A stretch of 64,000 bases of DNA. Origin: Myxococcales bacterium 68-20 (lineage in GTDB: Bacteria > Myxococcota_A > Polyangia > Polyangiales > Polyangiaceae). The notes under the pieces are model-generated. The model worked only from the letters and a program-made list of their open reading frames with translations. It had not been told where the DNA came from and made no database searches. This document shows positions 1-64,000 of the stretch, one piece after another; the first letter of the stretch is position 1; each line of letters begins with the position of its first letter. Where the stretch lies: contig MKVQ01000042.1 in assembly GCA_001899635.1 (NCBI GenBank), positions 248,001 through 312,000 of the forward strand, read 5' to 3'. Position numbers and translations under genes: made by a program.

Positions 1-897
1 CGCGTCCCTCTGCGCGGAGTTGGTTTGGTGCCAGTCACCGCCGCCCCACGAAAGGACGTCACCGTCGTCACGCAGCGCGAAGCCGACGCGCGTCGTCCCA
101 GCCCCTGCGAGCACGCGGTGGAAGCGGAGGTTCACCGGGCCGGCGACGCCGAACGGCCTCGGCAAGTATCCGCGTCCGAGCTGCAAGGCAGCGTTGTTGC
201 CCCAGCAGTGCATCCCGGCGCCTTCTCCGTCGGGCCCCAGCTCGCCGATCGCGCACGCGAACGTCCCGGCCACGTCGACGCGGGTGGCGAGAGGCAGTCC
301 TTGGACTCGCGAGGCAGTCGTGTGGGCGTCTCCATCGGCGACGACCCGGTCGGCGTCGAGCCCAAGCTGGCCGTACGTGTTCTCGCCCCAGCACATGACG
401 GAGCCGTCCGAGCGGCGGGCGCAGCTCGTTCCGGCGCTGCTGCGCCCGGAGACGCTGATCTGTGTGACGTCCGCGAGGTTCGTGACGGCCACGGGCTTGG
501 CGGAATACGGCGCGCCCGAGGCCCCACCGTCCGGAGCGCCGGCGGTCATCGGCGTCTCCGCGCCGAGCTGGCCGCTCGAGTTGCTGCCCCAGCACCGGAC
601 CGTCTTGTCGGAGAGGAGTGCACAGACGTGACTTCCGCTGCTCGCCGAGAGCGCGATGACGCACGGAGAGACCTTGCACGTGACTTCGCCGGAGAAGCTC
701 GACGTCGGGGTGCCGGCGTCCTCGACATCGACGTCAACGTCGCCGAGCGCGCTGTCGGGAGCGCCTCCTGCGTCGTCGATGATACCGACGGTGACGTCAT
801 TGCCGTCCGAGCATGCCCCCGAGAGCATGCCCGCGGTCAGGAGAGCGAGCAGAGCAGCGCGACGTACCGACGAGAAATGGGATGAGGCGTGGAGCAT
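1..897 (-). CDS. RCC1-repeat lipoprotein, 3' end outside window
   Basis: Predicted exported lipoprotein; 299 codons are visible and the reading frame is open to the window edge. It starts with a signal peptide ending in a lipobox (LSGAC, acceptor Cys at about residue 29), then an Asp/Ala/Gly-rich spacer, then RCC1-type units marked by the C-x-CWG-x-N-x3-QLG pattern (for example VRCWGSNSSGQLG and VMCWGENTYGQLG). RCC1 units of this kind fold as a seven-bladed propeller; partner and function are unknown. It is the last visible gene of cassette A, 5 bases downstream of the preceding propeller gene. The RCC1 gene of cassette B (30421-31788) occupies the same place in the order. Family call is firm, role is not. 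Confidence 0.85.
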   Translation of the reverse strand, partial: MLHASSHFSSVRRAALLALLTAGMLSGACSDGNDVTVGIIDDAGGAPDSALGDVDVDVEDAGTPTSSFSGEVTCKVSPCVIALSASSGSHVCALLSDKTVRCWGSNSSGQLGAETPMTAGAPDGGASGAPYSAKPVAVTNLADVTQISVSGRSSAGTSCARRSDGSVMCWGENTYGQLGLDADRVVADGDAHTTASRVQGLPLATRVDVAGTFACAIGELGPDGEGAGMHCWGNNAALQLGRGYLPRPFGVAGPVNLRFHRVLAGAGTTRVGFALRDDGDVLSWGGGDWHQTNSAQRDA

Positions 898-902
898 GGC
901 GA

Positions 903-2123
903 TCACTTCTGAGCTCCCTTGTCGACGTTGCGATGCAGCGCGACGTTCTCACCGACGACCCAGACGTCGTCGGGGCCGCTGCCGGAGACCGCGTGCAGAT
1001 GGCTCGCGAGGACGTCCCAGGAATTGGTGGTGGCGGTGATGGCGAGCTCCGAGCCGTCCCAGTGATGGATCCTGCCGAACGTCCCCGCGAACCAGACGTC
1101 GTTCGGCCCGCTCCCCCAGATATCGGAGATGCGCTTGAGGCCGCCGCTCATGGTCACTCGTTGTTCGGACCACTTCAGGGCAGGATCGGTGAGGCTCGCC
1201 GTTCCGTGAACGAAGCCGCGGCCTCCGCGCAGCCAGACGTTCTGCCGATCGTAGGCCCACACCGACGAGAAGGTGTTGCCCGAGGCATAATTCTCCGTAC
1301 CCGCGCCGACGGTCTGACGCTCCCAGCCGTCGCCTTTGTCGAGGAAGAGCGCGCCGCCGTAGGAGAGCCAATCCGTCGACTGGCCGGAGACCCATATGTC
1401 GAAGCCCGCGCACCATACGTGGTGGAGGTCGAGCATCGCGCCGGGGCTCGACGTGGTCCACGACGGATGGCCGTCCTCTCCGGTCTCGCCGCTCCAGCGG
1501 AGGACCGTGCCCGACGAGCCGACGATCGCGACGTTGCGAGGACGCTCCGCGTCGCGAGCTCCCTCGCAGATGCCCAGCAGATCGGTCGTGACGCCGCTCG
1601 GGATCTCCGCCCAGCCGGTCCCGTTGGGAGCATGGAAGATCGCGCCCTGGCCACCGACGGCCCACAGGGCTCCTTCGTGGTCGCCCCATACGCCGTAGAG
1701 GGGCTTTCCCGCGTCCCATACGACCGACCAGAGCGTCCCGTTCCAGCGGAGAACCAGGCCTTGCTCACTGACCGCCCAGGCGTCGTTCGGAGCCGGCACC
1801 CAGACGTCCATCAGCGAGAGCTTCCCGCCGTCCGGGATCGGCAGCGGTGTCTTGCACCAGTCCACCGTGCAAGGATCGACTCCGGCCTCACCGGAGTCGA
1901 CGGCGATGCCCGCGTCGGGATCGGCGGCGCCGTCGAGGTCATCGTTCGGTCGCGATGCATCCTCGATCACGCCGGCGCCGCCGTCGTCTCGAGGCGCCGC
2001 CGGTTCGGAGGCGTCCATCCCGTCGTTCGCGCACGCGATGAGGAGCAGTACCGCCGCCGAGCTGCCTGCGACGAGGAGGAGCGCTCCTCCCGCCCCCATG
2101 TTTCGTAGGTTCGTTCCGCTCAT
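903..2123 (-). CDS. Propeller-repeat lipoprotein (W-x5-DVW-x-VG units)
   Basis: Secreted or surface lipoprotein of unknown role. The ATG at 2123 is preceded by a perfect AGGAGG with 7-8 base spacing, which decides the start over an upstream in-frame codon at 2180. Residues 1-31 form a signal peptide with a Cys after LLLIA. An acidic Pro/Asp/Ala spacer follows, then a CTVDWCKTPLP segment and about seven repeats such as IWGSGPNDVWFAG and VSGSGPDDVWVVG, each followed by a GxxxHW-type strand. Seven units suggest a seven-bladed beta-propeller (inference). The start overlaps the preceding gene's stop (ATGA), so it is co-translated in cassette A. A closely similar CSNAGWCKTSLP segment occurs in the cassette B protein at 29043-30446. 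Confidence 0.85.
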   Translation of the reverse strand: MSGTNLRNMGAGGALLLVAGSSAAVLLLIACANDGMDASEPAAPRDDGGAGVIEDASRPNDDLDGAADPDAGIAVDSGEAGVDPCTVDWCKTPLPIPDGGKLSLMDVWVPAPNDAWAVSEQGLVLRWNGTLWSVVWDAGKPLYGVWGDHEGALWAVGGQGAIFHAPNGTGWAEIPSGVTTDLLGICEGARDAERPRNVAIVGSSGTVLRWSGETGEDGHPSWTTSSPGAMLDLHHVWCAGFDIWVSGQSTDWLSYGGALFLDKGDGWERQTVGAGTENYASGNTFSSVWAYDRQNVWLRGGRGFVHGTASLTDPALKWSEQRVTMSGGLKRISDIWGSGPNDVWFAGTFGRIHHWDGSELAITATTNSWDVLASHLHAVSGSGPDDVWVVGENVALHRNVDKGAQK

Positions 2124-3334
2124 CGTGTGCCTCCTGTCGGACCGCGTCGATGAAGGAGCACGCGCTGTCCCACGACCCATACGTCATCCGGACCGCTCCC
2201 CCAGACGCCCCAGAGCGTCGTCGAGGGCGGTAGCGAGGGGACCCGCGAGCGAGACCAGCTCGAACCGTCACCGCGCAGGATGGTGCCCTCGTCGCCGACG
2301 GCCCATACGTCCGTGGCGCTGCTCGCCCAGACCGCGCGGAGGGCGTTCGTCGTCTTGGAGTCGGAGTGAGCCCAGCGGAGCGCTCCCGCCGCGTCATACG
2401 TGAAGTGTCGGATCGTGCCGTGGTCCCCTACGGCCCAGACGTCATCGGCCCTCGTCCCACCGACGGCGTTCAGGTTCGCGCGCGTGTTGCTGTTGACCTG
2501 GGACCACTGCACCATGCCACCCCAGTAGCCGTCGGTGTGGAAGATCCGGCCGCTCTCTCCGACCATCCAGATGTCGCGCGAGCTCGTCCCCCAGATCCCC
2601 GAGAGGTTGGACCCTATGGATCCGCCGCGCTCTCCGAACGCCTCGGTCAGCTTCGGCCCTCCGGAGGCCCAGCCCTCGGCGCGCGAGCACTGGTCGAATG
2701 CAAGGGCCCCAGGCGCGCCGGTCAGGGCCTGGAGGACCCAAACGTCCGTGGAGGTGCCGCCCCAGACCGCGCGCAGGCCGATTGGCAAGAACGAAGTCGT
2801 TCCTGCGCGCTTGATGACTTCGAAGCTCGAAAAGGCCGCTCCGTTGTCGGTCCAGCCGCTCGAATGGAAGAGCTCGGTTGCGCTGAAGGCCCACACATCG
2901 TCGGGGCCGCTCCCCCAGATACCGTAGAGCGGCTTCGGCTGACCGGCATCGGTCGCCACGCGCTCAGCACTCCACGTGGTGCCATCCCAGTGGAAGACGG
3001 CTCCATTCGAGCCGACGGTCCATACGTCGTTGGGGCCGCTCCCCCAGATCCCGTAGAGAGCCGCCTTGTCGTCGGGCATGTCCACGCGACACCACCCGTC
3101 TTCGCTGCAACGCTCGCTCGCCGGCGCATCTCCGCCGTCCGGAAATGCTTCGCCCAGCGCCGAGCCGTCAACCGCGGAAGCGTCCACGAGAGGCTCACCG
3201 CCGTCGCCGGGCTGGACTTCACTCTCGCTCGCTTTTTCCGTACCGGCGGCGCACCCGACGGTGCGTACGCCGAGCATGAGCGCTGCGGTCAGGAGAAGGG
3301 CTCTCTGTCGAGCGTCAGGGCTCCGCGCTCTCAT
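2120..3334 (-). CDS. Propeller-repeat lipoprotein, seven WGSGPNDVW units
   Basis: Predicted lipoprotein of 404 residues. ATG at 3334 overlaps the stop of the Cys-rich gene (ATGA) and opens a signal peptide with Cys after RTVG. A Glu/Asp/Gly-rich spacer precedes a CSEDGWCRVDMP segment. There are then seven clear units: IWGSGPNDVWTVG, IWGSGPDDVWAFS, VWGGTSTDVWVLQ, IWGTSSRDIWMVG, VGGTRADDVWAVG, VWASSATDVWAVG and VWGSGPDDVWVVG. The count matches a closed seven-bladed propeller (inference). An in-frame ATG lies further upstream at 3424 but would add an Arg-rich stretch incompatible with export. Function unknown; likely a surface or periplasmic binding scaffold co-produced with its neighbours. Confidence 0.85.
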   Translation of the reverse strand: MRARSPDARQRALLLTAALMLGVRTVGCAAGTEKASESEVQPGDGGEPLVDASAVDGSALGEAFPDGGDAPASERCSEDGWCRVDMPDDKAALYGIWGSGPNDVWTVGSNGAVFHWDGTTWSAERVATDAGQPKPLYGIWGSGPDDVWAFSATELFHSSGWTDNGAAFSSFEVIKRAGTTSFLPIGLRAVWGGTSTDVWVLQALTGAPGALAFDQCSRAEGWASGGPKLTEAFGERGGSIGSNLSGIWGTSSRDIWMVGESGRIFHTDGYWGGMVQWSQVNSNTRANLNAVGGTRADDVWAVGDHGTIRHFTYDAAGALRWAHSDSKTTNALRAVWASSATDVWAVGDEGTILRGDGSSWSRSRVPSLPPSTTLWGVWGSGPDDVWVVGQRVLLHRRGPTGGTR

Positions 3335-4464
3335 TTCAGGACTCCGTCGGGGCAGGGCTCGGTGGCGCAGACGCCGTCGATGCATGCTTGTCCCGTCTCG
3401 CACGACGCGCCGCAGGCGCCGCAATTCCGCGGGTCTTTGAAAATATCGACCTCACATCCGTCCAACGCGACCTGATTGCAATCGAAATATCCAGCCTGAC
3501 ATGAGAAGCCACATCGACCGAATTCGCATTTAGCGATTGAGTTGGGTCGCTCCGCACATCGGAGCCCGCACGAGCCACAATGCGTGACATCGGTCTCGAA
3601 GCCGGGCATACAATCGCAGCCGGATGGCCCGGGATCGCATTGACACGTCCCGTTGATGCAGGCCTCGCCCGCGGCACACTCCTTACCGCAGTCGCCGCAG
3701 TTCTTTGGATCCCTGCGGACGTTGACCTCGCAGCCGTCGGTCCGGTCATTGTTGCAATCGGCCCAATCAGTATTGCATTGGAGATGATTGCATGTACCGT
3801 CATTGCACCCGTACGCCATGCGCGGAGGCGGGGGAGGGAATCCGGCCGGATTCGGGGAGCACCAATTGGAGCATGCGCCGCAGTTGTTCGGGTCGTTCTT
3901 GAGGTTCACGCATCGATTGAAGCAGAAGACCTCGTCAGGCTTGCACGATGTGCACTTCCCAGCCTCGCAGATCGAGCCGGCTGGGCAGACGTCGCCGCAT
4001 CCACCACAGTTTTGATTCGTACCGAGAGTGGTCTCACAGCCGTCTTCGATCCGGCCGTTGCAGTCGGCGCCATTGAGTTGGGTGTTACACGTCATCTGGC
4101 AAGCGCCACCCACACACTTCCATACCGCACGGAAGTCGTTGGTTCTCCATGAGTCCGTCGGGCACGCGTTGCCACAGCTCCCGCAGTTGAGCGGGTCGAT
4201 GGAAAGATCGATGTCGCAAAGGAACTTCGAGTCCGAGCACGTATCGAACGGCGCTTGGCACTTCGCCGACGCGCACATGGGGACGAGCGGCGGCATCGAC
4301 GCGTCCTCCCCCTCGGAGGCTGTTTCGCCTGCATCGGAGGACGGGATGAAGGTCGGAGCGGGATCGTCCACGCCGAATCCGAGCGACTCGCGGCTCGAGC
4401 ACGCTGGAATGACGACGGATGCGAGTGTAAGGGCGAGCGCTGGCCCTAGGATGCGTTGATTCAC
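3331..4464 (-). CDS. Cys-rich repeat lipoprotein (NCGxCG units)
   Basis: Exported Cys-rich lipoprotein, about 377 residues from a GTG at 4464 with GAGGAG 7 bases upstream. An ATG at 4503 overlapping the preceding stop is the alternative start and would give an unusually long signal sequence. The lipobox is VIPAC. The mature part carries six units built around NCGxCGxxC (NCGSCGNAC, NCGGCGDVC, NCGACSNWC, NCGDCGKEC, HCGSCGLRC, NCGACGASC) alternating with DCNxxxxDGCE elements. The repeat is common in myxobacterial surface proteins, and annotations naming such proteins tryptophan synthase are unsupported. The disulfide-rich pattern suggests an extracytoplasmic location. It is the first lipoprotein gene after the sigma/membrane-partner pair and the counterpart of 26666-27853. 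Confidence 0.85.
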   Translation of the reverse strand: MNQRILGPALALTLASVVIPACSSRESLGFGVDDPAPTFIPSSDAGETASEGEDASMPPLVPMCASAKCQAPFDTCSDSKFLCDIDLSIDPLNCGSCGNACPTDSWRTNDFRAVWKCVGGACQMTCNTQLNGADCNGRIEDGCETTLGTNQNCGGCGDVCPAGSICEAGKCTSCKPDEVFCFNRCVNLKNDPNNCGACSNWCSPNPAGFPPPPPRMAYGCNDGTCNHLQCNTDWADCNNDRTDGCEVNVRRDPKNCGDCGKECAAGEACINGTCQCDPGPSGCDCMPGFETDVTHCGSCGLRCAERPNSIAKCEFGRCGFSCQAGYFDCNQVALDGCEVDIFKDPRNCGACGASCETGQACIDGVCATEPCPDGVLK

Positions 4465-4499
4465 TATGGTTCTCCTCGGGAATCCGGAGAGCGACTGCG

Positions 4500-5315
4500 T
4501 CATCGAATAGGCGTGAGCGGGTCCTCAGGGGCGAGACCGACGCTCCGTAGCGTCGTGGCAACACGACGCGCGAACAGGCCTTGCGGGTGCTGAGCCAGGA
4601 AGCGATCGCCGAGCCTGCGCGCTTCGTCGCCTCGCCCGCTTCGTGCGAGCGCCTCGATACGAAGCACCGCTACCTCGACGGAGAACGCGCCCGCGGGGAA
4701 CTCGGCGTCGTACGCGTCGAGCTCGTGGAGGGTGCGCGCGGCCTCACCTCCCGCGAGCGCCGAGCGAGCGGCCGTCACGCGGGCGAGCTCGCGACCGAGC
4801 GTCGACTCGGCAGGCGAAGCCGCCGTCGCTGCGCTGGGCGCAGTGCGCACGGCGCGAAGTGCAGGCACGGGGCGGTTCGGCGCCGGTACGTCGATCGCTT
4901 CGCTCGCCGGCCGCGGCGTATCCGACGACGGCTGCGGCGAGGGCACGGCCGCCGGCTGTGCGACCGTCGCCGGTGTCTCCGTCGTGGCGACCGGATCGAC
5001 AGGAGCCACGACCGCCGGCGAGGGCGAGGGTGCGGGTGCGGGTGCGCTCGCATCGCCGCTGCCGTACATGCTCACGACGACCGCCACGGCGCCGACGGCG
5101 AGCGCGACGCCCATGACTTGAGCGACTCGCGCTCCGGCCCCACCCCGGGGCGAAGCTCGCCCGGTCATGCCCGACGAAGGCGCCAGGCTCAGGGCCGCGA
5201 GCAGCTGCTCCCGCCCCGCGGGGGGAGGCACGTCGTCGCGCGCCGAATCGAGGACGTCTTGCTCGAGCTGATCGAGCATGTTGCCCTCGAGCGACACATC
5301 GTCGAGCTCGGCCAC
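4500..5315 (-). CDS. Putative anti-sigma or sigma-partner membrane protein
   Basis: Single-pass membrane protein predicted to partner the upstream ECF sigma factor. Start is GTG at 5315, 1 base after the sigma stop, with AAGGAG about 7 bases upstream; the longer frame reaching 5621 has Arg/Ser-rich out-of-frame composition. Residues 1-60 are an acidic cytoplasmic region (DQLEQDVLDSARDD). A hydrophobic helix of about 20 residues (VMGVALAVGAVAVVVS) follows, then a Pro/Ala/Thr-rich linker. The C-terminal part of about 90 residues is helical, Ala/Arg/Leu-rich and repeat-like (RTLHELDAYDAEFP, RGDEARRLGDRFL). No His-x3-Cys-x2-Cys zinc anti-sigma motif is visible. The role is inferred from position and topology only. 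Confidence 0.7.
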   Translation of the reverse strand: MAELDDVSLEGNMLDQLEQDVLDSARDDVPPPAGREQLLAALSLAPSSGMTGRASPRGGAGARVAQVMGVALAVGAVAVVVSMYGSGDASAPAPAPSPSPAVVAPVDPVATTETPATVAQPAAVPSPQPSSDTPRPASEAIDVPAPNRPVPALRAVRTAPSAATAASPAESTLGRELARVTAARSALAGGEAARTLHELDAYDAEFPAGAFSVEVAVLRIEALARSGRGDEARRLGDRFLAQHPQGLFARRVATTLRSVGLAPEDPLTPIR

Positions 5316-5316
5316 G

Positions 5317-5904
5317 TCAGACTCCTTTCCTTCGCGCGCGAAGGCGGTTGATGCCTGCCTGGAAGTCTTCGCGAGCGCGCCGCAGGCGCGACACCACCGT
5401 GCTGACCGGGATCTGCAGGGTCGCAGAGACCTCGGCGGGCGACTGCTCCTCGAGGACGGACAATACGAAGACGGCACGACGCTCGTCCGGCATGCTGGCG
5501 AGAATCTCGTCGAGCGCTGCACGTGCATCTGCGCGATCGAGACGGGCCTCCGCCGCCGGCGGGACGACTTGCATCTGCGGAGCCTCCTCCTCGGGCACCT
5601 CGCGGAGGTTCGCGCGTGCACGGCGCACGTTGGCGGCGACGCGCATCACGATCCCGAAGATGTACGAGCGCTCCTTTCCGGCCTCGACGTTCGGGAGCTT
5701 GCCGGAGAGCACGATGAAGACCTGCTGGGTGGCATCGTCCGTCTCCGGCGGAGAGACTCCGAGCCTTCGCAGCGAGCGCCAGACGAAGTCGTAGTGCTCG
5801 AGCACCATCCCGCGCAGACGTTCGTCCGCCGAAGGATCCCTCTTCGAGGATGCACCTTCGACCTCTTCGAACGACGGTCTCGCGATGGTGGACACAGCGG
5901 CCAA
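5317..5904 (-). CDS. ECF-type RNA polymerase sigma factor
   Basis: Sigma-70 family factor with only regions 2 and 4, as in ECF sigmas; 195 residues. Region 2 covers about residues 30-100 (EHYDFVWRSLRRLGV, DDATQQVFIVL, YIFGIVMRVAANVRR). Region 4 covers about 128-185 (ILASMPDERRAVFVL, SPAEVSATLQIPVSTVVSRLRRAREDF), where the helix-turn-helix is obvious. The start is TTG at 5904 with GGAGG 9 bases upstream; a GTG at 5895 is possible. It leads a run of genes on the minus strand (membrane partner, Cys-rich, two propellers, RCC1) with gaps of 1-35 bases or overlaps. Control of this lipoprotein cassette by the factor is the simplest inference. The ECF subgroup was not determined. Confidence 0.92.
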   Translation of the reverse strand: MAAVSTIARPSFEEVEGASSKRDPSADERLRGMVLEHYDFVWRSLRRLGVSPPETDDATQQVFIVLSGKLPNVEAGKERSYIFGIVMRVAANVRRARANLREVPEEEAPQMQVVPPAAEARLDRADARAALDEILASMPDERRAVFVLSVLEEQSPAEVSATLQIPVSTVVSRLRRAREDFQAGINRLRARRKGV

Positions 5905-6010
5905 CGACCTAAGCCTCCATCGAGAGCAATGTCGACCGACGCGAAGGACGCGTCGAAAATCGTCAGCAGTACCCTCGAACTTCCGCGTCGGGCCAGCAGA
6001 AGCTCAGCCG

Positions 6011-7075
6011 TCATCGCAAATGGGCCACGAATCCGAGCCCCATGAACGGCGATACCGATGGGGCTCGGTAGGCGACGGGCTCGGCGTAGGGCTCGAAGAA
6101 GAGCTCCTTTCGCAACGCCGGCGCCCGCGCCCCGACCATCATCTCGACGGAGAAAAAGGGCAGCGGCCGCCACGCGATCCTGGCAGAGCCGCCAAGGCTG
6201 AGCCAGAGGTAGGACGCTTCGACCACGGGGCGAGGCACGACGACGCTCGCCTCCAGATGGCCGATCTCGGCATTGAAGCACGGGCCGACCCGGAGCTCTT
6301 GCTCTCGAAGGAGGTCCGCGCACCCGGCCAGGGTGAGCTCGCTCCAGCGGATCGCTACGACGCCGCGGGACGACGAGATCGCTTCTCGGGTGCTCCGCGC
6401 GACGCCCACACGAAGCGTCGGATCGAGCGGCGCCGCAAAGGCGAGCTGCGCAAACCATGTCCCCATGAGGACGGCGTTGCGATTGCCATTGAGCTCGACG
6501 CCGGCCCCCAGACCTGCCGCAACGTGCTTGCGCCGGGAAACGGAAGGCGGAGCGACGCGTCGGGCAGGACGACGGGCGGCCGGCGCGCTCGCCTTGGGCG
6601 TGCTCGCGAGCGCCGGCGGCTCGGTGGAGCCCGCGACGCTCGGCTCTTCGGATCCCTCGGACGACGACGTGATGCGCTCGGCCTCCTCGCCGATGGCGAT
6701 CGCCGCCATCATGCTCAACGCTGCGACGACGTCCTCGCAGGAGGTCGAGGACGCGTTCCGGTGCACGCTCACACCTGCGAACGAGAGGACGATCGTGCCG
6801 TCACTGACGGCATCTCGTCGCTCGACCCGAACTGCGAGATCGATCGCCGGCTCGTCACCGCCTGCCTCCCGGATGTGCCCGAGATGGGCCTCCAGGCGCT
6901 CGCGCATGCGCGGCGTCGTCGGACAGCCGTCGTGAAGCGACTCCGAGATCCGGACCGCCACGGGCAGCGGCTCTGCCGCGGAGGACACCTTGGCCCCGAA
7001 GGCGATCGCCAGGACGACCGCCATTGCCGGCGCCAAGCGCCGTCCAGCTCTCGTCTTTCCTCCGCTGAGACACAC
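6011..7075 (-). CDS. Secreted protein with predicted beta-barrel-like C terminus, unknown
   Basis: Unrecognised exported protein upstream of the sigma gene, same strand, 106 bases away. Start is uncertain. GTG at 7075 gives a normal signal peptide (basic KTRAGRR, hydrophobic core, cleavage near VSSAAE); TTG 7036 and ATG 7024 lack the basic n-region. The N-terminal half has a compact domain (PVAVRISESLHDGCP, MRERLEAHLGHIRE, SCEDVVAALSMMAAIAIG) and then a Pro/Ala/Arg linker. The C-terminal 170 residues alternate hydrophobic and polar residues with aromatics (VGPCFNAEIGHLEASVVV, SYLWLSLGGSARIAW), as in small outer-membrane barrels. The layout is common among uncharacterised myxobacterial envelope proteins. 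Possibly the first gene of the cassette A transcription unit. Confidence 0.7.
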   Translation of the reverse strand: MCLSGGKTRAGRRLAPAMAVVLAIAFGAKVSSAAEPLPVAVRISESLHDGCPTTPRMRERLEAHLGHIREAGGDEPAIDLAVRVERRDAVSDGTIVLSFAGVSVHRNASSTSCEDVVAALSMMAAIAIGEEAERITSSSEGSEEPSVAGSTEPPALASTPKASAPAARRPARRVAPPSVSRRKHVAAGLGAGVELNGNRNAVLMGTWFAQLAFAAPLDPTLRVGVARSTREAISSSRGVVAIRWSELTLAGCADLLREQELRVGPCFNAEIGHLEASVVVPRPVVEASYLWLSLGGSARIAWRPLPFFSVEMMVGARAPALRKELFFEPYAEPVAYRAPSVSPFMGLGFVAHLR

Positions 7076-7197
7076 GCGAGCATGAAGGAGAGCATGGTGA
7101 GCTGCCGAGCGCAGCCTCCGAGCGCGTATGAGGTCCGGCGGCTGAGGTATCTGCCCTTGCCTCGTCAGGGGGTCTCGCGATTGCAAGGGGACGCGGG

Positions 7198-7629
7198 ATG
7201 ACCCAACGGACAAGCAACAAGAAGCGCTGGTCGCACCACGTGATGGAAACGAGCGACGCCCTGGACCTCGAGCAGGACATCTTCCGCTCGGGAAGCGCGC
7301 GCGAGATCGCGAGCTCACTGAAACGATCCGCGGAACGCAGCCGACGGCGCAAGGCGGCGCCGTTCCGTTCCGCGATGTCGATGCTCGTCTTCTACATCAA
7401 CCGAGCAGGAAAGAACCTGTCACCGTCGCGTCTTCGGACACTCGAGCGCGCGAAGGACGAGCTGCGCGTGTTGTTCGGTCGTACGCCGGCGCGCACGCGG
7501 ACCGCGGCAGCACCGAAGGCCCGGAGCCGACGGCCGGCAGCGCCGAAGCGCGCGACTCGGCACACGACGAGCCCCGCTCGACCGACCCCGCGACGACGTT
7601 CAACGACAGGCGCGAGCAAGAACGCGTGA
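7198..7629 (+). CDS. DUF3175 family protein
   Basis: 143-residue basic protein. The N-terminal 95 residues match DUF3175 as I know the family: KKRWSHHVMETSDALDLEQ, an SAREIASSLKRSAERSRRRK segment, SAMSMLVFYINRAGKNL and LERAKDELRVLFGR. The last 50 residues are a low-complexity Ala/Arg/Pro/Thr/Lys tail resembling a histone-like nucleic-acid-binding extension. That tail is unlike the core family, which usually ends near the FGR segment. ATG 7198 has no strong Shine-Dalgarno. Divergent from the gene at 6011-7075. Biochemical function is unknown; the tail suggests binding to DNA or another polyanion (inference). Confidence 0.85.
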   Translation: MTQRTSNKKRWSHHVMETSDALDLEQDIFRSGSAREIASSLKRSAERSRRRKAAPFRSAMSMLVFYINRAGKNLSPSRLRTLERAKDELRVLFGRTPARTRTAAAPKARSRRPAAPKRATRHTTSPARPTPRRRSTTGASKNA

Positions 7630-7810
7630 GCTCCTCGGAGCGCGTCGATGTTTCGCTCGCGCCGGTCCGTCGCGCTGTTCGCGATGGAGCTCCTCCGAGT
7701 GACGGGACGGATCGTCCCTCCACCCACGAGCAGCCGGCCGACGAGTCGAGCTCGCGAAGTGCGTCTTCGCTGCAGAGCTCATCGCCCCGTCCGTCCGGGT
7801 GACGGCGGGC

Positions 7811-7855
7811 GTTCTCGGTAGGGCGAGAACGGGCGTTCTCGCGCGGCTCGAGAAC
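7811..7855. promoter_or_regulatory. Four alternating GTTCTCG/CGAGAAC half-sites
   Basis: Half-sites GTTCTCG (7811-7817), CGAGAAC (7824-7830), GTTCTCG (7835-7841) and CGAGAAC (7849-7855) sit in the gap upstream of the lipoprotein at 7914. The two central sites form CGAGAACG-GG-CGTTCTCG. Its core, GAAC-N4-GTTC, has the spacing of LexA-type SOS boxes of the Gram-positive class. The outer pairs can each form a 7-8 bp hairpin. Operator versus attenuator cannot be decided from sequence. Confidence 0.5.
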
Positions 7856-7913
7856 CCCCAGTGATCACGCGGGTCGAGGCCCGGCACTCGAGTTGCACGA
7901 GGCTCGGATCGTC

Positions 7914-8447
7914 TTGCTTCGCCGTGCTTCCGCTTCCCTCGCCTTGATTGGCTTCTCCTTGCTTGCAGGTTGTCAGCCGCCGTCGGAGACGACGCGTGAC
8001 AAGGGCGTGATCGGCACGTCCGGCCATGCGCTCGTCGAGGCGCGCGCGCCGGGTGACAACCATCATTGGAACGTCGACGTAAACCTCCGTTCTGCACCGG
8101 AGGGCACGTACGCGCTCCTGTTCTCGCCGACTGCGCCGGCCCCGGCCCCCACAAATCGAGACTGGTTCGCGATCGCACCGAATGACCCGGCCCTTCGGTG
8201 CGCGGCGGCTCGAGCGAAGGGATGTTCGATCGGCGACCACGGCGACGTCGTCGGGCTCACGACGATCGGCCCCGGTGGAACCGGCGTGCTTCGCGCCGTG
8301 TTCGTCATGGGGTCCGGTGGATGGTTCCGTGTGATGCGGGTCGACGGTGCGACCGAGAGAACCGTTCCCTTCGACATCCAGATCGTGAGCGAGGCGCTGA
8401 CGAAGGACGAAGAGGCCTACCGCTTCACGATCGAGCAGCTCCGTTGA
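7914..8447 (+). CDS. Small lipoprotein, unknown function
   Basis: Lipoprotein of about 177 residues. I chose TTG at 7914, because it gives a compact signal peptide (LRRASASLALIGFSLLAGC) with the lipobox Cys near residue 20; TTG at 7893 is the alternative. The mature part resembles an immunoglobulin-like or C2-like beta sandwich, by its alternating strands (WNVDVNLRSAPEGTYALLF, GVLRAVFVMGSGGWFRVMRV). It contains two Cys, in LRCAAARAKGC. No family recognised. A dyad-rich intergenic region precedes it (7811-7855). Same orientation as the larger lipoprotein at 8578. Confidence 0.7.
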   Translation: MLRRASASLALIGFSLLAGCQPPSETTRDKGVIGTSGHALVEARAPGDNHHWNVDVNLRSAPEGTYALLFSPTAPAPAPTNRDWFAIAPNDPALRCAAARAKGCSIGDHGDVVGLTTIGPGGTGVLRAVFVMGSGGWFRVMRVDGATERTVPFDIQIVSEALTKDEEAYRFTIEQLR

Positions 8448-8577
8448 GGAGCGCGTCTCGCTCGGGGCTCACACGACGCCACGACGAGACAACGAGTGAT
8501 CAAATCCGCGGCCTGGAGGGATGAGCAGCAGATGGGTGCCGCTACTCGCGGTGCCACTTTCCTCCAAGGAGGCCGCT

Positions 8578-10185
8578 TTGCTTCTTTCCCGACGAACGCT
8601 CGTCACGTCCAGCTCCGCCTTTGCTTCGATGCTGCTTGCCTTTGCTGCTGCTTGCGGAGGGGCCTCGACGAACGAGGCGCCACGAAACGGAGACGATGCC
8701 GGCTCGAACGCCCCCGACGCGCGCCGGCCGGACGAAACCGATGAAGACTCCGGATCCGACTCGGGCACGGATCCGGATGCAGATCCCGATCCCGATCCCG
8801 ATCCGGGCGCGACGCTGCTGGCCAAGGATGTCCTCACGCTCTACGGCGTGACCTCCGACGACCACGTCGTCTACGCACGAAGGACCGCATCGGGCGAACG
8901 CACGCTCCAGGCGGTCCCCCTCGGCGGCGGCACCGTGACGACGCTGGTCGCGACCATCTCCGCTGACGCGGTCGTCACGGTGAAGGGCAACGCGGTCGCG
9001 TTCTGGCGATCCATCGATGCGACCACCGGGCTCGGGTCCCTCTCGTACTGGACGCCTGCGGGAGGCGCCGTCCTCGACGCCTCGAATCGATCAGTGCCCG
9101 AGTTCTTCTGGGCGTCGTCGGACGGCGCTCGGATCGCGTTTCTCTCGGATGCGACGCTCGACCAAGGTGCGCTGGACTCGGCGAAGCTGACCGTCGCCGT
9201 GACGGCGACGCGTACGCAGACCGACGTGCTCACGGGTGACGAACGGCTCGCCTTCGGCGACGGCTCGTGCGGCTCGCACATCGGCTTCGCCGGACAGAAG
9301 GTGGTGGCGGCCTACTGTGCGCCCGGGAGCGACGGCGCTCGCCTCGCGCTCGTGTCCGACGCCGCGACACCGGTGCGGCGAGTGCTGGTCGACCACGGGC
9401 TCGCGCCGTTCTGGTCGGCGGACACGACGGCCTCGAAGATCTTCGCCGTCGCGGCGAATGATCGGGAAGGCCGCATCATCACGTACGAGCCGACCACCGT
9501 GCTGACGACGGTGCTCGAGACGGGCGTGACCCGGGGCTTCGTGAAACAGGACGGAAGCTCGGTCGTCTACCACGCCGGCACGACGCTCCGCCAAGCGTCC
9601 TTCGTCGACCCGGGGGTGGTCACGCCGGTCACGCTGGCCGACGACGCTCGCGCGCTCCTCGACGTGAGCCTCGATCAGTCGACGGTCCTCTTCCACTCGC
9701 TGGAGGGCCGCCCGGTCGATCCGCAGAACCCCGACGGCGATCGCTACGTCGACCTCCGCACCGTCAGCACGAACGGCGGTCAACCGGAGGTCCATGTCGC
9801 GACCGAACGAGCGCTGCCACTGACGCTGTCGGCAGACGGCGCGTACGCGCTCTACTTCTCGAACGGTCCGAGGTTCAACGCCACGGCGCTCGACGGCACC
9901 GGCGAGCGTTCGATGCGGATCGACTTCAACGGCCTCGCAACGACTCCCGCGGGCTCGGCAGCCGTTCTCTCGCGAAACCCTCGGCAGCATGGCCAGATGA
10001 CGGTGGTCGATCTCGTGCTCGCCGACTTCACGGCGCCTGCGCCGGGCAACGCGATGGGCACCAAGCCGATCATCGACGCCGTTCCGTCGAGCGCCTTCCG
10101 CTTCGGCGTCGCGTCGCCGCGGAAGCTCGCCTACCTGCGCGCCACGAACGCCGGCCTGGCCCTCTACAGCCGCGCGCTTCCCTGA
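8578..10185 (+). CDS. TolB/WD-like propeller lipoprotein
   Basis: Lipoprotein of 535 residues. TTG at 8578 follows a perfect AAGGAGG at 5-base spacing, which decides the start over an ATG at 8521. The signal peptide ends at a lipobox (LAFAAAC) and is followed by a long acidic spacer of Asp-Pro and Asp-Ser repeats. The rest is a series of repeated beta units of TolB/WD40-like type (LYGVTSDDHVVYARRT, FFWASSDGARIAFLSD, LTLSADGAYALYFSN, PRKLAYLRATNAGLALYSR). Such domains bind peptides or proteins, but no ligand can be inferred. Convergent with the aconitase, with a strong hairpin between the two ends. Confidence 0.75.
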   Translation: MLLSRRTLVTSSSAFASMLLAFAAACGGASTNEAPRNGDDAGSNAPDARRPDETDEDSGSDSGTDPDADPDPDPDPGATLLAKDVLTLYGVTSDDHVVYARRTASGERTLQAVPLGGGTVTTLVATISADAVVTVKGNAVAFWRSIDATTGLGSLSYWTPAGGAVLDASNRSVPEFFWASSDGARIAFLSDATLDQGALDSAKLTVAVTATRTQTDVLTGDERLAFGDGSCGSHIGFAGQKVVAAYCAPGSDGARLALVSDAATPVRRVLVDHGLAPFWSADTTASKIFAVAANDREGRIITYEPTTVLTTVLETGVTRGFVKQDGSSVVYHAGTTLRQASFVDPGVVTPVTLADDARALLDVSLDQSTVLFHSLEGRPVDPQNPDGDRYVDLRTVSTNGGQPEVHVATERALPLTLSADGAYALYFSNGPRFNATALDGTGERSMRIDFNGLATTPAGSAAVLSRNPRQHGQMTVVDLVLADFTAPAPGNAMGTKPIIDAVPSSAFRFGVASPRKLAYLRATNAGLALYSRALP

Positions 10186-10205
10186 GGCGCTCCGGCATCG
10201 TCGAT

Positions 10206-10239
10206 GCACGCGCCGCGCGCTGTGATGCGCGGCTCGTGC
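10206..10239. terminator. Bidirectional hairpin between convergent genes
   Basis: Inverted repeat GCACG-C-GCCGCGC / GCGCGGC-T-CGTGC: 12 paired bases with one mismatch and an 8-base loop. It lies between the convergent ends at 10185 (+) and 10249 (-). No T tract on either side, as is common in G+C-rich genomes. Confidence 0.6.
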
Positions 10240-10248
10240 GTGGACGGA

Positions 10249-12249
10249 TCATGGGTGGAGGGGCCGCTCGACGAAGGCCGCGGGCGGCGGCGGCGCGACC
10301 TTTCCTCGCATCCACTCGAGGAGGCCCCCCGCGAGGATGATCTCGATCTGACGTGACGAGAGCTCGTGATGCACGCGGAGCCGATCTCCGGTCGTGGTGT
10401 TCTCGACGATGGGTGCAACGCCTTGCATCAGCGATCGCCGCAGGTCGCGGAGGCGCAGGACGTCGCCCTGGTGGGCTCGCTCGTAGTCGGCGCGGTCCTC
10501 CAGGACGAGCGGGAGGACGCCGAAGTTGGCGAGGTTCTGCATGTGGATCCGGGCGAAGCTCAGCGCGAGGACGACGCGGAGGCCCAGATAGGCAGGCGCG
10601 AGCGCGGCGTGCTCGCGGCTCGATCCCTGCCCGTAGTTTCGACCTGCCACGATCGCGTGCTCGCTGCCGCGTCCGCCGCCGGTCAGGGCCTTCGCGCGCT
10701 CCGGGTACGTCGGGTCGCAGCCCTCGAAGCAGAAGCGACTGATCGCGCGGAGGTTGCTCCGGTACGGGAGCACGCGGACTCCGGCCGGGAGGATCTCGTC
10801 GGTCGAGATGTCGTCCCCCAGCGTGAGCAGGATCGGCACGAGCGGCTCGGCCGTGACCAAGGGCTCGAGCGCCGGAATCGAGGTGATGTTCGGGCCCTTC
10901 ACGAGCGCGACGTTGCGTGCTTCCTCCGGCGGCGGCGGGCGCGCGATCATCTCGACGTTCAGGACGGGCACCTCGGGATCGGAGACGATCGGATAGTCCA
11001 TGTCGAGTGTGCGCGGGTCCGTGATCACCCCCATGAGCGCGGAGGCGGCGGCGGTCTCGGGACTAACGAGACAGACCTTGTCCTCCTTGGTGCCGCTTCG
11101 ACCCGGAAAGTTCCGCGGGACGGTGCGCAGGCTGATGCGGTCCGTCGCGGGTGCTTGCCCCATGCCGATGCACCCGTTGCACCCCGCCTGATGCAGCCGT
11201 ACGCCGGCGTGAATCAGCGCTGCGAGGTGACCGTCCCTCGCAAGGTTCTCCAGGATCTGGCGCGAGGTCGGGTTGACGTCGAGGGAGACACGCGGATGCA
11301 CGCGGCGTCCCTCGACGATCTTCGCCGTCATCGCGAAATCGCGGTAGCCCGGGTTGGCCGACGAGCCGACGTACGCCTGATAGATCTCGCGTCCTGCCAC
11401 CTCTCGAACGGGGACGACGTTACCGGGGCTCGACGGCATCGCGATGAGCGGCTCGAGCGTCGACAGATCGATCGTCTCGTGTGCGTCGTACGTGGCGTCG
11501 GCATCCGCTCGCAGCTCGACGAAGTCCTGCTCGCGCCCCTGAGCACGCAGGAACTGCCGCACGGCCTCGTCCGACGGGAACACCGTCGTCGTCGCGCCGA
11601 GCTCGGCGCCCATGTTCGCGATGACGTGGCGGTCCATGGCGCTGAGCCCCTCGAGACCGGACCCCCAGTATTCGATGATGCGCCCGACCCCGCCTTCGAC
11701 GCCATGCCGGCGGAGCATCTCGAGGATGACGTCTTTGGCGCTCACCCACTTCGGCAGACGCCCCCGGAGCTCGACGCCCCAGATCGAGGGCATCGACATG
11801 AAGAAGGGCTCACCGGCCATCGCGAGCGCCACCTCGAGACCCCCGGCGCCGATCGCGAGCATCCCGATGCTACCCGCCGCGGGCGTGTGGCTGTCCGACC
11901 CGAGCAGGGTCATGCCAGGCTTGCCGAAGCGCTCTTGATGGACGGGATGGCTGACGCCGTTGCCCGGACGGCTGAACCAGATGCCGAATCGGCGGCAGGC
12001 GCTCTCGAGGAAGAGGTGATCGTCGGCGTTCCGGAAGTCCTGCTGGACGAGGTTGTGGTCGACGTATTGCGCGGAGAGCTTGGTGCGTACGCGCTCGAGG
12101 CCCATGGCTTCGAGCTCCAGCATCACGAGCGTCCCGGTCGCGTCCTGCGTAAGCGTCTGATCGATGTGAATGCCTATCTCTTCACCTCGAACCATGCGCC
12201 CGGCGGCGAGGTGTGTCGCGATCAGCTTCTTCGCTACGTTCATTCCCAT
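10249..12249 (-). CDS. Aconitate hydratase, Aquifex-type (667 aa)
   Basis: Aconitase, interconverting citrate and isocitrate in the TCA cycle. The 667-residue length, with a LeuC-like body and fused LeuD-like swivel domain, fits the short Aquifex-type aconitases rather than AcnA or AcnB of about 870-890 residues. Visible motifs are GSDSHTP (117-123), CNGCIGMGQAP (357-367), and a C-terminal swivel with GDDISTDEILPAG and YGQGSSREHAALAP. At 295-301, where AcnA and mitochondrial aconitases have GSCTNSS, this protein reads GSSANPG, so one canonical Fe-S ligand Cys is absent. Two candidate ligands remain in CNGC. The start at 12249 is one of two nearby ATGs. Divergent from the universal stress protein gene. 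Activity is expected from the family but not certain given the missing Cys. Confidence 0.88.
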   Translation of the reverse strand: MGMNVAKKLIATHLAAGRMVRGEEIGIHIDQTLTQDATGTLVMLELEAMGLERVRTKLSAQYVDHNLVQQDFRNADDHLFLESACRRFGIWFSRPGNGVSHPVHQERFGKPGMTLLGSDSHTPAAGSIGMLAIGAGGLEVALAMAGEPFFMSMPSIWGVELRGRLPKWVSAKDVILEMLRRHGVEGGVGRIIEYWGSGLEGLSAMDRHVIANMGAELGATTTVFPSDEAVRQFLRAQGREQDFVELRADADATYDAHETIDLSTLEPLIAMPSSPGNVVPVREVAGREIYQAYVGSSANPGYRDFAMTAKIVEGRRVHPRVSLDVNPTSRQILENLARDGHLAALIHAGVRLHQAGCNGCIGMGQAPATDRISLRTVPRNFPGRSGTKEDKVCLVSPETAAASALMGVITDPRTLDMDYPIVSDPEVPVLNVEMIARPPPPEEARNVALVKGPNITSIPALEPLVTAEPLVPILLTLGDDISTDEILPAGVRVLPYRSNLRAISRFCFEGCDPTYPERAKALTGGGRGSEHAIVAGRNYGQGSSREHAALAPAYLGLRVVLALSFARIHMQNLANFGVLPLVLEDRADYERAHQGDVLRLRDLRRSLMQGVAPIVENTTTGDRLRVHHELSSRQIEIILAGGLLEWMRGKVAPPPPAAFVERPLHP

Positions 12250-12381
12250 GGCTGCTGCGTCCTCGTTGCGCGCGGTGCAACGAATGCGCCGGGGCGTCGG
12301 GAGCAGCGGAGCTCGATGGGATCGAGGCGTCTCGCCCGCCCGGCGGCGAAGTACGCCACGTGTGGGCGTTCGACCCGCGCT

Positions 12382-12416
12382 GCAATCACGCACGTGCACC
12401 TCGGTGCGTGCATTGC
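12382..12416. promoter_or_regulatory. Long inverted repeat upstream of the stress-protein gene
   Basis: GCAAT-CACGCAC ... GTGCGTG-C-ATTGC: 12 bp of stem with a single bulge and a 10-base loop, ending 25 bases before the ATG at 12442. Position in the shared 190-base divergent region suggests an operator or a 5' leader hairpin. No known regulator is assigned. Confidence 0.5.
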
Positions 12417-12441
12417 ACCGCTGTGACCGCGAGGAGCCGCC

Positions 12442-12921
12442 ATGCACGTCGCCACAGAGGGCATCGACCCGACCGTTGCCACCGCGAAGGAGCTATTCGC
12501 TCGCGTGTTCGTTCCGGTCGACTACACGACATCGTCCCATCGAGCGGTCGGCGCAGCGCTCGAGCTGCAGCGCGCCTTCGGCTCGAAGGTCTGCATCTTC
12601 CAGCTCGCCGAGGAGGGCGGCGACGACGAGTTCCTCGGTGGTCTCGGCGCCCCGCGTACCCCGGGCGAGCTCGTCGAGATCGCGAGAGGACGCCTTCACC
12701 GCTTCATCGACAACATCGCGCCCGAGCTTTCAGGTTCCGTCGAGGTGCGGGCCCGCGTCATCGTCAAGCCGATGGAGGACATCCACGACGAGGCGCACCG
12801 CTGGGGCGCAACACTGGTCGTCGTGGCCACGACGTTCGAGGGGCTCTTCCGGTCGCCCGCCGAGAGGCTCGTCCATCGCTTCGACATCCCGGTGCTGCTC
12901 ATCCCCGCGAGCGGCGAGTAG
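12442..12921 (+). CDS. Universal stress protein (UspA family)
   Basis: 159-residue cytoplasmic protein of the UspA fold. It shows the family's first strand (RVFVPVDYTTSSHRAV), a central region with REDUCED conservation of the ATP-binding loop, and a final VHRFDIPVLLIP strand. The usual G-x2-G-x9-G-S/T nucleotide signature is degenerate (ATTFEGLFRSPAERL), so ATP binding is doubtful. GAGGAG 6 bases before ATG 12442 supports the start. Universal stress proteins modulate survival under starvation or redox stress. Divergent from aconitase across about 190 bases containing a long inverted repeat. Confidence 0.88.
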   Translation: MHVATEGIDPTVATAKELFARVFVPVDYTTSSHRAVGAALELQRAFGSKVCIFQLAEEGGDDEFLGGLGAPRTPGELVEIARGRLHRFIDNIAPELSGSVEVRARVIVKPMEDIHDEAHRWGATLVVVATTFEGLFRSPAERLVHRFDIPVLLIPASGE

Positions 12922-12988
12922 GGCTCCGTCGAGGTCGCCGAGAGGACTGCCTGACGGTGCGTCGCTGGCTCGACGGCAGGCTCGGTCG

Positions 12989-13005
12989 CTCTCGAGGCGC
13001 GAGAG
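12989..13005. terminator. Short hairpin between convergent genes
   Basis: CTCTCG-aggcg-CGAGAG, 6 bp stem, located between the stop of the stress protein (12921) and the stop of the minus-strand membrane protein (13026). No T tract; weak candidate. Confidence 0.35.
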
Positions 13006-13025
13006 TCAACGTCGAGATGGGCGCG

Positions 13026-13409
13026 CTACTTCGCCGAACACCGCTGCTCGCCGGCGACGATCACGTCGCGACGACAGACGACTTGCACCGGTCCGACGCC
13101 GTCGATGTCGAACTCGGCGCTGTAACCGACGACGGTGCGCTGAACCTGCATCTTCGAGACGCGGCACTGATCGCCACAGTTGGCGTACGTCCGCGCGATG
13201 GCCTCGGTCCGCGCGCGGAGCTCGGCGTCGTCCGAGATCACGTTCGTGTAGAGCGCGACTGCGACGAGACCGAAGAGGCCCCAAGCGAGCGCCGAGCCCG
13301 CACGCGCCAAGAGCGCCCTCGGCCGTCGTTGCTGTCGTCGCCGTTCATGGGTCGCCCAAGCGAGTCCCTGGGAAACCGGCGCTGCGTTCGCGTACGCTCG
13401 TTCGTGCAT
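13026..13409 (-). CDS. Small single-pass membrane protein, unknown
   Basis: 127 residues with a basic cytoplasmic N terminus (residues 1-32), one membrane helix (about 33-55, ALLARAGSALAWGLFGLVAVAL) and a C-terminal domain of 70 residues with three Cys (YANCGDQCRVSK, VQVVCRRDV). The Cys pattern on the outer side of a type II membrane protein suggests disulfides. ATG 13409 follows AGGAAGG at 5 bases, supporting the start. No family recognised. It lies 118 bases from the RND operon end, on the same strand, but with no evidence for a shared function. Confidence 0.72.
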   Translation of the reverse strand: MHERAYANAAPVSQGLAWATHERRRQQRRPRALLARAGSALAWGLFGLVAVALYTNVISDDAELRARTEAIARTYANCGDQCRVSKMQVQRTVVGYSAEFDIDGVGPVQVVCRRDVIVAGEQRCSAK

Positions 13410-13527
13410 GTCGACCTTCCTGTTCTGACGGGAGAGTCGTCGACGACCGTGGCATCACGGCAAACCGCCCGAAACCCTTTTGATACGTTCTGGTGGCCGG
13501 CGGTCGAGCTTCGCAGCGCGAGCCCGA

Positions 13528-14808
13528 TCAGCGCCGGCCGAGCGGCACGAGCACCGCAGCGCGCTCGAGATTCGCCTCGGCGACGGCCATCTGTCGCTCG
13601 AGCTCGAGCTCCTGCGAGCGCGCGTCCCACATCGTCCGGTACGCATCGAAGAGATCCGCGATCGAAAACTTCATCGCCTGGTAGCTCACCTCTGCGCGGC
13701 GGAGCATCTCGACGGCCGCCGGCAGGGCTGCCTCGCGATATTCGAGGAGCGCAGTCCGCGCGGCCTCGCGCGCGCGCCACGCGCCCTGCACCTCCGTCTT
13801 GATGCGCACAGTGAGGGCTTCGCCCATCAGCTCGCTCGCGTGCGCCTCGGAGAGGGCGCGACCCACCTGCCCCTGGTTGCGGTCGAAGATCGGAAGCGGC
13901 ATGGTCACGCCCGCGGTGACCTGAACGCCGTACGGCCCCTGAACGGCATAGGCCCCCGCGAAGACGCTCGGCGTGGGCCGCGCATCCTTCCGCCACCGCT
14001 CCGCCGATCGCGTGGACGCGAGGACGTTCCGCCGTGCGAGCTCGAGATCCGGCCTGCGCTCGAGGGCGAGCTTCACGAGCGAGGCTTCGTCCGGGGGACC
14101 ACGAAATGCGCCCAGCCCCTCGCGCGTCACGTGAACCCGCGTCAGCGTCGGCTCCGCCATCAGCGCGAGGAGCCGAGACTCCGCCTGTGTACGATCGGTG
14201 ATCGCCGTCCTCGTCGCGGCGCGAACGGTCGTCTCCGAGGTCGTCACGCGAAGCACGTCGTACGAGCTGTTCGCTCCCGCCTGTGTCCGCGTCTCCACGA
14301 TGCGACGGAGCCGAGCGAGCTCGTCGAGATTTTGGTCGAGCATCGTCACGCGAGCGTCAGCGAACGCTGCTTCGACCATCGCGGCCTGGAGATCGCTCGC
14401 CCGCTCCCAGAGCGCGGCGAGCACGCCCGTCTCGACGACGGAGACTTGCGCCTCCGCGGCGCGACGGCGCGCGGAGAGCTGGCCGAAGACCGGCAACGGC
14501 ACCGTGAGCTGCGCCTCCACTCCGGACTTCCCGTCGGGCGGGGCCCCGGAGGCGAGCAGCGCGCCGCCGACCATGAGCTCCGGGTTGGGGAGGAGCTCCG
14601 CGGTGATCACGTCGAAGCGAGCGCTCCCCACTTGCGCACGTAGCGCGGCGACCTCCGCGCTCGAGCGGAGCCAGCGCTCGAAGAGCTGGCCCTCGCTCAT
14701 GCTCGGCCCGGAGTGCTCGCTCTCGGGAAGCTGGGCGAACGCCGGCGAATGCCACGTCGACGCGCACATGGCGGCTGCCACGATCCACCTGCCGATACGA
14801 CGGCTCAC
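13528..14808 (-). CDS. Outer-membrane efflux protein, TolC/CzcC-like
   Basis: Outer-membrane factor of the heavy-metal RND system, 426 residues. The GTG at 14808 overlaps the pump stop (GTGA) and has GAGGA 5 bases upstream; extension beyond it runs into non-coding composition. Residues 1-28 are a cleavable signal peptide (cut near AFA-QLPE). The body has two OEP repeats of helical coiled-coil and beta segments typical of TolC family members (AELLPNPELMVGG, AQLTVPLPVFGQLSARR, LALERRPDLELARRNV, VTMPLPIFDRNQGQV). It forms the outer-membrane exit duct for the pump and adaptor encoded upstream in the same operon. Confidence 0.92.
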   Translation of the reverse strand: MSRRIGRWIVAAAMCASTWHSPAFAQLPESEHSGPSMSEGQLFERWLRSSAEVAALRAQVGSARFDVITAELLPNPELMVGGALLASGAPPDGKSGVEAQLTVPLPVFGQLSARRRAAEAQVSVVETGVLAALWERASDLQAAMVEAAFADARVTMLDQNLDELARLRRIVETRTQAGANSSYDVLRVTTSETTVRAATRTAITDRTQAESRLLALMAEPTLTRVHVTREGLGAFRGPPDEASLVKLALERRPDLELARRNVLASTRSAERWRKDARPTPSVFAGAYAVQGPYGVQVTAGVTMPLPIFDRNQGQVGRALSEAHASELMGEALTVRIKTEVQGAWRAREAARTALLEYREAALPAAVEMLRRAEVSYQAMKFSIADLFDAYRTMWDARSQELELERQMAVAEANLERAAVLVPLGRR

Positions 14809-17800
14809 GAGAGTCCTCGTTCCGGCTGCACGGGAGTGAATCGACGAGACGACCGAGCATTCAGCAGCTTGTAGAGCATCGGCAGCACGAGGAACGAGAG
14901 GACGAGCGAAGCCAAGAGCCCTCCGACGACGACGATCGCGATCGGCTTCTGCGAGTCCGATCCGATGCCGTTGCTCATGGCAGCAGGCAGGAGGCCGAGC
15001 GTAGCGACGAGCGTGGTCATGATGGCCGGCCGGAGGCGCGTCCGGACTGCCTCGATCAGGGCCTCGTCGATCCCGAGACCGGCGGCGCGCAGATCGTTCG
15101 TGCGGGTGATGAGGATCACGCCCGTCTGCACTGCGACTCCGAACAATGCCAGGAACCCCACTCCAGCGGAGACGGAGAAGTTCGTCTTCGTCACGACGAG
15201 CGCCGCGAGGCCGCCGCAAGGTGACGTCACGAGGACACCGAGGAAGACGACGAGCGCGTCGCGGACGTTGCGAAAGAGCGCAAGCAGGAGCGCGAAGATC
15301 GCCGCGAGCGTGATCGGAACGATGATCGCGAGCCGCTTGCCCGCACGACGGGCGCTTTCGAACTCCCCGCCCCAATGGACGTCGTAGCCGCTCGGCACCC
15401 GAACGTCCCTCGCGACGTTCGCCTGCGCCTCGTCGACCGTCGAGCCGAGGTCACGATCGCGAACGCCGAAGCGGACGGCGATGTAGCGACGGCCGTTCTC
15501 CCGGAAGATCCTCGAGGCACCGCCGACGATGCTCACATCGGCGACGTGGGAGAGCGGAACCACGCGGCCCTGAGGGAGCGGTACCAGCAGCTCTCGGATC
15601 GCGTCGGGGCTGTTCCGCAGCTCCTCGGTGTAACGGACCACGAGGTCGTGCCTGCGCTCGCCGTCGACGATGCTCGTCACCGCCTGCCCGCCGATCCCGT
15701 GCTCGACGACGTCCTCGACCGCCGCCACCGAGAGCCCGAACCGCTCGGCGCGATCACGGGATATCTCCACGTGCACGTTCGACTGACCGAGCTCGCGAAC
15801 GACCGCGAGGTCCACGACACCATCGACGGCGCGGATGCTCGTCGCGATCCGGTCGGCGATGTCGTCGAGCGCATTGAGGTCGTCGCCGGTGATCTTCACC
15901 GCCAGCTGTCCCTTTACCCCGGTCAGCGCCTCCTCCACGTTGTCGGCGATCGGCTGCGAGAAGCCGAACGCAACGCCTGGGATCACGGAGACGTCACGGT
16001 TGATCGCTTCGATGATCGCGTCCTTCTTCCCGCGAAACTCCGGGCGCCACGAGCTTCGGTCGTGCAGGACGAGGAGGAACTCGGCGTTGTAGAAGCCCGT
16101 CGGATCCGTGCCGTCGTCCGGACGGCCGATCTGGATCGCCATCGTGCGCACCTCAGGGTAGCGCTCGAGGATCTCGCGGATGCCGACCGTCTCGCGCTCC
16201 TTCGTGTGGACTCCGTCGACGAGAGCCTCCGCTTCGGAGAGCGAGATGTTGGCCGGCATCGTCGCGCGCATCCACACCGCGCCCTCGTCGAGGTGCGGAA
16301 GGAACTCGGACCCGATCCGACCGAGGAGCACGGCGTCGCCAGCCACGAGCAGCGCTGCGAGCACGACGACGATCTTCGACCGCGCGAGCACGAAAGGGAG
16401 AGCCCGCCGGTACAGGAGCCACAACCAGTGCAGGAGCGGGTTTTCTCGCTCCCGGAGACGCCCCCGGAAGAGGTACGTCGTCAACATCGGCACGACCGTG
16501 ATCGAGACGAGCAGCGCGCCGACGAGCGCGAAGCCCACGGTCCAGGCCATCGGGCGGAACAGCTTCCCTTCCACCCGCTCGAGCGTGACGATCGGCAGGT
16601 ACGCGAGGACGATCGTCGCCATCGCGAACACGACCGGCCGCGCGACCTCCCGACTCGCCTCACGTGCGACCGAGCGGAGATCGCACGGCTCGTCTCTCGC
16701 CTGACGTGCAGCCACGTGACGGAACGTGTTCTCGACCATGACGATCGCGCCGTCGACGACCATTCCGAAGTCGAGGGCGCCGATCGAGAGGAGGTTCGCA
16801 GGGATCCCGGCAGCGTCCATGCAGACGAACGCGAAGAGCAGCGCGAGCGGGATCGTCGCGGCCGCGATCAGCGCTGCCCTCACATTGCCGACGAAGAGGA
16901 ACAAGACGATCGTGATGAGGAGCATCCCCTCACCGAGGTTCGTCATCACCGTCTTGGTCGTGTTGTGAATGAGCTCGGTGCGGTCGTAGTAGGGCGCGAT
17001 CTTCACGCCGCGCGGGAGGATCCGCGCGTTCACGTCGTCGATCCGCGCGTGCACCGAGGCGAGGACGGACTCGGCCTGCTCGCCCTTTCGGAGTAGCACC
17101 GTCGCCGCGACCACATCGCGCTCGCCGTCGACGCTCACACGACCGAGGCGAGGACGATGGCCCACCTGGACGCGTGCGACCTGGCGCACGCGCACGGGGA
17201 CGTCCTCACGCGTCGAGACCATCACGTCCCCGATCTGATCGGCAGAGAGGAGACCGATGCCGCGGACGTTCAGGGCAGCACGCCCGAATCCGATCACGCC
17301 TCCGCCCGCATTGCCGTTGGCATCGGCGAGCGCCTTCGCGACATCCTCGAACGTGAGGGAGTGCGCCGCGAGGAGCACCGGGTCGACGAGGACCTGATAC
17401 TCCTTCGTCGTACCGCCGAAGCTGACCACGTCCGCGACGCCGTTGACGGCAAGGAGCTCGCGCTCGACGATGTATTCCTCGATGTCCTTGAGCTCGGAGA
17501 GCCCCCGCGGAGCCTGGGCGACGTCGTCGTCCTCGCAAGCCGCCACGCGATTCGTCGAGCAGTTCACGAGCCGGTAGCGCAGGATCTCGCCGACCGGGCT
17601 GGCAAGCGGACCGAGCGCGCTGGTCACACCATGCGGTAGCTCGATTCGATCGAGCCGTTCGGCGACCTGCTGTCGCGCGAAGTAGCTGTCCGTGCCGTCT
17701 TCGAAGACGACCGTCACCACGCTGAGGCCGCCCACCGACGTCGATCGGATCGCGGTCTTGCGAGGCACGGCGTTCATGACGCGCTCGGTGGGGATCGTGA

Positions 17801-17993
17801 TCTGCCGCTCGACCTCTTCGGAGGCATGCCCCGGCCACTGCGTGATGATCTGCACCCAGGTATCGGCGACGTCCGGGTAAGCCTCGATCGGCAGGCGCTT
17901 GAAGCTCCTCGCCCCCAAGCCGACGAGGACGAGAACGAAGACGAGCACGAGGCCGCGCCGCGCGAGCGCGAAGTCGACGATGCGGGTGATCAT
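14805..17993 (-). CDS. Heavy-metal efflux RND pump, CzcA/CusA family
   Basis: Inner-membrane proton antiporter of the HME-RND family, 1062 residues, full length. The proton-relay helix carries DFGMVVDGAIVMVEN, the D-x5-D-x6-E pattern of metal RND pumps. Other landmarks are the N-terminal membrane helix, two periplasmic pore loops (each about 300 residues) and a second block of five helices (FFALLLALFRNVRDALVV-like segment, GLLPAAMSNGIG). ATG 17993 overlaps the adaptor stop by one base (TGATG). The substrate cannot be fixed: no clear CusA-type Met triad is seen, so Co/Zn/Cd or Cu/Ag remain open. The divergent two-component system is the likely regulator. Confidence 0.93.
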   Translation of the reverse strand: MITRIVDFALARRGLVLVFVLVLVGLGARSFKRLPIEAYPDVADTWVQIITQWPGHASEEVERQITIPTERVMNAVPRKTAIRSTSVGGLSVVTVVFEDGTDSYFARQQVAERLDRIELPHGVTSALGPLASPVGEILRYRLVNCSTNRVAACEDDDVAQAPRGLSELKDIEEYIVERELLAVNGVADVVSFGGTTKEYQVLVDPVLLAAHSLTFEDVAKALADANGNAGGGVIGFGRAALNVRGIGLLSADQIGDVMVSTREDVPVRVRQVARVQVGHRPRLGRVSVDGERDVVAATVLLRKGEQAESVLASVHARIDDVNARILPRGVKIAPYYDRTELIHNTTKTVMTNLGEGMLLITIVLFLFVGNVRAALIAAATIPLALLFAFVCMDAAGIPANLLSIGALDFGMVVDGAIVMVENTFRHVAARQARDEPCDLRSVAREASREVARPVVFAMATIVLAYLPIVTLERVEGKLFRPMAWTVGFALVGALLVSITVVPMLTTYLFRGRLRERENPLLHWLWLLYRRALPFVLARSKIVVVLAALLVAGDAVLLGRIGSEFLPHLDEGAVWMRATMPANISLSEAEALVDGVHTKERETVGIREILERYPEVRTMAIQIGRPDDGTDPTGFYNAEFLLVLHDRSSWRPEFRGKKDAIIEAINRDVSVIPGVAFGFSQPIADNVEEALTGVKGQLAVKITGDDLNALDDIADRIATSIRAVDGVVDLAVVRELGQSNVHVEISRDRAERFGLSVAAVEDVVEHGIGGQAVTSIVDGERRHDLVVRYTEELRNSPDAIRELLVPLPQGRVVPLSHVADVSIVGGASRIFRENGRRYIAVRFGVRDRDLGSTVDEAQANVARDVRVPSGYDVHWGGEFESARRAGKRLAIIVPITLAAIFALLLALFRNVRDALVVFLGVLVTSPCGGLAALVVTKTNFSVSAGVGFLALFGVAVQTGVILITRTNDLRAAGLGIDEALIEAVRTRLRPAIMTTLVATLGLLPAAMSNGIGSDSQKPIAIVVVGGLLASLVLSFLVLPMLYKLLNARSSRRFTPVQPERGLS

Positions 17994-19105
17994 CAGGGCC
18001 CCTCTCTCAACTCTGCATCGAGGAGGATCGCGCCTTCGGTCACGACCTCTTCGCCCGCCGCCAGGCCTCCCGTGATCGTCGCGTGCTCGCCGTGCTGTTC
18101 GCCGAGCTGCACCTCCCGCTCGACGAACGAGCCGTCCTTCTGGCGAACGAAGACGAAGAACTGGTCCCGGCGCGCGAGCACGGCGCTCATCGGCACCTCG
18201 GCTTGGCCCGGCGAGGCGCCGCGGATCAGTACGCGCGCCGACATCCCGGGCTTGAGCTCGCCGTTCGCGTTGGCGAGCTCGATCCGCGCCTCGGCTGCGC
18301 GAGTGAGCGGATCGACAACGCTGGAGAGGTGGGTCACCTTGCCGGAGAACGTTCGACCCCGGAGCGCGAGCAGCTGGATCGTGGCGTCCGCCCCGAGCTG
18401 CACGGCGTCGAGGTCTTGCTCGAAGACGTCGGCGACGACCCAAACGGTCGAGAGGTCACCGACGGTGAGGAGCGCTTTCTCGGAGCTCGGCGACACCTGA
18501 GCGCCGACGGCCACGTTGCGCTCGATCACCTTTCCGGCGATCGGCGATCGAAGGACGTATTCGGTCGGGCTCGTCGCGCCTCCGACGGCTCCAAGCGCGG
18601 CGGTGGCCCGACGCTCCTCGCTCACGGCCTGAGCAAGCGCGGCCTCGGCCTGCTGGAGCTCGGCCTCGGAGCCGGCGCCGTCACGTTGCAGCGTGCGGGC
18701 GCGCTCGGCGGAATGCTCGGCGAGCGTGCGCGCGGTCTTCGCCTGCGCGAGCTGCGCCTGAGCCGATGCGACGTCGGGCGCGTAGATGGTGAGGAGGACG
18801 TCGCCCTTTCGGACGGTGTCGCCCGTCACGACGTTGATCGACGAGACCCGACCGCCCGCCGCGGGCCCGAGTCGGGCGACGTGCCGCTCGTCGAACGCGA
18901 CGCGACCTGCGAAGTAGCGCATTCGCGCCGCCGTCGCCTTGCGCGCCGGCTCGACACGGATGTACGCGGCTCCCGCGTCCGAGAGGACGACTGCGCGCTC
19001 CGCACGGCGGACCTGGGCGGGGGTCTCCTCATGGTCGCGCTTGTTCCGGCACCCTACGGCGGCGACGACGAGCGCCGTCAGTAGCAGGGCGCGACGGTTC
19101 AGCAT
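17993..19105 (-). CDS. RND efflux periplasmic adaptor (CzcB/CusB-like), lipoprotein
   Basis: Membrane-fusion adaptor, 370 residues, first gene of the efflux operon. It has a lipoprotein signal with lipobox AVGC at residue 19. The order is: beta-barrel start (YFAGRVAFDERHVARLGP), first half of the lipoyl domain (GRVSSINVVTGDTVRKGDVLL), a helical hairpin of about 70 residues rich in Ala/Gln/Glu, second lipoyl half (LRSPIAGKVIERNVAVGAQV), barrel and a membrane-proximal domain ending LLDAELREGP. It links pump and outer-membrane duct. No N- or C-terminal metal-binding His cluster is seen. Transcribed from the operator region at 19106-19266. Confidence 0.92.
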   Translation of the reverse strand: MLNRRALLLTALVVAAVGCRNKRDHEETPAQVRRAERAVVLSDAGAAYIRVEPARKATAARMRYFAGRVAFDERHVARLGPAAGGRVSSINVVTGDTVRKGDVLLTIYAPDVASAQAQLAQAKTARTLAEHSAERARTLQRDGAGSEAELQQAEAALAQAVSEERRATAALGAVGGATSPTEYVLRSPIAGKVIERNVAVGAQVSPSSEKALLTVGDLSTVWVVADVFEQDLDAVQLGADATIQLLALRGRTFSGKVTHLSSVVDPLTRAAEARIELANANGELKPGMSARVLIRGASPGQAEVPMSAVLARRDQFFVFVRQKDGSFVEREVQLGEQHGEHATITGGLAAGEEVVTEGAILLDAELREGP

Positions 19106-19140
19106 CCTCGCAACCCTACGCGGCGAGAGCGAGGAATGGC

Positions 19141-19218
19141 TGAAGGCGCAATGAAGAGTTCTTCATTCCTCCGCAGTGAAGGGGCATTCGTTCGGCTGCA
19201 GTGAAGAGTTCTTCATTC
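19141..19218. promoter_or_regulatory. Tandem dyad operator between efflux operon and regulator
   Basis: Two near-identical palindromes, AATGAAGA-GT-TCTTCATT (19150-19167) and TGAAGA-GT-TCTTCA (19202-19215), are exactly 50 bases apart. A degenerate TGAAG-ggg-CATTC lies midway, so TGAAG occurs at 19152, 19177 and 19202 (25-base period). The architecture matches the CusR/CopR-type box (AATGACAA-N2-TTGTCATT) at 12 of 16 arm positions. The likely binder is the response regulator at 19267. Confidence 0.75.
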
Positions 19219-19266
19219 GCGCCTGGCAGCGATGCCCGTTGCGCTTCGCGGGGTATCATCGAGGGC

Positions 19267-19935
19267 ATGAAGCTCCTCGTTGTCGAGGACAACCCGAAGG
19301 TGGCGAGCTTCCTCGTCCGCGCGCTCAGCGAAGAAGGGCACGTCGTCGATCAGCTCAGTGACGGCCGGAGCGCGCTCGAGCAGCTCGAGCACGTCCCCTA
19401 CGACGCCATCTTGCTCGACTGGATGCTCCCCGGACTCGACGGGCTGAGCGTGTGCCGCGCCGCGCGCGACCGCGGCGTACGAACGCCGATCCTGATCCTC
19501 ACGGCGCGAGGAGAGGTGGGCGAGAAGATCCTCGGGCTCGACGCCGGCGCCGATGACTACCTTCCGAAGCCCTTCGATCTCGGCGAGCTGCTCGCGCGCG
19601 TCCGCGCGCTCGGACGGAGAGCCTCGGCGCCGACGTTGCGGCTCGGCACGCTCGTGCTCGATCCGGTATCGCGACAGGTTACCGTCGCCGGACGCGCGAT
19701 CGAGCTCACCACGCGCGAGCTCGCCCTCCTCGCCTACCTCATGCAGCACGCTGGACGGGCCGTCAGCCGGTCGGAGCTGCTCCAGAAGGTATGGTCGACC
19801 AGCTTCGACCGAGCATCGAACGTGGTCGAAGTCCACGTGAAGAACCTCCGCGAGAAGCTCGGCGACCAGGAGGGCTTGATCCAGACCGTGCGCGGCGTCG
19901 GGTACCGCGCGGTCGCCCCCTCCTCGGACGCATGA
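19267..19935 (+). CDS. OmpR-family response regulator (metal two-component system)
   Basis: 222-residue DNA-binding response regulator. The receiver domain (1-115) has acidic pocket E7/D8, phospho-acceptor D51 (LLDWMLPGLDG), T79 and K101 (YLPKPFD). The C-terminal OmpR winged helix covers about 125-218 (VAGRAIELTTRELALLAYLM, SNVVEVHVKNLREKLG, IQTVRGVGYRA). ATG 19267 is used; the longer frame from 19201 would begin inside the operator. It overlaps the kinase start (ATGA). Its position, divergent from the RND operon and next to CusR-like dyads, implies control of metal efflux and probably of itself. Confidence 0.93.
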   Translation: MKLLVVEDNPKVASFLVRALSEEGHVVDQLSDGRSALEQLEHVPYDAILLDWMLPGLDGLSVCRAARDRGVRTPILILTARGEVGEKILGLDAGADDYLPKPFDLGELLARVRALGRRASAPTLRLGTLVLDPVSRQVTVAGRAIELTTRELALLAYLMQHAGRAVSRSELLQKVWSTSFDRASNVVEVHVKNLREKLGDQEGLIQTVRGVGYRAVAPSSDA

Positions 19936-21344
19936 AGCTCCGGACGCGCTTCACGCTCGCATTCACTCTCGTCACCGGCGTGGCGCTGAGCGTCTCGTTC
20001 GTCGTGACCTATCTGTTCGTCGAACGTGACGAGCTGCGCGAGCTCGATCACGCGCTTCTCATGCAGGCCGCACACGTCGCGGCCGTCGCCCTCGAGCGCA
20101 ACGCCGAGGACCCGCGCATCGGCGAAGGCCCGGGCGAGCTCGCCGACCCCCCCTCCGTCACCATTCGCTACGCCGCCGAATACGAGCGTGACGGTAGCCT
20201 CATCGCAGCGACGCGCAGCTTCGGCGGGCAGCCGCCTCGCCTCGACGAGATCGACGGCCGGGTCGACTCCCCGGAAGGCTCGGCGGTCACCCTCACCCAT
20301 GCGGGATCTCACCTCCGCGGGGTGCTCGTGCCGCTCGGCTCCGGCCGCGTGCTTCTCTACGCCGTGTCGAGCAAGGGCATCGACAACGACCTCTCCTTCC
20401 TGCTCCGCGTCTTCGCCGTGCTCTTCGCGGGGACGACCTCGCTCACCTGGATCGTCGCGCGCCGGCTCACGCGAACCCTCGTGCGAGACGTCGATACGAT
20501 CTGCGAGGTCACCGAGGCGGTCGCGACCGGAAAGCTGGACTCGCGAGTGGGCAGTCGTGCACGGGGCAGCGTCGAGACGCGGCTCCTGTCGGAGCGTCTC
20601 GACCAGATGATCGAGCGGCTTGGCGAGCTCGTCGCCTCGCAGCGCGACTTCATCTCGAGCGCCGCGCACGAGCTTCGCTCCCCGCTCACCTCCCTACGCG
20701 GCGAGCTCGAGCTCGCGCTCCGCCGGGAGCGCACCAGCGTCGAGTACAAGGAGACGATCGAGCGGGCGCTCGAAGATGCGGGGACGCTCGTGACCCTCGC
20801 CGACGATCTCCTCGCGATCGCCCGCTCGGAGCGGCGCGGAAGATCGGAAGCGAGCGAGCCCACGAAGGTCTCGACCATCGTCGAGGATGCGGTTCGCATG
20901 GCACGCGGCAACGCCGAAGAGCGCTCCGTGTGCGTCACGCTCGACGGGCTCGCCGACGCGCTCTCCGTGACATGCTCACCCAAGGAGGTCGCACGCGCGC
21001 TGCGCAACCTGCTCGACAACGCCATCGCGCATAGCCCGCGCGGCGGAACCGTGCACGTTCGCGCCAGCGCGTTCGAGACGCGGGTCGAGATCATGGTCGA
21101 GGACAGCGGCAACGGCGTCCGCCCGGAGGACGCGCCGCTCCTCTTCACGCCGTTCTGGCGCGGCGACGGCGAGCGAGCCGCCGAGGGTGGAACGGGCCTC
21201 GGCCTCTCGCTCGCGCGGGAGATCGCGCGGGCCGAAGGCGGCGACGCGACTTACGACGCCTCCTTCGCGCCGGGCGCGCGCTTCGTCCTCACGCTCCCGC
21301 GCTTCTCGGGACGGCCGAGCAGGAGCAATGCGCTCCTCGGGTGA
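19932..21344 (+). CDS. Membrane sensor histidine kinase (CusS/CzcS-like)
   Basis: 470-residue sensor kinase paired with the response regulator. Membrane helix 1 spans about 8-30, a periplasmic sensor about 31-152, and helix 2 about 153-176. HAMP follows (177-232), then the dimerisation domain with the phospho-His H246 (SSAAHELRSPLTSLRGELE) and the HATPase region with N box (LLDNAIAHSP), DSGNGVR, an F box and GGTGLGLSLAREIA. All catalytic elements are present. The periplasmic domain is about 120 residues long and not Cys- or Met-rich, so the metal sensed is not evident. ATG 19932 overlaps the regulator stop. Confidence 0.93.
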   Translation: MKLRTRFTLAFTLVTGVALSVSFVVTYLFVERDELRELDHALLMQAAHVAAVALERNAEDPRIGEGPGELADPPSVTIRYAAEYERDGSLIAATRSFGGQPPRLDEIDGRVDSPEGSAVTLTHAGSHLRGVLVPLGSGRVLLYAVSSKGIDNDLSFLLRVFAVLFAGTTSLTWIVARRLTRTLVRDVDTICEVTEAVATGKLDSRVGSRARGSVETRLLSERLDQMIERLGELVASQRDFISSAAHELRSPLTSLRGELELALRRERTSVEYKETIERALEDAGTLVTLADDLLAIARSERRGRSEASEPTKVSTIVEDAVRMARGNAEERSVCVTLDGLADALSVTCSPKEVARALRNLLDNAIAHSPRGGTVHVRASAFETRVEIMVEDSGNGVRPEDAPLLFTPFWRGDGERAAEGGTGLGLSLAREIARAEGGDATYDASFAPGARFVLTLPRFSGRPSRSNALLG

Positions 21345-21371
21345 GCGCCACCACGAGCACGCAGTCGCGTC

Positions 21372-22874
21372 TCACGAGCCCGAAGCATCCTCGAGGTAGC
21401 GTCGGCGGAGGTGACGGAGGAGGGCGTCGACGTCGAGCCCGCGACCGGTAGCGCGTTCGAGGATCCCGTTCGTGTCCCAGCGCGCGGCGTGCTGGTGCAC
21501 GTGTTCGTGCGCGTAGCCCCGAAGGCTGGTGAACTCGCCACGCGCGAGCTCGGATGGGATCGCCGGATCCGCCTCGACGGCCGCCGCGAAGAGCTGCGCC
21601 GCCGCGATCGCGCCGATCGTGTAGCTCGGGAAGTATCCGAACGCTCCCGTCGGCCAGTGCACATCCTGGAGGCACCCCTCGCGGTCGGTGCCGGGCCTCC
21701 TACCGACCACCCGTTCCATCGCGTCACGAAAGGCCGTCGGCAGGTCCTTGACCGCGAGATCACCGGAGATGAGCGCTCGTTCGAGCGTGAATCGCACGAT
21801 GATGTGCAGTGGATAGGTCGCTTCGTCGGCGTCGACCCGGATGAGACTGCGTTCCACCCGGAGCGCGTGGCGCGCGAGCGCTTCACGGCTCAGCGCGTCG
21901 GGCCCGAGGCCGAGATGCACTGAGGCGACCCCGGCCAGGTAGCCGAGAAACTCGGGCGTGCGTGCCGCCTGCATCTCCATCAAGAGCGATTGGCTCTCGT
22001 GGAGCCCCATCCCCGGGACCTGCCCCACCGGCTGGCGTGCCCATGCGCGCGGCAAGCCCATCTCGTAGAGCGCATGTCCCGTCTCGTGCACCACACCGAG
22101 CACGCTCGTGAGGAAGTCCGCCTCGTCGTAGCGCGTGGTCATGCGTACGTCCTCGGCGGCACCGCCACAGAACGGATGCTCGCTTACGTCGAGCCGACCG
22201 CGCGTGAAGTCGAAGCCCATTCGCCCGGCGAGATGCCGGCCGAGCGTGGCCTGGCGGTCGACGGCGAACGGGCCCGTCAGCACCGGCGCCTTCGGGGCGC
22301 GCGCCTGCGCCTCGACGATGGCATCCACGATCGGAGGAAGCTCGCGCTCGAGGCGGGCGAAGAGCGGAGTGAGCATGGCCTCGCGCACGCCGGGCTCGTA
22401 CTCGTCGGCGAGCGCGTCGTAGACCGACAGGCCCATGACGGACGCCTTCGCCTGCCCCACCTGGCGCGTGAGGTTCACGACCTCCTCGAGCTGCGGGAGC
22501 AGGCTCGCGAAGTCGTCCTCCCGACGCGCTGTCCGCCACGCGAGCTCGCAGCTCGACGTGGCCCGCGTGCGCGCTTCCACGAGATCGGCGGGGACGGCGG
22601 CGGCATGTACCCACGCGCGACGCATCGCGACGAGATTGGCGCGCTCCCACGGGTCCTCGGGCGGCGAGGCGTCGGCAGCAGCGAGGCATGCGGCCATGTC
22701 GGGCGCAGCGATGGCCTCGTGCGCGAGAAGCCGCAACGTCCCGAGCTGCGCGGCGCGGAGATCCCCGGAGCCCTCGGGCATCATCGCCTGGGCGTCCCAC
22801 TCGAGGAGGTCGGCGGAGCTCCGCAGGAGGTAGTGGCGGTCGAAGCGCTGATGAAGCTCGCGGTAGGCAGCCAT
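21372..22874 (-). CDS. M32-family metallocarboxypeptidase
   Basis: Zinc carboxypeptidase of the thermostable Taq/Pfu family (M32), 500 residues, full length. The zinc motif HETGH (263-267) and the distal ligand Glu in HESQS (292-296) are intact. The substrate-binding motif DVRMTT (242-247) and downstream RVDADEATYPLHIIVRF and YFPSYTIGA segments are conserved. It trims C-terminal residues from peptides in the cytoplasm; no signal peptide is present. ATG 22874. Convergent with the sensor kinase, 27 bases apart; no obvious operon partner. Confidence 0.93.
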   Translation of the reverse strand: MAAYRELHQRFDRHYLLRSSADLLEWDAQAMMPEGSGDLRAAQLGTLRLLAHEAIAAPDMAACLAAADASPPEDPWERANLVAMRRAWVHAAAVPADLVEARTRATSSCELAWRTARREDDFASLLPQLEEVVNLTRQVGQAKASVMGLSVYDALADEYEPGVREAMLTPLFARLERELPPIVDAIVEAQARAPKAPVLTGPFAVDRQATLGRHLAGRMGFDFTRGRLDVSEHPFCGGAAEDVRMTTRYDEADFLTSVLGVVHETGHALYEMGLPRAWARQPVGQVPGMGLHESQSLLMEMQAARTPEFLGYLAGVASVHLGLGPDALSREALARHALRVERSLIRVDADEATYPLHIIVRFTLERALISGDLAVKDLPTAFRDAMERVVGRRPGTDREGCLQDVHWPTGAFGYFPSYTIGAIAAAQLFAAAVEADPAIPSELARGEFTSLRGYAHEHVHQHAARWDTNGILERATGRGLDVDALLRHLRRRYLEDASGS

Positions 22875-23331
22875 CGGTTCAGTCTAGAGCGATCGCGCCG
22901 ATGTCGGCGGAGCGATTGGGCGTTGCAACGCTGAACTCGCCGTTTCACCGCTGCACGGCTCATTGCGCAGCTCGATTGGTCCGACGCGCGAAGGCGACGT
23001 CGTCCTCACATGCGCCCCTACATCGTGGGGAACGAGCTTTACCGAACGTGATCTCACGAAGACGGGCGACGCGCTCCGCCGCCATCGGGCCGGTTCGATC
23101 GGTGATTTCCTCTGGGCGGCGAGCGCGTCGCGCTCGATCGACCGCAGGGTGGTGTCGTGTCGACGCAGCACAGAGGTGCCGACGCGACACTCCTGAACTG
23201 CGCTGCACCAATCGAACTACGCTCTCCGTGAGCGTTGCAACGACGGGCATGGTCACTGCATCGAACGAGCTCACGCAGAGAGGGCTCGTGAGGATTTGGT
23301 CCGAGCACGACGCGCCTCCTGCGGCCGACTC
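22875..23331. other. 457-base intergenic region with paired palindromes
   Basis: No credible gene. The perfect 10-base palindrome CGTTGCAACG occurs at 22921-22930 and again at 23233-23242. In between, TCGATTGGT (22972-22980) is mirrored by ACCAATCGA (23207-23215). The region lies upstream of both the M32 gene (minus) and the receiver gene (plus), so divergent promoters are expected here. Confidence 0.5.
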
Positions 23332-23705
23332 ATGACCCGTAGACGAATGCTGATCGTTGACGATGAACCCCTCGTGCACGCCGCCGTGCGGCGCGTGCTC
23401 CGCCACGACTTGGACATCGTGGAGAAGCTGAGCGCCGAGGACGCGCTCGAGGATCTCGAGGATGAGCTCGAGAGCGGCGACTTCGATCTCGTGCTCCTCG
23501 ATGTCAACATGCCTGGGGTGCCCGACGGCGTCGACTTCTACCGCCGCCTTCGACAGATCGACCCGGCCCGAGCGCCTGCGGTGATCTTCATGACCGGCGA
23601 TCCGGGGGCCGCTCGTGCCCTGAGCGACGCGACGCGAACGAAGTGCCTCGAGAAGCCGTTCAGTACGGACGAGCTCCGCAAGGCGATCGCCGAGGTCGTC
23701 GCGTA

Positions 23706-23706
<1 letters not shown>
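23332..23706 (+). CDS. Stand-alone receiver (CheY-like) protein
   Basis: 124-residue single-domain response regulator. Acidic pair D10/D11, phospho-acceptor D57 (LVLLDVNMPG), a Thr at 88 (FMTGDPG) and K108 (KCLEKPFS) are all present, so it should be phosphorylatable. No output domain. ATG 23332 is preferred; a second ATG five codons on is possible. Its stop (TAG) shares a base with the GTG start of the downstream kinase-receiver protein (TAGTG), strongly suggesting that the two work together. No histidine kinase is adjacent. Confidence 0.9.
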
Positions 23707-25346
<1,640 letters not shown>

Positions 25347-25371
25347 ACCTCGCTCGACGAGCTATTCGAGT

Positions 25372-25485
25372 CGATCGAAGCGTGCGGAGCATCACCAGCG
25401 AGCTGCCGCCGACCCGATTGACGATCGTTCGCTCGACGACGAAGCCGGCGCGCTCGCAGAGACGCACGGACGGGTGAACGCGACA
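25372..25485 (-). pseudogene. Possible methyltransferase C-terminal remnant
   Basis: A minus-strand frame reads HPSVRLCERAGFVVER followed by NRVGGSSLVML. This resembles the last helix and strand of class I SAM-dependent methyltransferases, and most codons end in G or C. Upstream the frame meets a stop within ten codons and downstream it runs on without a proper end. If real, it is a fragment left in the 300-base gap between the kinase-receiver gene and the AgmX-like gene. Low confidence. Confidence 0.25.
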
Positions 25486-25647
25486 CTCGCAAGCTCCGAC
25501 CTACGACCGACCTCTCAGCGATGTCCTGTCCCGTTCCCGCTTGGCCCGGTGCCAGCTCGAGGCCGGCCCGGGCCACGCCCGTCACGCGCTAGCTGCGCGG
25601 AATTTCACGACCGAGATCGGGGCACACCGGCTGCTCGAGTGGCGCCC

Positions 25648-26217
25648 ATGCGAACGCCATTCGAGCTCCTTCGACGATCCTGGTCCACTCTCCGGCACGG
25701 AGGCGCGAGCATCGTGATGCTCCTCGCTCCGATCGTGCTGCTTCTCGGAGGCTGTCGTCCGTCGCTCGCCGGAAGCGGGGCTCTCACGACGAGAGCGGAG
25801 CGCGTCCCGTCGCTCACCACCACAAGAGCGGCAGAGGTCACGCTCTCGCGATCGGAGGCGCTTCCCGTCGTCAGGCGGAGCCGTCACTCGTCGGAGCCCG
25901 ATCCTCGTGAGCAGGCGGAGCGCGCCGCCGCGGAGGTCTTTCGCTCGATGCATGCCGATGTCCTCGCTTGCTACACGAAGAGGCTCGCGACGCACCCGAA
26001 GGCGCATGCCGCGATCACGGTGGAGGTCCTCGTCGGTCAGGACGGCCGTCCGCGCGACGTCGCCACGACCGGCGGAGCGCTTCTCGGCAGTGCGGTCCTC
26101 TCGTGCGTCACACGCAAGGTGATGCGCTCGGCGTTCACTCCGCCGCGCGACGGGGGCTCGTCGCGCGTGCGTGTGCCCTTCGCCTTCCATCCCGACGCGG
26201 CCGACGACGGCGGCTGA
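25648..26217 (+). CDS. AgmX/PglI C-terminal domain lipoprotein
   Basis: 189-residue protein starting at ATG 25648; the longer frame from 25474 adds a non-coding-like stretch. The hydrophobic signal ends in a lipobox (LLLGGC). The C-terminal 95 residues match the AgmX/PglI C-terminal domain: a helix with Cys (FRSMHADVLACYTKRL), then HAAITVEVLVGQDGRPRDV, LGSAVLSCVTRKVMRSAF and a final TPPRDGG...RVPFAF strand. The fold resembles TonB C-terminal domains and the two Cys are probably disulfide-bonded. In Myxococcus, AgmX proteins are linked to gliding. The function here is inferred only as an envelope protein-protein adaptor. Confidence 0.82.
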   Translation: MRTPFELLRRSWSTLRHGGASIVMLLAPIVLLLGGCRPSLAGSGALTTRAERVPSLTTTRAAEVTLSRSEALPVVRRSRHSSEPDPREQAERAAAEVFRSMHADVLACYTKRLATHPKAHAAITVEVLVGQDGRPRDVATTGGALLGSAVLSCVTRKVMRSAFTPPRDGGSSRVRVPFAFHPDAADDGG

Positions 26218-26665
26218 CGTGTCACTCGTCGAGGTGTTTCGACAGCTCGAGGCGGGCACGGTGCGGCGCACGCTCTCCTACCTCACCTCGGATGGTGAGA
26301 CTGGGCGCGTCTTTTCGACCGGCTGGGGCATCGTCTTCGCCGAAATGAGCGCTCTCTTCAAATTCTGAAATCAAAAGCGCCCGCTCCCTGCATTCGTCCG
26401 CCTGAGGAGGCGCGCAATCGCCCGAGCACCCCGTCCAGCCGGCGTACCCCCGGCTGCGAGTTGCACGTGAGGCGATCGACGCAGCCGTCCGTCGCTACCA
26501 GATGCGGAAGGAATCAGATGAGCCGTGAACCGACGCGCCTAGCGACCTTCACGATACCTCCTCCCCCGAGGCGGCGTTCATGAGCGACGTCATCCACGTG
26601 CGCCAGGGGCTCGCGCGACTCGAGGGAGCATCACAGGTCCTTCACTACGATGACGGGGTAGCTGC
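26218..26665. other. Intergenic region upstream of cassette B
   Basis: About 450 bases without a supported gene. A GTG at 26219 opens a 49-codon frame with no ribosome-binding site, not called. A hairpin CAGCCGG-cgtaccc-CCGGCTG at 26436-26456 is the best terminator candidate for the AgmX-like gene. Cassette B's promoter must lie between there and 26666, but I cannot identify it. Confidence 0.4.
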
Positions 26666-27853
26666 ATGAGCACGCGCCATCGGCTGCGAGCGGCGATCGT
26701 CGTCATGACCGTCTTCGTGCTGCACGTATGGGGGTGTTCGACCAAGGACGACCGCCTCGGGATCGACACCGCGCCGGCGCCGTCGTTCGTCTCCGTCGAC
26801 GCGGGGCCCGACGCCGAGCGTGGGCTCATCACGTACTGCCCGACGGACAACTGCCCGCCGGGCTGGACGACATGCCCGACCTCGCGCTTCCCGTGCGACG
26901 TGAACCTCCAGGCCGACGTGAACAACTGCGGGGGCTGTGGGCTCGCCTGCCCGACCGACACAGGCAACGAGGTCTTCGCGTGCGTGAACGGCGTCTGCAG
27001 CCTCTCCTGCCGCGCGAACTCCCGCACCCTCGATTGTGACGGGCTCGTCGACAACGGCTGCGAGGCCACCGCGCTCCACGACAACCACTGCGGAGCGTGC
27101 GGGACGAAGTGTACGGATCCGAACAAGCGCTGCGTGGACCAGAGCGGCCGCTCCAATGCAGGCCTGTTCGGCTGCGGATGCCCTCCCGGAAAGATCTACT
27201 GCGACCGGGGTTGCTGGGACCCCAAGAACGACGACGACTATTGCGGGAACTGCTCCACGCGGTGCGACCCGACGAACGGCGGCGCGCCCGAGCTACCAAA
27301 CGCCTACTACGGCTGCGTCAACAGCCAATGCGGCAGGATGAAGTGCAAGCCGTACTTCGCGAATTGTGACGATTCGACCGGGAACGGCTGCGAGGCATTC
27401 CTCATCACGAACGAGAACTGCGGAGCGTGCGGAAACGCCTGCCCCGACGGGCAAGCGTGCCGGCTCGACGAGCGCATGGTCCCGCGATGCATGTGCCCGC
27501 CGGACAAGACCTACTGCGAGTCGTGGTGCGACGGCGATGTGTGCTCGGGCAAATGCGTGGACCTCACCTCGGATCAAGGCAACTGCGGAGCGTGCGGCGT
27601 CAGCTGCTACGTCCCCGCGCGAAATGCCACGAGCACATGCAACTACGGCACGTGCGTGATGGATTGCAACGAGGGCCGGGCCGACTGCAACAACAGCCAG
27701 TCCGACGGCTGCGAGGTGAACGTCGACAGCGACCCGCGAAACTGCGGGGCGTGCGGGCACGTATGCGATGCGGTAGCGGGTCAAGCCTGCGTCGCAGGCC
27801 GGTGCGTGGTCGAGCCGTGCGCGCAGGACGCGGGCGTGGAGATCCCGAAATGA
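26666..27853 (+). CDS. Cys-rich repeat lipoprotein (NCGxCG units), cassette B
   Basis: 395-residue lipoprotein with lipobox VWGC at residue 24, paralogous to 3331-4464. It carries six units of the same Cys motif (NCGGCGLAC, HCGACGTKC, YCGNCSTRC, NCGACGNAC, NCGACGVSC, NCGACGHVC) and the same DCNNSQSDGCEVNV element near the end. The C terminus (CVVEPCAQDAG) matches the other copy's CATEPCPDG. A disulfide-rich extracytoplasmic structure is expected; the ligand is unknown. First gene of cassette B; its stop overlaps the next start (ATGA). Confidence 0.85.
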   Translation: MSTRHRLRAAIVVMTVFVLHVWGCSTKDDRLGIDTAPAPSFVSVDAGPDAERGLITYCPTDNCPPGWTTCPTSRFPCDVNLQADVNNCGGCGLACPTDTGNEVFACVNGVCSLSCRANSRTLDCDGLVDNGCEATALHDNHCGACGTKCTDPNKRCVDQSGRSNAGLFGCGCPPGKIYCDRGCWDPKNDDDYCGNCSTRCDPTNGGAPELPNAYYGCVNSQCGRMKCKPYFANCDDSTGNGCEAFLITNENCGACGNACPDGQACRLDERMVPRCMCPPDKTYCESWCDGDVCSGKCVDLTSDQGNCGACGVSCYVPARNATSTCNYGTCVMDCNEGRADCNNSQSDGCEVNVDSDPRNCGACGHVCDAVAGQACVAGRCVVEPCAQDAGVEIPK

Positions 27854-29046
27854 GGTCGAACCTCTGGCGGCTCATTGCGACCGGCGCGCTCGCATGCGGA
27901 GCGTGCGCGCTCGCGAGCACCCTCGTCGGAGCGTGCGCGGTCGACGGCGACGCGCGCATAGGCGAGCCGGGGTCCTCGACCGTCGTGCCGGACGCGGCGG
28001 TCGACGGCGCAGCCGACGCCGACGCCGACGCGTGCACCGGCGACGACTGCGCGCACTTCCCATCGACGTGCACGCCCGACGCGCTCTGCCCGAACGGCCC
28101 GTTCGATCCGACGAACCCCGAGGTCGGCCTGGACTGGCGGACACGCATCAACGTCATCCGCGGCCGCTCGGCGAGCGACGTCTGGCTCGCGGGCGCCGTC
28201 GGGGCGGTGGCTCACTTCGACGGAACGAAATGGGCGACGTCCGATGTCGGCACGAAGGAGTCGCAGCGCGCTCTGTGGTTGCGCGAGTCGGCAGAGGTCT
28301 CGCTCGGCTCGATCCAGCGGATTTACACGCGCGGCCTCGGCGCCGGAGATGCGGACGCCTCGGTCTCCCCGGGTGGCTGGTCGCTTCGCGAGCCTCTGCC
28401 GCTGCCGGGCGACTTCGGCGGCGTCTTGACCGCATCGTGGTCGCCGCCGGGCGGTGACGCGCTCTGGCTCGCCACCGACTCCACGCTCTGGCGGCTTCAC
28501 CTGACCGACGATTCGAAGCTCGAGGTCCTTTCTGGCATTCCTTCTTCGGTTTGCTCCGCCATTCCGTGCAATCGCATCTCGAGCATCCACGGCGCGTCCG
28601 CGTCGACGCTCTGGGCCGTCGGCGAGTTCGGCGCCGCGCTCCGGATCACCGATGCAAATGGCGAGACGCCGTCGGCCGCGCAGCTCAACTCGCTGACGTT
28701 GCTCGGCCTCACCGGAGTCTGGGTCGCGTCCGACGACGACGTCTGGGCGGTCGGCGGGAGCGGGACGATCCGCCACTACACGGGCGCTCCGCTCCAGTGG
28801 GAGGTGGTCGCGGACGTCCCGACGACGGAGAACCTGAACGCAGTCTGGGGCACGTCGAGCTCCGACGTCTGGGTCGTCGGGAACGCAGGCGTAGTCCTCC
28901 ACTTCGACGGCGAGAGCTGGACCCGCGTGAAGATCGCCGGCCTCGGCGCTCGCCGACCCGATCTCTACACGGTTTGGTCGCCCGCGCCCGGACGCGTGTG
29001 GGTCGGCGGCTACGGCGTCGTCCTCGCTCTCGGAGGGAATCCATGA
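27850..29046 (+). CDS. Propeller-repeat lipoprotein, cassette B
   Basis: 398 residues. The signal peptide ends near LVGAC. An Asp/Ala repeat spacer (DADADACTGDDC) leads into about six recognisable W-x5-DVW-x-VG units: IRGRSASDVWLAG, IHGASASTLWAVG, VWVASDDDVWAVG, VWGTSSSDVWVVG and VWSPAPGRVWVGG, plus a degenerate one around ALWLATD. This matches the cassette A protein at 2120-3334 in position and repeat type. ATG 27850 overlaps the preceding stop and its own stop overlaps the next ATG, so translation is coupled on both sides. Function unknown. Confidence 0.83.
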   Translation: MRSNLWRLIATGALACGACALASTLVGACAVDGDARIGEPGSSTVVPDAAVDGAADADADACTGDDCAHFPSTCTPDALCPNGPFDPTNPEVGLDWRTRINVIRGRSASDVWLAGAVGAVAHFDGTKWATSDVGTKESQRALWLRESAEVSLGSIQRIYTRGLGAGDADASVSPGGWSLREPLPLPGDFGGVLTASWSPPGGDALWLATDSTLWRLHLTDDSKLEVLSGIPSSVCSAIPCNRISSIHGASASTLWAVGEFGAALRITDANGETPSAAQLNSLTLLGLTGVWVASDDDVWAVGGSGTIRHYTGAPLQWEVVADVPTTENLNAVWGTSSSDVWVVGNAGVVLHFDGESWTRVKIAGLGARRPDLYTVWSPAPGRVWVGGYGVVLALGGNP

Positions 29047-30446
29047 GACGCGCATTTGCTCTCTTCAGTGCATCGATCGCGCTCTCTGCCGCCGTGGCCT
29101 GCGCGACCACCGACGACGGGGACTCGGCGACGCCGCCGGATGCGGGGCCGACCATCCTTTCCGAGGCCGGGGCCACCGACAGCGGTCCCGCCGACGCCAC
29201 ACCTCCTGCCGTGCCGTCGTGCAGCAATGCAGGCTGGTGCAAGACCTCCCTTCCGGACGCGGACCTGACCCTGAAGGACATCTGGCCGTTCGAGCATCGT
29301 GCCTTCGCGATCGCCGAGAGCCCGACCCTCGGCGTGAAGGTCCTCGAGTGGGACGAGGCGAAGCGCGCGTGGGCGTACATCGACGACGACAGCCAGAACA
29401 ACTTCGAGGACGACACCTACGCCGGGAAGATCTGGGCGCCGAACGAGAACGAGGTCTACTTCAGCGCCGGGCCCGGCTTCATCCATCACGGCAAGCGCAC
29501 GGCCCCTTCGTCACCGTGGTCCTGGACCCGGACCAAGCTCGAAGTCGACAGCCCCGACGGTCGCGACAACGGCCGGATCGAATACTGGAACCTCTCCGGC
29601 CGTCCGCGCGAGCTTACCGCGCTCGGTGTCTGGGGCACGTCCGCCGAGGACGTCTATGCGTGGTACGCGAACGCGATCTTCCACTGGAAGAGCGAAGACG
29701 GCGGCGCGCCAGGCTGGGTGGCAGAGCACGTGATCGAGGATCCGGCGACTCCAGAGGACGCGTTCTTCGTCTTCGGTGCCAGCGGATCGGGCCGCGACGA
29801 CGTCTGGTTCGCGGCCGGACGCGGAAGGTTCGACGACTGGAGCATCTTCCGGTGCCCGATGGTGATTCACAAGACGAAGGCCGGATACGACCGAGTCGTC
29901 GACACCATGATCGACACCGGAGACACCGACTATCACTACTACAACACCTGCATCCAGAAGCGGGACGTCCTCGCGTTCAGCTGGGCGGACGCGCGCGGCA
30001 CGATGCACTGGGGGCACGGCGGTTTCCTCACGAACATCGAGTCCGCAGGTCCCGGCCGCGCCGTCGGCGTCGTCGGCGAGGATCTCTTCGCGTACGTGGA
30101 GTCGGCCGGCGTCGCGCGCGTCAACCCTGTCGGCGCCCAGGTCCCTCGCGCCCGGCTGCCGTCGCTCGTGAACTCGGTCTGGATCCACGGGAAGACCGCG
30201 TGGCTCAGCGGCTGGGGAATCGTGCTCGAGACGCCGAATGATCCCGCCAAGTGGAGCACGGGCTTCGGTCTCTTGTCGAAAGACGGCGCGCAGGAGCTCG
30301 GTCTGCCCGCGGCCACGTTCACCTTCTCCTCGACCGCGATGAACGGGGCTCCGCTCGACGAACCGCTCTACCAGGTGCGCGGGACCTCGAACACCAACCT
30401 CTGGGCGATCGGACGCGAGTATGCACTTCACAAGACGACGCCTTGA
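29043..30446 (+). CDS. Propeller-like lipoprotein, cassette B
   Basis: 467-residue lipoprotein with signal peptide ending AVAC. After the spacer it has CSNAGWCKTSLP, nearly the same as DPCTVDWCKTPLP in the cassette A gene 903-2123, so these two are counterparts. Repeats are less regular than in its neighbours but still show VWGTSAEDVYAWY, FGASGSGRDDVWFAAG, SVWIHGKTAWLSGWG and VRGTSNTNLWAIGREY. The longer spacing between units suggests inserted loops. The stop lies inside the next gene (26-base overlap). Role unknown. Confidence 0.8.
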   Translation: MRRAFALFSASIALSAAVACATTDDGDSATPPDAGPTILSEAGATDSGPADATPPAVPSCSNAGWCKTSLPDADLTLKDIWPFEHRAFAIAESPTLGVKVLEWDEAKRAWAYIDDDSQNNFEDDTYAGKIWAPNENEVYFSAGPGFIHHGKRTAPSSPWSWTRTKLEVDSPDGRDNGRIEYWNLSGRPRELTALGVWGTSAEDVYAWYANAIFHWKSEDGGAPGWVAEHVIEDPATPEDAFFVFGASGSGRDDVWFAAGRGRFDDWSIFRCPMVIHKTKAGYDRVVDTMIDTGDTDYHYYNTCIQKRDVLAFSWADARGTMHWGHGGFLTNIESAGPGRAVGVVGEDLFAYVESAGVARVNPVGAQVPRARLPSLVNSVWIHGKTAWLSGWGIVLETPNDPAKWSTGFGLLSKDGAQELGLPAATFTFSSTAMNGAPLDEPLYQVRGTSNTNLWAIGREYALHKTTP

Positions 30447-31788
30447 TCGGAGCGCCGGGCGCGCCCTCCTCGCCGCCGGCTTCCTCGCCGCGGGGAGCGC
30501 AGCCGCGAGCTGCTCGAGCAGTTCGCCCGCCGATGCCGTGTCGGGACCGACCGAAGACGCCGCGGTCGACGCCGCGATGAATCCGAAGATCGACGCCGAC
30601 GCCGACGCGGGCTCGCCGAGCCCGCGCGACGCCGGATGGGTCGACGTTGCTGCGCTCCCGATCGTCTGCGCCTCTCCGCCGTGCGCGACCGCGCTCGTGA
30701 CGACGCTCGGCGACGGCGCTCACGATCTCGGCGAGGGCTTCTGCGCACTGCTCAGCGACGGCACCGTCGCGTGCTGGGGCGCGAACCACGCGGGGCAGCT
30801 CGGGCGCGGCGAAGACGCCGGCACGACTGCGAGCTCGCGCCCCGCTCGCGTCCTCGGCCTGTCGGACGTCGTCATGCTCGATCACACCTGCGCCCTCGAC
30901 AAGAACGGCGCGATCTGGTGCTGGGGGACCGGGCCGTTCCTCCGTGACGACGCCGGCGTGCCGACGACGGAGCGCGCACCGACCAAGCTCGGTCTCGCGC
31001 CCGCCTCGAAGATCGGCGTCGGCTACGGCACCGCGTGCGCAGCGATCGGCGCGGAGGTCGTGTGCTGGGGAAGCAACGCCGACGGGCAGCTGAGCCCGCC
31101 CAGCGACAGGTCGGAGTACTACGGCGGCCCTAGGCCGATGACGTTGCCGCCCGGCGCGCCGGTGCGTGGCATCGCCGTTGGTAGGGCGACGTTCATCCTT
31201 CGCGAGGACGGCACGCTGATCACGTGGGGAGCGAACCCAGCGATCGGACGCGTCTCGCCGATCTTCCCCGATTCACATCCGCAGGAGGTCGCGCTCGGCG
31301 GGATCTTCATGGTGGATCTAGCCGACGACAACGCGTGCGCGACGGCCGGAGGGACCGGCTATTGCTGGGGCACGCCCGTCGTACCACCGTCGCCGGGCAA
31401 CGGGTCCGTGACCGAACGCGGGCTCCCCGATCCCGTCGTCGCACCGGAGCCGGTCGTGCAGATCACGACCACGCGGACCACGCCGCTCGAGAACGGCGAG
31501 ATGCAACGGTACCGGTGGTGTGCGTCGTCGGTATCGGGCGCCGTCTACTGCTGGGGATCGAACGACAGCGGGCAGGCCGGCGACGGCAAGCAGAGCTATG
31601 CGTTCGACGCCGTGAAGGTCGCCGGCCTGCCCGCGCCCGCTGCGCAGGTGAAGGCGACCCCGAACGCGACGTGCGCATTGCTCACGGACGGCAGCATCTA
31701 CTGCTGGGGCAGCAACCACACCGGCCAGCTCGGAAACGGACAGATCAAAGGAAGGAGCTTCGTACCCGTGAAGGTGGTGCTTCCATGA
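30421..31788 (+). CDS. RCC1-repeat lipoprotein, cassette B
   Basis: 455 residues, counterpart of the gene at 1-897. ATG 30421 lies 26 bases inside the preceding gene and gives a signal peptide with a basic start (HFTRRRLDR) and lipobox Cys near residue 31. A DADADAG spacer follows. RCC1 units are then marked by VACWGANHAGQLG, IWCWGTGPF, VVCWGSNADGQL, LITWGANPAIG, YCWGTPVV, VYCWGSNDSGQAG and IYCWGSNHTGQLG, seven in all, as expected for a closed RCC1 propeller. Eukaryotic RCC1 is a GTPase exchange factor, but extracytoplasmic bacterial versions have no such assigned activity. The stop overlaps the next ATG. Confidence 0.87.
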   Translation: MHFTRRRLDRSAGRALLAAGFLAAGSAAASCSSSSPADAVSGPTEDAAVDAAMNPKIDADADAGSPSPRDAGWVDVAALPIVCASPPCATALVTTLGDGAHDLGEGFCALLSDGTVACWGANHAGQLGRGEDAGTTASSRPARVLGLSDVVMLDHTCALDKNGAIWCWGTGPFLRDDAGVPTTERAPTKLGLAPASKIGVGYGTACAAIGAEVVCWGSNADGQLSPPSDRSEYYGGPRPMTLPPGAPVRGIAVGRATFILREDGTLITWGANPAIGRVSPIFPDSHPQEVALGGIFMVDLADDNACATAGGTGYCWGTPVVPPSPGNGSVTERGLPDPVVAPEPVVQITTTRTTPLENGEMQRYRWCASSVSGAVYCWGSNDSGQAGDGKQSYAFDAVKVAGLPAPAAQVKATPNATCALLTDGSIYCWGSNHTGQLGNGQIKGRSFVPVKVVLP

Positions 31789-33551
31789 GCCTGCGTATGA
31801 CGAGCGCCGCAGCCGCCTCCGCCGTCGGCCTTGCGGTCGTCGTGGCCACCGCGTGCGGCGACGGTCGAAGCCGATTCGGCGGCCCAGATACATTCGGCGT
31901 TCCCGACGCGGGTGACGCCGGCGACTGCAAGTTCCAGTGCTCGCTCGATGGGCGTTCGGTCGTCCAGTCCTGCACGGGCGAGGTCGTGGAGACGTGCTCG
32001 CCGGAGCTCGCATGCGGAGCCGGCCGGTGCCTCGAGCCGTGCGCCGCCGCGGGCGCCGAGCAGAGCTCGAACGGCTGCGAGTTCTACTTCCAGTCGCCGG
32101 GGACGTGGAGCGACGCGCCCGACAACTGCTACGCGACGTTCGTCGTCAACACGTCGACGCAGCCCGCGAACGTCTCGCTCGAGCGCGAGGGCAAAGCTCT
32201 CGACCTCGCGAAGGCGATGTTCCGCACGGACCCCGGCGACGCCACGCTCATCCCGCACACGGGGCCGATCCCTCCCGGCAAGAGCGTCATCCTCTTCGTC
32301 TCGGACCACGATCCGGACAAGCCGCTCAGCGGAAACGACTACGTGGCGTGCCCGGACGGCGTCGTCCCCGCGGTGCTCTCGGGGCTCGCGCCGCCAAGGA
32401 CCGAGATCGGCTCGTCGTACCACCTGACGTCGACGATGCCCGTATCGCTCGCCGCGATGTACCCGTTCGGCGGCGCCGCGAGCTTCCTCCCCACGGCAAC
32501 GTTGCTCTTACCCGTCGTCACGTGGGCCAAGCAGCACATCGTCGTGAACCCGTGGGAGGGTGGGTCGGGCATGACCACCCAGATCGTCGCCTCGGAAGAC
32601 GAGACCGAGGTGACGATCCTGCCGACGAACGAGGTCCAGAACGGGACCGGCGTGAAGGGCACGCCGGCGAAGGTGCCCGCGACCTATCGTCTCGGGAAAG
32701 GCCAGATCCTCCAGTTCGTCCAGTCCAGCGATCTGTCCGGGAGCATCGTCGCATCGAACAAGCCGACCACCGTGTTCGGCGGCCACCTCTGCGCGAACAT
32801 CCCGACGACCGGTGGCGCATGCGACTCGCTCCATCAGCAAATCCCCGCGTTCGAGCAGTGGGGATCCGAATACGCCACCGTCGGCTATCGCCCGCGTACC
32901 GGGAGCGAGCACGAGGCGATGCCCTACCGCATCGTCGCCGCACGCGACGGCACGAAGCTCGACTACGATCCCGCGATCCCCGCGGGCGCTCCGACGGAGC
33001 TCTCGGCCGGGCAATCGGTGACGTTCCCCGCCGGCGTCGGCGACGCCTTCGTCGTGCGCACGCAGGATGCCGAGCACCCGATCTACGTCGCCGCGTACAT
33101 GACCGGCTTCGAGGGACGCTACTTCGGCTCTCCTCCGACGGGTCAGTGGGGCGATCCGGAGTTCGTGAACGTCATCCCTGCCGGGCAATACCTCAACGCG
33201 TACAGCTTCTACGCGGATCCTTCGTATCCTGAGACCTCGCTCGTCATCGTGCGCGCGAAGACCGGCGGAGTGTTCAAGGACGTGTGGCTCGAGTGCGCGG
33301 GCAACTTGACCGACTTCCGGCCCATCGGCACGCGCGGGGAGTACGAGTTCACGCGCGTCGATCTCGCGCGCGGGCTCGGGCCCGGTCAGAAATTCGGCGA
33401 CAAGGTCTGCCAGAACGGGCTCCAGCGCATGACGAGCGACGGCCCATTCACGGCGACCGTATGGGGCTGGGGCTTCGCCTCGAGCTACGCCTACCCTGGA
33501 GGGATGGCGCATCGAAAGCTCGTCGACCGCCCGCTCGACCCGATCCGGTGA
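31785..33551 (+). CDS. IgGFc-binding-like domain protein
   Basis: 588-residue lipoprotein or secreted protein (signal peptide to about residue 24, VVATACGDG). It has a short Cys cluster (CKFQCSLDGRSVVQSC, CSPELACGAGRC), then a long beta-rich region of the IgGFc-binding N-terminal type (YHLTSTMPVSLAAMYPFGG, LPTATLLLPV, VVNPWEGGSG, IVASNKPTTVFGGHLC, YIAAYMTG-like segment). In bacteria this domain occurs in surface proteins with presumed adhesive roles; immunoglobulin binding is not implied. Last gene of cassette B, absent from the visible part of cassette A. One base separates its stop from the convergent gene's stop. Confidence 0.83.
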   Translation: MSLRMTSAAAASAVGLAVVVATACGDGRSRFGGPDTFGVPDAGDAGDCKFQCSLDGRSVVQSCTGEVVETCSPELACGAGRCLEPCAAAGAEQSSNGCEFYFQSPGTWSDAPDNCYATFVVNTSTQPANVSLEREGKALDLAKAMFRTDPGDATLIPHTGPIPPGKSVILFVSDHDPDKPLSGNDYVACPDGVVPAVLSGLAPPRTEIGSSYHLTSTMPVSLAAMYPFGGAASFLPTATLLLPVVTWAKQHIVVNPWEGGSGMTTQIVASEDETEVTILPTNEVQNGTGVKGTPAKVPATYRLGKGQILQFVQSSDLSGSIVASNKPTTVFGGHLCANIPTTGGACDSLHQQIPAFEQWGSEYATVGYRPRTGSEHEAMPYRIVAARDGTKLDYDPAIPAGAPTELSAGQSVTFPAGVGDAFVVRTQDAEHPIYVAAYMTGFEGRYFGSPPTGQWGDPEFVNVIPAGQYLNAYSFYADPSYPETSLVIVRAKTGGVFKDVWLECAGNLTDFRPIGTRGEYEFTRVDLARGLGPGQKFGDKVCQNGLQRMTSDGPFTATVWGWGFASSYAYPGGMAHRKLVDRPLDPIR

Positions 33552-33552
33552 C

Positions 33553-33948
33553 CTAGGCGCTCCCGCCCCGCACCATCAGCGGCGAGGCCGGGATGTCCGC
33601 GCACTGCACCTGCCCGCGCGCGGCGACGAGGACACGCATGAGGCCTACGTCGATCGGCTTCTCTGCATCGTTCGCGAAGGCGTCGGCCTCCATGCTCCGC
33701 AGCGCGCGCGCGACGCTCGCCTTGGGGATCGCGCCCACGAAACCGGGCATCGCAGAATCGACGGGAGCATCACCGAGCTGCGCAACGAAGAACCGCGTCG
33801 CCTCGTCCGTCAGGTCGGCGACGACCACGACGAAATCCGTGACGCTCTCGCCGTTCTTCCGCACCGCATCGAGGACGAGAGCAATCGTCGCCTCGCTCTG
33901 GAGGTAGATGCTCGCGAACCACTCGGTCATCGGCTGCTCTTCGCTCAT
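33553..33948 (-). CDS. Small cytoplasmic protein, unknown
   Basis: 131 residues without signal peptide or membrane helix. The composition looks coding, with alternating helix/strand segments (TIALVLDAVRKNGESVTDFVVVVADL, TRFFVAQLGDAPV, ASVARALRSMEADAF). No recognised family. ATG 33948 has no clear Shine-Dalgarno. Convergent with cassette B, with the two stops one base apart and no room for a terminator. Confidence 0.65.
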   Translation of the reverse strand: MSEEQPMTEWFASIYLQSEATIALVLDAVRKNGESVTDFVVVVADLTDEATRFFVAQLGDAPVDSAMPGFVGAIPKASVARALRSMEADAFANDAEKPIDVGLMRVLVAARGQVQCADIPASPLMVRGGSA

Positions 33949-34067
33949 CGCTCACGACGTGAGTACGCAAGTGGCTCGTCGGCGTAAACCAGTACGAGCA
34001 CGAGCTCAGCCTTGAATGGCCGGCACCGCCGTTCTCGGCGGAGCGAGCGAGACGCGACGAGACCTGC

Positions 34068-34355
34068 CTACTTCTTCGTCGCCTGCTCTTCCGTCGCGGT
34101 GTTGTTCACCCAACCCGCGCCGGTCGCCAGCTTGAAGACGGCCTTCTTCCCGCAGCCCGTCACGCCGATCGTCCACCCACCGAGATCCGTGACCTGGAGC
34201 TGGTCCTCCGGGCACTCCATCTCGAAGGCGGCTCGCTTGATCCCACCGGACTCCGGATGACGGAAGTGCTCCACCGACGTGATCGAGGGACCGCAGGCGG
34301 CGGCGAGCAGGGAGCACGAGGCGAGAGCGAACGTGAGGCGAATCATCCGCAGCAT
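34068..34355 (-). CDS. Small lipoprotein, unknown
   Basis: 95 residues. The signal peptide (MLRMIRLTFALASCSLLAAAC) has its lipobox Cys at 21. The mature part has two further Cys (FEMECPEDQLQV, GVTGCGKKAVFK) that could pair, and a beta-rich pattern. This ECPEDQL...GC-GKK layout recurs in small uncharacterised lipoproteins of this phylum as far as I recall. No function can be assigned. Confidence 0.72.
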   Translation of the reverse strand: MLRMIRLTFALASCSLLAAACGPSITSVEHFRHPESGGIKRAAFEMECPEDQLQVTDLGGWTIGVTGCGKKAVFKLATGAGWVNNTATEEQATKK

Positions 34356-34577
34356 GTTGACGGTAAGAGCATCTACCGCGCGCCGAGTCGCAAAGAAAGC
34401 GCGTCATCTTGCCGGCGCACGCAGCTCGAGCCACGCGTCTCGCCTCGCGACGACAATCGTCGACCAGGAGTGCCCCGCCCGACGGCCTTCCGCTTGCGAG
34501 CACGCGCGCCACGCCACGCCACGATCCTCGATGTGGCAGGCACATCGAGGATCCGGTGGCGTTCGTCGTTGCGCAGG

Positions 34578-35996
34578 TCAGCGACGGCGGCGACGGAGGA
34601 CCGCGGCGAGCGCGATGCCGGCAACGCCGAAGGCCGCGTAGCCCGAAGAGGCGGGCGCCGTGCGACAGCCGCAGCCGCTCGTGTCGCGCGGACCGATCGC
34701 GGTGCCGTCGTCGTCACCGGTGTCGGTCGGCTCCGTCGACGGGGGCGCCGGCTTCGTCGCCGGCTTCGTCCCGACGCCGGAGACCTTGATGATCTGCACC
34801 GGCTCGTTCGGATCGTTCGAGGTGACGGTGATCTCCGCCGTCTGCGGCCCCTCCTTGGAGGGCGTGAAGGTCACGTCGAGGTCGAGGTTCGTCTTCGGCT
34901 TCATCGACTTGCTCGGCGAGACCTTGAACTGCGGGTCCGAGCTCTTGAGCGCCAGCGCGGCGTCGAGCTCGCCGGTGTTCTCGATCTTCCCCTGCTTCGT
35001 GACGTCTTCACCGATCACGACGCTGCCGAGGTCGAGGGTCTTCGCTGCCTTGACGTTCGGGAGCGGGATGTGGAACGTCGCCCCCGGGAAGACGACGTCG
35101 ATCGGCGTCGCACCGCTGGCGTACGGCAGCTCGACCCCGGCCGCCCCGATTTCGAACGTGAGACCGCCCGGAATCGTGATGCCGTCGATCTTCGTGATCG
35201 TGACCGTGGGCCGCGCGAAGAGGCTGCCGGAGTAGGTGATCGTGCCCTTCACCTGCGCCTGGATGTCGAGGAAGTCCGCGTCCGTCGTCGGGATCGACCA
35301 GGTGGGGTTGCTCTTCGTGATCGGATCACCGCCCGCGAGCACGACCTCGGTCGTCGAGTAATTGAACGTCGGCGACGTCGTCGCGTTGAGCGCGAGGTTG
35401 CCCTCGAGGGGCAGCGAGCCGCCCGTGAGCGTGGACAGCGGCAGGCTGAAGAGCTGGGCATCTGCGAGCTTCGGCCCCTTGACGTTCACGATCGCGTACG
35501 TCTTGAAGGCCCACGGCTCGAACGTCGTCGAGCCGGTCCCGACGTAGTTCCAGGCCGATCCGGGGACGTAGTTGATGAGCGTCGTCGCCGGGTAGTCGTA
35601 CGTGAGCTTGTAGCCGAGGATGTCGAGGAAGAGGGTGACGTGCGGCGCAAGCGTGTGCTCGACCTTGAAGATGCCGTCGAGCGCCTTGTTGTCGACGACG
35701 GACAGCTCGATCGTCTTCGCGTCGTTCCACACCGCCTCGACGACGACGTTCTTCATGTCGACGGCGAGCATCGGCTTGTTCGGATCCTTGAGCGGATCCA
35801 GGTTGGCGCTCACCTGCACCTGCAGGGTGGAGCCTCCGAGCTTGTCGCTCTTCGGACCGACGATCGGGGTCCGGGTCCACCATGACAAATCGGTGGTTCC
35901 ACGCGACTGGTTGGCGCCTACGGCGGCCGCATCGGCGGCGGAGGCGGTGAACAACAAAGCTGCAATCGCGAGTGCGGACCTAGTGAAGTGGCGCAT
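34578..35996 (-). CDS. Exported protein with ASH/Hydin-like domain and MYXO-CTERM-like tail
   Basis: 472 residues. ATG 35996 follows GGGAG by about 8 bases; the signal peptide is cleaved near SAADAAA. The middle is a long beta-rich region (residues 50-300) of unknown type. A choice-of-anchor-D/ASH-like immunoglobulin domain follows (TLDLGSVVIGEDVTKQG, FTPSKEGPQTAEITV, IIKVSGVG). A Pro/Thr/Asp linker then leads to SGCGCRTAP, a hydrophobic stretch of about 17 residues and a terminal Arg run, the Cys-x-Cys/TM/Arg layout of the MYXO-CTERM sorting signal. Expected to be exported, processed and surface anchored. Confidence 0.83.
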   Translation of the reverse strand: MRHFTRSALAIAALLFTASAADAAAVGANQSRGTTDLSWWTRTPIVGPKSDKLGGSTLQVQVSANLDPLKDPNKPMLAVDMKNVVVEAVWNDAKTIELSVVDNKALDGIFKVEHTLAPHVTLFLDILGYKLTYDYPATTLINYVPGSAWNYVGTGSTTFEPWAFKTYAIVNVKGPKLADAQLFSLPLSTLTGGSLPLEGNLALNATTSPTFNYSTTEVVLAGGDPITKSNPTWSIPTTDADFLDIQAQVKGTITYSGSLFARPTVTITKIDGITIPGGLTFEIGAAGVELPYASGATPIDVVFPGATFHIPLPNVKAAKTLDLGSVVIGEDVTKQGKIENTGELDAALALKSSDPQFKVSPSKSMKPKTNLDLDVTFTPSKEGPQTAEITVTSNDPNEPVQIIKVSGVGTKPATKPAPPSTEPTDTGDDDGTAIGPRDTSGCGCRTAPASSGYAAFGVAGIALAAVLRRRRR

Positions 35997-36213
35997 CGTA
36001 AGGACTCCCCTGCTGACTGCACGGGCCATAGCGCGTGAAAAGCAGCATGAGGCCTCGAAGCATGAACTGAGACGCAATCGTGCTCCGAACATCGATTCGA
36101 GCCAACGAGGTCGAACCGGGCTCGCGGGAGTACAAAACACCTCGATATCGCGCATATCCGCGGTCCCACGGCTCGCGCGAGGCACAGAGGCGAAAACGTG
36201 ATCGTCGAGAATC

Positions 36214-37070
36214 GTGAAGCGGCTCCTGATGGTCCTCGCGCCGGGTGGTGTCCGCACCCATGCGCTCCCCGACCGCGGCTCCGTCACGATCGGTCGCAGC
36301 GAAGACTGCGACGTCACGATCGACGATGCATCCGCCTCGCAACGCCACGCCCGGATCGACGTCGCCGACGGCGCGCTCACAGTGGAGGATCTCGGGAGCG
36401 AGCTCGCCGAGCGCCTCGCGAAGGGACCGCTCGACGTCCTCCTCACCGGCGAGACCGGCGTCGGCAAAGAGGGCATCGCCGCCTTCATTCATCGTCGCTC
36501 ACCGAGAGCCGGCGGACCGCTCGTGGAGGTGAACTGCGCCGCGCTCACCGAGAGCGTCGCCGAGAGCGAGCTCTTCGGCCACGCGAAGGGGCCTTCACCC
36601 GGCGCTGCTTCGACGAAGGAAGGCTTCTTCGAAGCGGCCGACGGCGGCGCGTTCTTCCTCGCCGAGATCGGCGAGCTTCCGCTTCCTCTCCAGGCGAAGC
36701 TCCTCCGGGTCCTCGAGACGAAGAGGGTAATCCGCGTCGGGGCGACGACTCCGATCTCCGTCGACGTCCGCATCGTCTCGGCAACGCACCGGGATCTCGT
36801 CGCGGACGTGAAGGCGGGCACGTTCCGCCAGGACCTCTACTTCCGCCTGAACGGTATGACCGTCACCGTACCTCCGCTCCGCGAGCGCAAGGACGACGTG
36901 CGCGAGCTCGCGCTCATGTTCGCGGCGCGCACCGGATCCTCGCCGCGCTCGCGAGCTGCGACGACAACCAGACGCGCGCCGCCGAGCGCCTGTCGATGCC
37001 GAGGCGTACGCTCGTCGCGCGGCTCCAGGAGTACGGGCTCACGAAGCCACGACGGAAGCCCGCCGGCTGA
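36214..37070 (+). pseudogene. Decayed FHA/sigma54 activator (NtrC-like)
   Basis: Remnant of an enhancer-binding protein. The first frame (GTG 36214) starts with a truncated FHA domain (VTIGRSEDCDVTIDDASASQRHARI) that jumps directly to the AAA+ Walker A GETGVGKE. The sigma54-contact loop GAFTGA reads GPSPGA, and Walker B reads FFLAEIGE instead of FLDEIGE. After RERKDDVRELALMFAAR near 36935 the frame is lost. The Fis-type helix-turn-helix (LAALASCDDNQTRAAERL, ending at 37070) continues in another frame. Sensor I/II and the linker are missing, consistent with a deletion plus frameshift. Cannot work as an activator. Confidence 0.85.
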
Positions 37071-37176
37071 CGATACACGCGCATCGATTCACCGTGCCGG
37101 CCCCGAAGTCGCCGCTGCCCCATCGGGATCCCTCGTCAGCCAAGCGGAGACGGTCGCACGCATTGCGCAGGTCTTG

Positions 37177-37213
37177 CCCTGCACGTTGCGCAGCGGTCGC
37201 GCAACGTGCAGGG
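37177..37213. terminator. Perfect 15-bp inverted repeat
   Basis: CCCTGCACGTTGCGC (37177-37191), 7-base loop AGCGGTC, GCGCAACGTGCAGGG (37199-37213). It sits between the convergent ends of the decayed activator (37070) and the TM-helix protein (37267), where a bidirectional terminator would be expected. No flanking T tract. Confidence 0.65.
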
Positions 37214-37266
37214 AAGAAGACCCACTGTGTCGAGAGAAACGCGTGGCTCGGGGACAGCTCTCGCCG

Positions 37267-38001
37267 TCAGGCGCTGACTTCGACACGTCCGGTCGGTGTC
37301 TGGCCCGGAACGGGGCTGATGACCGAGCTACGTCGATCCCACCAAGACTGCGCGATCCGGCCGGCGGTTTCGCGCCCGCCGAGCCCGAAGGCGAGCGCGC
37401 CTGCCAGCGCGAGAGCGCCCATCGTGAACATGAACGCCGCGTTCACGATCGCCGGAGCGATCTGCAGCTCGCGGAGCGCCAAGAAGGCGCCCACGGCGAT
37501 GATGGCTCCCCGCACCACGCCGGGGAGGACCCGGGGCGTCGTGGTCCTGGTGGTCTCGACGGCGGCCCCCTCCGGCTCTACCGCACGGCGGTAGAACCGA
37601 TCGCGAGCCCAGTTGCCGAGGAAGAGCGCCACCCCGAAGACGAAGGCCGCGCCCACGATGTGCGGCAGGTAGCCGATCACCGCAGCGAGCCCATTCGCGA
37701 CGAAGTCGAGCATCCATGCACGCGACGCCTGCATGACGGTCACGACCATGACGATCAGGTAGACGATCGAGCCGAGCCAGTACGAGGCGGTCTTCGACTC
37801 CGCCGTGCTCGCCGTCGTGAGCCCGAGCTTCGCCATCAGACGGTCGAAGCCAAGCCGATGCGCCAGCGCCCGTGTCGCGCGCGCGAGGATGGCCGCGATC
37901 AACCAGCCGACGAGCAGGATGACCAGCCCAGCGATGAGGTTCGGTAGAAACGCCACCAGGCCATCGAAGGCCGTGGTCAGCCAGTGAATCGTCGTGTTCA
38001 T
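37267..38001 (-). CDS. TM-helix repeat (mechanosensitive channel-like) membrane protein
   Basis: 244 residues. ATG 38001 follows a perfect GGAGG at 7 bases, so the longer frame from 38031 is rejected. It resembles the conserved TM-helix family found at the N terminus of some MscS relatives. Five membrane segments are visible (LVAFLPNLIAGLVILLVGWLIAA, SIVYLIVMVVTVMQ, VIGYLPHIVGAAFVFGVALFLG, GVVRGAIIAVGAFLAL, VNAAFMFTMGALALAGALAFGLGG), arranged as repeated amphipathic units with FLPN and YLPH turns. No MscS beta domain follows, so gating by tension is only a guess. Confidence 0.8.
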   Translation of the reverse strand: MNTTIHWLTTAFDGLVAFLPNLIAGLVILLVGWLIAAILARATRALAHRLGFDRLMAKLGLTTASTAESKTASYWLGSIVYLIVMVVTVMQASRAWMLDFVANGLAAVIGYLPHIVGAAFVFGVALFLGNWARDRFYRRAVEPEGAAVETTRTTTPRVLPGVVRGAIIAVGAFLALRELQIAPAIVNAAFMFTMGALALAGALAFGLGGRETAGRIAQSWWDRRSSVISPVPGQTPTGRVEVSA

Positions 38002-38336
38002 CAGTGCGCCTCCGGAGGTCGGCCGACGCAACGGGTGTGCCCGTCACGGCGAACGCGCCGGCGCCGACGACCCCGTCTCTACGGCAGCCGCCGGGCCTCT
38101 TCGATTCATGGCCTCATCCGGATGTCCCGGGAGGCCGAGCTGGCCGGAGGCCGCGCGATGTCGGTCCGAGCTCGCGGTCCGGCCACGCCGTCCGCGCAGA
38201 CGTCGTCCTCGGAGCGCTCGCCGCCGCGTGTCCGGAGCGGCCGACGGAGCCACCCGAGCGCCGATCGACGGGCCTGTCCGCACCGTGGGGAAATCTGTCG
38301 ACGAAACCCGCGCACGCTGTACTAGGTTCCGCGCCC
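38002..38336. other. 335-base divergent intergenic region
   Basis: Separates the divergent TM-helix gene and acidic-protein gene. I see no gene, repeat or convincing promoter, apart from the strong ribosome-binding site of the minus-strand gene at its left end. Confidence 0.4.
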
Positions 38337-38684
38337 ATGCAGATCCCCAGCGTCGTGAAGAAGTTTCTTGCGGAGCACGAGGAGAACCCGAACCTCCTCT
38401 TCACTGGCGAAATCGACTCGTTCGACGACGACGTCCACGCGATCGAGCTCGATCCGGACGGCGCGGACGACGTTCTCGCTGGCGACGAGGATGGCTTCGA
38501 TGACACGAAGCACGCGCCGCTCGGCTTCCTCGTCGACAAGCCCATCTTCATCGACCTCTCGAGCAAGGCGCTTCCCGTCATGGTGATCGTCGACGGCGAG
38601 GTCACCACGGTCGCCGAGTCGTTCGAGGCGTTCGTCGAGGCGTGCGAAGAGGACGAGGACGACGAAGACGAAGACGAGGAGTGA
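38337..38684 (+). CDS. Small acidic protein, unknown
   Basis: 115 residues, cytoplasmic, strongly acidic with an almost pure Asp/Glu C-terminal tail of 14 residues. It looks like a compact alpha/beta domain (IPSVVKKFLAEHEENPN, GFLVDKPIFIDLSSKALPV, ESFEAFVEACEE). The FIDL...LPVMVIVDGE segment is reminiscent of SMI1/KNR4-like proteins, but the match is weak. ATG 38337; the longer frame from 38004 is low-quality coding. Convergent with polB, 7 bases apart. Confidence 0.72.
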   Translation: MQIPSVVKKFLAEHEENPNLLFTGEIDSFDDDVHAIELDPDGADDVLAGDEDGFDDTKHAPLGFLVDKPIFIDLSSKALPVMVIVDGEVTTVAESFEAFVEACEEDEDDEDEDEE

Positions 38685-38691
38685 GGGAGCC

Positions 38692-41031
38692 TCAGAACAG
38701 GCTCGTCTGAGCCCCTGCGAGCTTCTCGAACGAGGTACCGAGGAACGAGAGCACCACGTCGCACGCAGGCGCGATCTGCCGCTCCAGATAGTGCGGATGG
38801 TCGATCGGCGACGCGCGCAGCTCGAGCGGTTCGGCCCCCCGCGTGGTCATCACGTACTCGACCTCGGTCGTCGCCCCCTCGCTCTCCGCGGCCTCGAGCA
38901 TCCGCGCCGCCTGGACATGCGGCGGCGCCCCAGGGCCGCTCGAGCCGCGCGCGTAGGCGTCGAGACTCCGCCGGACGCGCTTGCGATAGACGAGCTCGTC
39001 GTCGAGCCGGCCCGCGACCACGTCGCGCGCGACGGCGACGAGCCACTCTTCGAAGGGCTGGTCCGACAGCACCCGGCGGAGCAGCTCGAGCTGCACACGC
39101 CGCGCGAGCGGCGTCCAATCGCGACGCACCGCCTCGAGCCCGCGCACGACAAGCTCGACCGATCCGTCGGCACGGCGCACCGTGCCGGCGTAGCGCTTCT
39201 TCGAGCCGCGATCGGTCCCGCGCGTCGTCGGCATGAGAAAGCGGAGGTAGTGCGACTCGAACCGCAGCTCGAGATGGCTCACCACCCGTAGGTCGCGAGC
39301 GATCTCCTCGGCGAGCAGGCGCGTGACCTCGACGGCGAGCGCGCGTCCGCGGACGGCGATCTCCTCCTCGGAGGCCGCGTCGCCGACATGGACGAAGAGC
39401 GAGTCCGTGTCGCCGTAGATCACCGGGAGCCCGGCGTCCTCGAAGAACGACCGCGCGCGCTCGATGATCGCGTGACCGCGACGAGTGATCGACGTGGGCA
39501 GCCGCGGATCGAAGAAGCGGCAGCCCGGCGTGCCGAGCACTCCGTAGAACGAGTTCATCAGGATCTTGATCGCGCGCGAGAGGGCGGCGTTCTTCGACGC
39601 CATCGCTGCGCTCCGCGCCTCGTGAAGCATCGTGACGAGCTCGGGCAGGATCGCTCCCTCGCGCGCGAACGCAGCACCGTCCTCGCCGGGGACGGGATCC
39701 TCGCCCGGCTGCGAGAGGCCGAGCGGATCGATGCAAAACGTACGGATGATGCTCGGATACAGGCTGCGGAAGTCGAACGAGAGCACGCCCCGGTAGAGGC
39801 CCGGGATCGAGTCGAGGACGTGGCCACCAGGGCTTGCCGCGACCTCGAGATCGTAGCCGACGTCGCGGGCGACGAAGCCGCGCCGATGGATCCGCGGCAA
39901 GTAGAGGTGGTCGAAGGCGGCGACCGAGCCGCCCTGCCGATCCATCGGCAGCCCCGTGAGGCGAGCGCGCTCCATCGCGAAGCCGAGGAGGTCGGCCTTG
40001 GCGAAGATGTCGAGCACGAGGCGACAGTCCTCGAGGTTGTACTCCGCGAGCTTCTCGACATCCTCGGCATACATGCGCCGGATCTCGGCGACCGGATCCG
40101 CGGTGACGGCGATCTTCTTGCCGCGCCCTAGGAGCTCGCGCGCGACGTGCTCGAGCGTGAAGCGCTCGAAGTTGAAGGTCGCCGACTTCAGCGTCGCGAT
40201 GCCGTCGAGCACGACCCGCCCCGGCACACGCGCGATCGATGCCCGCGCCGGCGTCGAGCCCGACACGACCCGCGCGCGCTCCCCCGCCCTGCCGATCGCG
40301 AACGGCACGCCGAGCTCGCGCGAGCGCGCGTCGAGAAGCGAGAGATCGAACTCGAGGACGTTCCATCCGCAGAGCACGTCGGGATCGAGCGCGACGATCT
40401 CGGCGAACAGCCGCACGAGCAGCTCCCGCTCGTCACGCACGAAGACGATCGGTCGAGGGCCAGGGGCGGCCCCGCCCGGCGCGCTTTTGCGGACGAAGAC
40501 ACGCTCATGGGTCGCCGTCGCCACGGCCGCGGAGAGGAGCGGCCCCCCGAAGCCGTCGGTCTCGATGTCGAGCGCGAGAACCGACAGCGCGACGTCGAGA
40601 TCGGGCGCCGCCTTGATCTTCGGGCTCTCGAAGTGGAGGACGCCGCGGCGCTCCTTCGCCACTCCGTCGATGCGGAGCGATCCCGTGACGAAGCGCTCCA
40701 TCACGTAGCGGTCCGATGGCTTCACGTCGGCCTCGAGCGTGGGCTCGCCGAGCTCGCGCATCCGTGTCCGCTCCTCGACGAGGGCGCGCTGCGAGCGGAA
40801 GTAGAGCGCGTCGACCGGCTCGCCCTCCATCGTCGTGAGGGGTCGCGGCACACGACGCCCCGCATGCGTGATCGCCATGCGCGGGACGAACATCACGGCC
40901 TCCTGCCGTGGCAGCCGAACACGCACCGGCGCTTCCTTTGCGCGTGCCCAGAGGACGACCTCGACGCCGTCGTCCGCGTCGCGCCACTCGCGCGACAGGA
41001 GGAACGCATCGACCTGCCTCACCGCTGCCAT
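38692..41031 (-). CDS. polB: DNA polymerase II (family B)
   Basis: 779-residue family-B polymerase of the bacterial Pol II type, used in lesion bypass and replication restart. The 3'-5' exonuclease is present (DIE at 155-157, YNLEDC at 331-336). Polymerase motifs are SFDFRSLYPSII (418-429), KILMNSFYG (489-497) and YGDTDS (539-544), all intact, so both activities are expected. The protein ends QTSLF, a match to the beta-clamp-binding pentapeptide. ATG 41031. It lies downstream of the MscS gene on the same strand, with a 107-base gap containing an inverted repeat (41047-41087) that could be its own control site. Confidence 0.95.
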   Translation of the reverse strand: MAAVRQVDAFLLSREWRDADDGVEVVLWARAKEAPVRVRLPRQEAVMFVPRMAITHAGRRVPRPLTTMEGEPVDALYFRSQRALVEERTRMRELGEPTLEADVKPSDRYVMERFVTGSLRIDGVAKERRGVLHFESPKIKAAPDLDVALSVLALDIETDGFGGPLLSAAVATATHERVFVRKSAPGGAAPGPRPIVFVRDERELLVRLFAEIVALDPDVLCGWNVLEFDLSLLDARSRELGVPFAIGRAGERARVVSGSTPARASIARVPGRVVLDGIATLKSATFNFERFTLEHVARELLGRGKKIAVTADPVAEIRRMYAEDVEKLAEYNLEDCRLVLDIFAKADLLGFAMERARLTGLPMDRQGGSVAAFDHLYLPRIHRRGFVARDVGYDLEVAASPGGHVLDSIPGLYRGVLSFDFRSLYPSIIRTFCIDPLGLSQPGEDPVPGEDGAAFAREGAILPELVTMLHEARSAAMASKNAALSRAIKILMNSFYGVLGTPGCRFFDPRLPTSITRRGHAIIERARSFFEDAGLPVIYGDTDSLFVHVGDAASEEEIAVRGRALAVEVTRLLAEEIARDLRVVSHLELRFESHYLRFLMPTTRGTDRGSKKRYAGTVRRADGSVELVVRGLEAVRRDWTPLARRVQLELLRRVLSDQPFEEWLVAVARDVVAGRLDDELVYRKRVRRSLDAYARGSSGPGAPPHVQAARMLEAAESEGATTEVEYVMTTRGAEPLELRASPIDHPHYLERQIAPACDVVLSFLGTSFEKLAGAQTSLF

Positions 41032-41046
41032 CGCACGCGACCATAG

Positions 41047-41087
41047 TGTAGTGAGCCCGTCTCCGGACTCACGGAACGACCACTACA
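41047..41087. promoter_or_regulatory. Inverted repeat upstream of polB
   Basis: TGTAGTG (41047-41053) and CACTACA (41081-41087), enclosing an inner GTGAG/CTCAC pair. Starts 15 bases before the polB ATG and ends 51 bases after the MscS stop, so it may be an operator for polB or a terminator for the mechanosensitive unit. Confidence 0.4.
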
Positions 41088-41138
41088 ATAGCGCATCGCC
41101 GTGCGCCGTCGTCGCCGTGCAGCCTCGCGGGCTTCGGT

Positions 41139-41999
41139 TCAGCTCGGCAGCGTGGCGGAGCTCGCCGGCACGGCGAGACCCGAGGCATCGAGACGACGGT
41201 GCAGCAGCGCCGGCGGGAGGATCCGGTGCTTCTGGAACGCAGCCATGACGCGCCTCGTGAGGTCGCTCTCGAACTCCCGCTCGTACTTCACGTCGACGAC
41301 GTGAGCCCTCGCGCGCAGCCGGATCGCCGCCACGTTGTCGTGGAGCGCCTGATTGACGAACACGTCCCACGGCTTCTTGGCGTAGGCGAATCGGCAGCTC
41401 GTGAGCGCGTCACCGACGAGACGCTCGGCCAGCACGATGTCCTGGTCGACGCCGATGAAGAAGTCGACCTGCATCATCATGTCGAGCGCCCCCCAGTTGC
41501 CGGAGGTCACGACGTCGGTGAGGAACTTGTTGTTGGGGATGGTGACGACGTTGTCGTCCAGCGTGAGCATCCGGACGGACCGGAGACCGATGGCCGTGAT
41601 CTCTCCGTACACGGTGCCGAAGCTCACTCGGTCGCCGACCTGGAACGGACGGTCGACGATGATGATGACACCGGCGAGGATCGACGCGGCGAGGTCCTTC
41701 AGCGCGAAACCGATCGTCACCGCGGCGGTACCGCCGAGCGCGATGAGGACCTCGCGGGTGAGATTGACCGAGAGCGCAAGGGCGACGCCGAGGCCCACCA
41801 GCCAGATCGAGAAGCGCATCAGCGTCGCGATCTGGTTGATGAGGAGACGCTTGTCGCCCCACCGGGCTCCGACCCCGTGGAGCGCCCGCGTGATGAACCT
41901 CACGAGCACGTACGTGCCGACGAGGACGAGAAGCGCCGTGGCGAGACCGCCGACGCGGATCACCTCGAACAGATTCGCGTCCTGTGTCGTTCCGTTCAT
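41139..41999 (-). CDS. Small mechanosensitive channel, MscS family
   Basis: 286 residues, the minimal MscS architecture. Three membrane helices lie at about 13-37, 58-80 and 83-113; the third is the pore helix (VLIALGGTAAVTIGFALKDLAASILAG). The beta domain (VDRPFQVGDRVSFGTVYGEITAIGLRSV, VVTIPNNKFLTDVVTS) and a C-terminal alpha/beta region (about 180-265) follow. ATG 41999 follows GGAGG at 5 bases. It is 27 bases downstream of the large NTPase membrane protein and should be co-transcribed with it. In MscK-like channels the periplasmic coiled coil and extra helices are fused to the pore; here they appear to be supplied by the neighbour. Confidence 0.93.
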   Translation of the reverse strand: MNGTTQDANLFEVIRVGGLATALLVLVGTYVLVRFITRALHGVGARWGDKRLLINQIATLMRFSIWLVGLGVALALSVNLTREVLIALGGTAAVTIGFALKDLAASILAGVIIIVDRPFQVGDRVSFGTVYGEITAIGLRSVRMLTLDDNVVTIPNNKFLTDVVTSGNWGALDMMMQVDFFIGVDQDIVLAERLVGDALTSCRFAYAKKPWDVFVNQALHDNVAAIRLRARAHVVDVKYEREFESDLTRRVMAAFQKHRILPPALLHRRLDASGLAVPASSATLPS

Positions 42000-42026
42000 C
42001 TTCGCCTCCGTGCTCCGCTCCGTCCC

Positions 42027-45000
42027 TCAGGTCTCGATCAGATGCTTGCGCCTCAGGTAGCGGAGCACCACCGGCCACCACCGCGGCGTGATCCGGAAAC
42101 GTTCGCCATCGCGCTCGGCGATGTCGTGGTCGACGAGCCGCTGGAACGCCGCCTCGCACGAGCGCCGCGAGAGCGCGAGCGTCGCCGCTGCCTCGTCGAG
42201 CGAAAGAGATGCGTGCCAGACGATGGACGCGAGGACGAACCGCGCCGGCTCTTCGAGGATTTCGAGCGCTTGGCCGTCGGGGTTCGTGAAGAGTCGAACC
42301 CGCACTCGTCCGGGGCTGTCGTGGACGAGCGCGCGGCCCCACACGTGGAGCGCCACGCGCGGGGAGCCCTCGGAGTAGTCCCAGATCAGACGGTTGTAGT
42401 CGCGCATCGTGGTCAGGATTCGCGCGTTCTGATTTCCGTCGTGGACGTCGTCGACGAGCAAGTCGTCGTAGAGGATCTCCAGCCCGCTCACCCCGTTCCG
42501 TCGCGCCAGGAGCGCGCCGATCTCGGCCTCCGACCAGGGCGCCAGATGGACGTGCGCGTTGAAGCACTGTTCGCCCTTCTCGATCCAGGAAAGGAGCTCC
42601 CAGGAGTAATGCGCGAAGGCGACCACCCAGAGGACCGCATCACCCGTGAGCTCCATCAGCTGAACGAACGAACGCCAGCCCTCGAGCGTCTCGCCTCCAC
42701 GCAGGAACCAGAGCTGCGCGTCGTCGACCATGATGACCCGCTTCTCGCGACCGAGGTGCCGAGCGAGCGCATCGACATCGCGCGTCGTCGACGGTGCGCC
42801 GGTCGCGGCGGCGATCACGGAGAGGACGTCCTCGGGCCGGATCGCACGCCGGGCGTTCTCGATCCTCGTCACACGCGTGCCGCGGCACCGCTCCTCGGCC
42901 GCGTGGAGCCACGATGTCTTGCCGAAGCCGGTCCTCCCGATGACGACGGTGGAACCGCCGCGCTGCCCCTCTTTCCATCGCGCGAAGCGCTCCCCGAAGT
43001 CGTCGAGGCCGGGATAGCGATCGATCGCGAGCCGGTCGTCCGTGACGGGCCGCTCCGAGAAGAACTCGAGGACTCCGGGCTCGAGGCGAACCTCGTCGCA
43101 GGACGGATCGTGCGTGACCTGCCGCTCGAGACGACGCCGGAAGAGGAAGGCGAGCGCCTTGCGTGAATGTTCGAACCCGAGGACGAAGCGTCTCAGCGCG
43201 CGAACGATGCCGCTCGCGAGCAGCACGATGAATGCGGCGAGGACGACGAAGATGCCGACCCAGTGAGTGCGCGTCTTCGAGACGAGCCGGCTGAATGCAG
43301 AGGCGGGCTGGACGCGGAGATACACGCTGGCGATGTCGTCACGCCAGCTGCGGATGAGGACGAAGGCGATGAGCGCCGCCATCATCCACGCACCACGCAC
43401 GACGAGGGCGTGGAGGTAGCCCCGTCCCACGACCGCTGCCGAGCTCTCGAGGAGCACGGCAAAGAAGAAGGCCGAACGACCGACGAGCCGCACGGATCGG
43501 AGGATGCGCTCACCGACCTCGCCGGCGAGCATGCCGCCTCGGCTCGCCGCGGACGCGAGACCGCGATGCGTGACCGTGAGCGCGAGCCGGTAGATCGCGT
43601 ACCAGAGCAGCAGCGTGTACGGCACCGACCACGCGGTGTTCGTCACGTCCACGCCGGGAACGTGCGGGACGACGAGGATGGCGGCGAGGGCGACGAGCTC
43701 ACCGCCGACCGCGTCGAGCGCGGACGTCCCACGCTGGAGCGCGCGCAGGAGCCCAGGCCGACGTACCGCTCGTGCAGCGTGGTTGCGCGCGGCGCGCAGC
43801 CAGGCCGAGCGCCGGCGACGAACGAGCATCGTCGCCCAGAGCAGCGTCCCGAGCGCGACGATCTCGAAGGAGACATGCGCGATCGCGGATGGCCGGCGGA
43901 GGTCGTGCAGCGTCTCGCGCAACGTCTCCCACCCGCTCGCGCGCCACCAGCGAATCTCGAGCTTCACCCGCGCCGCTTCGCGGAACCCCTGTGCCTGTCC
44001 CTCGGGACCGAATCCGAGGAGCCGCGCGCGCTTCGCCTCGGAGACGCGGTGAAGCAGCGTGATGCGCAGTCCGTTGAGCTCGCGCTCCGCGTGCATCACC
44101 GAGCGGAGCGCGGTCCACGTCTCCTGGCGCTCGTCCAGCTCGAGGTCAGTCGCCGTCTTCTCGAGCTTCGCCAGCTCCTCGGCGAGCCGCTCACGTTCGC
44201 GAGCGAGCTCCGGCTCGCTGACCACCGGCAGCACGACGCTCCCCTTCGGTCGCGGCGCCGCGGTGTTGGCTTCGATCCGGTCGAGGAGCCCCTCGGCGCG
44301 TGTCCGAAGCGTGACGAGCTCCGTGATGACCCGATCGAACAGGCTGTCGGCCAGCTCGCTCCCGGCGGCGACCTCCACCACATCGTGCCGCATCCGCTCG
44401 AGCATCGCGGCCCACGTCACCGACGCGGCCTCGGCCTCGCGCCGACTCTCGGCGATGTCGGCGCGCGCCCGCAGCTGCGCACCGCGCGCCGCCTCGACCC
44501 GCGCCCGAACCTCCGCAAGCTGACGTTCGACGTTGCTCCGCGCCTCCTGCGCCGCCTGGAGCGCCTTGCGCTGCGCCTCCTCCGCGAGCGCGGCCTCTCG
44601 ATCGGCCTCCTCGCGCTCCCTCCGCGTCGTCTCGACGCGAACGGCGTCCTGCTCGGCCGCGAGCAACGCCGCTCGCTCCGCCGCAGTAAGGGCAAGGATC
44701 CCCGCTCGGACCTCGAGCGCCGCGACCGCGATGCGCCGCAGCAGCTCCTCCGACGCGTCGGCGGCGAAGAGGCTGTCGACATCGCTCGAACCGCCGGCCC
44801 CGCCATCCCCGGGCGCCTCCGCATCACGCAGAGCCGACGCCGAGGCCGGGCTCACGCCGGGAGCGTGCGAAAGTCGTATCCTCGCGAGCTCGAGCTCCCG
44901 CGTCACCTCGACGAGGCGTCGTTCGACCGCGCTCTGGTCGCGAAGGTCGAGACGAAAGAGATCGGCGCTCCGCCTCGTCCCGAGCCGTCCTTCACGAAAC

Positions 45001-45263
45001 GCGAGGAGCGACGACAGCTCGACGCGCCCCGCTGCAATCGCAACGTCGAGCGCGCTCTCCGCATCCGCCAGGCCCGCGTCGAGGTTCGACACGTCCGCGT
45101 CATGCGTCGCGTCGGTGATCGACGCGTCGACCGGTCCTGCGTCGACTTCCGGCACCGCATGCGCGCTGCGCCCGGTCGCAAGAAGGACGATGATCGCCAC
45201 GACCGCGGCGAAACTGCGAACGAAGTACCTCTGAACGGGAGAGCGCTGGCGGCCGACGTGCAT
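42027..45263 (-). CDS. Coiled-coil/membrane/NTPase fusion protein (MscS partner)
   Basis: 1078 residues from ATG 45263; an earlier ATG at 45338 would precede the signal peptide. Order: signal peptide 1-36; periplasmic part 37-455 with long coiled coils (about 170-290 and 350-410); about six membrane helices between 460 and 690 (near 463-483, 520-535, 545-562, 597-613, 618-637, 668-688). The cytoplasmic end has Walker A GRTGFGKT (776-783) and Walker B VIMVDDAQ (843-850), then a winged-helix-like end (SLDEAAATLALSRRSCEAAFQRL). The periplasmic/membrane half resembles the MscK sensor region, but the pore is missing and encoded by the next gene. I know of no described channel gated by such an NTPase partner; function is inferred. 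Confidence 0.85.
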   Translation of the reverse strand: MHVGRQRSPVQRYFVRSFAAVVAIIVLLATGRSAHAVPEVDAGPVDASITDATHDADVSNLDAGLADAESALDVAIAAGRVELSSLLAFREGRLGTRRSADLFRLDLRDQSAVERRLVEVTRELELARIRLSHAPGVSPASASALRDAEAPGDGGAGGSSDVDSLFAADASEELLRRIAVAALEVRAGILALTAAERAALLAAEQDAVRVETTRREREEADREAALAEEAQRKALQAAQEARSNVERQLAEVRARVEAARGAQLRARADIAESRREAEAASVTWAAMLERMRHDVVEVAAGSELADSLFDRVITELVTLRTRAEGLLDRIEANTAAPRPKGSVVLPVVSEPELARERERLAEELAKLEKTATDLELDERQETWTALRSVMHAERELNGLRITLLHRVSEAKRARLLGFGPEGQAQGFREAARVKLEIRWWRASGWETLRETLHDLRRPSAIAHVSFEIVALGTLLWATMLVRRRRSAWLRAARNHAARAVRRPGLLRALQRGTSALDAVGGELVALAAILVVPHVPGVDVTNTAWSVPYTLLLWYAIYRLALTVTHRGLASAASRGGMLAGEVGERILRSVRLVGRSAFFFAVLLESSAAVVGRGYLHALVVRGAWMMAALIAFVLIRSWRDDIASVYLRVQPASAFSRLVSKTRTHWVGIFVVLAAFIVLLASGIVRALRRFVLGFEHSRKALAFLFRRRLERQVTHDPSCDEVRLEPGVLEFFSERPVTDDRLAIDRYPGLDDFGERFARWKEGQRGGSTVVIGRTGFGKTSWLHAAEERCRGTRVTRIENARRAIRPEDVLSVIAAATGAPSTTRDVDALARHLGREKRVIMVDDAQLWFLRGGETLEGWRSFVQLMELTGDAVLWVVAFAHYSWELLSWIEKGEQCFNAHVHLAPWSEAEIGALLARRNGVSGLEILYDDLLVDDVHDGNQNARILTTMRDYNRLIWDYSEGSPRVALHVWGRALVHDSPGRVRVRLFTNPDGQALEILEEPARFVLASIVWHASLSLDEAAATLALSRRSCEAAFQRLVDHDIAERDGERFRITPRWWPVVLRYLRRKHLIET

Positions 45264-45431
45264 CGTCACATGCAGGAGGCAGCAGTGTAGACGCAAAGCG
45301 CCGAGCGTCGAAACCTTCGACCGCCACGGCAGAGCCAACCGTCGATCGTCCGTTCCCGGACTCGAGAGGGCGTCGCGAGTCGAACCGGGGCAGGCGGCGC
45401 GACCGCCGCTCCGCCCCGGCCGACGCGGCGC

Positions 45432-46250
45432 TTACTGCGCGCTGGGCTTCGCGAGCCGGTACACCACTTCGAGCTGGGTGGAGACCGAGACCTCCCCAGG
45501 CGCCACCGGCGTCTCGAAGCCCCCCATGTCGGCCTTCGCCATGCTGTACATCGGCCGCGGACCGCCGCCGCCGACGCTCTCGCTCACCGAGACGACCTCA
45601 CCGAGCGTCCGGCCCTGCGTCTTCGCGAGGGCCTCCGCGCGGGCTCGCGCATCCTGAGCCGCCTTCTCACGCGCTTCGGCTTCGAGGGCCTCCGGCTTGT
45701 CGATCTCGAACGAGACCCCCCACACCTCGTTCGCCCCCGCCGCGACGGCAGCATCGAGCAGCCGACCGGCCTTCTCGATATCGCGAATGGTGACGCGCAC
45801 CGTGTTCGAGACGCGGTACTGCCCCGCGCGTGCCGGCGCGGCGGCAGTCACGCCGGCGCTCCCGGGCTTGGCCGGCGCGCTCATCACGACCGGATGAGGC
45901 TCGTGGCGCTCGAAGTTGATGGAGAAGTTCGCGGTCTGGATGTCCTTGTCCGCAACGCCCTCCTTCTTGATGGCAGCGATGAGGTTCGTCATCTGCTGGT
46001 TGGCGAGACGCGACGCCTCCGCCACCGTCGGTGCGGTGACCGCGATCCCCATCGTCGATCGCGCGATGTCAGGCTTCCGCGAGACCTCCCCCTTTCCCAG
46101 TACGGTGACGACGTTCGTACGCGCGTCCGCTTCGGACGGCACCGTGGCAGCCGACTGAGACGCGGCCGGGGAGCACCCGGTCGCCAGCGCAGCGGCACCG
46201 ACGAGAAGAGCGACAACGAACGACTTCGACATGAAATGCGAACGCAGCAT
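45432..46250 (-). CDS. SIMPL (DUF541) domain lipoprotein
   Basis: 272 residues. ATG 46250 has GAGGA 6 bases upstream; a second ATG six codons later is also possible. Signal peptide with lipobox ATGC. The SIMPL/DUF541 domain spans about 45-270: VVTVLGKGEVSRKPDIA, VAEASRLANQQMTNLIAAIK, RVSNTVRVTIRDIEKAGRLLD, NEVWGVSFEI, AREKAAQDARARAEALA and VSTQLEVVYRL. An Ala/Pro/Gly linker is inserted near 140. SIMPL proteins are periplasmic or outer-membrane oligomers often linked to oxidative or envelope stress. No adjacent functional partner. Confidence 0.9.
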   Translation of the reverse strand: MLRSHFMSKSFVVALLVGAAALATGCSPAASQSAATVPSEADARTNVVTVLGKGEVSRKPDIARSTMGIAVTAPTVAEASRLANQQMTNLIAAIKKEGVADKDIQTANFSINFERHEPHPVVMSAPAKPGSAGVTAAAPARAGQYRVSNTVRVTIRDIEKAGRLLDAAVAAGANEVWGVSFEIDKPEALEAEAREKAAQDARARAEALAKTQGRTLGEVVSVSESVGGGGPRPMYSMAKADMGGFETPVAPGEVSVSTQLEVVYRLAKPSAQ

Positions 46251-46522
46251 GAACGATCCTCTAAGAGCGCGAGCGAAGTGCTCGCGAAGGGGTTGAAGGG
46301 GACTGCCGATGGAACAACGCGGCATCACGAGCGTCCTTACAACGTCTCAGCTGCGAAAGTGCAGGATGAACGCCCGAGCCCGGGTCTTCCCGCTACGGTC
46401 GAGGTTGATGCCCAGGGCGGGCAGTCGCGCTGGTTACGGTAGCGCTTGGTCCCCGCCCGCCCACGTGAGGGCACCGAAGCAGCTTCCGATCGCGGAAGTC
46501 GCCGCCCGCCGGGCCCGCGCTC

Positions 46523-47662
46523 TCATTTCACCAGTGCCGTGAACCACGGACGAGTGCGCACGCCGTCGAAGTCGACATCGGCGCGCGCGCGCTCGACGAC
46601 ACCCCTCCCGCCGCGAGCGATCGCCATGCCGAGAGCGATCTCGGCACGCCCATCCCCCGTCTTCGCGTAGGCGCGAGCAAGGTTGTAGGGGGCGAGCGCG
46701 AAGCTCGGGTCCGCAGACGTCGCCTTCGAGAACAGCTCCTGAGCACCTGCGAGGTCACCACGCTCGAGCAACCGAGAGCCGGTGTCGTCGTAGACCCGAG
46801 CGGCGAATGCGTCGACCGATACCCGGAGCGTCGCGAAGTCGCCCGCGAACTCCATCCCGTGCCAGGCAGCGACCACACCGATCTCGCGCCCGTCGGGCGA
46901 GAGCGCGACCCCGTTCGGAAACACGCCGTAGAACTGGACGGGCGTGCCGACGGCCCTCTTCGTCGTGAGCTCGTACGGATACACGGGCGAATGCCCCGTC
47001 ACCTGGCCCCCGATGCGTAGCACCGGCTGACGGACGACGTTCTGATCCGCCCCCACCTCCCCGGCGCTCGCGGTGATGTGGATCTGGATGTCGCGCGCAT
47101 ACCGCCAGGTTCCGCCGAGCTCCGGTCCGGTCGTCTCGAGGCCTCTCTCCTTCACCGCCGGAACTTCGTTCGCCGCGAGCCACGCATTCAGCTCCGCGAG
47201 CTGCGGCCCCTGAAGGTTCCCCCGCTCCGCCTCTTCCCGGGTCGACATCGTGCGCCGCTCCCCGGCTCCATCGACGAACGCACAGTGAGTGGCCCCGAGG
47301 CCACCATCGGTATTGCAGTACCCGAACCACCGCCCATCTCTCGTGAAGCCGACGCGATGCGCCGGATCATTCGCGCCCATCCGGATCCGTACGGGATAGC
47401 CGACAGCGCGAATCGGCCCCGGGGCGCCGAAGTCCGCCGACGGAAGGACCGCCGTCCCGCCGTCCGTCTCCGCAGGAGCGCCCTGCGATTCCGCCACTAC
47501 CGGAGCCGGCCGAGCGCAAGCGACCACGCCGGCCAGAAGTAGAAGGCGCACGCCAGCGTCGAGCTTGAGGCTCGCGCCCCACCCACCTGCAGTGGTGGGT
47601 CTTCGGCCCTCGTTGAATCGACGGATCATCAATCGAACAACGCTCGACAGCCATGTCTTCAT
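46523..47662 (-). CDS. Lipoprotein with TPR-like C terminus, unknown
   Basis: About 379 residues from ATG 47662. The start is uncertain because the lipobox (LLLAGVVAC) lies 45-48 residues in, so a later start such as GTG before RLLLLAG would be more typical. The N-terminal half has WD-like or surface-protein strands (VGYPVRIRMGANDPAHRVGFTRDGRWFGYC, GVALSPDGREIGVVAAWHG). The last 90 residues form a TPR-like pair (LERGDLAGAQELFSKATSADPSFALAPYNLARAYAKTGD). The combination is seen in several uncharacterised myxobacterial lipoproteins. No function assigned. Confidence 0.72.
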   Translation of the reverse strand: MKTWLSSVVRLMIRRFNEGRRPTTAGGWGASLKLDAGVRLLLLAGVVACARPAPVVAESQGAPAETDGGTAVLPSADFGAPGPIRAVGYPVRIRMGANDPAHRVGFTRDGRWFGYCNTDGGLGATHCAFVDGAGERRTMSTREEAERGNLQGPQLAELNAWLAANEVPAVKERGLETTGPELGGTWRYARDIQIHITASAGEVGADQNVVRQPVLRIGGQVTGHSPVYPYELTTKRAVGTPVQFYGVFPNGVALSPDGREIGVVAAWHGMEFAGDFATLRVSVDAFAARVYDDTGSRLLERGDLAGAQELFSKATSADPSFALAPYNLARAYAKTGDGRAEIALGMAIARGGRGVVERARADVDFDGVRTRPWFTALVK

Positions 47663-47783
47663 CGCCGGGGGACGATAGGCGAAGCGACGCGGCGATGGGA
47701 CGACGAGGCTGTGGTCACCGAGCCGAGGCGAGCGTCCCGCATCGACGACGTAGGGCGCGCCCGACAAAGTCGGCCCCAACAGA

Positions 47784-47810
47784 CACTGTCGTTTCCGTTT
47801 CCCGACAGTG
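47784..47810. promoter_or_regulatory. CACTGTCG/CGACAGTG dyad upstream of the SulP-CA gene
   Basis: Perfect 8-bp inverted repeat with an 11-base spacer (47784-47791 and 47803-47810). A further CGACAGT half-site lies at 47938-47944, 16 bases before the GTG at 47960. Located in the divergent region between the lipoprotein gene and the SulP-CA gene. Confidence 0.5.
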
Positions 47811-47959
47811 GATCGAGGCTACTTTTGCAGCTTGCTACGATCGTCGTAAGAATCCACAGACGGCAGGAGAACGGACCCCTGCAATTCCAGCGTTTTTCGA
47901 CGGTTCGGCTCTGACCGACGGTGTCGTTGGCTCGGCCCGACAGTTGCTGAGGCGCGGGC

Positions 47960-50248
47960 GTGCATCGCCCTCGCTTCGACCTCGGTATTCGAAACCTCAT
48001 CCCTGACTGGAAAGCGCTCTTCTCACGCCAACACCTCGGTGCCGACCTCGGCGCCGGGCTGACGGTGGCGTGCATTGCCATCCCCTTGTCACTCGCGATC
48101 GCCCTTGCATCGGGCGTCGCCCCCGCTGTCGGCCTCGTCACCGCCATCATCGCCGGGATCGTTTGCGGCGTCTTCGGCGGTACTCCGCTCCAGGTGAGCG
48201 GGCCTGCCGCCGCGATGGCCGTGCTCATTGCCTCGCTCATCCAGCAGCATGGCCTCCTCGGGCTGCTCCTGGTCGGCATCGGGTGTGGGCTCCTTCAGGT
48301 CGCCACCGGGGTTTTGGGGCTCGGTCGCTTCGTCCGGCTCGTCCCCCTCCCCGTCGTCGAGGGATTCACCGCGGGCATCGGCGCCATCATCCTCATCGGC
48401 CAGCTCCCCCGAGCGCTGGGGCTCCCGCCTCCCGACCAGTCACACGTTTTCAGTGTCTTCAGCCACATCGCCGAGCTCGCTCATCAAGCGAAGCCGGCCG
48501 CCGTCGGCGTAACGCTGCTCACGCTCGCCATCATCTTCCTCGTCCCGCGAGTGACGAAGCGCGTCCCGTCTCAGCTCGTCGGAGTCGTCGCGGCAACGCT
48601 TGCCACGGTGGCCCTCGGGCTCGATACCGCCGTCATCGGCACGATCCCGCGCTCACTCCCGCTGCCGAGCCTCCCGGAGATCCCCTCCGACCTCCGCCTC
48701 GGCCCCATCGTGGGCTCGACGTTCGTCGTCTTCGCGCTGGCCTCACTCGAGACCCTCCTTTCCTCCTCGGCCGTCGACCGCCAAGCCTCGGACCAGAAGA
48801 GGAGCGATCCGGATCAGGAGCTCATCGGGCAGGGGCTCGGCAACATCGCGAGCGCCCTGTTCGGCGGAATTCCGGTGACCGGCGTCATCGCGCGGTCCGG
48901 AGCGAACATCCAGGCCGGCGCCAAGACGCGTCGCTCGGGCATCATCCACGCGATCGCGCTCATCCTCGCGGTCTTCGCGCTCGCGCCGCTGATCGAGCGC
49001 ATCCCCGTCGCCGCCCTCGCGGGCGTCCTCTTCTCCGTCGCCATCCGGATGCTCAACCCGGCGACGTTCATGCACCTCTGGAAGCACTCGCGCTCGGACG
49101 GCATCGTCTACGCCGTCACGTTCGTCACGATCGTCTTCGTCGACCTTCTCGAAGGCGTGCAGTGGGGTGTCGTCGCCGCCCTCGCGATCGCGGCGATCCG
49201 GCTCGGGCGCCCCCGCATGGCGTTCCGCGCCGTCCCCCTCCGCGACCACCATCACTTCGCCTTCGAGGGTCCGCTCACGTTCCTCTCGTCGCTCGACCTC
49301 GACGGGGTCCGCCGTGAGCTCGGATCGCTCGAGCCGGGTCAGTGCGTCGTTTTCGATGCTCGCGACGTCACCACGATGGACGCTTCGGGTGTCGAGATCC
49401 TGGCCGGCCTCGTTGCCGATGCCCGCGGGCGCAAGCTGACTCCGATCGTGCTCGGCGTTCCGGGCGCCGAACGAGCGCAGGTCGCCGCCGCGATCACCAA
49501 TGCCGAGTCGGTCATGGTCGACGACGAGCGCGGTCTCAGCGAGAAGCTCGGCGCGGGCGTCGCGATCGTCGATGCCCGACTGCGAGCAGGTGTCGAGCGC
49601 TTCCGCGCGACTGCACGTCCGCGCTACACGAACCTCTTCCAGCAGCTCGCCGAGGGCCAGGCACCTCACACGCTGTTCATCACGTGCTCGGATAGCCGCA
49701 TCAATCCGAACCTGATCACGTCGATGGAGCCGGGCGAGCTCTTCATCGTGCGCGATGTCGGCAACCTGGTCGCTCCGGCGTCGGACATGCTTGCATCGCC
49801 GGCAGGCGCGGCGATCGACTACGCGGTCGGCATCCTCGGCGTGCAGAAGATCGTCGTGTGCGGCCACTCTGGCTGCGGCGCGGTGAAGGCGCTGCTCTCG
49901 GACGATCCGCTCCCGGCCGGGCTCAAGAACCTGCACGCGTGGCTCGAGACGACCGAAGCGCGCCAGCGACTCCGCAACCTGCCCGGTTCGCTTCACCCGG
50001 ACGAGGTCGCGAAGATCAACGCGCTCGCGCAGCTCGATCGGCTCCGGAGCTATCCGGTCGTCGCCGAGAAGCTCGCGGCTGGCGAGCTCTCGCTCACGGC
50101 GTGGTACTTCGACCTGAAGAGCGGCGAGCTGGAGGAGTGGTCGACCGCGCTCCAGCGGTACGTGCCGGTCGGTACGGCGGAGGAACGCGCGTCGGCAAAG
50201 CGGCTCGTCGCGCACGAGGGCCTGCACGACCACGCTGCAGCGCAGTGA
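47960..50248 (+). CDS. SulP transporter-STAS-beta-carbonic anhydrase fusion
   Basis: 762 residues from GTG 47960 (GAGG 7 bases upstream). Residues 25-415 are a SulP/SLC26-type anion transporter with its multi-helix core (LGAGLTVACIAIPLSLAIALASG, GGTPLQVSGPAAAMAVL, GNIASALFGGIPVTGVIARSG). A STAS domain follows (about 430-530, with TTMDASGVEIL). The C-terminal 215 residues are a beta-class carbonic anhydrase with zinc ligands C576 (CSDSR), H636 and C639 (GHSGC) and the D578/R580 dyad. Coupling of bicarbonate transport to CO2 hydration is the natural reading, as proposed for similar BicA/SulP-CA fusions. Substrate is not proven by sequence. Confidence 0.93.
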   Translation: MHRPRFDLGIRNLIPDWKALFSRQHLGADLGAGLTVACIAIPLSLAIALASGVAPAVGLVTAIIAGIVCGVFGGTPLQVSGPAAAMAVLIASLIQQHGLLGLLLVGIGCGLLQVATGVLGLGRFVRLVPLPVVEGFTAGIGAIILIGQLPRALGLPPPDQSHVFSVFSHIAELAHQAKPAAVGVTLLTLAIIFLVPRVTKRVPSQLVGVVAATLATVALGLDTAVIGTIPRSLPLPSLPEIPSDLRLGPIVGSTFVVFALASLETLLSSSAVDRQASDQKRSDPDQELIGQGLGNIASALFGGIPVTGVIARSGANIQAGAKTRRSGIIHAIALILAVFALAPLIERIPVAALAGVLFSVAIRMLNPATFMHLWKHSRSDGIVYAVTFVTIVFVDLLEGVQWGVVAALAIAAIRLGRPRMAFRAVPLRDHHHFAFEGPLTFLSSLDLDGVRRELGSLEPGQCVVFDARDVTTMDASGVEILAGLVADARGRKLTPIVLGVPGAERAQVAAAITNAESVMVDDERGLSEKLGAGVAIVDARLRAGVERFRATARPRYTNLFQQLAEGQAPHTLFITCSDSRINPNLITSMEPGELFIVRDVGNLVAPASDMLASPAGAAIDYAVGILGVQKIVVCGHSGCGAVKALLSDDPLPAGLKNLHAWLETTEARQRLRNLPGSLHPDEVAKINALAQLDRLRSYPVVAEKLAAGELSLTAWYFDLKSGELEEWSTALQRYVPVGTAEERASAKRLVAHEGLHDHAAAQ

Positions 50249-50273
50249 AAGCGTCCACGCGACCGCCGCGATT

Positions 50274-50405
50274 GTTCGGCAAGCCGAACGGTTCGGCCAG
50301 AGAGGGGCGCTAATCGGGGTACTCCGTGTACCCTATCAACGAGGTAGCGGGTGCTTCGAGGTGGAGGCTGCTTGGCGGCTTCCACCTCGGTGGCCCTCCG
50401 CCACC
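50274..50405. other. Hairpin-rich intergenic stretch
   Basis: Three strong structures in 130 bases: GTTCGGC-aa-GCCGAAC (50274-50289), GGGTAC-tccgt-GTACCC (50317-50333) and CGAGGTGGA ... TCCACCTCG (50357-50389). A direct repeat CCACCTCGG overlaps the last. The first may terminate the SulP-CA transcript; the others lie in the leader of the small membrane protein at 50412. Confidence 0.4.
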
Positions 50406-50411
50406 TCGGTC

Positions 50412-50828
50412 ATGCCCCTCGAGCAACGTCCAACCAAGCCATCCGTTCGCCCGCCGAGGCGGGAGACGACGGGAGCTGCGCGACGAAACCGCCGAAAGCT
50501 CTTGGCGCTCGAGTCCGTGCAGGTCGCGCTCGGGATCGGGATCCTCGTCCTCGTGGCGCTCCGGGCAATCGTGACGATCGAGGACGATGCCGTCGCGTCC
50601 GCGCTCACGATTGGCGGCATGTTCGTGATGGTGCTGGTCGTCGTTGCGCTGCGCGTCCGGCTCGGACGAGAGACGCTCCGCCGCGAAGTGAAGGCACTCG
50701 AAGACCGCCGCGATCTCGAGGACCGCGAGGCGAGTGACCGCGCCGCGCCGGACTCGGGGCCTCGCCTCCGCGCTGCCGCTCGCCGCTCGATGGACACGCG
50801 CGGCCGAAACGGCATCTCCTCCGGGTAG
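50412..50828 (+). CDS. Small two-helix membrane protein, unknown
   Basis: 138 residues. ATG 50412 is preferred over 50361; no Shine-Dalgarno is clear. A basic N terminus (TKPSVRPPRRET, ARRNRRKLLAL) is followed by two membrane helices (VQVALGIGILVLVALRAIVTI, ASALTIGGMFVMVLVVVAL) and a charged, probably cytoplasmic C-terminal tail (LRREVKALEDRRDLEDREAS). The hydrophobic core is good evidence that this is a real gene despite competing minus-strand frames. It may be co-transcribed with the SulP-CA gene 163 bases upstream. Confidence 0.6.
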   Translation: MPLEQRPTKPSVRPPRRETTGAARRNRRKLLALESVQVALGIGILVLVALRAIVTIEDDAVASALTIGGMFVMVLVVVALRVRLGRETLRREVKALEDRRDLEDREASDRAAPDSGPRLRAAARRSMDTRGRNGISSG

Positions 50829-50955
50829 AGCGTGACCCGAGGCTCGAGGTACGTGTCGCGAGGTCGGTTGCGCCGAGCGCGTTCCCCGACGCTGCCCATT
50901 CGGAGACCGGCACCGCGGAGCGCAGCGATTCCAGCCGCCGAACGAGCGCAGGAGC

Positions 50956-52056
50956 TCACGGCACCACGTTGCAGACGCTCTCGATGCTGATGTCGGCTGG
51001 CGCGGCGCCGCCGACGAATCGGATGCTGCCGTAAGCGCAGGAGCGCGGTTGCCCCGGCATGACACACCAGCCGCTCGCGCAGCCTTCGCAAGAGTCGGTT
51101 GGGTTGCTGCACCGCCTCGCGTCTTCGCCGGTCAGCTGCGTCACGTCGCAAGCGATCCCCGGCCAATCGTGATCGTCCCAAACCCCGGGGCGCTCGCACG
51201 GCCACACGCCGGATGCGCGGCCGTGAGGGATGTCCGTGTATTCGAGCGTAAAGGCGCGAATCCGGCACTCGGCGGAGCCATCGGCCCGCCGCGCGATCGT
51301 TCGATCGACGCAGCGCCGATCCGTCGAACCGACGTCGAACGGGAAGAGCGGGCCGTAGATCCCACGGTTGGCAGCCGCCCAGGCGGCGAGCCCCGACTTC
51401 CGATCATCCGAAGGCGCGAGGAAGATCATGAGGCGGAAGCCCTCCTGCGATGATGTGGCCTCGGGGAACGATGGCTCGGACGCCTCGTGGACGGTCGGAT
51501 CTTCGCGCGCTGTCGCGAGGACGACGAGCTTCAACCTGTTCTCACGGAACGGCACGGCAGCGAGAGCGCGCTGAAGCGTCTCCAGCGCGTTCGTTGCATC
51601 GGGCGCCGTGGACGGAGCCTCGATGGCGTCCGTCACGGCTTCGGCGAAGGTAGCCGCCCCGGATGGGGTCGCCTTCCCTTCGCCCCAGGCGAGCCGCACG
51701 TCGTCGAGCGGAGAGCGGACGTGATGCTCGCCGACTTTCACGACGAACGCGCGCATGTCGACGGGCGACCATCGGCCTCCGGGCGCGCGTTGGAGCTCGC
51801 GGATCTCTTCCGTGAATGCCCGAGACAGCTTTTCGCGCAGCTCGAGGGATGCGGGCGCCCCGTCGACCACGAACAGGAGGTCCGTCGGAGGAGCATCGCG
51901 GAAGAGCCACGCAGACCTGCTCTGCATGACCTGCCCCTCGGTCACGGTGATGGACGGCTCCTCGGCGCAACCACCGAGCGCCAGGACGAGCATGGAGACG
52001 AGCACGACCACGCGAGACACCCCCACGCGGGCGCCGCTCTGCACGTCCCAAGCCAT
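50956..52056 (-). CDS. VWA-like lipoprotein with Cys-rich C terminus
   Basis: 366 residues from ATG 52056; GTG 52071 is possible. The signal peptide ends LALGGC. Residues 55-240 resemble a von Willebrand A-type fold (TDLLFVVDGAPASLELREKLSRAF, MRAFVVKVGEHH, NRLKLVVLATAREDP), but the MIDAS motif DxSxS is replaced by DGAPAS, so metal binding is doubtful. The C-terminal part has about eight Cys in a compact arrangement (CVDRT, CRIRAF, CERPG, CSNPTDSCEGCASGWC, CAYGSI). Such lipoproteins are common and uncharacterised in this phylum. Confidence 0.72.
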   Translation of the reverse strand: MAWDVQSGARVGVSRVVVLVSMLVLALGGCAEEPSITVTEGQVMQSRSAWLFRDAPPTDLLFVVDGAPASLELREKLSRAFTEEIRELQRAPGGRWSPVDMRAFVVKVGEHHVRSPLDDVRLAWGEGKATPSGAATFAEAVTDAIEAPSTAPDATNALETLQRALAAVPFRENRLKLVVLATAREDPTVHEASEPSFPEATSSQEGFRLMIFLAPSDDRKSGLAAWAAANRGIYGPLFPFDVGSTDRRCVDRTIARRADGSAECRIRAFTLEYTDIPHGRASGVWPCERPGVWDDHDWPGIACDVTQLTGEDARRCSNPTDSCEGCASGWCVMPGQPRSCAYGSIRFVGGAAPADISIESVCNVVP

Positions 52057-52215
52057 CGTCGCGCGGATCACGAAGCGCCGCTCCGGAAGCGAGAATGCGC
52101 GGAGATCGCTTCGCCGCCGATGACAACGACGGTGGCAACCCCCTCTGCACGCGTCAACCGGGTTGCCGGCCGCCCACGGCTGCGGCTCGTTGGGGCGCGA
52201 GCCCCGAGCTGAGCG

Positions 52216-52701
52216 CTACGGGCCGCGGGGCGTCTCGTCCGCGTTCGTGATCGCCTCGCCGGCAGGTCCGAAACGGCCGGCGAGGATACGGCCGCCGCCC
52301 TCGGCGACGTAGGCACCGTCACGCAGAAGCGGCCTGCCCTCGGCCTCGAGCCAGAAGTCTCCCGACCAGCCTTGGCCGTCGACGTTCATCGCGCTCACGC
52401 GGAGCATCGCCTCTCCGCGAGTGCCCTTCGCCCGCGTGTAGAGCGTCACGTAGTCCTTGCCCGTGAGGGCCGCGAGCGGGCTCCGCCGGAGCGTGCGCGT
52501 CGTCACGAGCGAGACCTTCACTGGGCCTCCGAGCGAACGGGCGACCTCGGGGCTCTCCTCGACGAGGCGTACGGTCGTCGCGATGGGCGGTGCCGAGACC
52601 GTGTAGCCGTAGTTGCCGAGACAGCCGCCGGCAAGAAGGCCAAACAGCCCGAGGAGGACGGGCCAGGCGGTGATCCGTCGGGCGCGGGGGCCAGGTTGCA
52701 T
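52216..52701 (-). CDS. Lipoprotein with Coa1/Tim21-like domain
   Basis: 161 residues. ATG 52701 has GGAG 6 bases upstream and gives a short signal peptide ending LLAGGC. Residues 40-140 follow the cytochrome oxidase assembly factor Coa1/Tim21 pattern: a helix EESPEVARSLGGPVKV, then strands KDYVTLYTRAKGTRGEAMLRVSA and GWSGDFWLEAEGRPLL. The similarity is recognised by pattern only and function in oxidase assembly is not implied. An isolated gene between two other exported proteins. Confidence 0.7.
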   Translation of the reverse strand: MQPGPRARRITAWPVLLGLFGLLAGGCLGNYGYTVSAPPIATTVRLVEESPEVARSLGGPVKVSLVTTRTLRRSPLAALTGKDYVTLYTRAKGTRGEAMLRVSAMNVDGQGWSGDFWLEAEGRPLLRDGAYVAEGGGRILAGRFGPAGEAITNADETPRGP

Positions 52702-52902
52702 CGATGACTCCGGGTGCATGGCAACGTCAGCGGGTCAGGGCGGGTCGAAGCTTGCTCGAGAGCGCCGCGAGCGGGAGAGGCGCAAAACCGAGACGAACCG
52801 CAAACCGCACCGAGCACCGAGCCCGCGGGGTGCGTCGGTTCGGGACATGGCTCCTTCCCATGTCCGCTCCCTGCACGTGCGCGAGCTCGATGCGGTCGAT
52901 GA

Positions 52903-53598
52903 TCAGTAGAGACAGCTGTTCTGCGAGTCCCAGACGTTGTTGGTCTCGATGCGCTCGGAGACCGAGGCCTTCGCGTCGGCGCGGACGCGCAGGTAGCGTT
53001 TGCCCGAGGTCGGTGAGAACGAGAGGGTGAGCGGCACGGACTCCCCCTTGGCGACCGCCACGCCCCAGGTCTCGGCAGACGCGAGCACCGCGTTGTTGGA
53101 GCACGAGACGACCTCGACGCGCGCGATCGACTTGCCGGCATCGACGAACGGGTCGACGTTCGCGAGCTCGAACGACGCCGAGGACGCGCCCTGGAACGTG
53201 GCCTTCTTGATGACGAGATCGGGCCGCGTGAAGAAGCTCGACGTACAGCTGTACGCCTGACCGGGCTTGCCCTGCCCGCGAATCTCCGCGTTCACCGGGA
53301 GGTCGGCGGCGAGCTTGATCGTGCCGCCGTCGCGGTCGCTCGAGCTCCACGAGACCGAGTAGCCCTTCGGGATCGTGGCGCCCGTCGTGTTCTTCAAAAT
53401 GGGCGTCTTGGCGACGTCCTGCTGGGAACCTGGGTTCGAGCAGGCGAGCTTGATCTCGGTCCCCACCCCAGCGAACGCTCCGGGGGTGATGCGGATCTGC
53501 GCGTTCGCCTCACGCGATGCGCCTCCGAGCAGCGCGACGAGCGCCGCCCCCACGAACACCGAACACCCCGCCTTGACCGTGCTCTTACGACTCGACAT
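52903..53598 (-). CDS. Exported CARDB-like protein
   Basis: 231 residues. The signal peptide is cleaved near REANAQ; ATG 53598 follows AAAGGG. Two beta-sandwich units of CARDB type are likely: the first has KNTTGATIPKGYSVSWSSSD, the second DLVIKKATFQGASSASFELAN ... TNNVWDSQNSCLY. Three or four Cys occur (KLACSNPG, YSCTSSF, VSCSNN, NSCLY) and may pair. Such modules act as extracellular adhesion or spacer domains. No lipobox, so the protein is likely secreted free. Confidence 0.75.
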   Translation of the reverse strand: MSSRKSTVKAGCSVFVGAALVALLGGASREANAQIRITPGAFAGVGTEIKLACSNPGSQQDVAKTPILKNTTGATIPKGYSVSWSSSDRDGGTIKLAADLPVNAEIRGQGKPGQAYSCTSSFFTRPDLVIKKATFQGASSASFELANVDPFVDAGKSIARVEVVSCSNNAVLASAETWGVAVAKGESVPLTLSFSPTSGKRYLRVRADAKASVSERIETNNVWDSQNSCLY

Positions 53599-54003
53599 GG
53601 CTGAACCCTTTTCCTTTCGTCTCGATTCTTCGTGCGCCCCGCTCGATTGCGTGCGCGCCGAGACTCAGTGCACGACCTCTGCCAGCCGCAGATCCCCGCA
53701 AACTGCCGACAATACGCGCTCCCGAACACCCGCGACGCCGCGCGCGCACGCTCCGCGCACGTGCACGCACGGTCCGCAATCGACCGCGGTTGCCTCGCCT
53801 CCATTTGTTCGGTGCTCACGCGACCGAGTCATGCGCGAGCTGTCACGTCGCGACGCCATCGAAGACCGGGTCGACGATCACGAAGACCGCGCTCGCCCCG
53901 CTCCACGGCGCGACCGTGCCGTCACCGACCTCGGCTCGACCGTCCCACCCATCCCCGATCGCCGCGTCTTCCAGAATCGCGAATCCCCCGGCGCCGCTAC
54001 GAG
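53599..54003. other. 405-base gap with a coding-like tail
   Basis: No gene called. On the minus strand, bases 53843 to about 53990 read GDGTVAPWSGASAVFVIV and end in a stop, with codon third positions rich in G/C. The frame is shifted relative to the gene ending at 54004. Either that gene once continued through a frameshift or this is a remnant. The rest of the gap shows nothing clear. Confidence 0.3.
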
Positions 54004-54543
54004 CTACGGCCTGTAGCCACAGACAGCCTCGATGTCGGCCGCCACGTTGGGCATCTGGACGAGCCCCGCGCCGTGCTGTCGTGCGGCGTAGTCGACCTCG
54101 ATGGTCGGATTCTCCCGAGCATCCTGCGGCGAGAGCGCCACGCAATACGCCCCCGGCTCCTCCGGGAGACGCGCGCGATGGTCGAAGCATGCTTGCGAAG
54201 AGCCTGCGTCCACTTCGTGCCCGTCCCCATCGAGCACGTGGAAGTCGAGCCCACGAATCGCGCCGCTGAAGCCGACCTCCCCATCCCCCTTCGTGAAGTC
54301 ACGCGGCGTGTCGAGCTCGCGTTGCTCCACGCGAACACGGACCGCAACCACCCTGGTCCGAGCTCCGAAGGTGAACGTCGTTGAGCTCCGATGCTCGAGG
54401 ATGGGTGCGTCGCGACAGGCCCTCGAGACCGCGATCGGGACGGCTGGCCGACTAAGCTCTCCGCCAGTCCCCCTCGCCTCGGGGCGACGCGGAGGCGTAC
54501 ACGCGACGAGCACGAGAACGCCGAGAAGCGCGACCCACCGCAT
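54004..54543 (-). CDS. Lipoprotein, unknown
   Basis: 179 residues from ATG 54543; the longer frame reaching 54714 is translated from the dispersed repeat at 54585-54680 and is not coding. Signal peptide with lipobox LVLVAC. The mature part is beta-rich (STTFTFGARTRVVAVRVRVEQREL, VGFSGAIRGLDFHVLDGDGHEVDAG, GAYCVALSPQDAREN) with several Cys. No family recognised. The C terminus (ADIEAVCGYRP) is immediately followed by a coding-like tail in another frame, so the gene may be frameshifted. Confidence 0.65.
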   Translation of the reverse strand: MRWVALLGVLVLVACTPPRRPEARGTGGELSRPAVPIAVSRACRDAPILEHRSSTTFTFGARTRVVAVRVRVEQRELDTPRDFTKGDGEVGFSGAIRGLDFHVLDGDGHEVDAGSSQACFDHRARLPEEPGAYCVALSPQDARENPTIEVDYAARQHGAGLVQMPNVAADIEAVCGYRP

Positions 54544-54584
54544 GCGCTTCGGACGAGGCTCGAGCTGGGGGTATTCACTTGGTG

Positions 54585-54680
54585 CCCCCTCCCCGCGCGG
54601 CTTGCGCCGCGCGGCCTCCCCCTTATCCGTGCTCGGCCCTTCGGGCCTGCGCGCGGATGGGGGAGGACGCTTCGGCTCAG
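54585..54680. repeat. Dispersed repeat family 1, copy 1
   Basis: About 95 bases, nearly identical to 57480-57573. It can fold into a hairpin (CCGCGCGGC ... GCCGCGCGG) followed by a long stem CCTCCCCC-TT-ATCCG / CGGAT-GGGGGAGG that encloses GGCCC-ttc-GGGCC. Intergenic, next to the lipoprotein gene at 54004. Confidence 0.8.
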
Positions 54681-54823
54681 AACTGCGCTCGTGCTCCTCG
54701 GCCGAACGACGCACGCGCCTCGCGCCTACTCGCAGTCGGCCAAAGCGCGGGTTGTCGAGTGCGCCGTTCGTTCACCGCGTGCCTTCGTGCCTGGGGCTCG
54801 CGCGTCGCGACGTGCACCACCCG

Positions 54824-54891
54824 CCGGCGCATCCGCGCGCCGAGCCCTCGAATCCCCCACGGTCACGTGACCGGCGCATGGCCGTCTCCGG
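54824..54891. repeat. Dispersed repeat family 2, copy D (short)
   Basis: CCGGCGCATCCGCGCGCCGAG is nearly the same as the start of the 58452 copy (21 of 22 bases over the aligned start). A diverged version of the CACGTCACGGCG element found at 56091 and 59121 follows; here its core is the palindrome GGTCACGTGACC. The segment between the two parts is missing relative to copy A. Confidence 0.6.
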
Positions 54892-54966
54892 GAGAGTCGC
54901 TCGCGGTTCATCGACGCAGCTGCCGCGGCACGACGCGCAGCGACGGAAGTGCTGGAGAGCCGGTTG

Positions 54967-55947
54967 TCAGCGCGCGCAACGGAATCCGAGGTCCGCGCTC
55001 CTCTCCCCGCCGAAACTCGTCGAACCGCGCGAACGAAACGCCCCTCCCGTCGCGGGATCACGAACGATGACCCGATCGAACTCGATGCAGTCATCCTCCA
55101 TGCACGTCGGCGACCGAGTCCATTCCCACACGCCGCTCGTCACGACATCGCGCCCGGCAACGTCGACGCGTTTCGTCTCCGCATCAAAAACGAGTACCTC
55201 CTCTGCTCGAGGCAGCTCGACAGTATCGCGTGGCGGATGGAAACGCAGCGCCGAGAACCACTCTTGCTCCGTCGGCAAGCGTTTGCCCGCCCACGCGCAA
55301 TAGTGCGCGGCGTCGATCCACCGCACGCAGTTCATGGGAAATGCGCGTCGGTTCGACTCGAGCGCATTGCAGGCGGCCGCTCGACGATACTCGCCGCGAT
55401 GGACAACCATGCCGTCGCCCGGAGCGAAGCTGTCACAACGTCGCGCGCGGACGCAGGCGTCGTACTCCTCGACGGTGACGACGTGCGGGTCGACCATCGT
55501 CGCCGGCGGCAGTGGCTTCGCGGAATCCGGCTCGTCGCCGTCGAGCGCGTCGATGCGACGAGCGACAAGCCTTCCAGCATCGGGCCACACGGGGTCGAAC
55601 TCGGCTTCGATCGCGACGAGCGCACCGTTGCACGCCCTCGTCGCGCCCCGCTCGTCGATCGCTTCGTCGAGCTTCACCCAAAGCCGAACAAACCGTCCCT
55701 TCGCGCCTACCGGGACAAGCGAGTGGTTCTCGTACTCCAGGCTGAGTCTGCCGACCATGCGCACCGTCCGTCCCTCGAAAGCGACGGGATCATCCACGAG
55801 CTCGCGCCATCCGACCCGGCGTACCCCCGGGGTCCGCTGACCGAGGTGACACATGGCGCGATCGTCGACGATGCCCGACACCTTCGGCCTGGAGCACGCG
55901 ACGGCCCCAACGAGCGCAAAGCCAACGAACGCAGCGCGGCGGCCCAC
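54967..55947 (-). CDS. SUMF1/FGE-like domain lipoprotein
   Basis: 326 residues with lipoprotein signal (lipobox GAVAC, Cys 18). Residues 25-140 are a beta-rich region of unknown type. About 150-326 matches the formylglycine-generating-enzyme-like (SUMF1) fold: TVEEYDACVRAR, FPMNCVRWIDAAHYCAWAGKRLPTEQEWFSAL, SGVWEWTRSP and a terminal DLGFRCAR. The catalytic Cys pair of true FGE is not seen, so it is probably a non-enzymatic, lectin-like or structural member, as most bacterial SUMF1 proteins outside sulfatase loci are. ATG 55947. Confidence 0.83.
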   Translation of the reverse strand: MGRRAAFVGFALVGAVACSRPKVSGIVDDRAMCHLGQRTPGVRRVGWRELVDDPVAFEGRTVRMVGRLSLEYENHSLVPVGAKGRFVRLWVKLDEAIDERGATRACNGALVAIEAEFDPVWPDAGRLVARRIDALDGDEPDSAKPLPPATMVDPHVVTVEEYDACVRARRCDSFAPGDGMVVHRGEYRRAAACNALESNRRAFPMNCVRWIDAAHYCAWAGKRLPTEQEWFSALRFHPPRDTVELPRAEEVLVFDAETKRVDVAGRDVVTSGVWEWTRSPTCMEDDCIEFDRVIVRDPATGGAFRSRGSTSFGGERSADLGFRCAR

Positions 55948-56002
55948 GATGGAACTCTAACTCAACGTGTCGGCCCACGGGCGTCGAGGCATGCAGCACT
56001 GG

Positions 56003-56262
56003 CCGGCGCGCCCACGCGCCGAGCTTCGTGGCGCGCACGTTCCGCGCCGCCAAGACGGCCACGCGCGCTCGATCTCTCAAACCACCTACAGTCACGTCAC
56101 GGCGCATTGCCGTCGCCAGACGACGCTCGCAACCGACAAGATCAGTCACCGCTCAGCGAAGCCGAGCGGTGACGCTCTTGAAGCGATCACTCCTCGTCGA
56201 CGGCCGCCAGCGAGGGCGACGGCTGTGGGATCGGCGGGGTCGCGCGAACGGTCATGCGCTCA
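56003..56262. repeat. Family 2 repeat, copy A, including a duplicated rpoC 3' end
   Basis: Bases 56003-56050 match 58452-58499 at 46 of 48 positions. Bases 56051-56140 match 59074-59170. Bases 56141-56262 match 59484 to about 59617, which are the rpoC terminator hairpin and the last codons of rpoC. The copied minus-strand frame ends PPIPQPSPSLAAVDEE, against [16 protein letters not shown] in RpoC. The hairpin ACCGCTC ... GAGCGGT is at 56148-56170. Confidence 0.85.
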
Positions 56263-56335
56263 CCGGCCTGCGCATCGGTACGCCGCGCGTCACTGCGCAC
56301 ACGGTCCGAGCACGCCGTCGGGGCTGCGAACCGGG

Positions 56336-56650
56336 TCACACCGCTGGGGGTCCGGTGAAGGTCTGAACCAGCTCGCCGTGATGCATGAGATTGAAATCCG
56401 GGTCCACCAGCGCAAGAAACTCGGTGAACGCGGGTGCTTTCGCGAAGTCCTCCATGCCGCGGATCGCCTCGGCCATGCTGTTCCACTCGACGACGTCGAT
56501 CCAGACGTCTTGCTTGACGTCGTGGTACGTGCGCCTCTCCTTGAATCCGGGCGCCGTTCTCAAGAAGTCGTTGAGCGTCTCCATCATGCGCCTGGCAGCT
56601 TCGTGGCTGACGTCCTTGCGAAAGCGATAGATCGGGATCTCGTACGCCAT
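56336..56650 (-). CDS. ABM-fold (dimeric ferredoxin-like) protein
   Basis: 104 residues from ATG 56650 (GAGGAG 4 bases upstream). It looks like an antibiotic-biosynthesis-monooxygenase-type ferredoxin-like fold: a first strand PIYRFRKDV, the helix HEAARRMMETLNDFLRTAPGF, then YHDVKQDVWIDVVEWNS, a helix AEAIRGMEDFAKAPAFTEFLAL and a final HHGELVQTF strand. Proteins of this fold often bind or oxidise small hydrophobic compounds. It is divergent from the WYL regulator gene with a 119-base shared region containing two dyads, so it is a likely target of that regulator. Confidence 0.8.
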   Translation of the reverse strand: MAYEIPIYRFRKDVSHEAARRMMETLNDFLRTAPGFKERRTYHDVKQDVWIDVVEWNSMAEAIRGMEDFAKAPAFTEFLALVDPDFNLMHHGELVQTFTGPPAV

Positions 56651-56716
56651 GGTTCTCCTCATTGGTATCGGGCCACGAGCGTGGGAGACGCTCGCTCCGT
56701 CCCGGCAGATATGACA

Positions 56717-56744
56717 CTGTCCTCCTGACAGAAGCCGTCAGGAG
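56717..56744. promoter_or_regulatory. Overlapping dyads between ABM gene and WYL regulator
   Basis: CTGTC-N5-GACAG (56717-56731) overlaps CTCCTGAC-agaagcc-GTCAGGAG (56722-56744, perfect 8-bp arms). Placed between divergent start codons at 56650 and 56770; the probable operator of the WYL regulator. Confidence 0.6.
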
Positions 56745-56769
56745 CCGGCACGAGGACGCGAGCTCGACG

Positions 56770-57453
56770 ATGCGTGTGACGAGGTTGTTCAAGGTGCTGG
56801 ACCGTCTGCGCGGCCTTCGCCGCCCGCGGACTGCCGAGGCGCTGGCGGAGGATCTCGGCGTCTCGGTGCGCACGGTCTATCGCGACATCGCCACGCTCCA
56901 GTCGATCGGTGCGCCGATCGAGGGTCAAGCCGGCATCGGGTACATGCTCCGCAGAGGGTTCTTCCTCCCCCCGCTCTCGTTCGACCCGGACGAGCTCGAG
57001 TCTTTGATCCTGGGCACGCGCATCGTGGCCGCGCGCGGCGATCCCGAGCTGGCCGCCGCCGCGAGACGTGCCTCGGCGAAGATCGCTCACGTCCTCGGCA
57101 GCACGGGGAGGTCGACACGTCTCCCGCTCCACGCTGCTCCACTGTCGCGCGCGACGAACGCCGACGAGACCCGTGCGCTGCGCCTCGTGCGTCACGCCAT
57201 CCGCAGCCGCGAGATCCTCCACGTGGTCTATCGCGATTCGAAGGAGCGCACGACCGAGCGGCACCTCCGACCGGTCGGGCTGACGGCCTTCGACGTGGTG
57301 TGGTTGGTAACCGCCTGGTGCGAGTCGCGCGAGGACTTTCGCAGCTTCCGCCTCGACCGCTTCGTATCTTTGCGAGCGACCGGCCAGCGGTTCCGCGACG
57401 AACCCGGCAAGCTCTTCGAGGACTTCCTGGCGCGCATGAACACGACGCTCTGA
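56770..57453 (+). CDS. YafY/WYL-family transcriptional regulator
   Basis: 227 residues from ATG 56770; the longer frame from 56662 crosses the operator. An N-terminal winged HTH (residues 4-58: LFKVLDRLRGLRRPRTAEALAEDLGVSVRTVYRDIATL) and a WYL-type sensor domain follow (HAIRSREILHVVYRD, LRPVGLTAFDVVWLVTAWCES, FRSFRLDRFVSLRATG). WYL domains sense ligands or nucleic acids and regulate neighbouring genes. Divergent from the ABM-fold gene, with dyads in the shared region; autoregulation is likely. Confidence 0.9.
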   Translation: MRVTRLFKVLDRLRGLRRPRTAEALAEDLGVSVRTVYRDIATLQSIGAPIEGQAGIGYMLRRGFFLPPLSFDPDELESLILGTRIVAARGDPELAAAARRASAKIAHVLGSTGRSTRLPLHAAPLSRATNADETRALRLVRHAIRSREILHVVYRDSKERTTERHLRPVGLTAFDVVWLVTAWCESREDFRSFRLDRFVSLRATGQRFRDEPGKLFEDFLARMNTTL

Positions 57454-57479
57454 AGGGGCCCTCCCCGCGCGGCTTGTTG

Positions 57480-57573
57480 CCCCTCCCCGCGCGGCTTCGC
57501 CGCGCGGCCTCCCCCTTATCCGTGCTCGGCCCTTCGGGCCTGCGCGCGGATGGGGGAGGACGCCTTGGGTCAG
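57480..57573. repeat. Dispersed repeat family 1, copy 2
   Basis: Second copy of the element at 54585-54680, with the hairpin perfect here (CCGCGCGGC-TTC-GCCGCGCGG). It is preceded at 57460-57474 by a partial duplicate of its own left end (CCTCCCCGCGCGGCTT). Located between the WYL regulator and the lipoprotein at 57622. Confidence 0.8.
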
Positions 57574-57621
57574 CGGCCACGCTCTCGTCCTTTTCCACGG
57601 TGCGAGTACGATGACCTCCCA

Positions 57622-58416
57622 ATGGGGGCACATCACTGGTCACTGGTCATCGCGCTCGGGGCGCTCGCGTGTACGGCATCGACGACCGCCGATCCGCCGA
57701 CGGCGAGCACGCACGCGGCGGAGCGTTCACCAGCAGTTGAGGAAATCCTCCGCCGCATGAGCGAACGTTATGCGAGCGCAAAGACCTACCGCGACGACGG
57801 CACCCTCCACAGCAAGATTGGCGATGCTCGTTCCGTAACGCGAGTTCGCACGCTGTGGATCGCCCCCGACCAACTCGCGTTCGAGGCGCTGCGCGAACAC
57901 GACCGATACTTCGATCCAACCCGCATTCTCATCACGAGCCGAGGTGACTCGACGCGCACGCTCTTCCTCGGGCGAATTCGCGAAGAGCCTTCGCTCGACG
58001 ATGCCCTCTACGCGATGCAGGGCGTCTCGCAGGGAACGACCGGGCTCGCGCCGCGCTGGCTGCTCGAACGCGGATGCCGCCTGTCCGCGAGGTACGTCCT
58101 CGATGGACAAGAGCCGTGCGGGAGTTCGATCTGCTTCAAGCTCGTCGGAGATCTCCGCGGCTACACCGTGACGCTCGACATCGACACGACGACCTTTGCG
58201 CTCCGTCGGTATCGGTCGCGAGGGACGCTCCAGCTCGACGAAGCCAACGCACGGAAGCGCATCGAAGCCATGCCATCCAGCCTCCGTGCTGGACGCACGG
58301 ACGACGCCTTGCTGGAGTCGCTCACCAAGCCCGTCGACGTCGAGGACGACCTCGTGATCGCCCCGGTGTTCGACGCTCCGATCACGCCCGCCGACCTCGA
58401 CCAGCTTGCCCCCTGA
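57622..58416 (+). CDS. LolA-like lipoprotein, unknown
   Basis: 264 residues from ATG 57622; upstream codons lie in the repeat. Signal peptide with lipobox GALAC. The mature part is consistent with a LolA/LppX-like half-barrel or DUF2092-type fold: VEEILRRMSERYASAKTYRDDGTL, RVRTLWIAPDQLAFEAL, then a Cys pair (GCRLSARYVLD, EPCGSSICFKLVGDL) and RRYRSRGTLQLDEA. The helix-then-strand start is a frequent lipoprotein pattern in Myxococcota. No functional assignment. Confidence 0.75.
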   Translation: MGAHHWSLVIALGALACTASTTADPPTASTHAAERSPAVEEILRRMSERYASAKTYRDDGTLHSKIGDARSVTRVRTLWIAPDQLAFEALREHDRYFDPTRILITSRGDSTRTLFLGRIREEPSLDDALYAMQGVSQGTTGLAPRWLLERGCRLSARYVLDGQEPCGSSICFKLVGDLRGYTVTLDIDTTTFALRRYRSRGTLQLDEANARKRIEAMPSSLRAGRTDDALLESLTKPVDVEDDLVIAPVFDAPITPADLDQLAP

Positions 58417-58451
58417 CGGGTTGCCTACTCGCCCATCAGGACGCCTAGGGA

Positions 58452-58499
58452 CCGGCGCGTCCGCGCGCCGAGCTTCGTGGCGCGCACGTTCCGCGCCGC
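58452..58499. repeat. Family 2 repeat, left module (copy B)
   Basis: 48 bases, 46 identical to 56003-56050. Contains GCGCGCC-gagcttcgt-GGCGCGC, a 7-bp hairpin. Unlike copy A, it is not followed by the right module, which appears instead at 59074 after the DUF559 gene. Confidence 0.75.
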
Positions 58500-58611
58500 G
58501 CGCGGTGCGCGTCATCGCCAAACCTCCCTCGTCCACGAGCGCGCGCGTCACGGAACCTGCGCGAAGGGACTTCGCTCGGCGCGCGAACGCGCCGGCCTCG
58601 TGGAGCTATTC

Positions 58612-58974
58612 ATGTTCGCTCGGTCCCTCGTTTCTCCTCACCAGGCGCAGCTTCTCGAGGAGCGCGCTCACCGCATGCGCTGCACTCCAACACGCTCCGA
58701 GGAGTGGCTCTGGCGCCGCCTCGCCGGCTCAAAGACCGGCTTCGCCTTCCGCAGGCAACTCGTCATCGGTCCCCACATCACCGACTTCGCCTGCACAAAG
58801 GTCCGCCTCGTCGTCGAAGTCGACGGCGCCTATCACGAGGACCGAGCCCGCCCCGATGCGCGCCGTGACCGGAAGCTCGCAGACCTAGGCTGGTCCGTCC
58901 TCCGCGTCCCCGACCGCCTCGTCTTCGACGATCTCGATGCCGTCGTCGCCAAAGCCTCGGCGCTCCGCCGTTGA
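58612..58974 (+). CDS. DUF559 endonuclease-like protein (VSR fold)
   Basis: 120 residues from ATG 58612 (GGAG 6 bases upstream). DUF559/VSR-type PD-(D/E)xK protein: EEWLWRRLAGSKTGFAFRRQ, then the catalytic-type segment ITDFACTKVRLVVEVDGAYH (Asp in TDF, Glu and Asp in EVD) and a DRKLADLGWSVLRVPDRLV end. A nuclease fold with the usual acidic residues, so probably catalytic. Such small proteins are scattered singly in many genomes and often associate with repeats or insertions. Here it sits exactly between the two halves of a family 2 repeat that are contiguous elsewhere. Confidence 0.88.
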   Translation: MFARSLVSPHQAQLLEERAHRMRCTPTRSEEWLWRRLAGSKTGFAFRRQLVIGPHITDFACTKVRLVVEVDGAYHEDRARPDARRDRKLADLGWSVLRVPDRLVFDDLDAVVAKASALRR

Positions 58975-59073
58975 GACCGAACACGAGCGAGCTCAAATCG
59001 ACGAGGCGGCGTCGGGGAGTCGGTCCCTCGCACCCGCACAAGGAGCGGACGACAACCTCGTAAGTCGGAAGAC

Positions 59074-59170
59074 GCCGGCAAGCGACGGCCACGCGCGCTC
59101 GATGCCTCAACCCCCACCGTCACGTCACGGCGCGTTGCCGTCGCCGGAACAAACTCGCAGTCGGCAAGAC
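59074..59170. repeat. Family 2 repeat, right module (copy C)
   Basis: About 97 bases matching 56048-56140 with scattered differences, centred on CACGTCACGGCGCGTTGCCG. It is separated from the rpoC terminator by about 310 bases containing the heptamer tract, which copy A lacks. Confidence 0.7.
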
Positions 59171-59311
59171 CGCGACGCGGGTGCGAGGGGCCGGCTCCCC
59201 GGCGACGCCGGTGTAACAGCAGCGGAGAGACGTGAACGAAGATGAGGGAGGAGGCAGGAGGGCGCGGAGAGAGGCGGAGAGAAGAGAGCGGAAAGAGCAG
59301 AGGCGGAGAGA

Positions 59312-59440
59312 AGAGAGCAGAGAGAGCAGAGAGCAGAGAGCAGAGAGCAGAGAGCAGAGAGCAGAGAGCAGAGAGCAGAGAGCAGAGAGCAGAAAGCAGA
59401 AAGCAGAAAGCAGAAAGCAGAGAGCAGAGAGCAGAGAGCA
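59312..59440. repeat. Heptanucleotide tandem repeat (AGAGCAG)n
   Basis: About 17 tandem heptamers, mostly AGAGCAG with a block of four AAAGCAG variants. Because 7 is not a multiple of 3, all reading frames stay open and translate as LLSALCS-type repeats. Not coding. Confidence 0.92.
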
Positions 59441-59493
59441 AACAAAACAGCGACGCCGCGATCCCGAAGAACCGCGGCGCCTCTGAGTCACCC

Positions 59494-59526
59494 ACCGCTC
59501 AGCCAGGCGAAGCCAAGCCGAGCGGT
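59494..59526 (-). terminator. rpoC terminator hairpin
   Basis: ACCGCTC ... GAGCGGT with an extended inner stem around a TTCG turn, 17 bases beyond the rpoC stop. No T tract. A shortened copy is present at 56148-56170. Confidence 0.65.
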
Positions 59527-59542
59527 GAGCACTGTCCGAGGA

Positions 59543-63808
<4,266 letters not shown>

Positions 63809-63880
63809 CGGGGTGCCTTTCCTATCGGGTACTTCTGAAGATGGATACTTCTAAAGGGGCCGGATTCGAGAGGAGCGGAG

Positions 63881-63909
63881 GGGGAGAGGCGAGGGTCTCG
63901 CCCCTCCCC
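63881..63909. other. Hairpin in the rpoB-rpoC spacer
   Basis: GGGGAGAGGCGA-gggtc-TCGCCCCTCCCC, 12 bp with one mismatch, in the 108-base spacer. It could tune read-through or protect mRNA ends. Two TACTTCT direct repeats lie between it and the rpoC start. Confidence 0.5.
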
Positions 63910-63916
63910 GGTCGCG

Positions 63917-64000
63917 TCACTCTTCGGCGGCCGCGTCGGTCGCGCGAACCTGTCCCGGCTCGAGGAGCTCGATGTTCAGGCAGAGCGCCTGGAGCTCCTT
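63917..64000 (-). CDS. rpoB: DNA-directed RNA polymerase subunit beta, 3' end only
   Basis: The last 27 codons and stop of rpoB; the rest lies beyond the right edge. The visible residues KELQALCLNIELLEPGQV match the conserved C-terminal KELQSL-L-(D/N)-(V/I)-EL signature of the beta subunit, followed by an acidic tail. It precedes rpoC on the same strand, as in nearly all bacteria. Confidence 0.95.
   Translation of the reverse strand, partial: KELQALCLNIELLEPGQVRATDAAAEE

Follow-up and report, generated by a model that had tools for sequence, protein, structure and literature searches.

In the window, that is, the whole 64,000-nucleotide stretch of Myxococcales bacterium 68-20 analysed here, a membrane-anchored P-loop NTPase and a minimal MscS channel are encoded side by side, and the pair is conserved: an MscS gene lies directly downstream, on the same strand, in 133 of the 138 family loci whose contigs reach far enough past the NTPase gene. 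The pairing is thus more than a local coincidence. We lean towards the reading that the two genes form a dedicated channel unit, in which the NTPase partner would set the opening of the MscS pore. The occurrence of the pair in the soil-dwelling myxobacterial group, together with the exchange of transporters in front of the NTPase, points, at the level of sequence, to an undescribed system that would control cell salt and pressure. Among the matches listed, the open-access (PMC) literature held no description of such an NTPase-MscS pair.

The Two Proteins of the Window

The features of the pair, in coordinates of the window, are the following.

42027..45263, minus strand: P0001, 1078-aa membrane NTPase, type A of the family (ORF list, Pfam, family profiles)
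45156..45263, minus strand: signal peptide of P0001, about residues 1-36, ending ...GRSAHA/VPE (hydropathy peak at residue 22; cleavage placed by eye)
43899..45155, minus strand: periplasmic, mostly helical region of P0001, about residues 37-455 (hydropathy; low-confidence model)
43194..43886, minus strand: membrane region of P0001, about five helices, residues ~460-690 (hydropathy; type A profile)
42294..43133, minus strand: P-loop NTPase domain of P0001, about residues 711-990 (AAA_22 match; family alignment)
42915..42938, minus strand: Walker A of P0001, GRTGFGKT, residues 776-783 (sequence, alignment)
42714..42737, minus strand: Walker B of P0001, VIMVDDAQ, residues 843-850 (sequence, alignment)
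42339..42368, minus strand: GxPxxALxxW motif of P0001 (GSPRVALHVW), residues 966-975 (family alignment)
42030..42266, minus strand: possible winged-helix-like C-terminal end of P0001, about residues 1000-1078 (weak; sub-cut-off matches in relative L131)
41139..41999, minus strand: P0002, 286-aa predicted MscS channel, 27 bases downstream of P0001
41508..41696, minus strand: MscS beta domain PF00924 of P0002, residues 102-164 (Pfam)

The original prediction had described a 1078-aa protein with signal peptide, periplasmic coiled coils, about six membrane helices, Walker motifs and a winged-helix-like end, followed by a minimal MscS gene. ORF and hydropathy agreed on the length and the signal peptide of P0001, the Walker A and B motifs are located as claimed, and the lengths, strand and 27-base gap of the two ORFs were confirmed. 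The membrane region is also present, but its helices are about five (hydropathy, near residues 470, 525, 600, 628, and 678), and six is reached only if the signal peptide is counted alongside them; borderline peaks were seen at residues 187 and 875. As for the winged-helix-like end, HTH-type matches (MarR_2/HTH_24) were detected at the C-terminus of relative L131, but under the Pfam cut-off. An upstream TTG is also open, which would give a 1103-aa form of P0001.

Pfam AAA_22 covers residues 768-873 of P0001 (E 1e-7, above cut-off). No STAND model of Pfam was above cut-off in P0001, and the nSTAND matches in relatives L131 and L106 were all below it. The NCBIfam models gave nothing further for P0001, the search against solved structures gave no match for it, and the Rfam and tRNA scans of the whole window were empty. 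AlphaFold models were built from three usable sequences and were poor (mean pLDDT 44 and 49). They contain long helices in the periplasmic region, and the fold matches of the NTPase model were AAA+ proteins such as ORC/Cdc6, ClpX, RuvB, and FtsH, which we take as a weak hint because of the quality of the models.

The hallmark of MscS is a pore helix rich in glycine and alanine followed by an RPF turn, and this pattern is found in P0002 (GFALKDLAASILAG...DRPF). PF00924 was matched with E 5e-18 and 65.3 bits (cut-off 20.2), and the solved chains closest to P0002 belong to MscM, other MscS-type channels, and MscK. Among the MscS paired with type A proteins, G97 is present in 59/59, A99 in 56/59, G110 in 58/59, and P118 in 59/59.

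Conservation of the Gene Pair

Relatives were searched with the C-terminal 357 aa of P0001, since with the full-length protein no relative was found in the genome contigs. From 150 matches listed, 126 were examined, the other 24 all being below rank 121; seven first-look candidates were scored per genome, so the family counts are lower bounds. The genome of the window has one member (85.9 bits; next match 28 bits). Outside Myxococcota, the sample reached three alphaproteobacterial plasmids; Caulobacter sp. NIBR2454 and Novosphingobium pentaromativorans US6-1 carry the pair. When a type B and a type C NTPase were each searched against plasmids, neither had a match, nor did the viral contigs searched contain any family match.

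Six of the 144 family loci (L095, L226, L272, L286, L290, and L291) were dropped, as no more than 524 bases of contig follow the NTPase match in them. In the 138 that remain, the MscS gene was identified with a profile made of P0002 and its matches in the same loci; P0002 alone retrieved 78 ORFs at E below 1e-5. The original prediction depended on the homologues usually having an MscS neighbour, and this is what was observed. Four loci (L066, L126, L138, and L141) have no adjacent MscS; L066, with 702 bases to the contig end and no MscS, and L138, whose MscS lies 2.1 kb on behind a long opposite-strand open frame, were both scored as misses. In L271, on one MAG contig (G086), the NTPase is in frame with the MscS cage domain, which may be the remnant of a deletion. 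L081 is a 323-aa fragment.

All 129 pairs measured have a possible in-frame MscS start (ATG, GTG, or TTG) no farther than 100 bases from the NTPase stop, and in 73 of them (52/92 plus 21/37) a possible start is at or before the last NTPase base; counting ATG only, 79 of the first 92 pairs have a start within 100 bases. Generic AAA+ ATPases (AAA_22, AAA_16) share the Walker A/B core but differ from the family in their lower scores, the weakest family match having 67.9 bits versus 42.1 for the best generic one, and in their neighbours: MscS was beside none of the genes in 16 control loci, which account for 18 of 35 lower-scoring matches in the list. An upstream SIMPL/DUF541 gene was considered as a further part and rejected, because among 97 loci, with varying upstream reach, it was seen in just three: the window, L024, and L025.

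Exchangeable Membrane Modules

The 97 family proteins were sorted by the part that precedes the NTPase, resulting in 61 of type A, 9 of type B, 22 of type C, and 5 unassigned. Type A, to which P0001 belongs, has the periplasmic-helical membrane module (profile match in 61/97). The N-terminus of type B is an SLC12-like cotransporter and that of type C a CPA antiporter, so an ion transporter is the N-terminal part in 31/97. One protein of each was scanned: type B example L035 matched AA_permease above cut-off (E 2e-48) and SLC12 below it (E 1e-4), and type C example L037 matched Na_H_Exchanger PF00999 with 73.8 bits (cut-off 26.2). L125, at first among the unassigned, is a type B gene cut by a contig end. 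Two NTPases devoid of membrane segments, L135 and L140, keep the adjoining MscS.

Since what precedes the NTPase can be exchanged, the constant unit is the NTPase plus MscS. This unit is tied to potassium and osmotic transport: TrkA/TrkH genes are upstream in 15/22 type C loci, the Trk search having been made outside type A, and they also precede the soluble-NTPase locus L140.

Trees of the Paired Proteins

The MscS tree was built with 64/92 pairs (31/59 of type A) and 39 unpaired channels. The paired MscS form a set apart from 38 of the 39 unpaired ones sampled, which include E. coli MscS, YnaI, MscK, and MscM and may favour canonical channels, as 29 of the 39 were picked as best PF00924 matches. 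The NTPase and MscS trees are broadly concordant, with a path-length rank correlation, the species tree not factored in, of 0.78 over all pairs and of 0.61, 0.85, and 0.95 within types A, B, and C, respectively.

These results bear on an alternative in which the NTPase acts as regulator of its own membrane module and MscS is a separate, co-expressed safety valve. Shared transcription alone would explain the adjacency, and since the transporters of types B and C have a long cytoplasmic region with the NTPase at its end, the latter could act within its own chain; the trkA-trkH genes beside many type C genes also show that osmotic genes cluster there. Against it, the parts common to all types are the NTPase and MscS, L135 and L140 still have MscS although they are free of membrane segments, and the paired MscS stand apart, with a tree resembling that of the NTPase. 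We therefore hold this alternative to be unlikely, although it deserves serious weight.

Conservation of the Walker Residues

The Walker A and B residues are intact in P0001. Across the family, Walker A K782 is conserved in 57/61 type A, 9/9 type B, and 17/22 type C copies, and Walker B D847 in 52/61, 4/9, and 12/22, respectively; D848 is present in 9/9 type B. In type C, the Walker A T/S is kept in 4/22 and the second Walker B acid in 1/22. Considering that most type C copies are without the Walker residues needed, the family as a whole is unlikely to depend on hydrolysis, and in type C, where these residues are mostly lost, only binding or docking can hold. The GxPxxALxxW motif is conserved, with G966 in 97/97 copies and W975 in 55/61 type A, 9/9 type B, and 21/22 type C.

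The pattern of Walker residues weighs against an assembly factor, that is, an AAA+ protein that inserts, assembles, or places the MscS heptamer and stays outside the working channel. ExeA/GspA, AAA+ proteins with an assembly-type role, provide the model for such a function, and the AAA_22 match, the AAA+ folds retrieved with the low-confidence model and the periplasmic anchor of type A are consistent with it. The largely lost type C Walker residues are not, and regulation accounts better for the link to Trk and for the replacement of the anchor by ion transporters, which makes an assembly role distinctly improbable.

Comparison with MscK and MscM

The original prediction was that of a split channel with an MscK-like sensor on one protein and the pore on the other, whose gating or assembly would depend on the NTPase. 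The conserved NTPase protein/MscS pair bears out the pairing, but the MscK-like sensor was not established. Like E. coli MscK/MscM, the two chains together have a signal peptide, periplasmic helices, extra membrane helices, and an MscS pore; MscK/MscM differ in being a single chain with no annotated NTPase and in the place of the pore in the tree. No MscK-type domain (Pfam MscS_TM) was found in P0001 at E 0.1, and the MscK family model PF12794 matches 4/77 Myxococcota genomes. The alignment of the type A profile with MscK/MscM took in 30 of 811 columns, those of the first membrane helix (E 1.8e-4, probability 48%), and this short match scored 47.5 versus 34.6 for the reversed control and 23.5 and 16.6 for the type B and C transporters; when the comparison was restricted to the two E. 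coli proteins, the probability was 6.7% over 140 columns.

It could then be argued that P0001 and P0002 arose by the splitting of an MscK/MscM chain and the gain of an NTPase. The broad layout, the match at the corresponding first membrane helix above the control, and the presence of MscM and MscK among the solved chains nearest to P0002 agree with this. However, a helix followed by arginines may match by chance over so few columns, the type A pores and those of E. coli MscK/MscM are in different supported groups (SH-aLRT 97 and 96), and 31/97 proteins have an unrelated transporter at their N-terminal end. We give this origin little credence.

Two other functions are less probable still. A membrane-tethered transcription regulator, with the neighbouring MscS as its target, would agree with the sub-cut-off HTH-like C-terminus of L131, but winged helices are common after AAA+/STAND cores of proteins with no regulator role, and the MscS adjacency persists across loci with different membrane modules, so it is highly improbable. 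A defence function, with the NTPase sensing an invader and opening MscS so that growth stops, recalls the NTPase-effector pairs of similar form in defence systems, but it is barely credible given the linkage to trkA-trkH and ion transporters and the PADLOC scan of five proteins, where P0001, P0002, L035, and L037 had no match and the sole one was a weak PtuA in L022 (E 4e-4).

Proposed Mechanism

MscS channels are usually viewed as stand-alone valves opened by membrane tension. In the channel unit that we favour, the cytoplasmic P-loop NTPase would be the constant partner of the minimal MscS pore and its domain would dock on the cytoplasmic cage. Nucleotide state and the state of the membrane module may then make MscS easier or harder to open, and solute release would thereby follow energy status as well as ion transport or envelope strain. 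For the window pair, it would be the periplasmic helical module that supplies the input, perhaps by envelope sensing. If true, solute release could be controlled by the energy and ion state of the cell through a large MscS branch with its own NTPase partner and interchangeable ion-transport modules, and the question of how potassium uptake, efflux, and emergency release are coordinated becomes accessible to testing with two genes.

A more ambitious reading, possible though decidedly tentative, is that the distinct MscS branch is the output of a shared P-loop hub, a bacterial volume and potassium controller with KATP-like logic. One NTPase-cage interface would serve for periplasmic sensors, K-Cl type cotransporters, CPA antiporters, or Trk operons, and a single membrane complex would compare ion transport, envelope strain, and nucleotide state before setting the release valve.

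Ligand control of an MscS-type pore is known in bCNG channels, which have a cyclic-nucleotide-binding domain fused to the pore and, unlike the present pair, no separate NTPase partner. The KATP partner subunit SUR carries ABC-type domains. In KATP channels (Kir6-SUR), as stated in PMC7015859, a separate subunit likewise gives the channel its nucleotide sensitivity, but these channels are eukaryotic and their pore is unrelated. A precedent for nucleotide control is given by Trk, as TrkA is reported to keep TrkH closed when ADP is present and to open it with ATP (PMC6987127). Like our pair, TrkH-TrkA joins an ion channel to a cytoplasmic nucleotide-binding partner, and its genes are the ones found upstream of type C; the partner is of the RCK/Rossmann and not of the P-loop kind, and the channel serves uptake and is not an MscS.

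The NTPase-MscS gene pair and its conservation

The pair consists of two open reading frames separated by 27 bases:

42027-45263, minus strand: P0001, a 1078-aa membrane protein with a C-terminal P-loop NTPase
41139-41999, minus strand: P0002, a 286-aa MscS channel

In P0001 a signal peptide is followed by a long periplasmic region and about 5 membrane helices, and both Walker A and Walker B are intact in the P-loop domain. The layout originally predicted for this protein was recovered in its signal peptide and Walker motifs, whereas the helices, given there as "about six", were reduced to about 5 by hydropathy. Because this number is odd after a cleaved signal peptide, the NTPase would be cytoplasmic. 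P0002 has three hydrophobic stretches by hydropathy. The closest family members found to this myxobacterial copy were in Labilithrix MAGs.

The C-terminal 357 aa of P0001 were searched against 29 genomes (its own and relatives) and matched in 11; the pair was also present on two alphaproteobacterial plasmids, where the downstream genes were annotated as MscS. A profile built from 17 NTPase domains was then run on 282 Myxococcota genomes. At E 1e-5 at least 256 of them matched, the weak matches inspected being ordinary AAA+ proteins; at E 1e-15 or better at least 104 did. In 15 genomes the lowest family match reached 67.9 bits (a 140-aa fragment) against 42.1 bits for the top generic match, a gap that narrows per whole ORF, where the two matches of the generic ORF L254 total 62.5 bits.

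The family loci numbered 144 (97, plasmid L194, six borderline and 40 more), and in 133 of them (92 + 1 + 3 + 37) a separate MscS gene lay directly downstream on the same strand. Among the others, one (L271) is fused in frame to an MscS cage domain, six stop at a contig edge, and an adjacent MscS was absent at L066, L126, L138 and L141. At generic AAA+ loci below the score gap MscS was found in 0 of 16, within the 3.4-7.5 kb fetched. The expectation that homologues of P0001 would carry a downstream MscS gene was therefore borne out, the gene order being conserved in the family and not found at the 16 generic loci. When GTG and TTG starts are counted too, in GC-rich DNA where open frames run long, all 129 pairs measured had an MscS start candidate no more than 100 bases from the NTPase stop, and in 73 of them such a candidate lay at or before the last base of that stop. 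Restricting the count to ATG left 79 of the first 92 pairs with a start in that range. On the Caulobacter plasmid L023 a second MscS gene (7640-8578) stands right behind the paired one, and the tree places it with the unpaired channels.

The exchangeable membrane part and the Walker residues

The part preceding the NTPase varied among the 97 proteins sorted. It matched the membrane region of P0001 in 61 (type A), was an SLC12-like cotransporter in 9 (type B) and a CPA antiporter in 22 (type C), the last two checked by Pfam in one example each. The transporter families concerned handle potassium, chloride, sodium or protons. Five proteins fell outside these types at first sorting: L125 is a truncated type B, L081 is a fragment, L131 resembles a type A that has diverged, and L135 and L140 had no membrane segment by hydropathy. 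With the N-terminal part variable, what every type shares is the NTPase and MscS.

In type A (n = 61) the Walker A lysine was retained in 57, the following T/S in 55, D847 of Walker B in 52 and an acidic residue at 848 in 40. All 9 type B proteins kept the lysine, T/S and D848, and D847 was present in 4 of 9 (acidic in 6). Of the 22 type C proteins, 17 have the lysine and 20 are acidic at 847, but 4 have the T/S and 1 is acidic at 848; judged from its residues, this NTPase may serve nucleotide binding or docking without hydrolysis. The stretch GxPxxALxxW, whose proline is lost in type B and most of type C, is one of the features that vary least between types and may serve a function they have in common.

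Apparent joint inheritance of NTPase and channel

An unrooted tree was calculated with 103 MscS domains, including 39 unpaired channels. Of these 39, 38 lay together on the same side of a well-supported branch (SH-aLRT 96), E. coli MscS, YnaI, MscK and MscM included. The sole exception was L006, from the genome of P0001 itself, a weak MscS match (C24, near 79446-79586, E 8e-4) on a long branch. It branches beside paired type C channels, although none of the matches listed for the type B/C NTPase profile lay on its contig. The 31 type A channels included formed a single group (support 97) that also took in L081, L131 and L135.

A tree of the NTPases from the same 64 members recovered the main groups, with L125 in type B and L135 on the type A side. 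There four type C members (L132, L134, L139, L144) formed a small group apart from the main type C, the two groups having supports of 97 and 100, against a weak 58 for the split in the MscS tree. This suggests that the CPA fusion may have arisen twice, as an exchange of input module on a constant pair; more than one type C origin is not forced by strongly supported branches in either tree. The rank correlation of path lengths between the trees was 0.78 overall (0.61 for A, 0.85 for B and 0.95 for C), taken without species-tree control, so that relatedness alone could explain much of it.

Relationship to MscK and MscM

P0001 and P0002 had been proposed to be a split MscK-like channel. The layout of the type A pair is indeed similar to MscK/MscM; Pfam detected no MscK-type domain in P0001, and the paired pores do not group with those of MscK/MscM in the MscS tree. 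A profile comparison of 61 type A N-terminal regions with five MscK/MscM-like sequences gave an alignment of 30 columns out of 811, located at the first membrane helix of each (probability 48%, E 1.8e-4, score 47.5), the controls scoring 34.6 (reversed), 23.5 (type B transporters) and 16.6 (type C). When the comparison was limited to E. coli MscK and MscM, 140 columns aligned at a probability of 6.7%. Because a helix followed by arginines could yield such a match, we take it as a hint of possible distant kinship with the type A membrane region. MscK, rare in Myxococcota (4 of 77 genomes), was treated as an analogue of the type A unit.

Trk linkage and proposed mechanism

Genes trkH and trkA were located upstream on the same strand at 15 of 22 type C loci, with Pfam confirmation at two loci and L140. 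At L037 trkA lay only partly inside the fetched stretch, and the upstream sequence of L139 covered only 0.9 kb. The search, which covered type B and C loci plus L140, did not find trkH/trkA at type C loci L036, L121, L138, L141, L142 and L144, nor at any of the 7 type B loci with upstream sequence. At L140, trkA, trkH and a soluble NTPase (2-5504, plus strand) precede mscS, all on one strand.

The NTPase domain is most likely a regulatory partner of the MscS pore that may act at its cage; the state of transport or of the envelope would reach the NTPase through the membrane module. The data show that the pairing is constant, that the paired channels are a set apart, that the membrane modules differ and that Trk genes are linked; from these we infer contact between NTPase and pore and control by nucleotide, as well as any direction of the effect. 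By analogy such control would follow a logic established in bacteria, since TrkH-TrkA is described (PMC6987127) as an ion channel under nucleotide control through a partner protein. The cage as contact is suggested by the single fusion at L271 (1750-4254, minus strand), where the NTPase frame continues into positions 164-244 of the 244-position MscS profile, its C-terminal third, and the pore is missing; the locus may be a natural fusion or the remnant of a deletion, and by itself it counts for little.

Precedents and neighbouring genes

Among the matches listed, the titles and abstract beginnings of open-access papers described neither the NTPase-MscS pair nor MscS beside SLC12-NTPase or CPA-NTPase fusions, and terms for MscS or mechanosensitive channels occurred 0 times in the main text of two surveys of bacterial NTPase systems. 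Every component comes from a known family; what appears new is their combination and how regularly it recurs. The surroundings of the pair were as follows:

37267-38031, minus strand: 254-aa protein with the conserved helix MS_channel_1st_1 (PF05552), encoded about 3 kb past mscS on the downstream side
38692-41031, minus strand: DNA polymerase family B (Pol II-like) gene, on the strand of the pair, beginning 107 bases past the MscS stop
45432-46328, minus strand: SIMPL/DUF541 (YggE-like) gene, the immediate upstream neighbour of P0001
47960-50248, plus strand: 762-aa fusion of a Sulfate permease family transporter and a carbonic anhydrase domain

A SIMPL/DUF541 gene was seen, among the fetched loci, only at L024 and L025 besides this one. 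In E. coli K-12 yggE is likewise near mscS, with argO in between.
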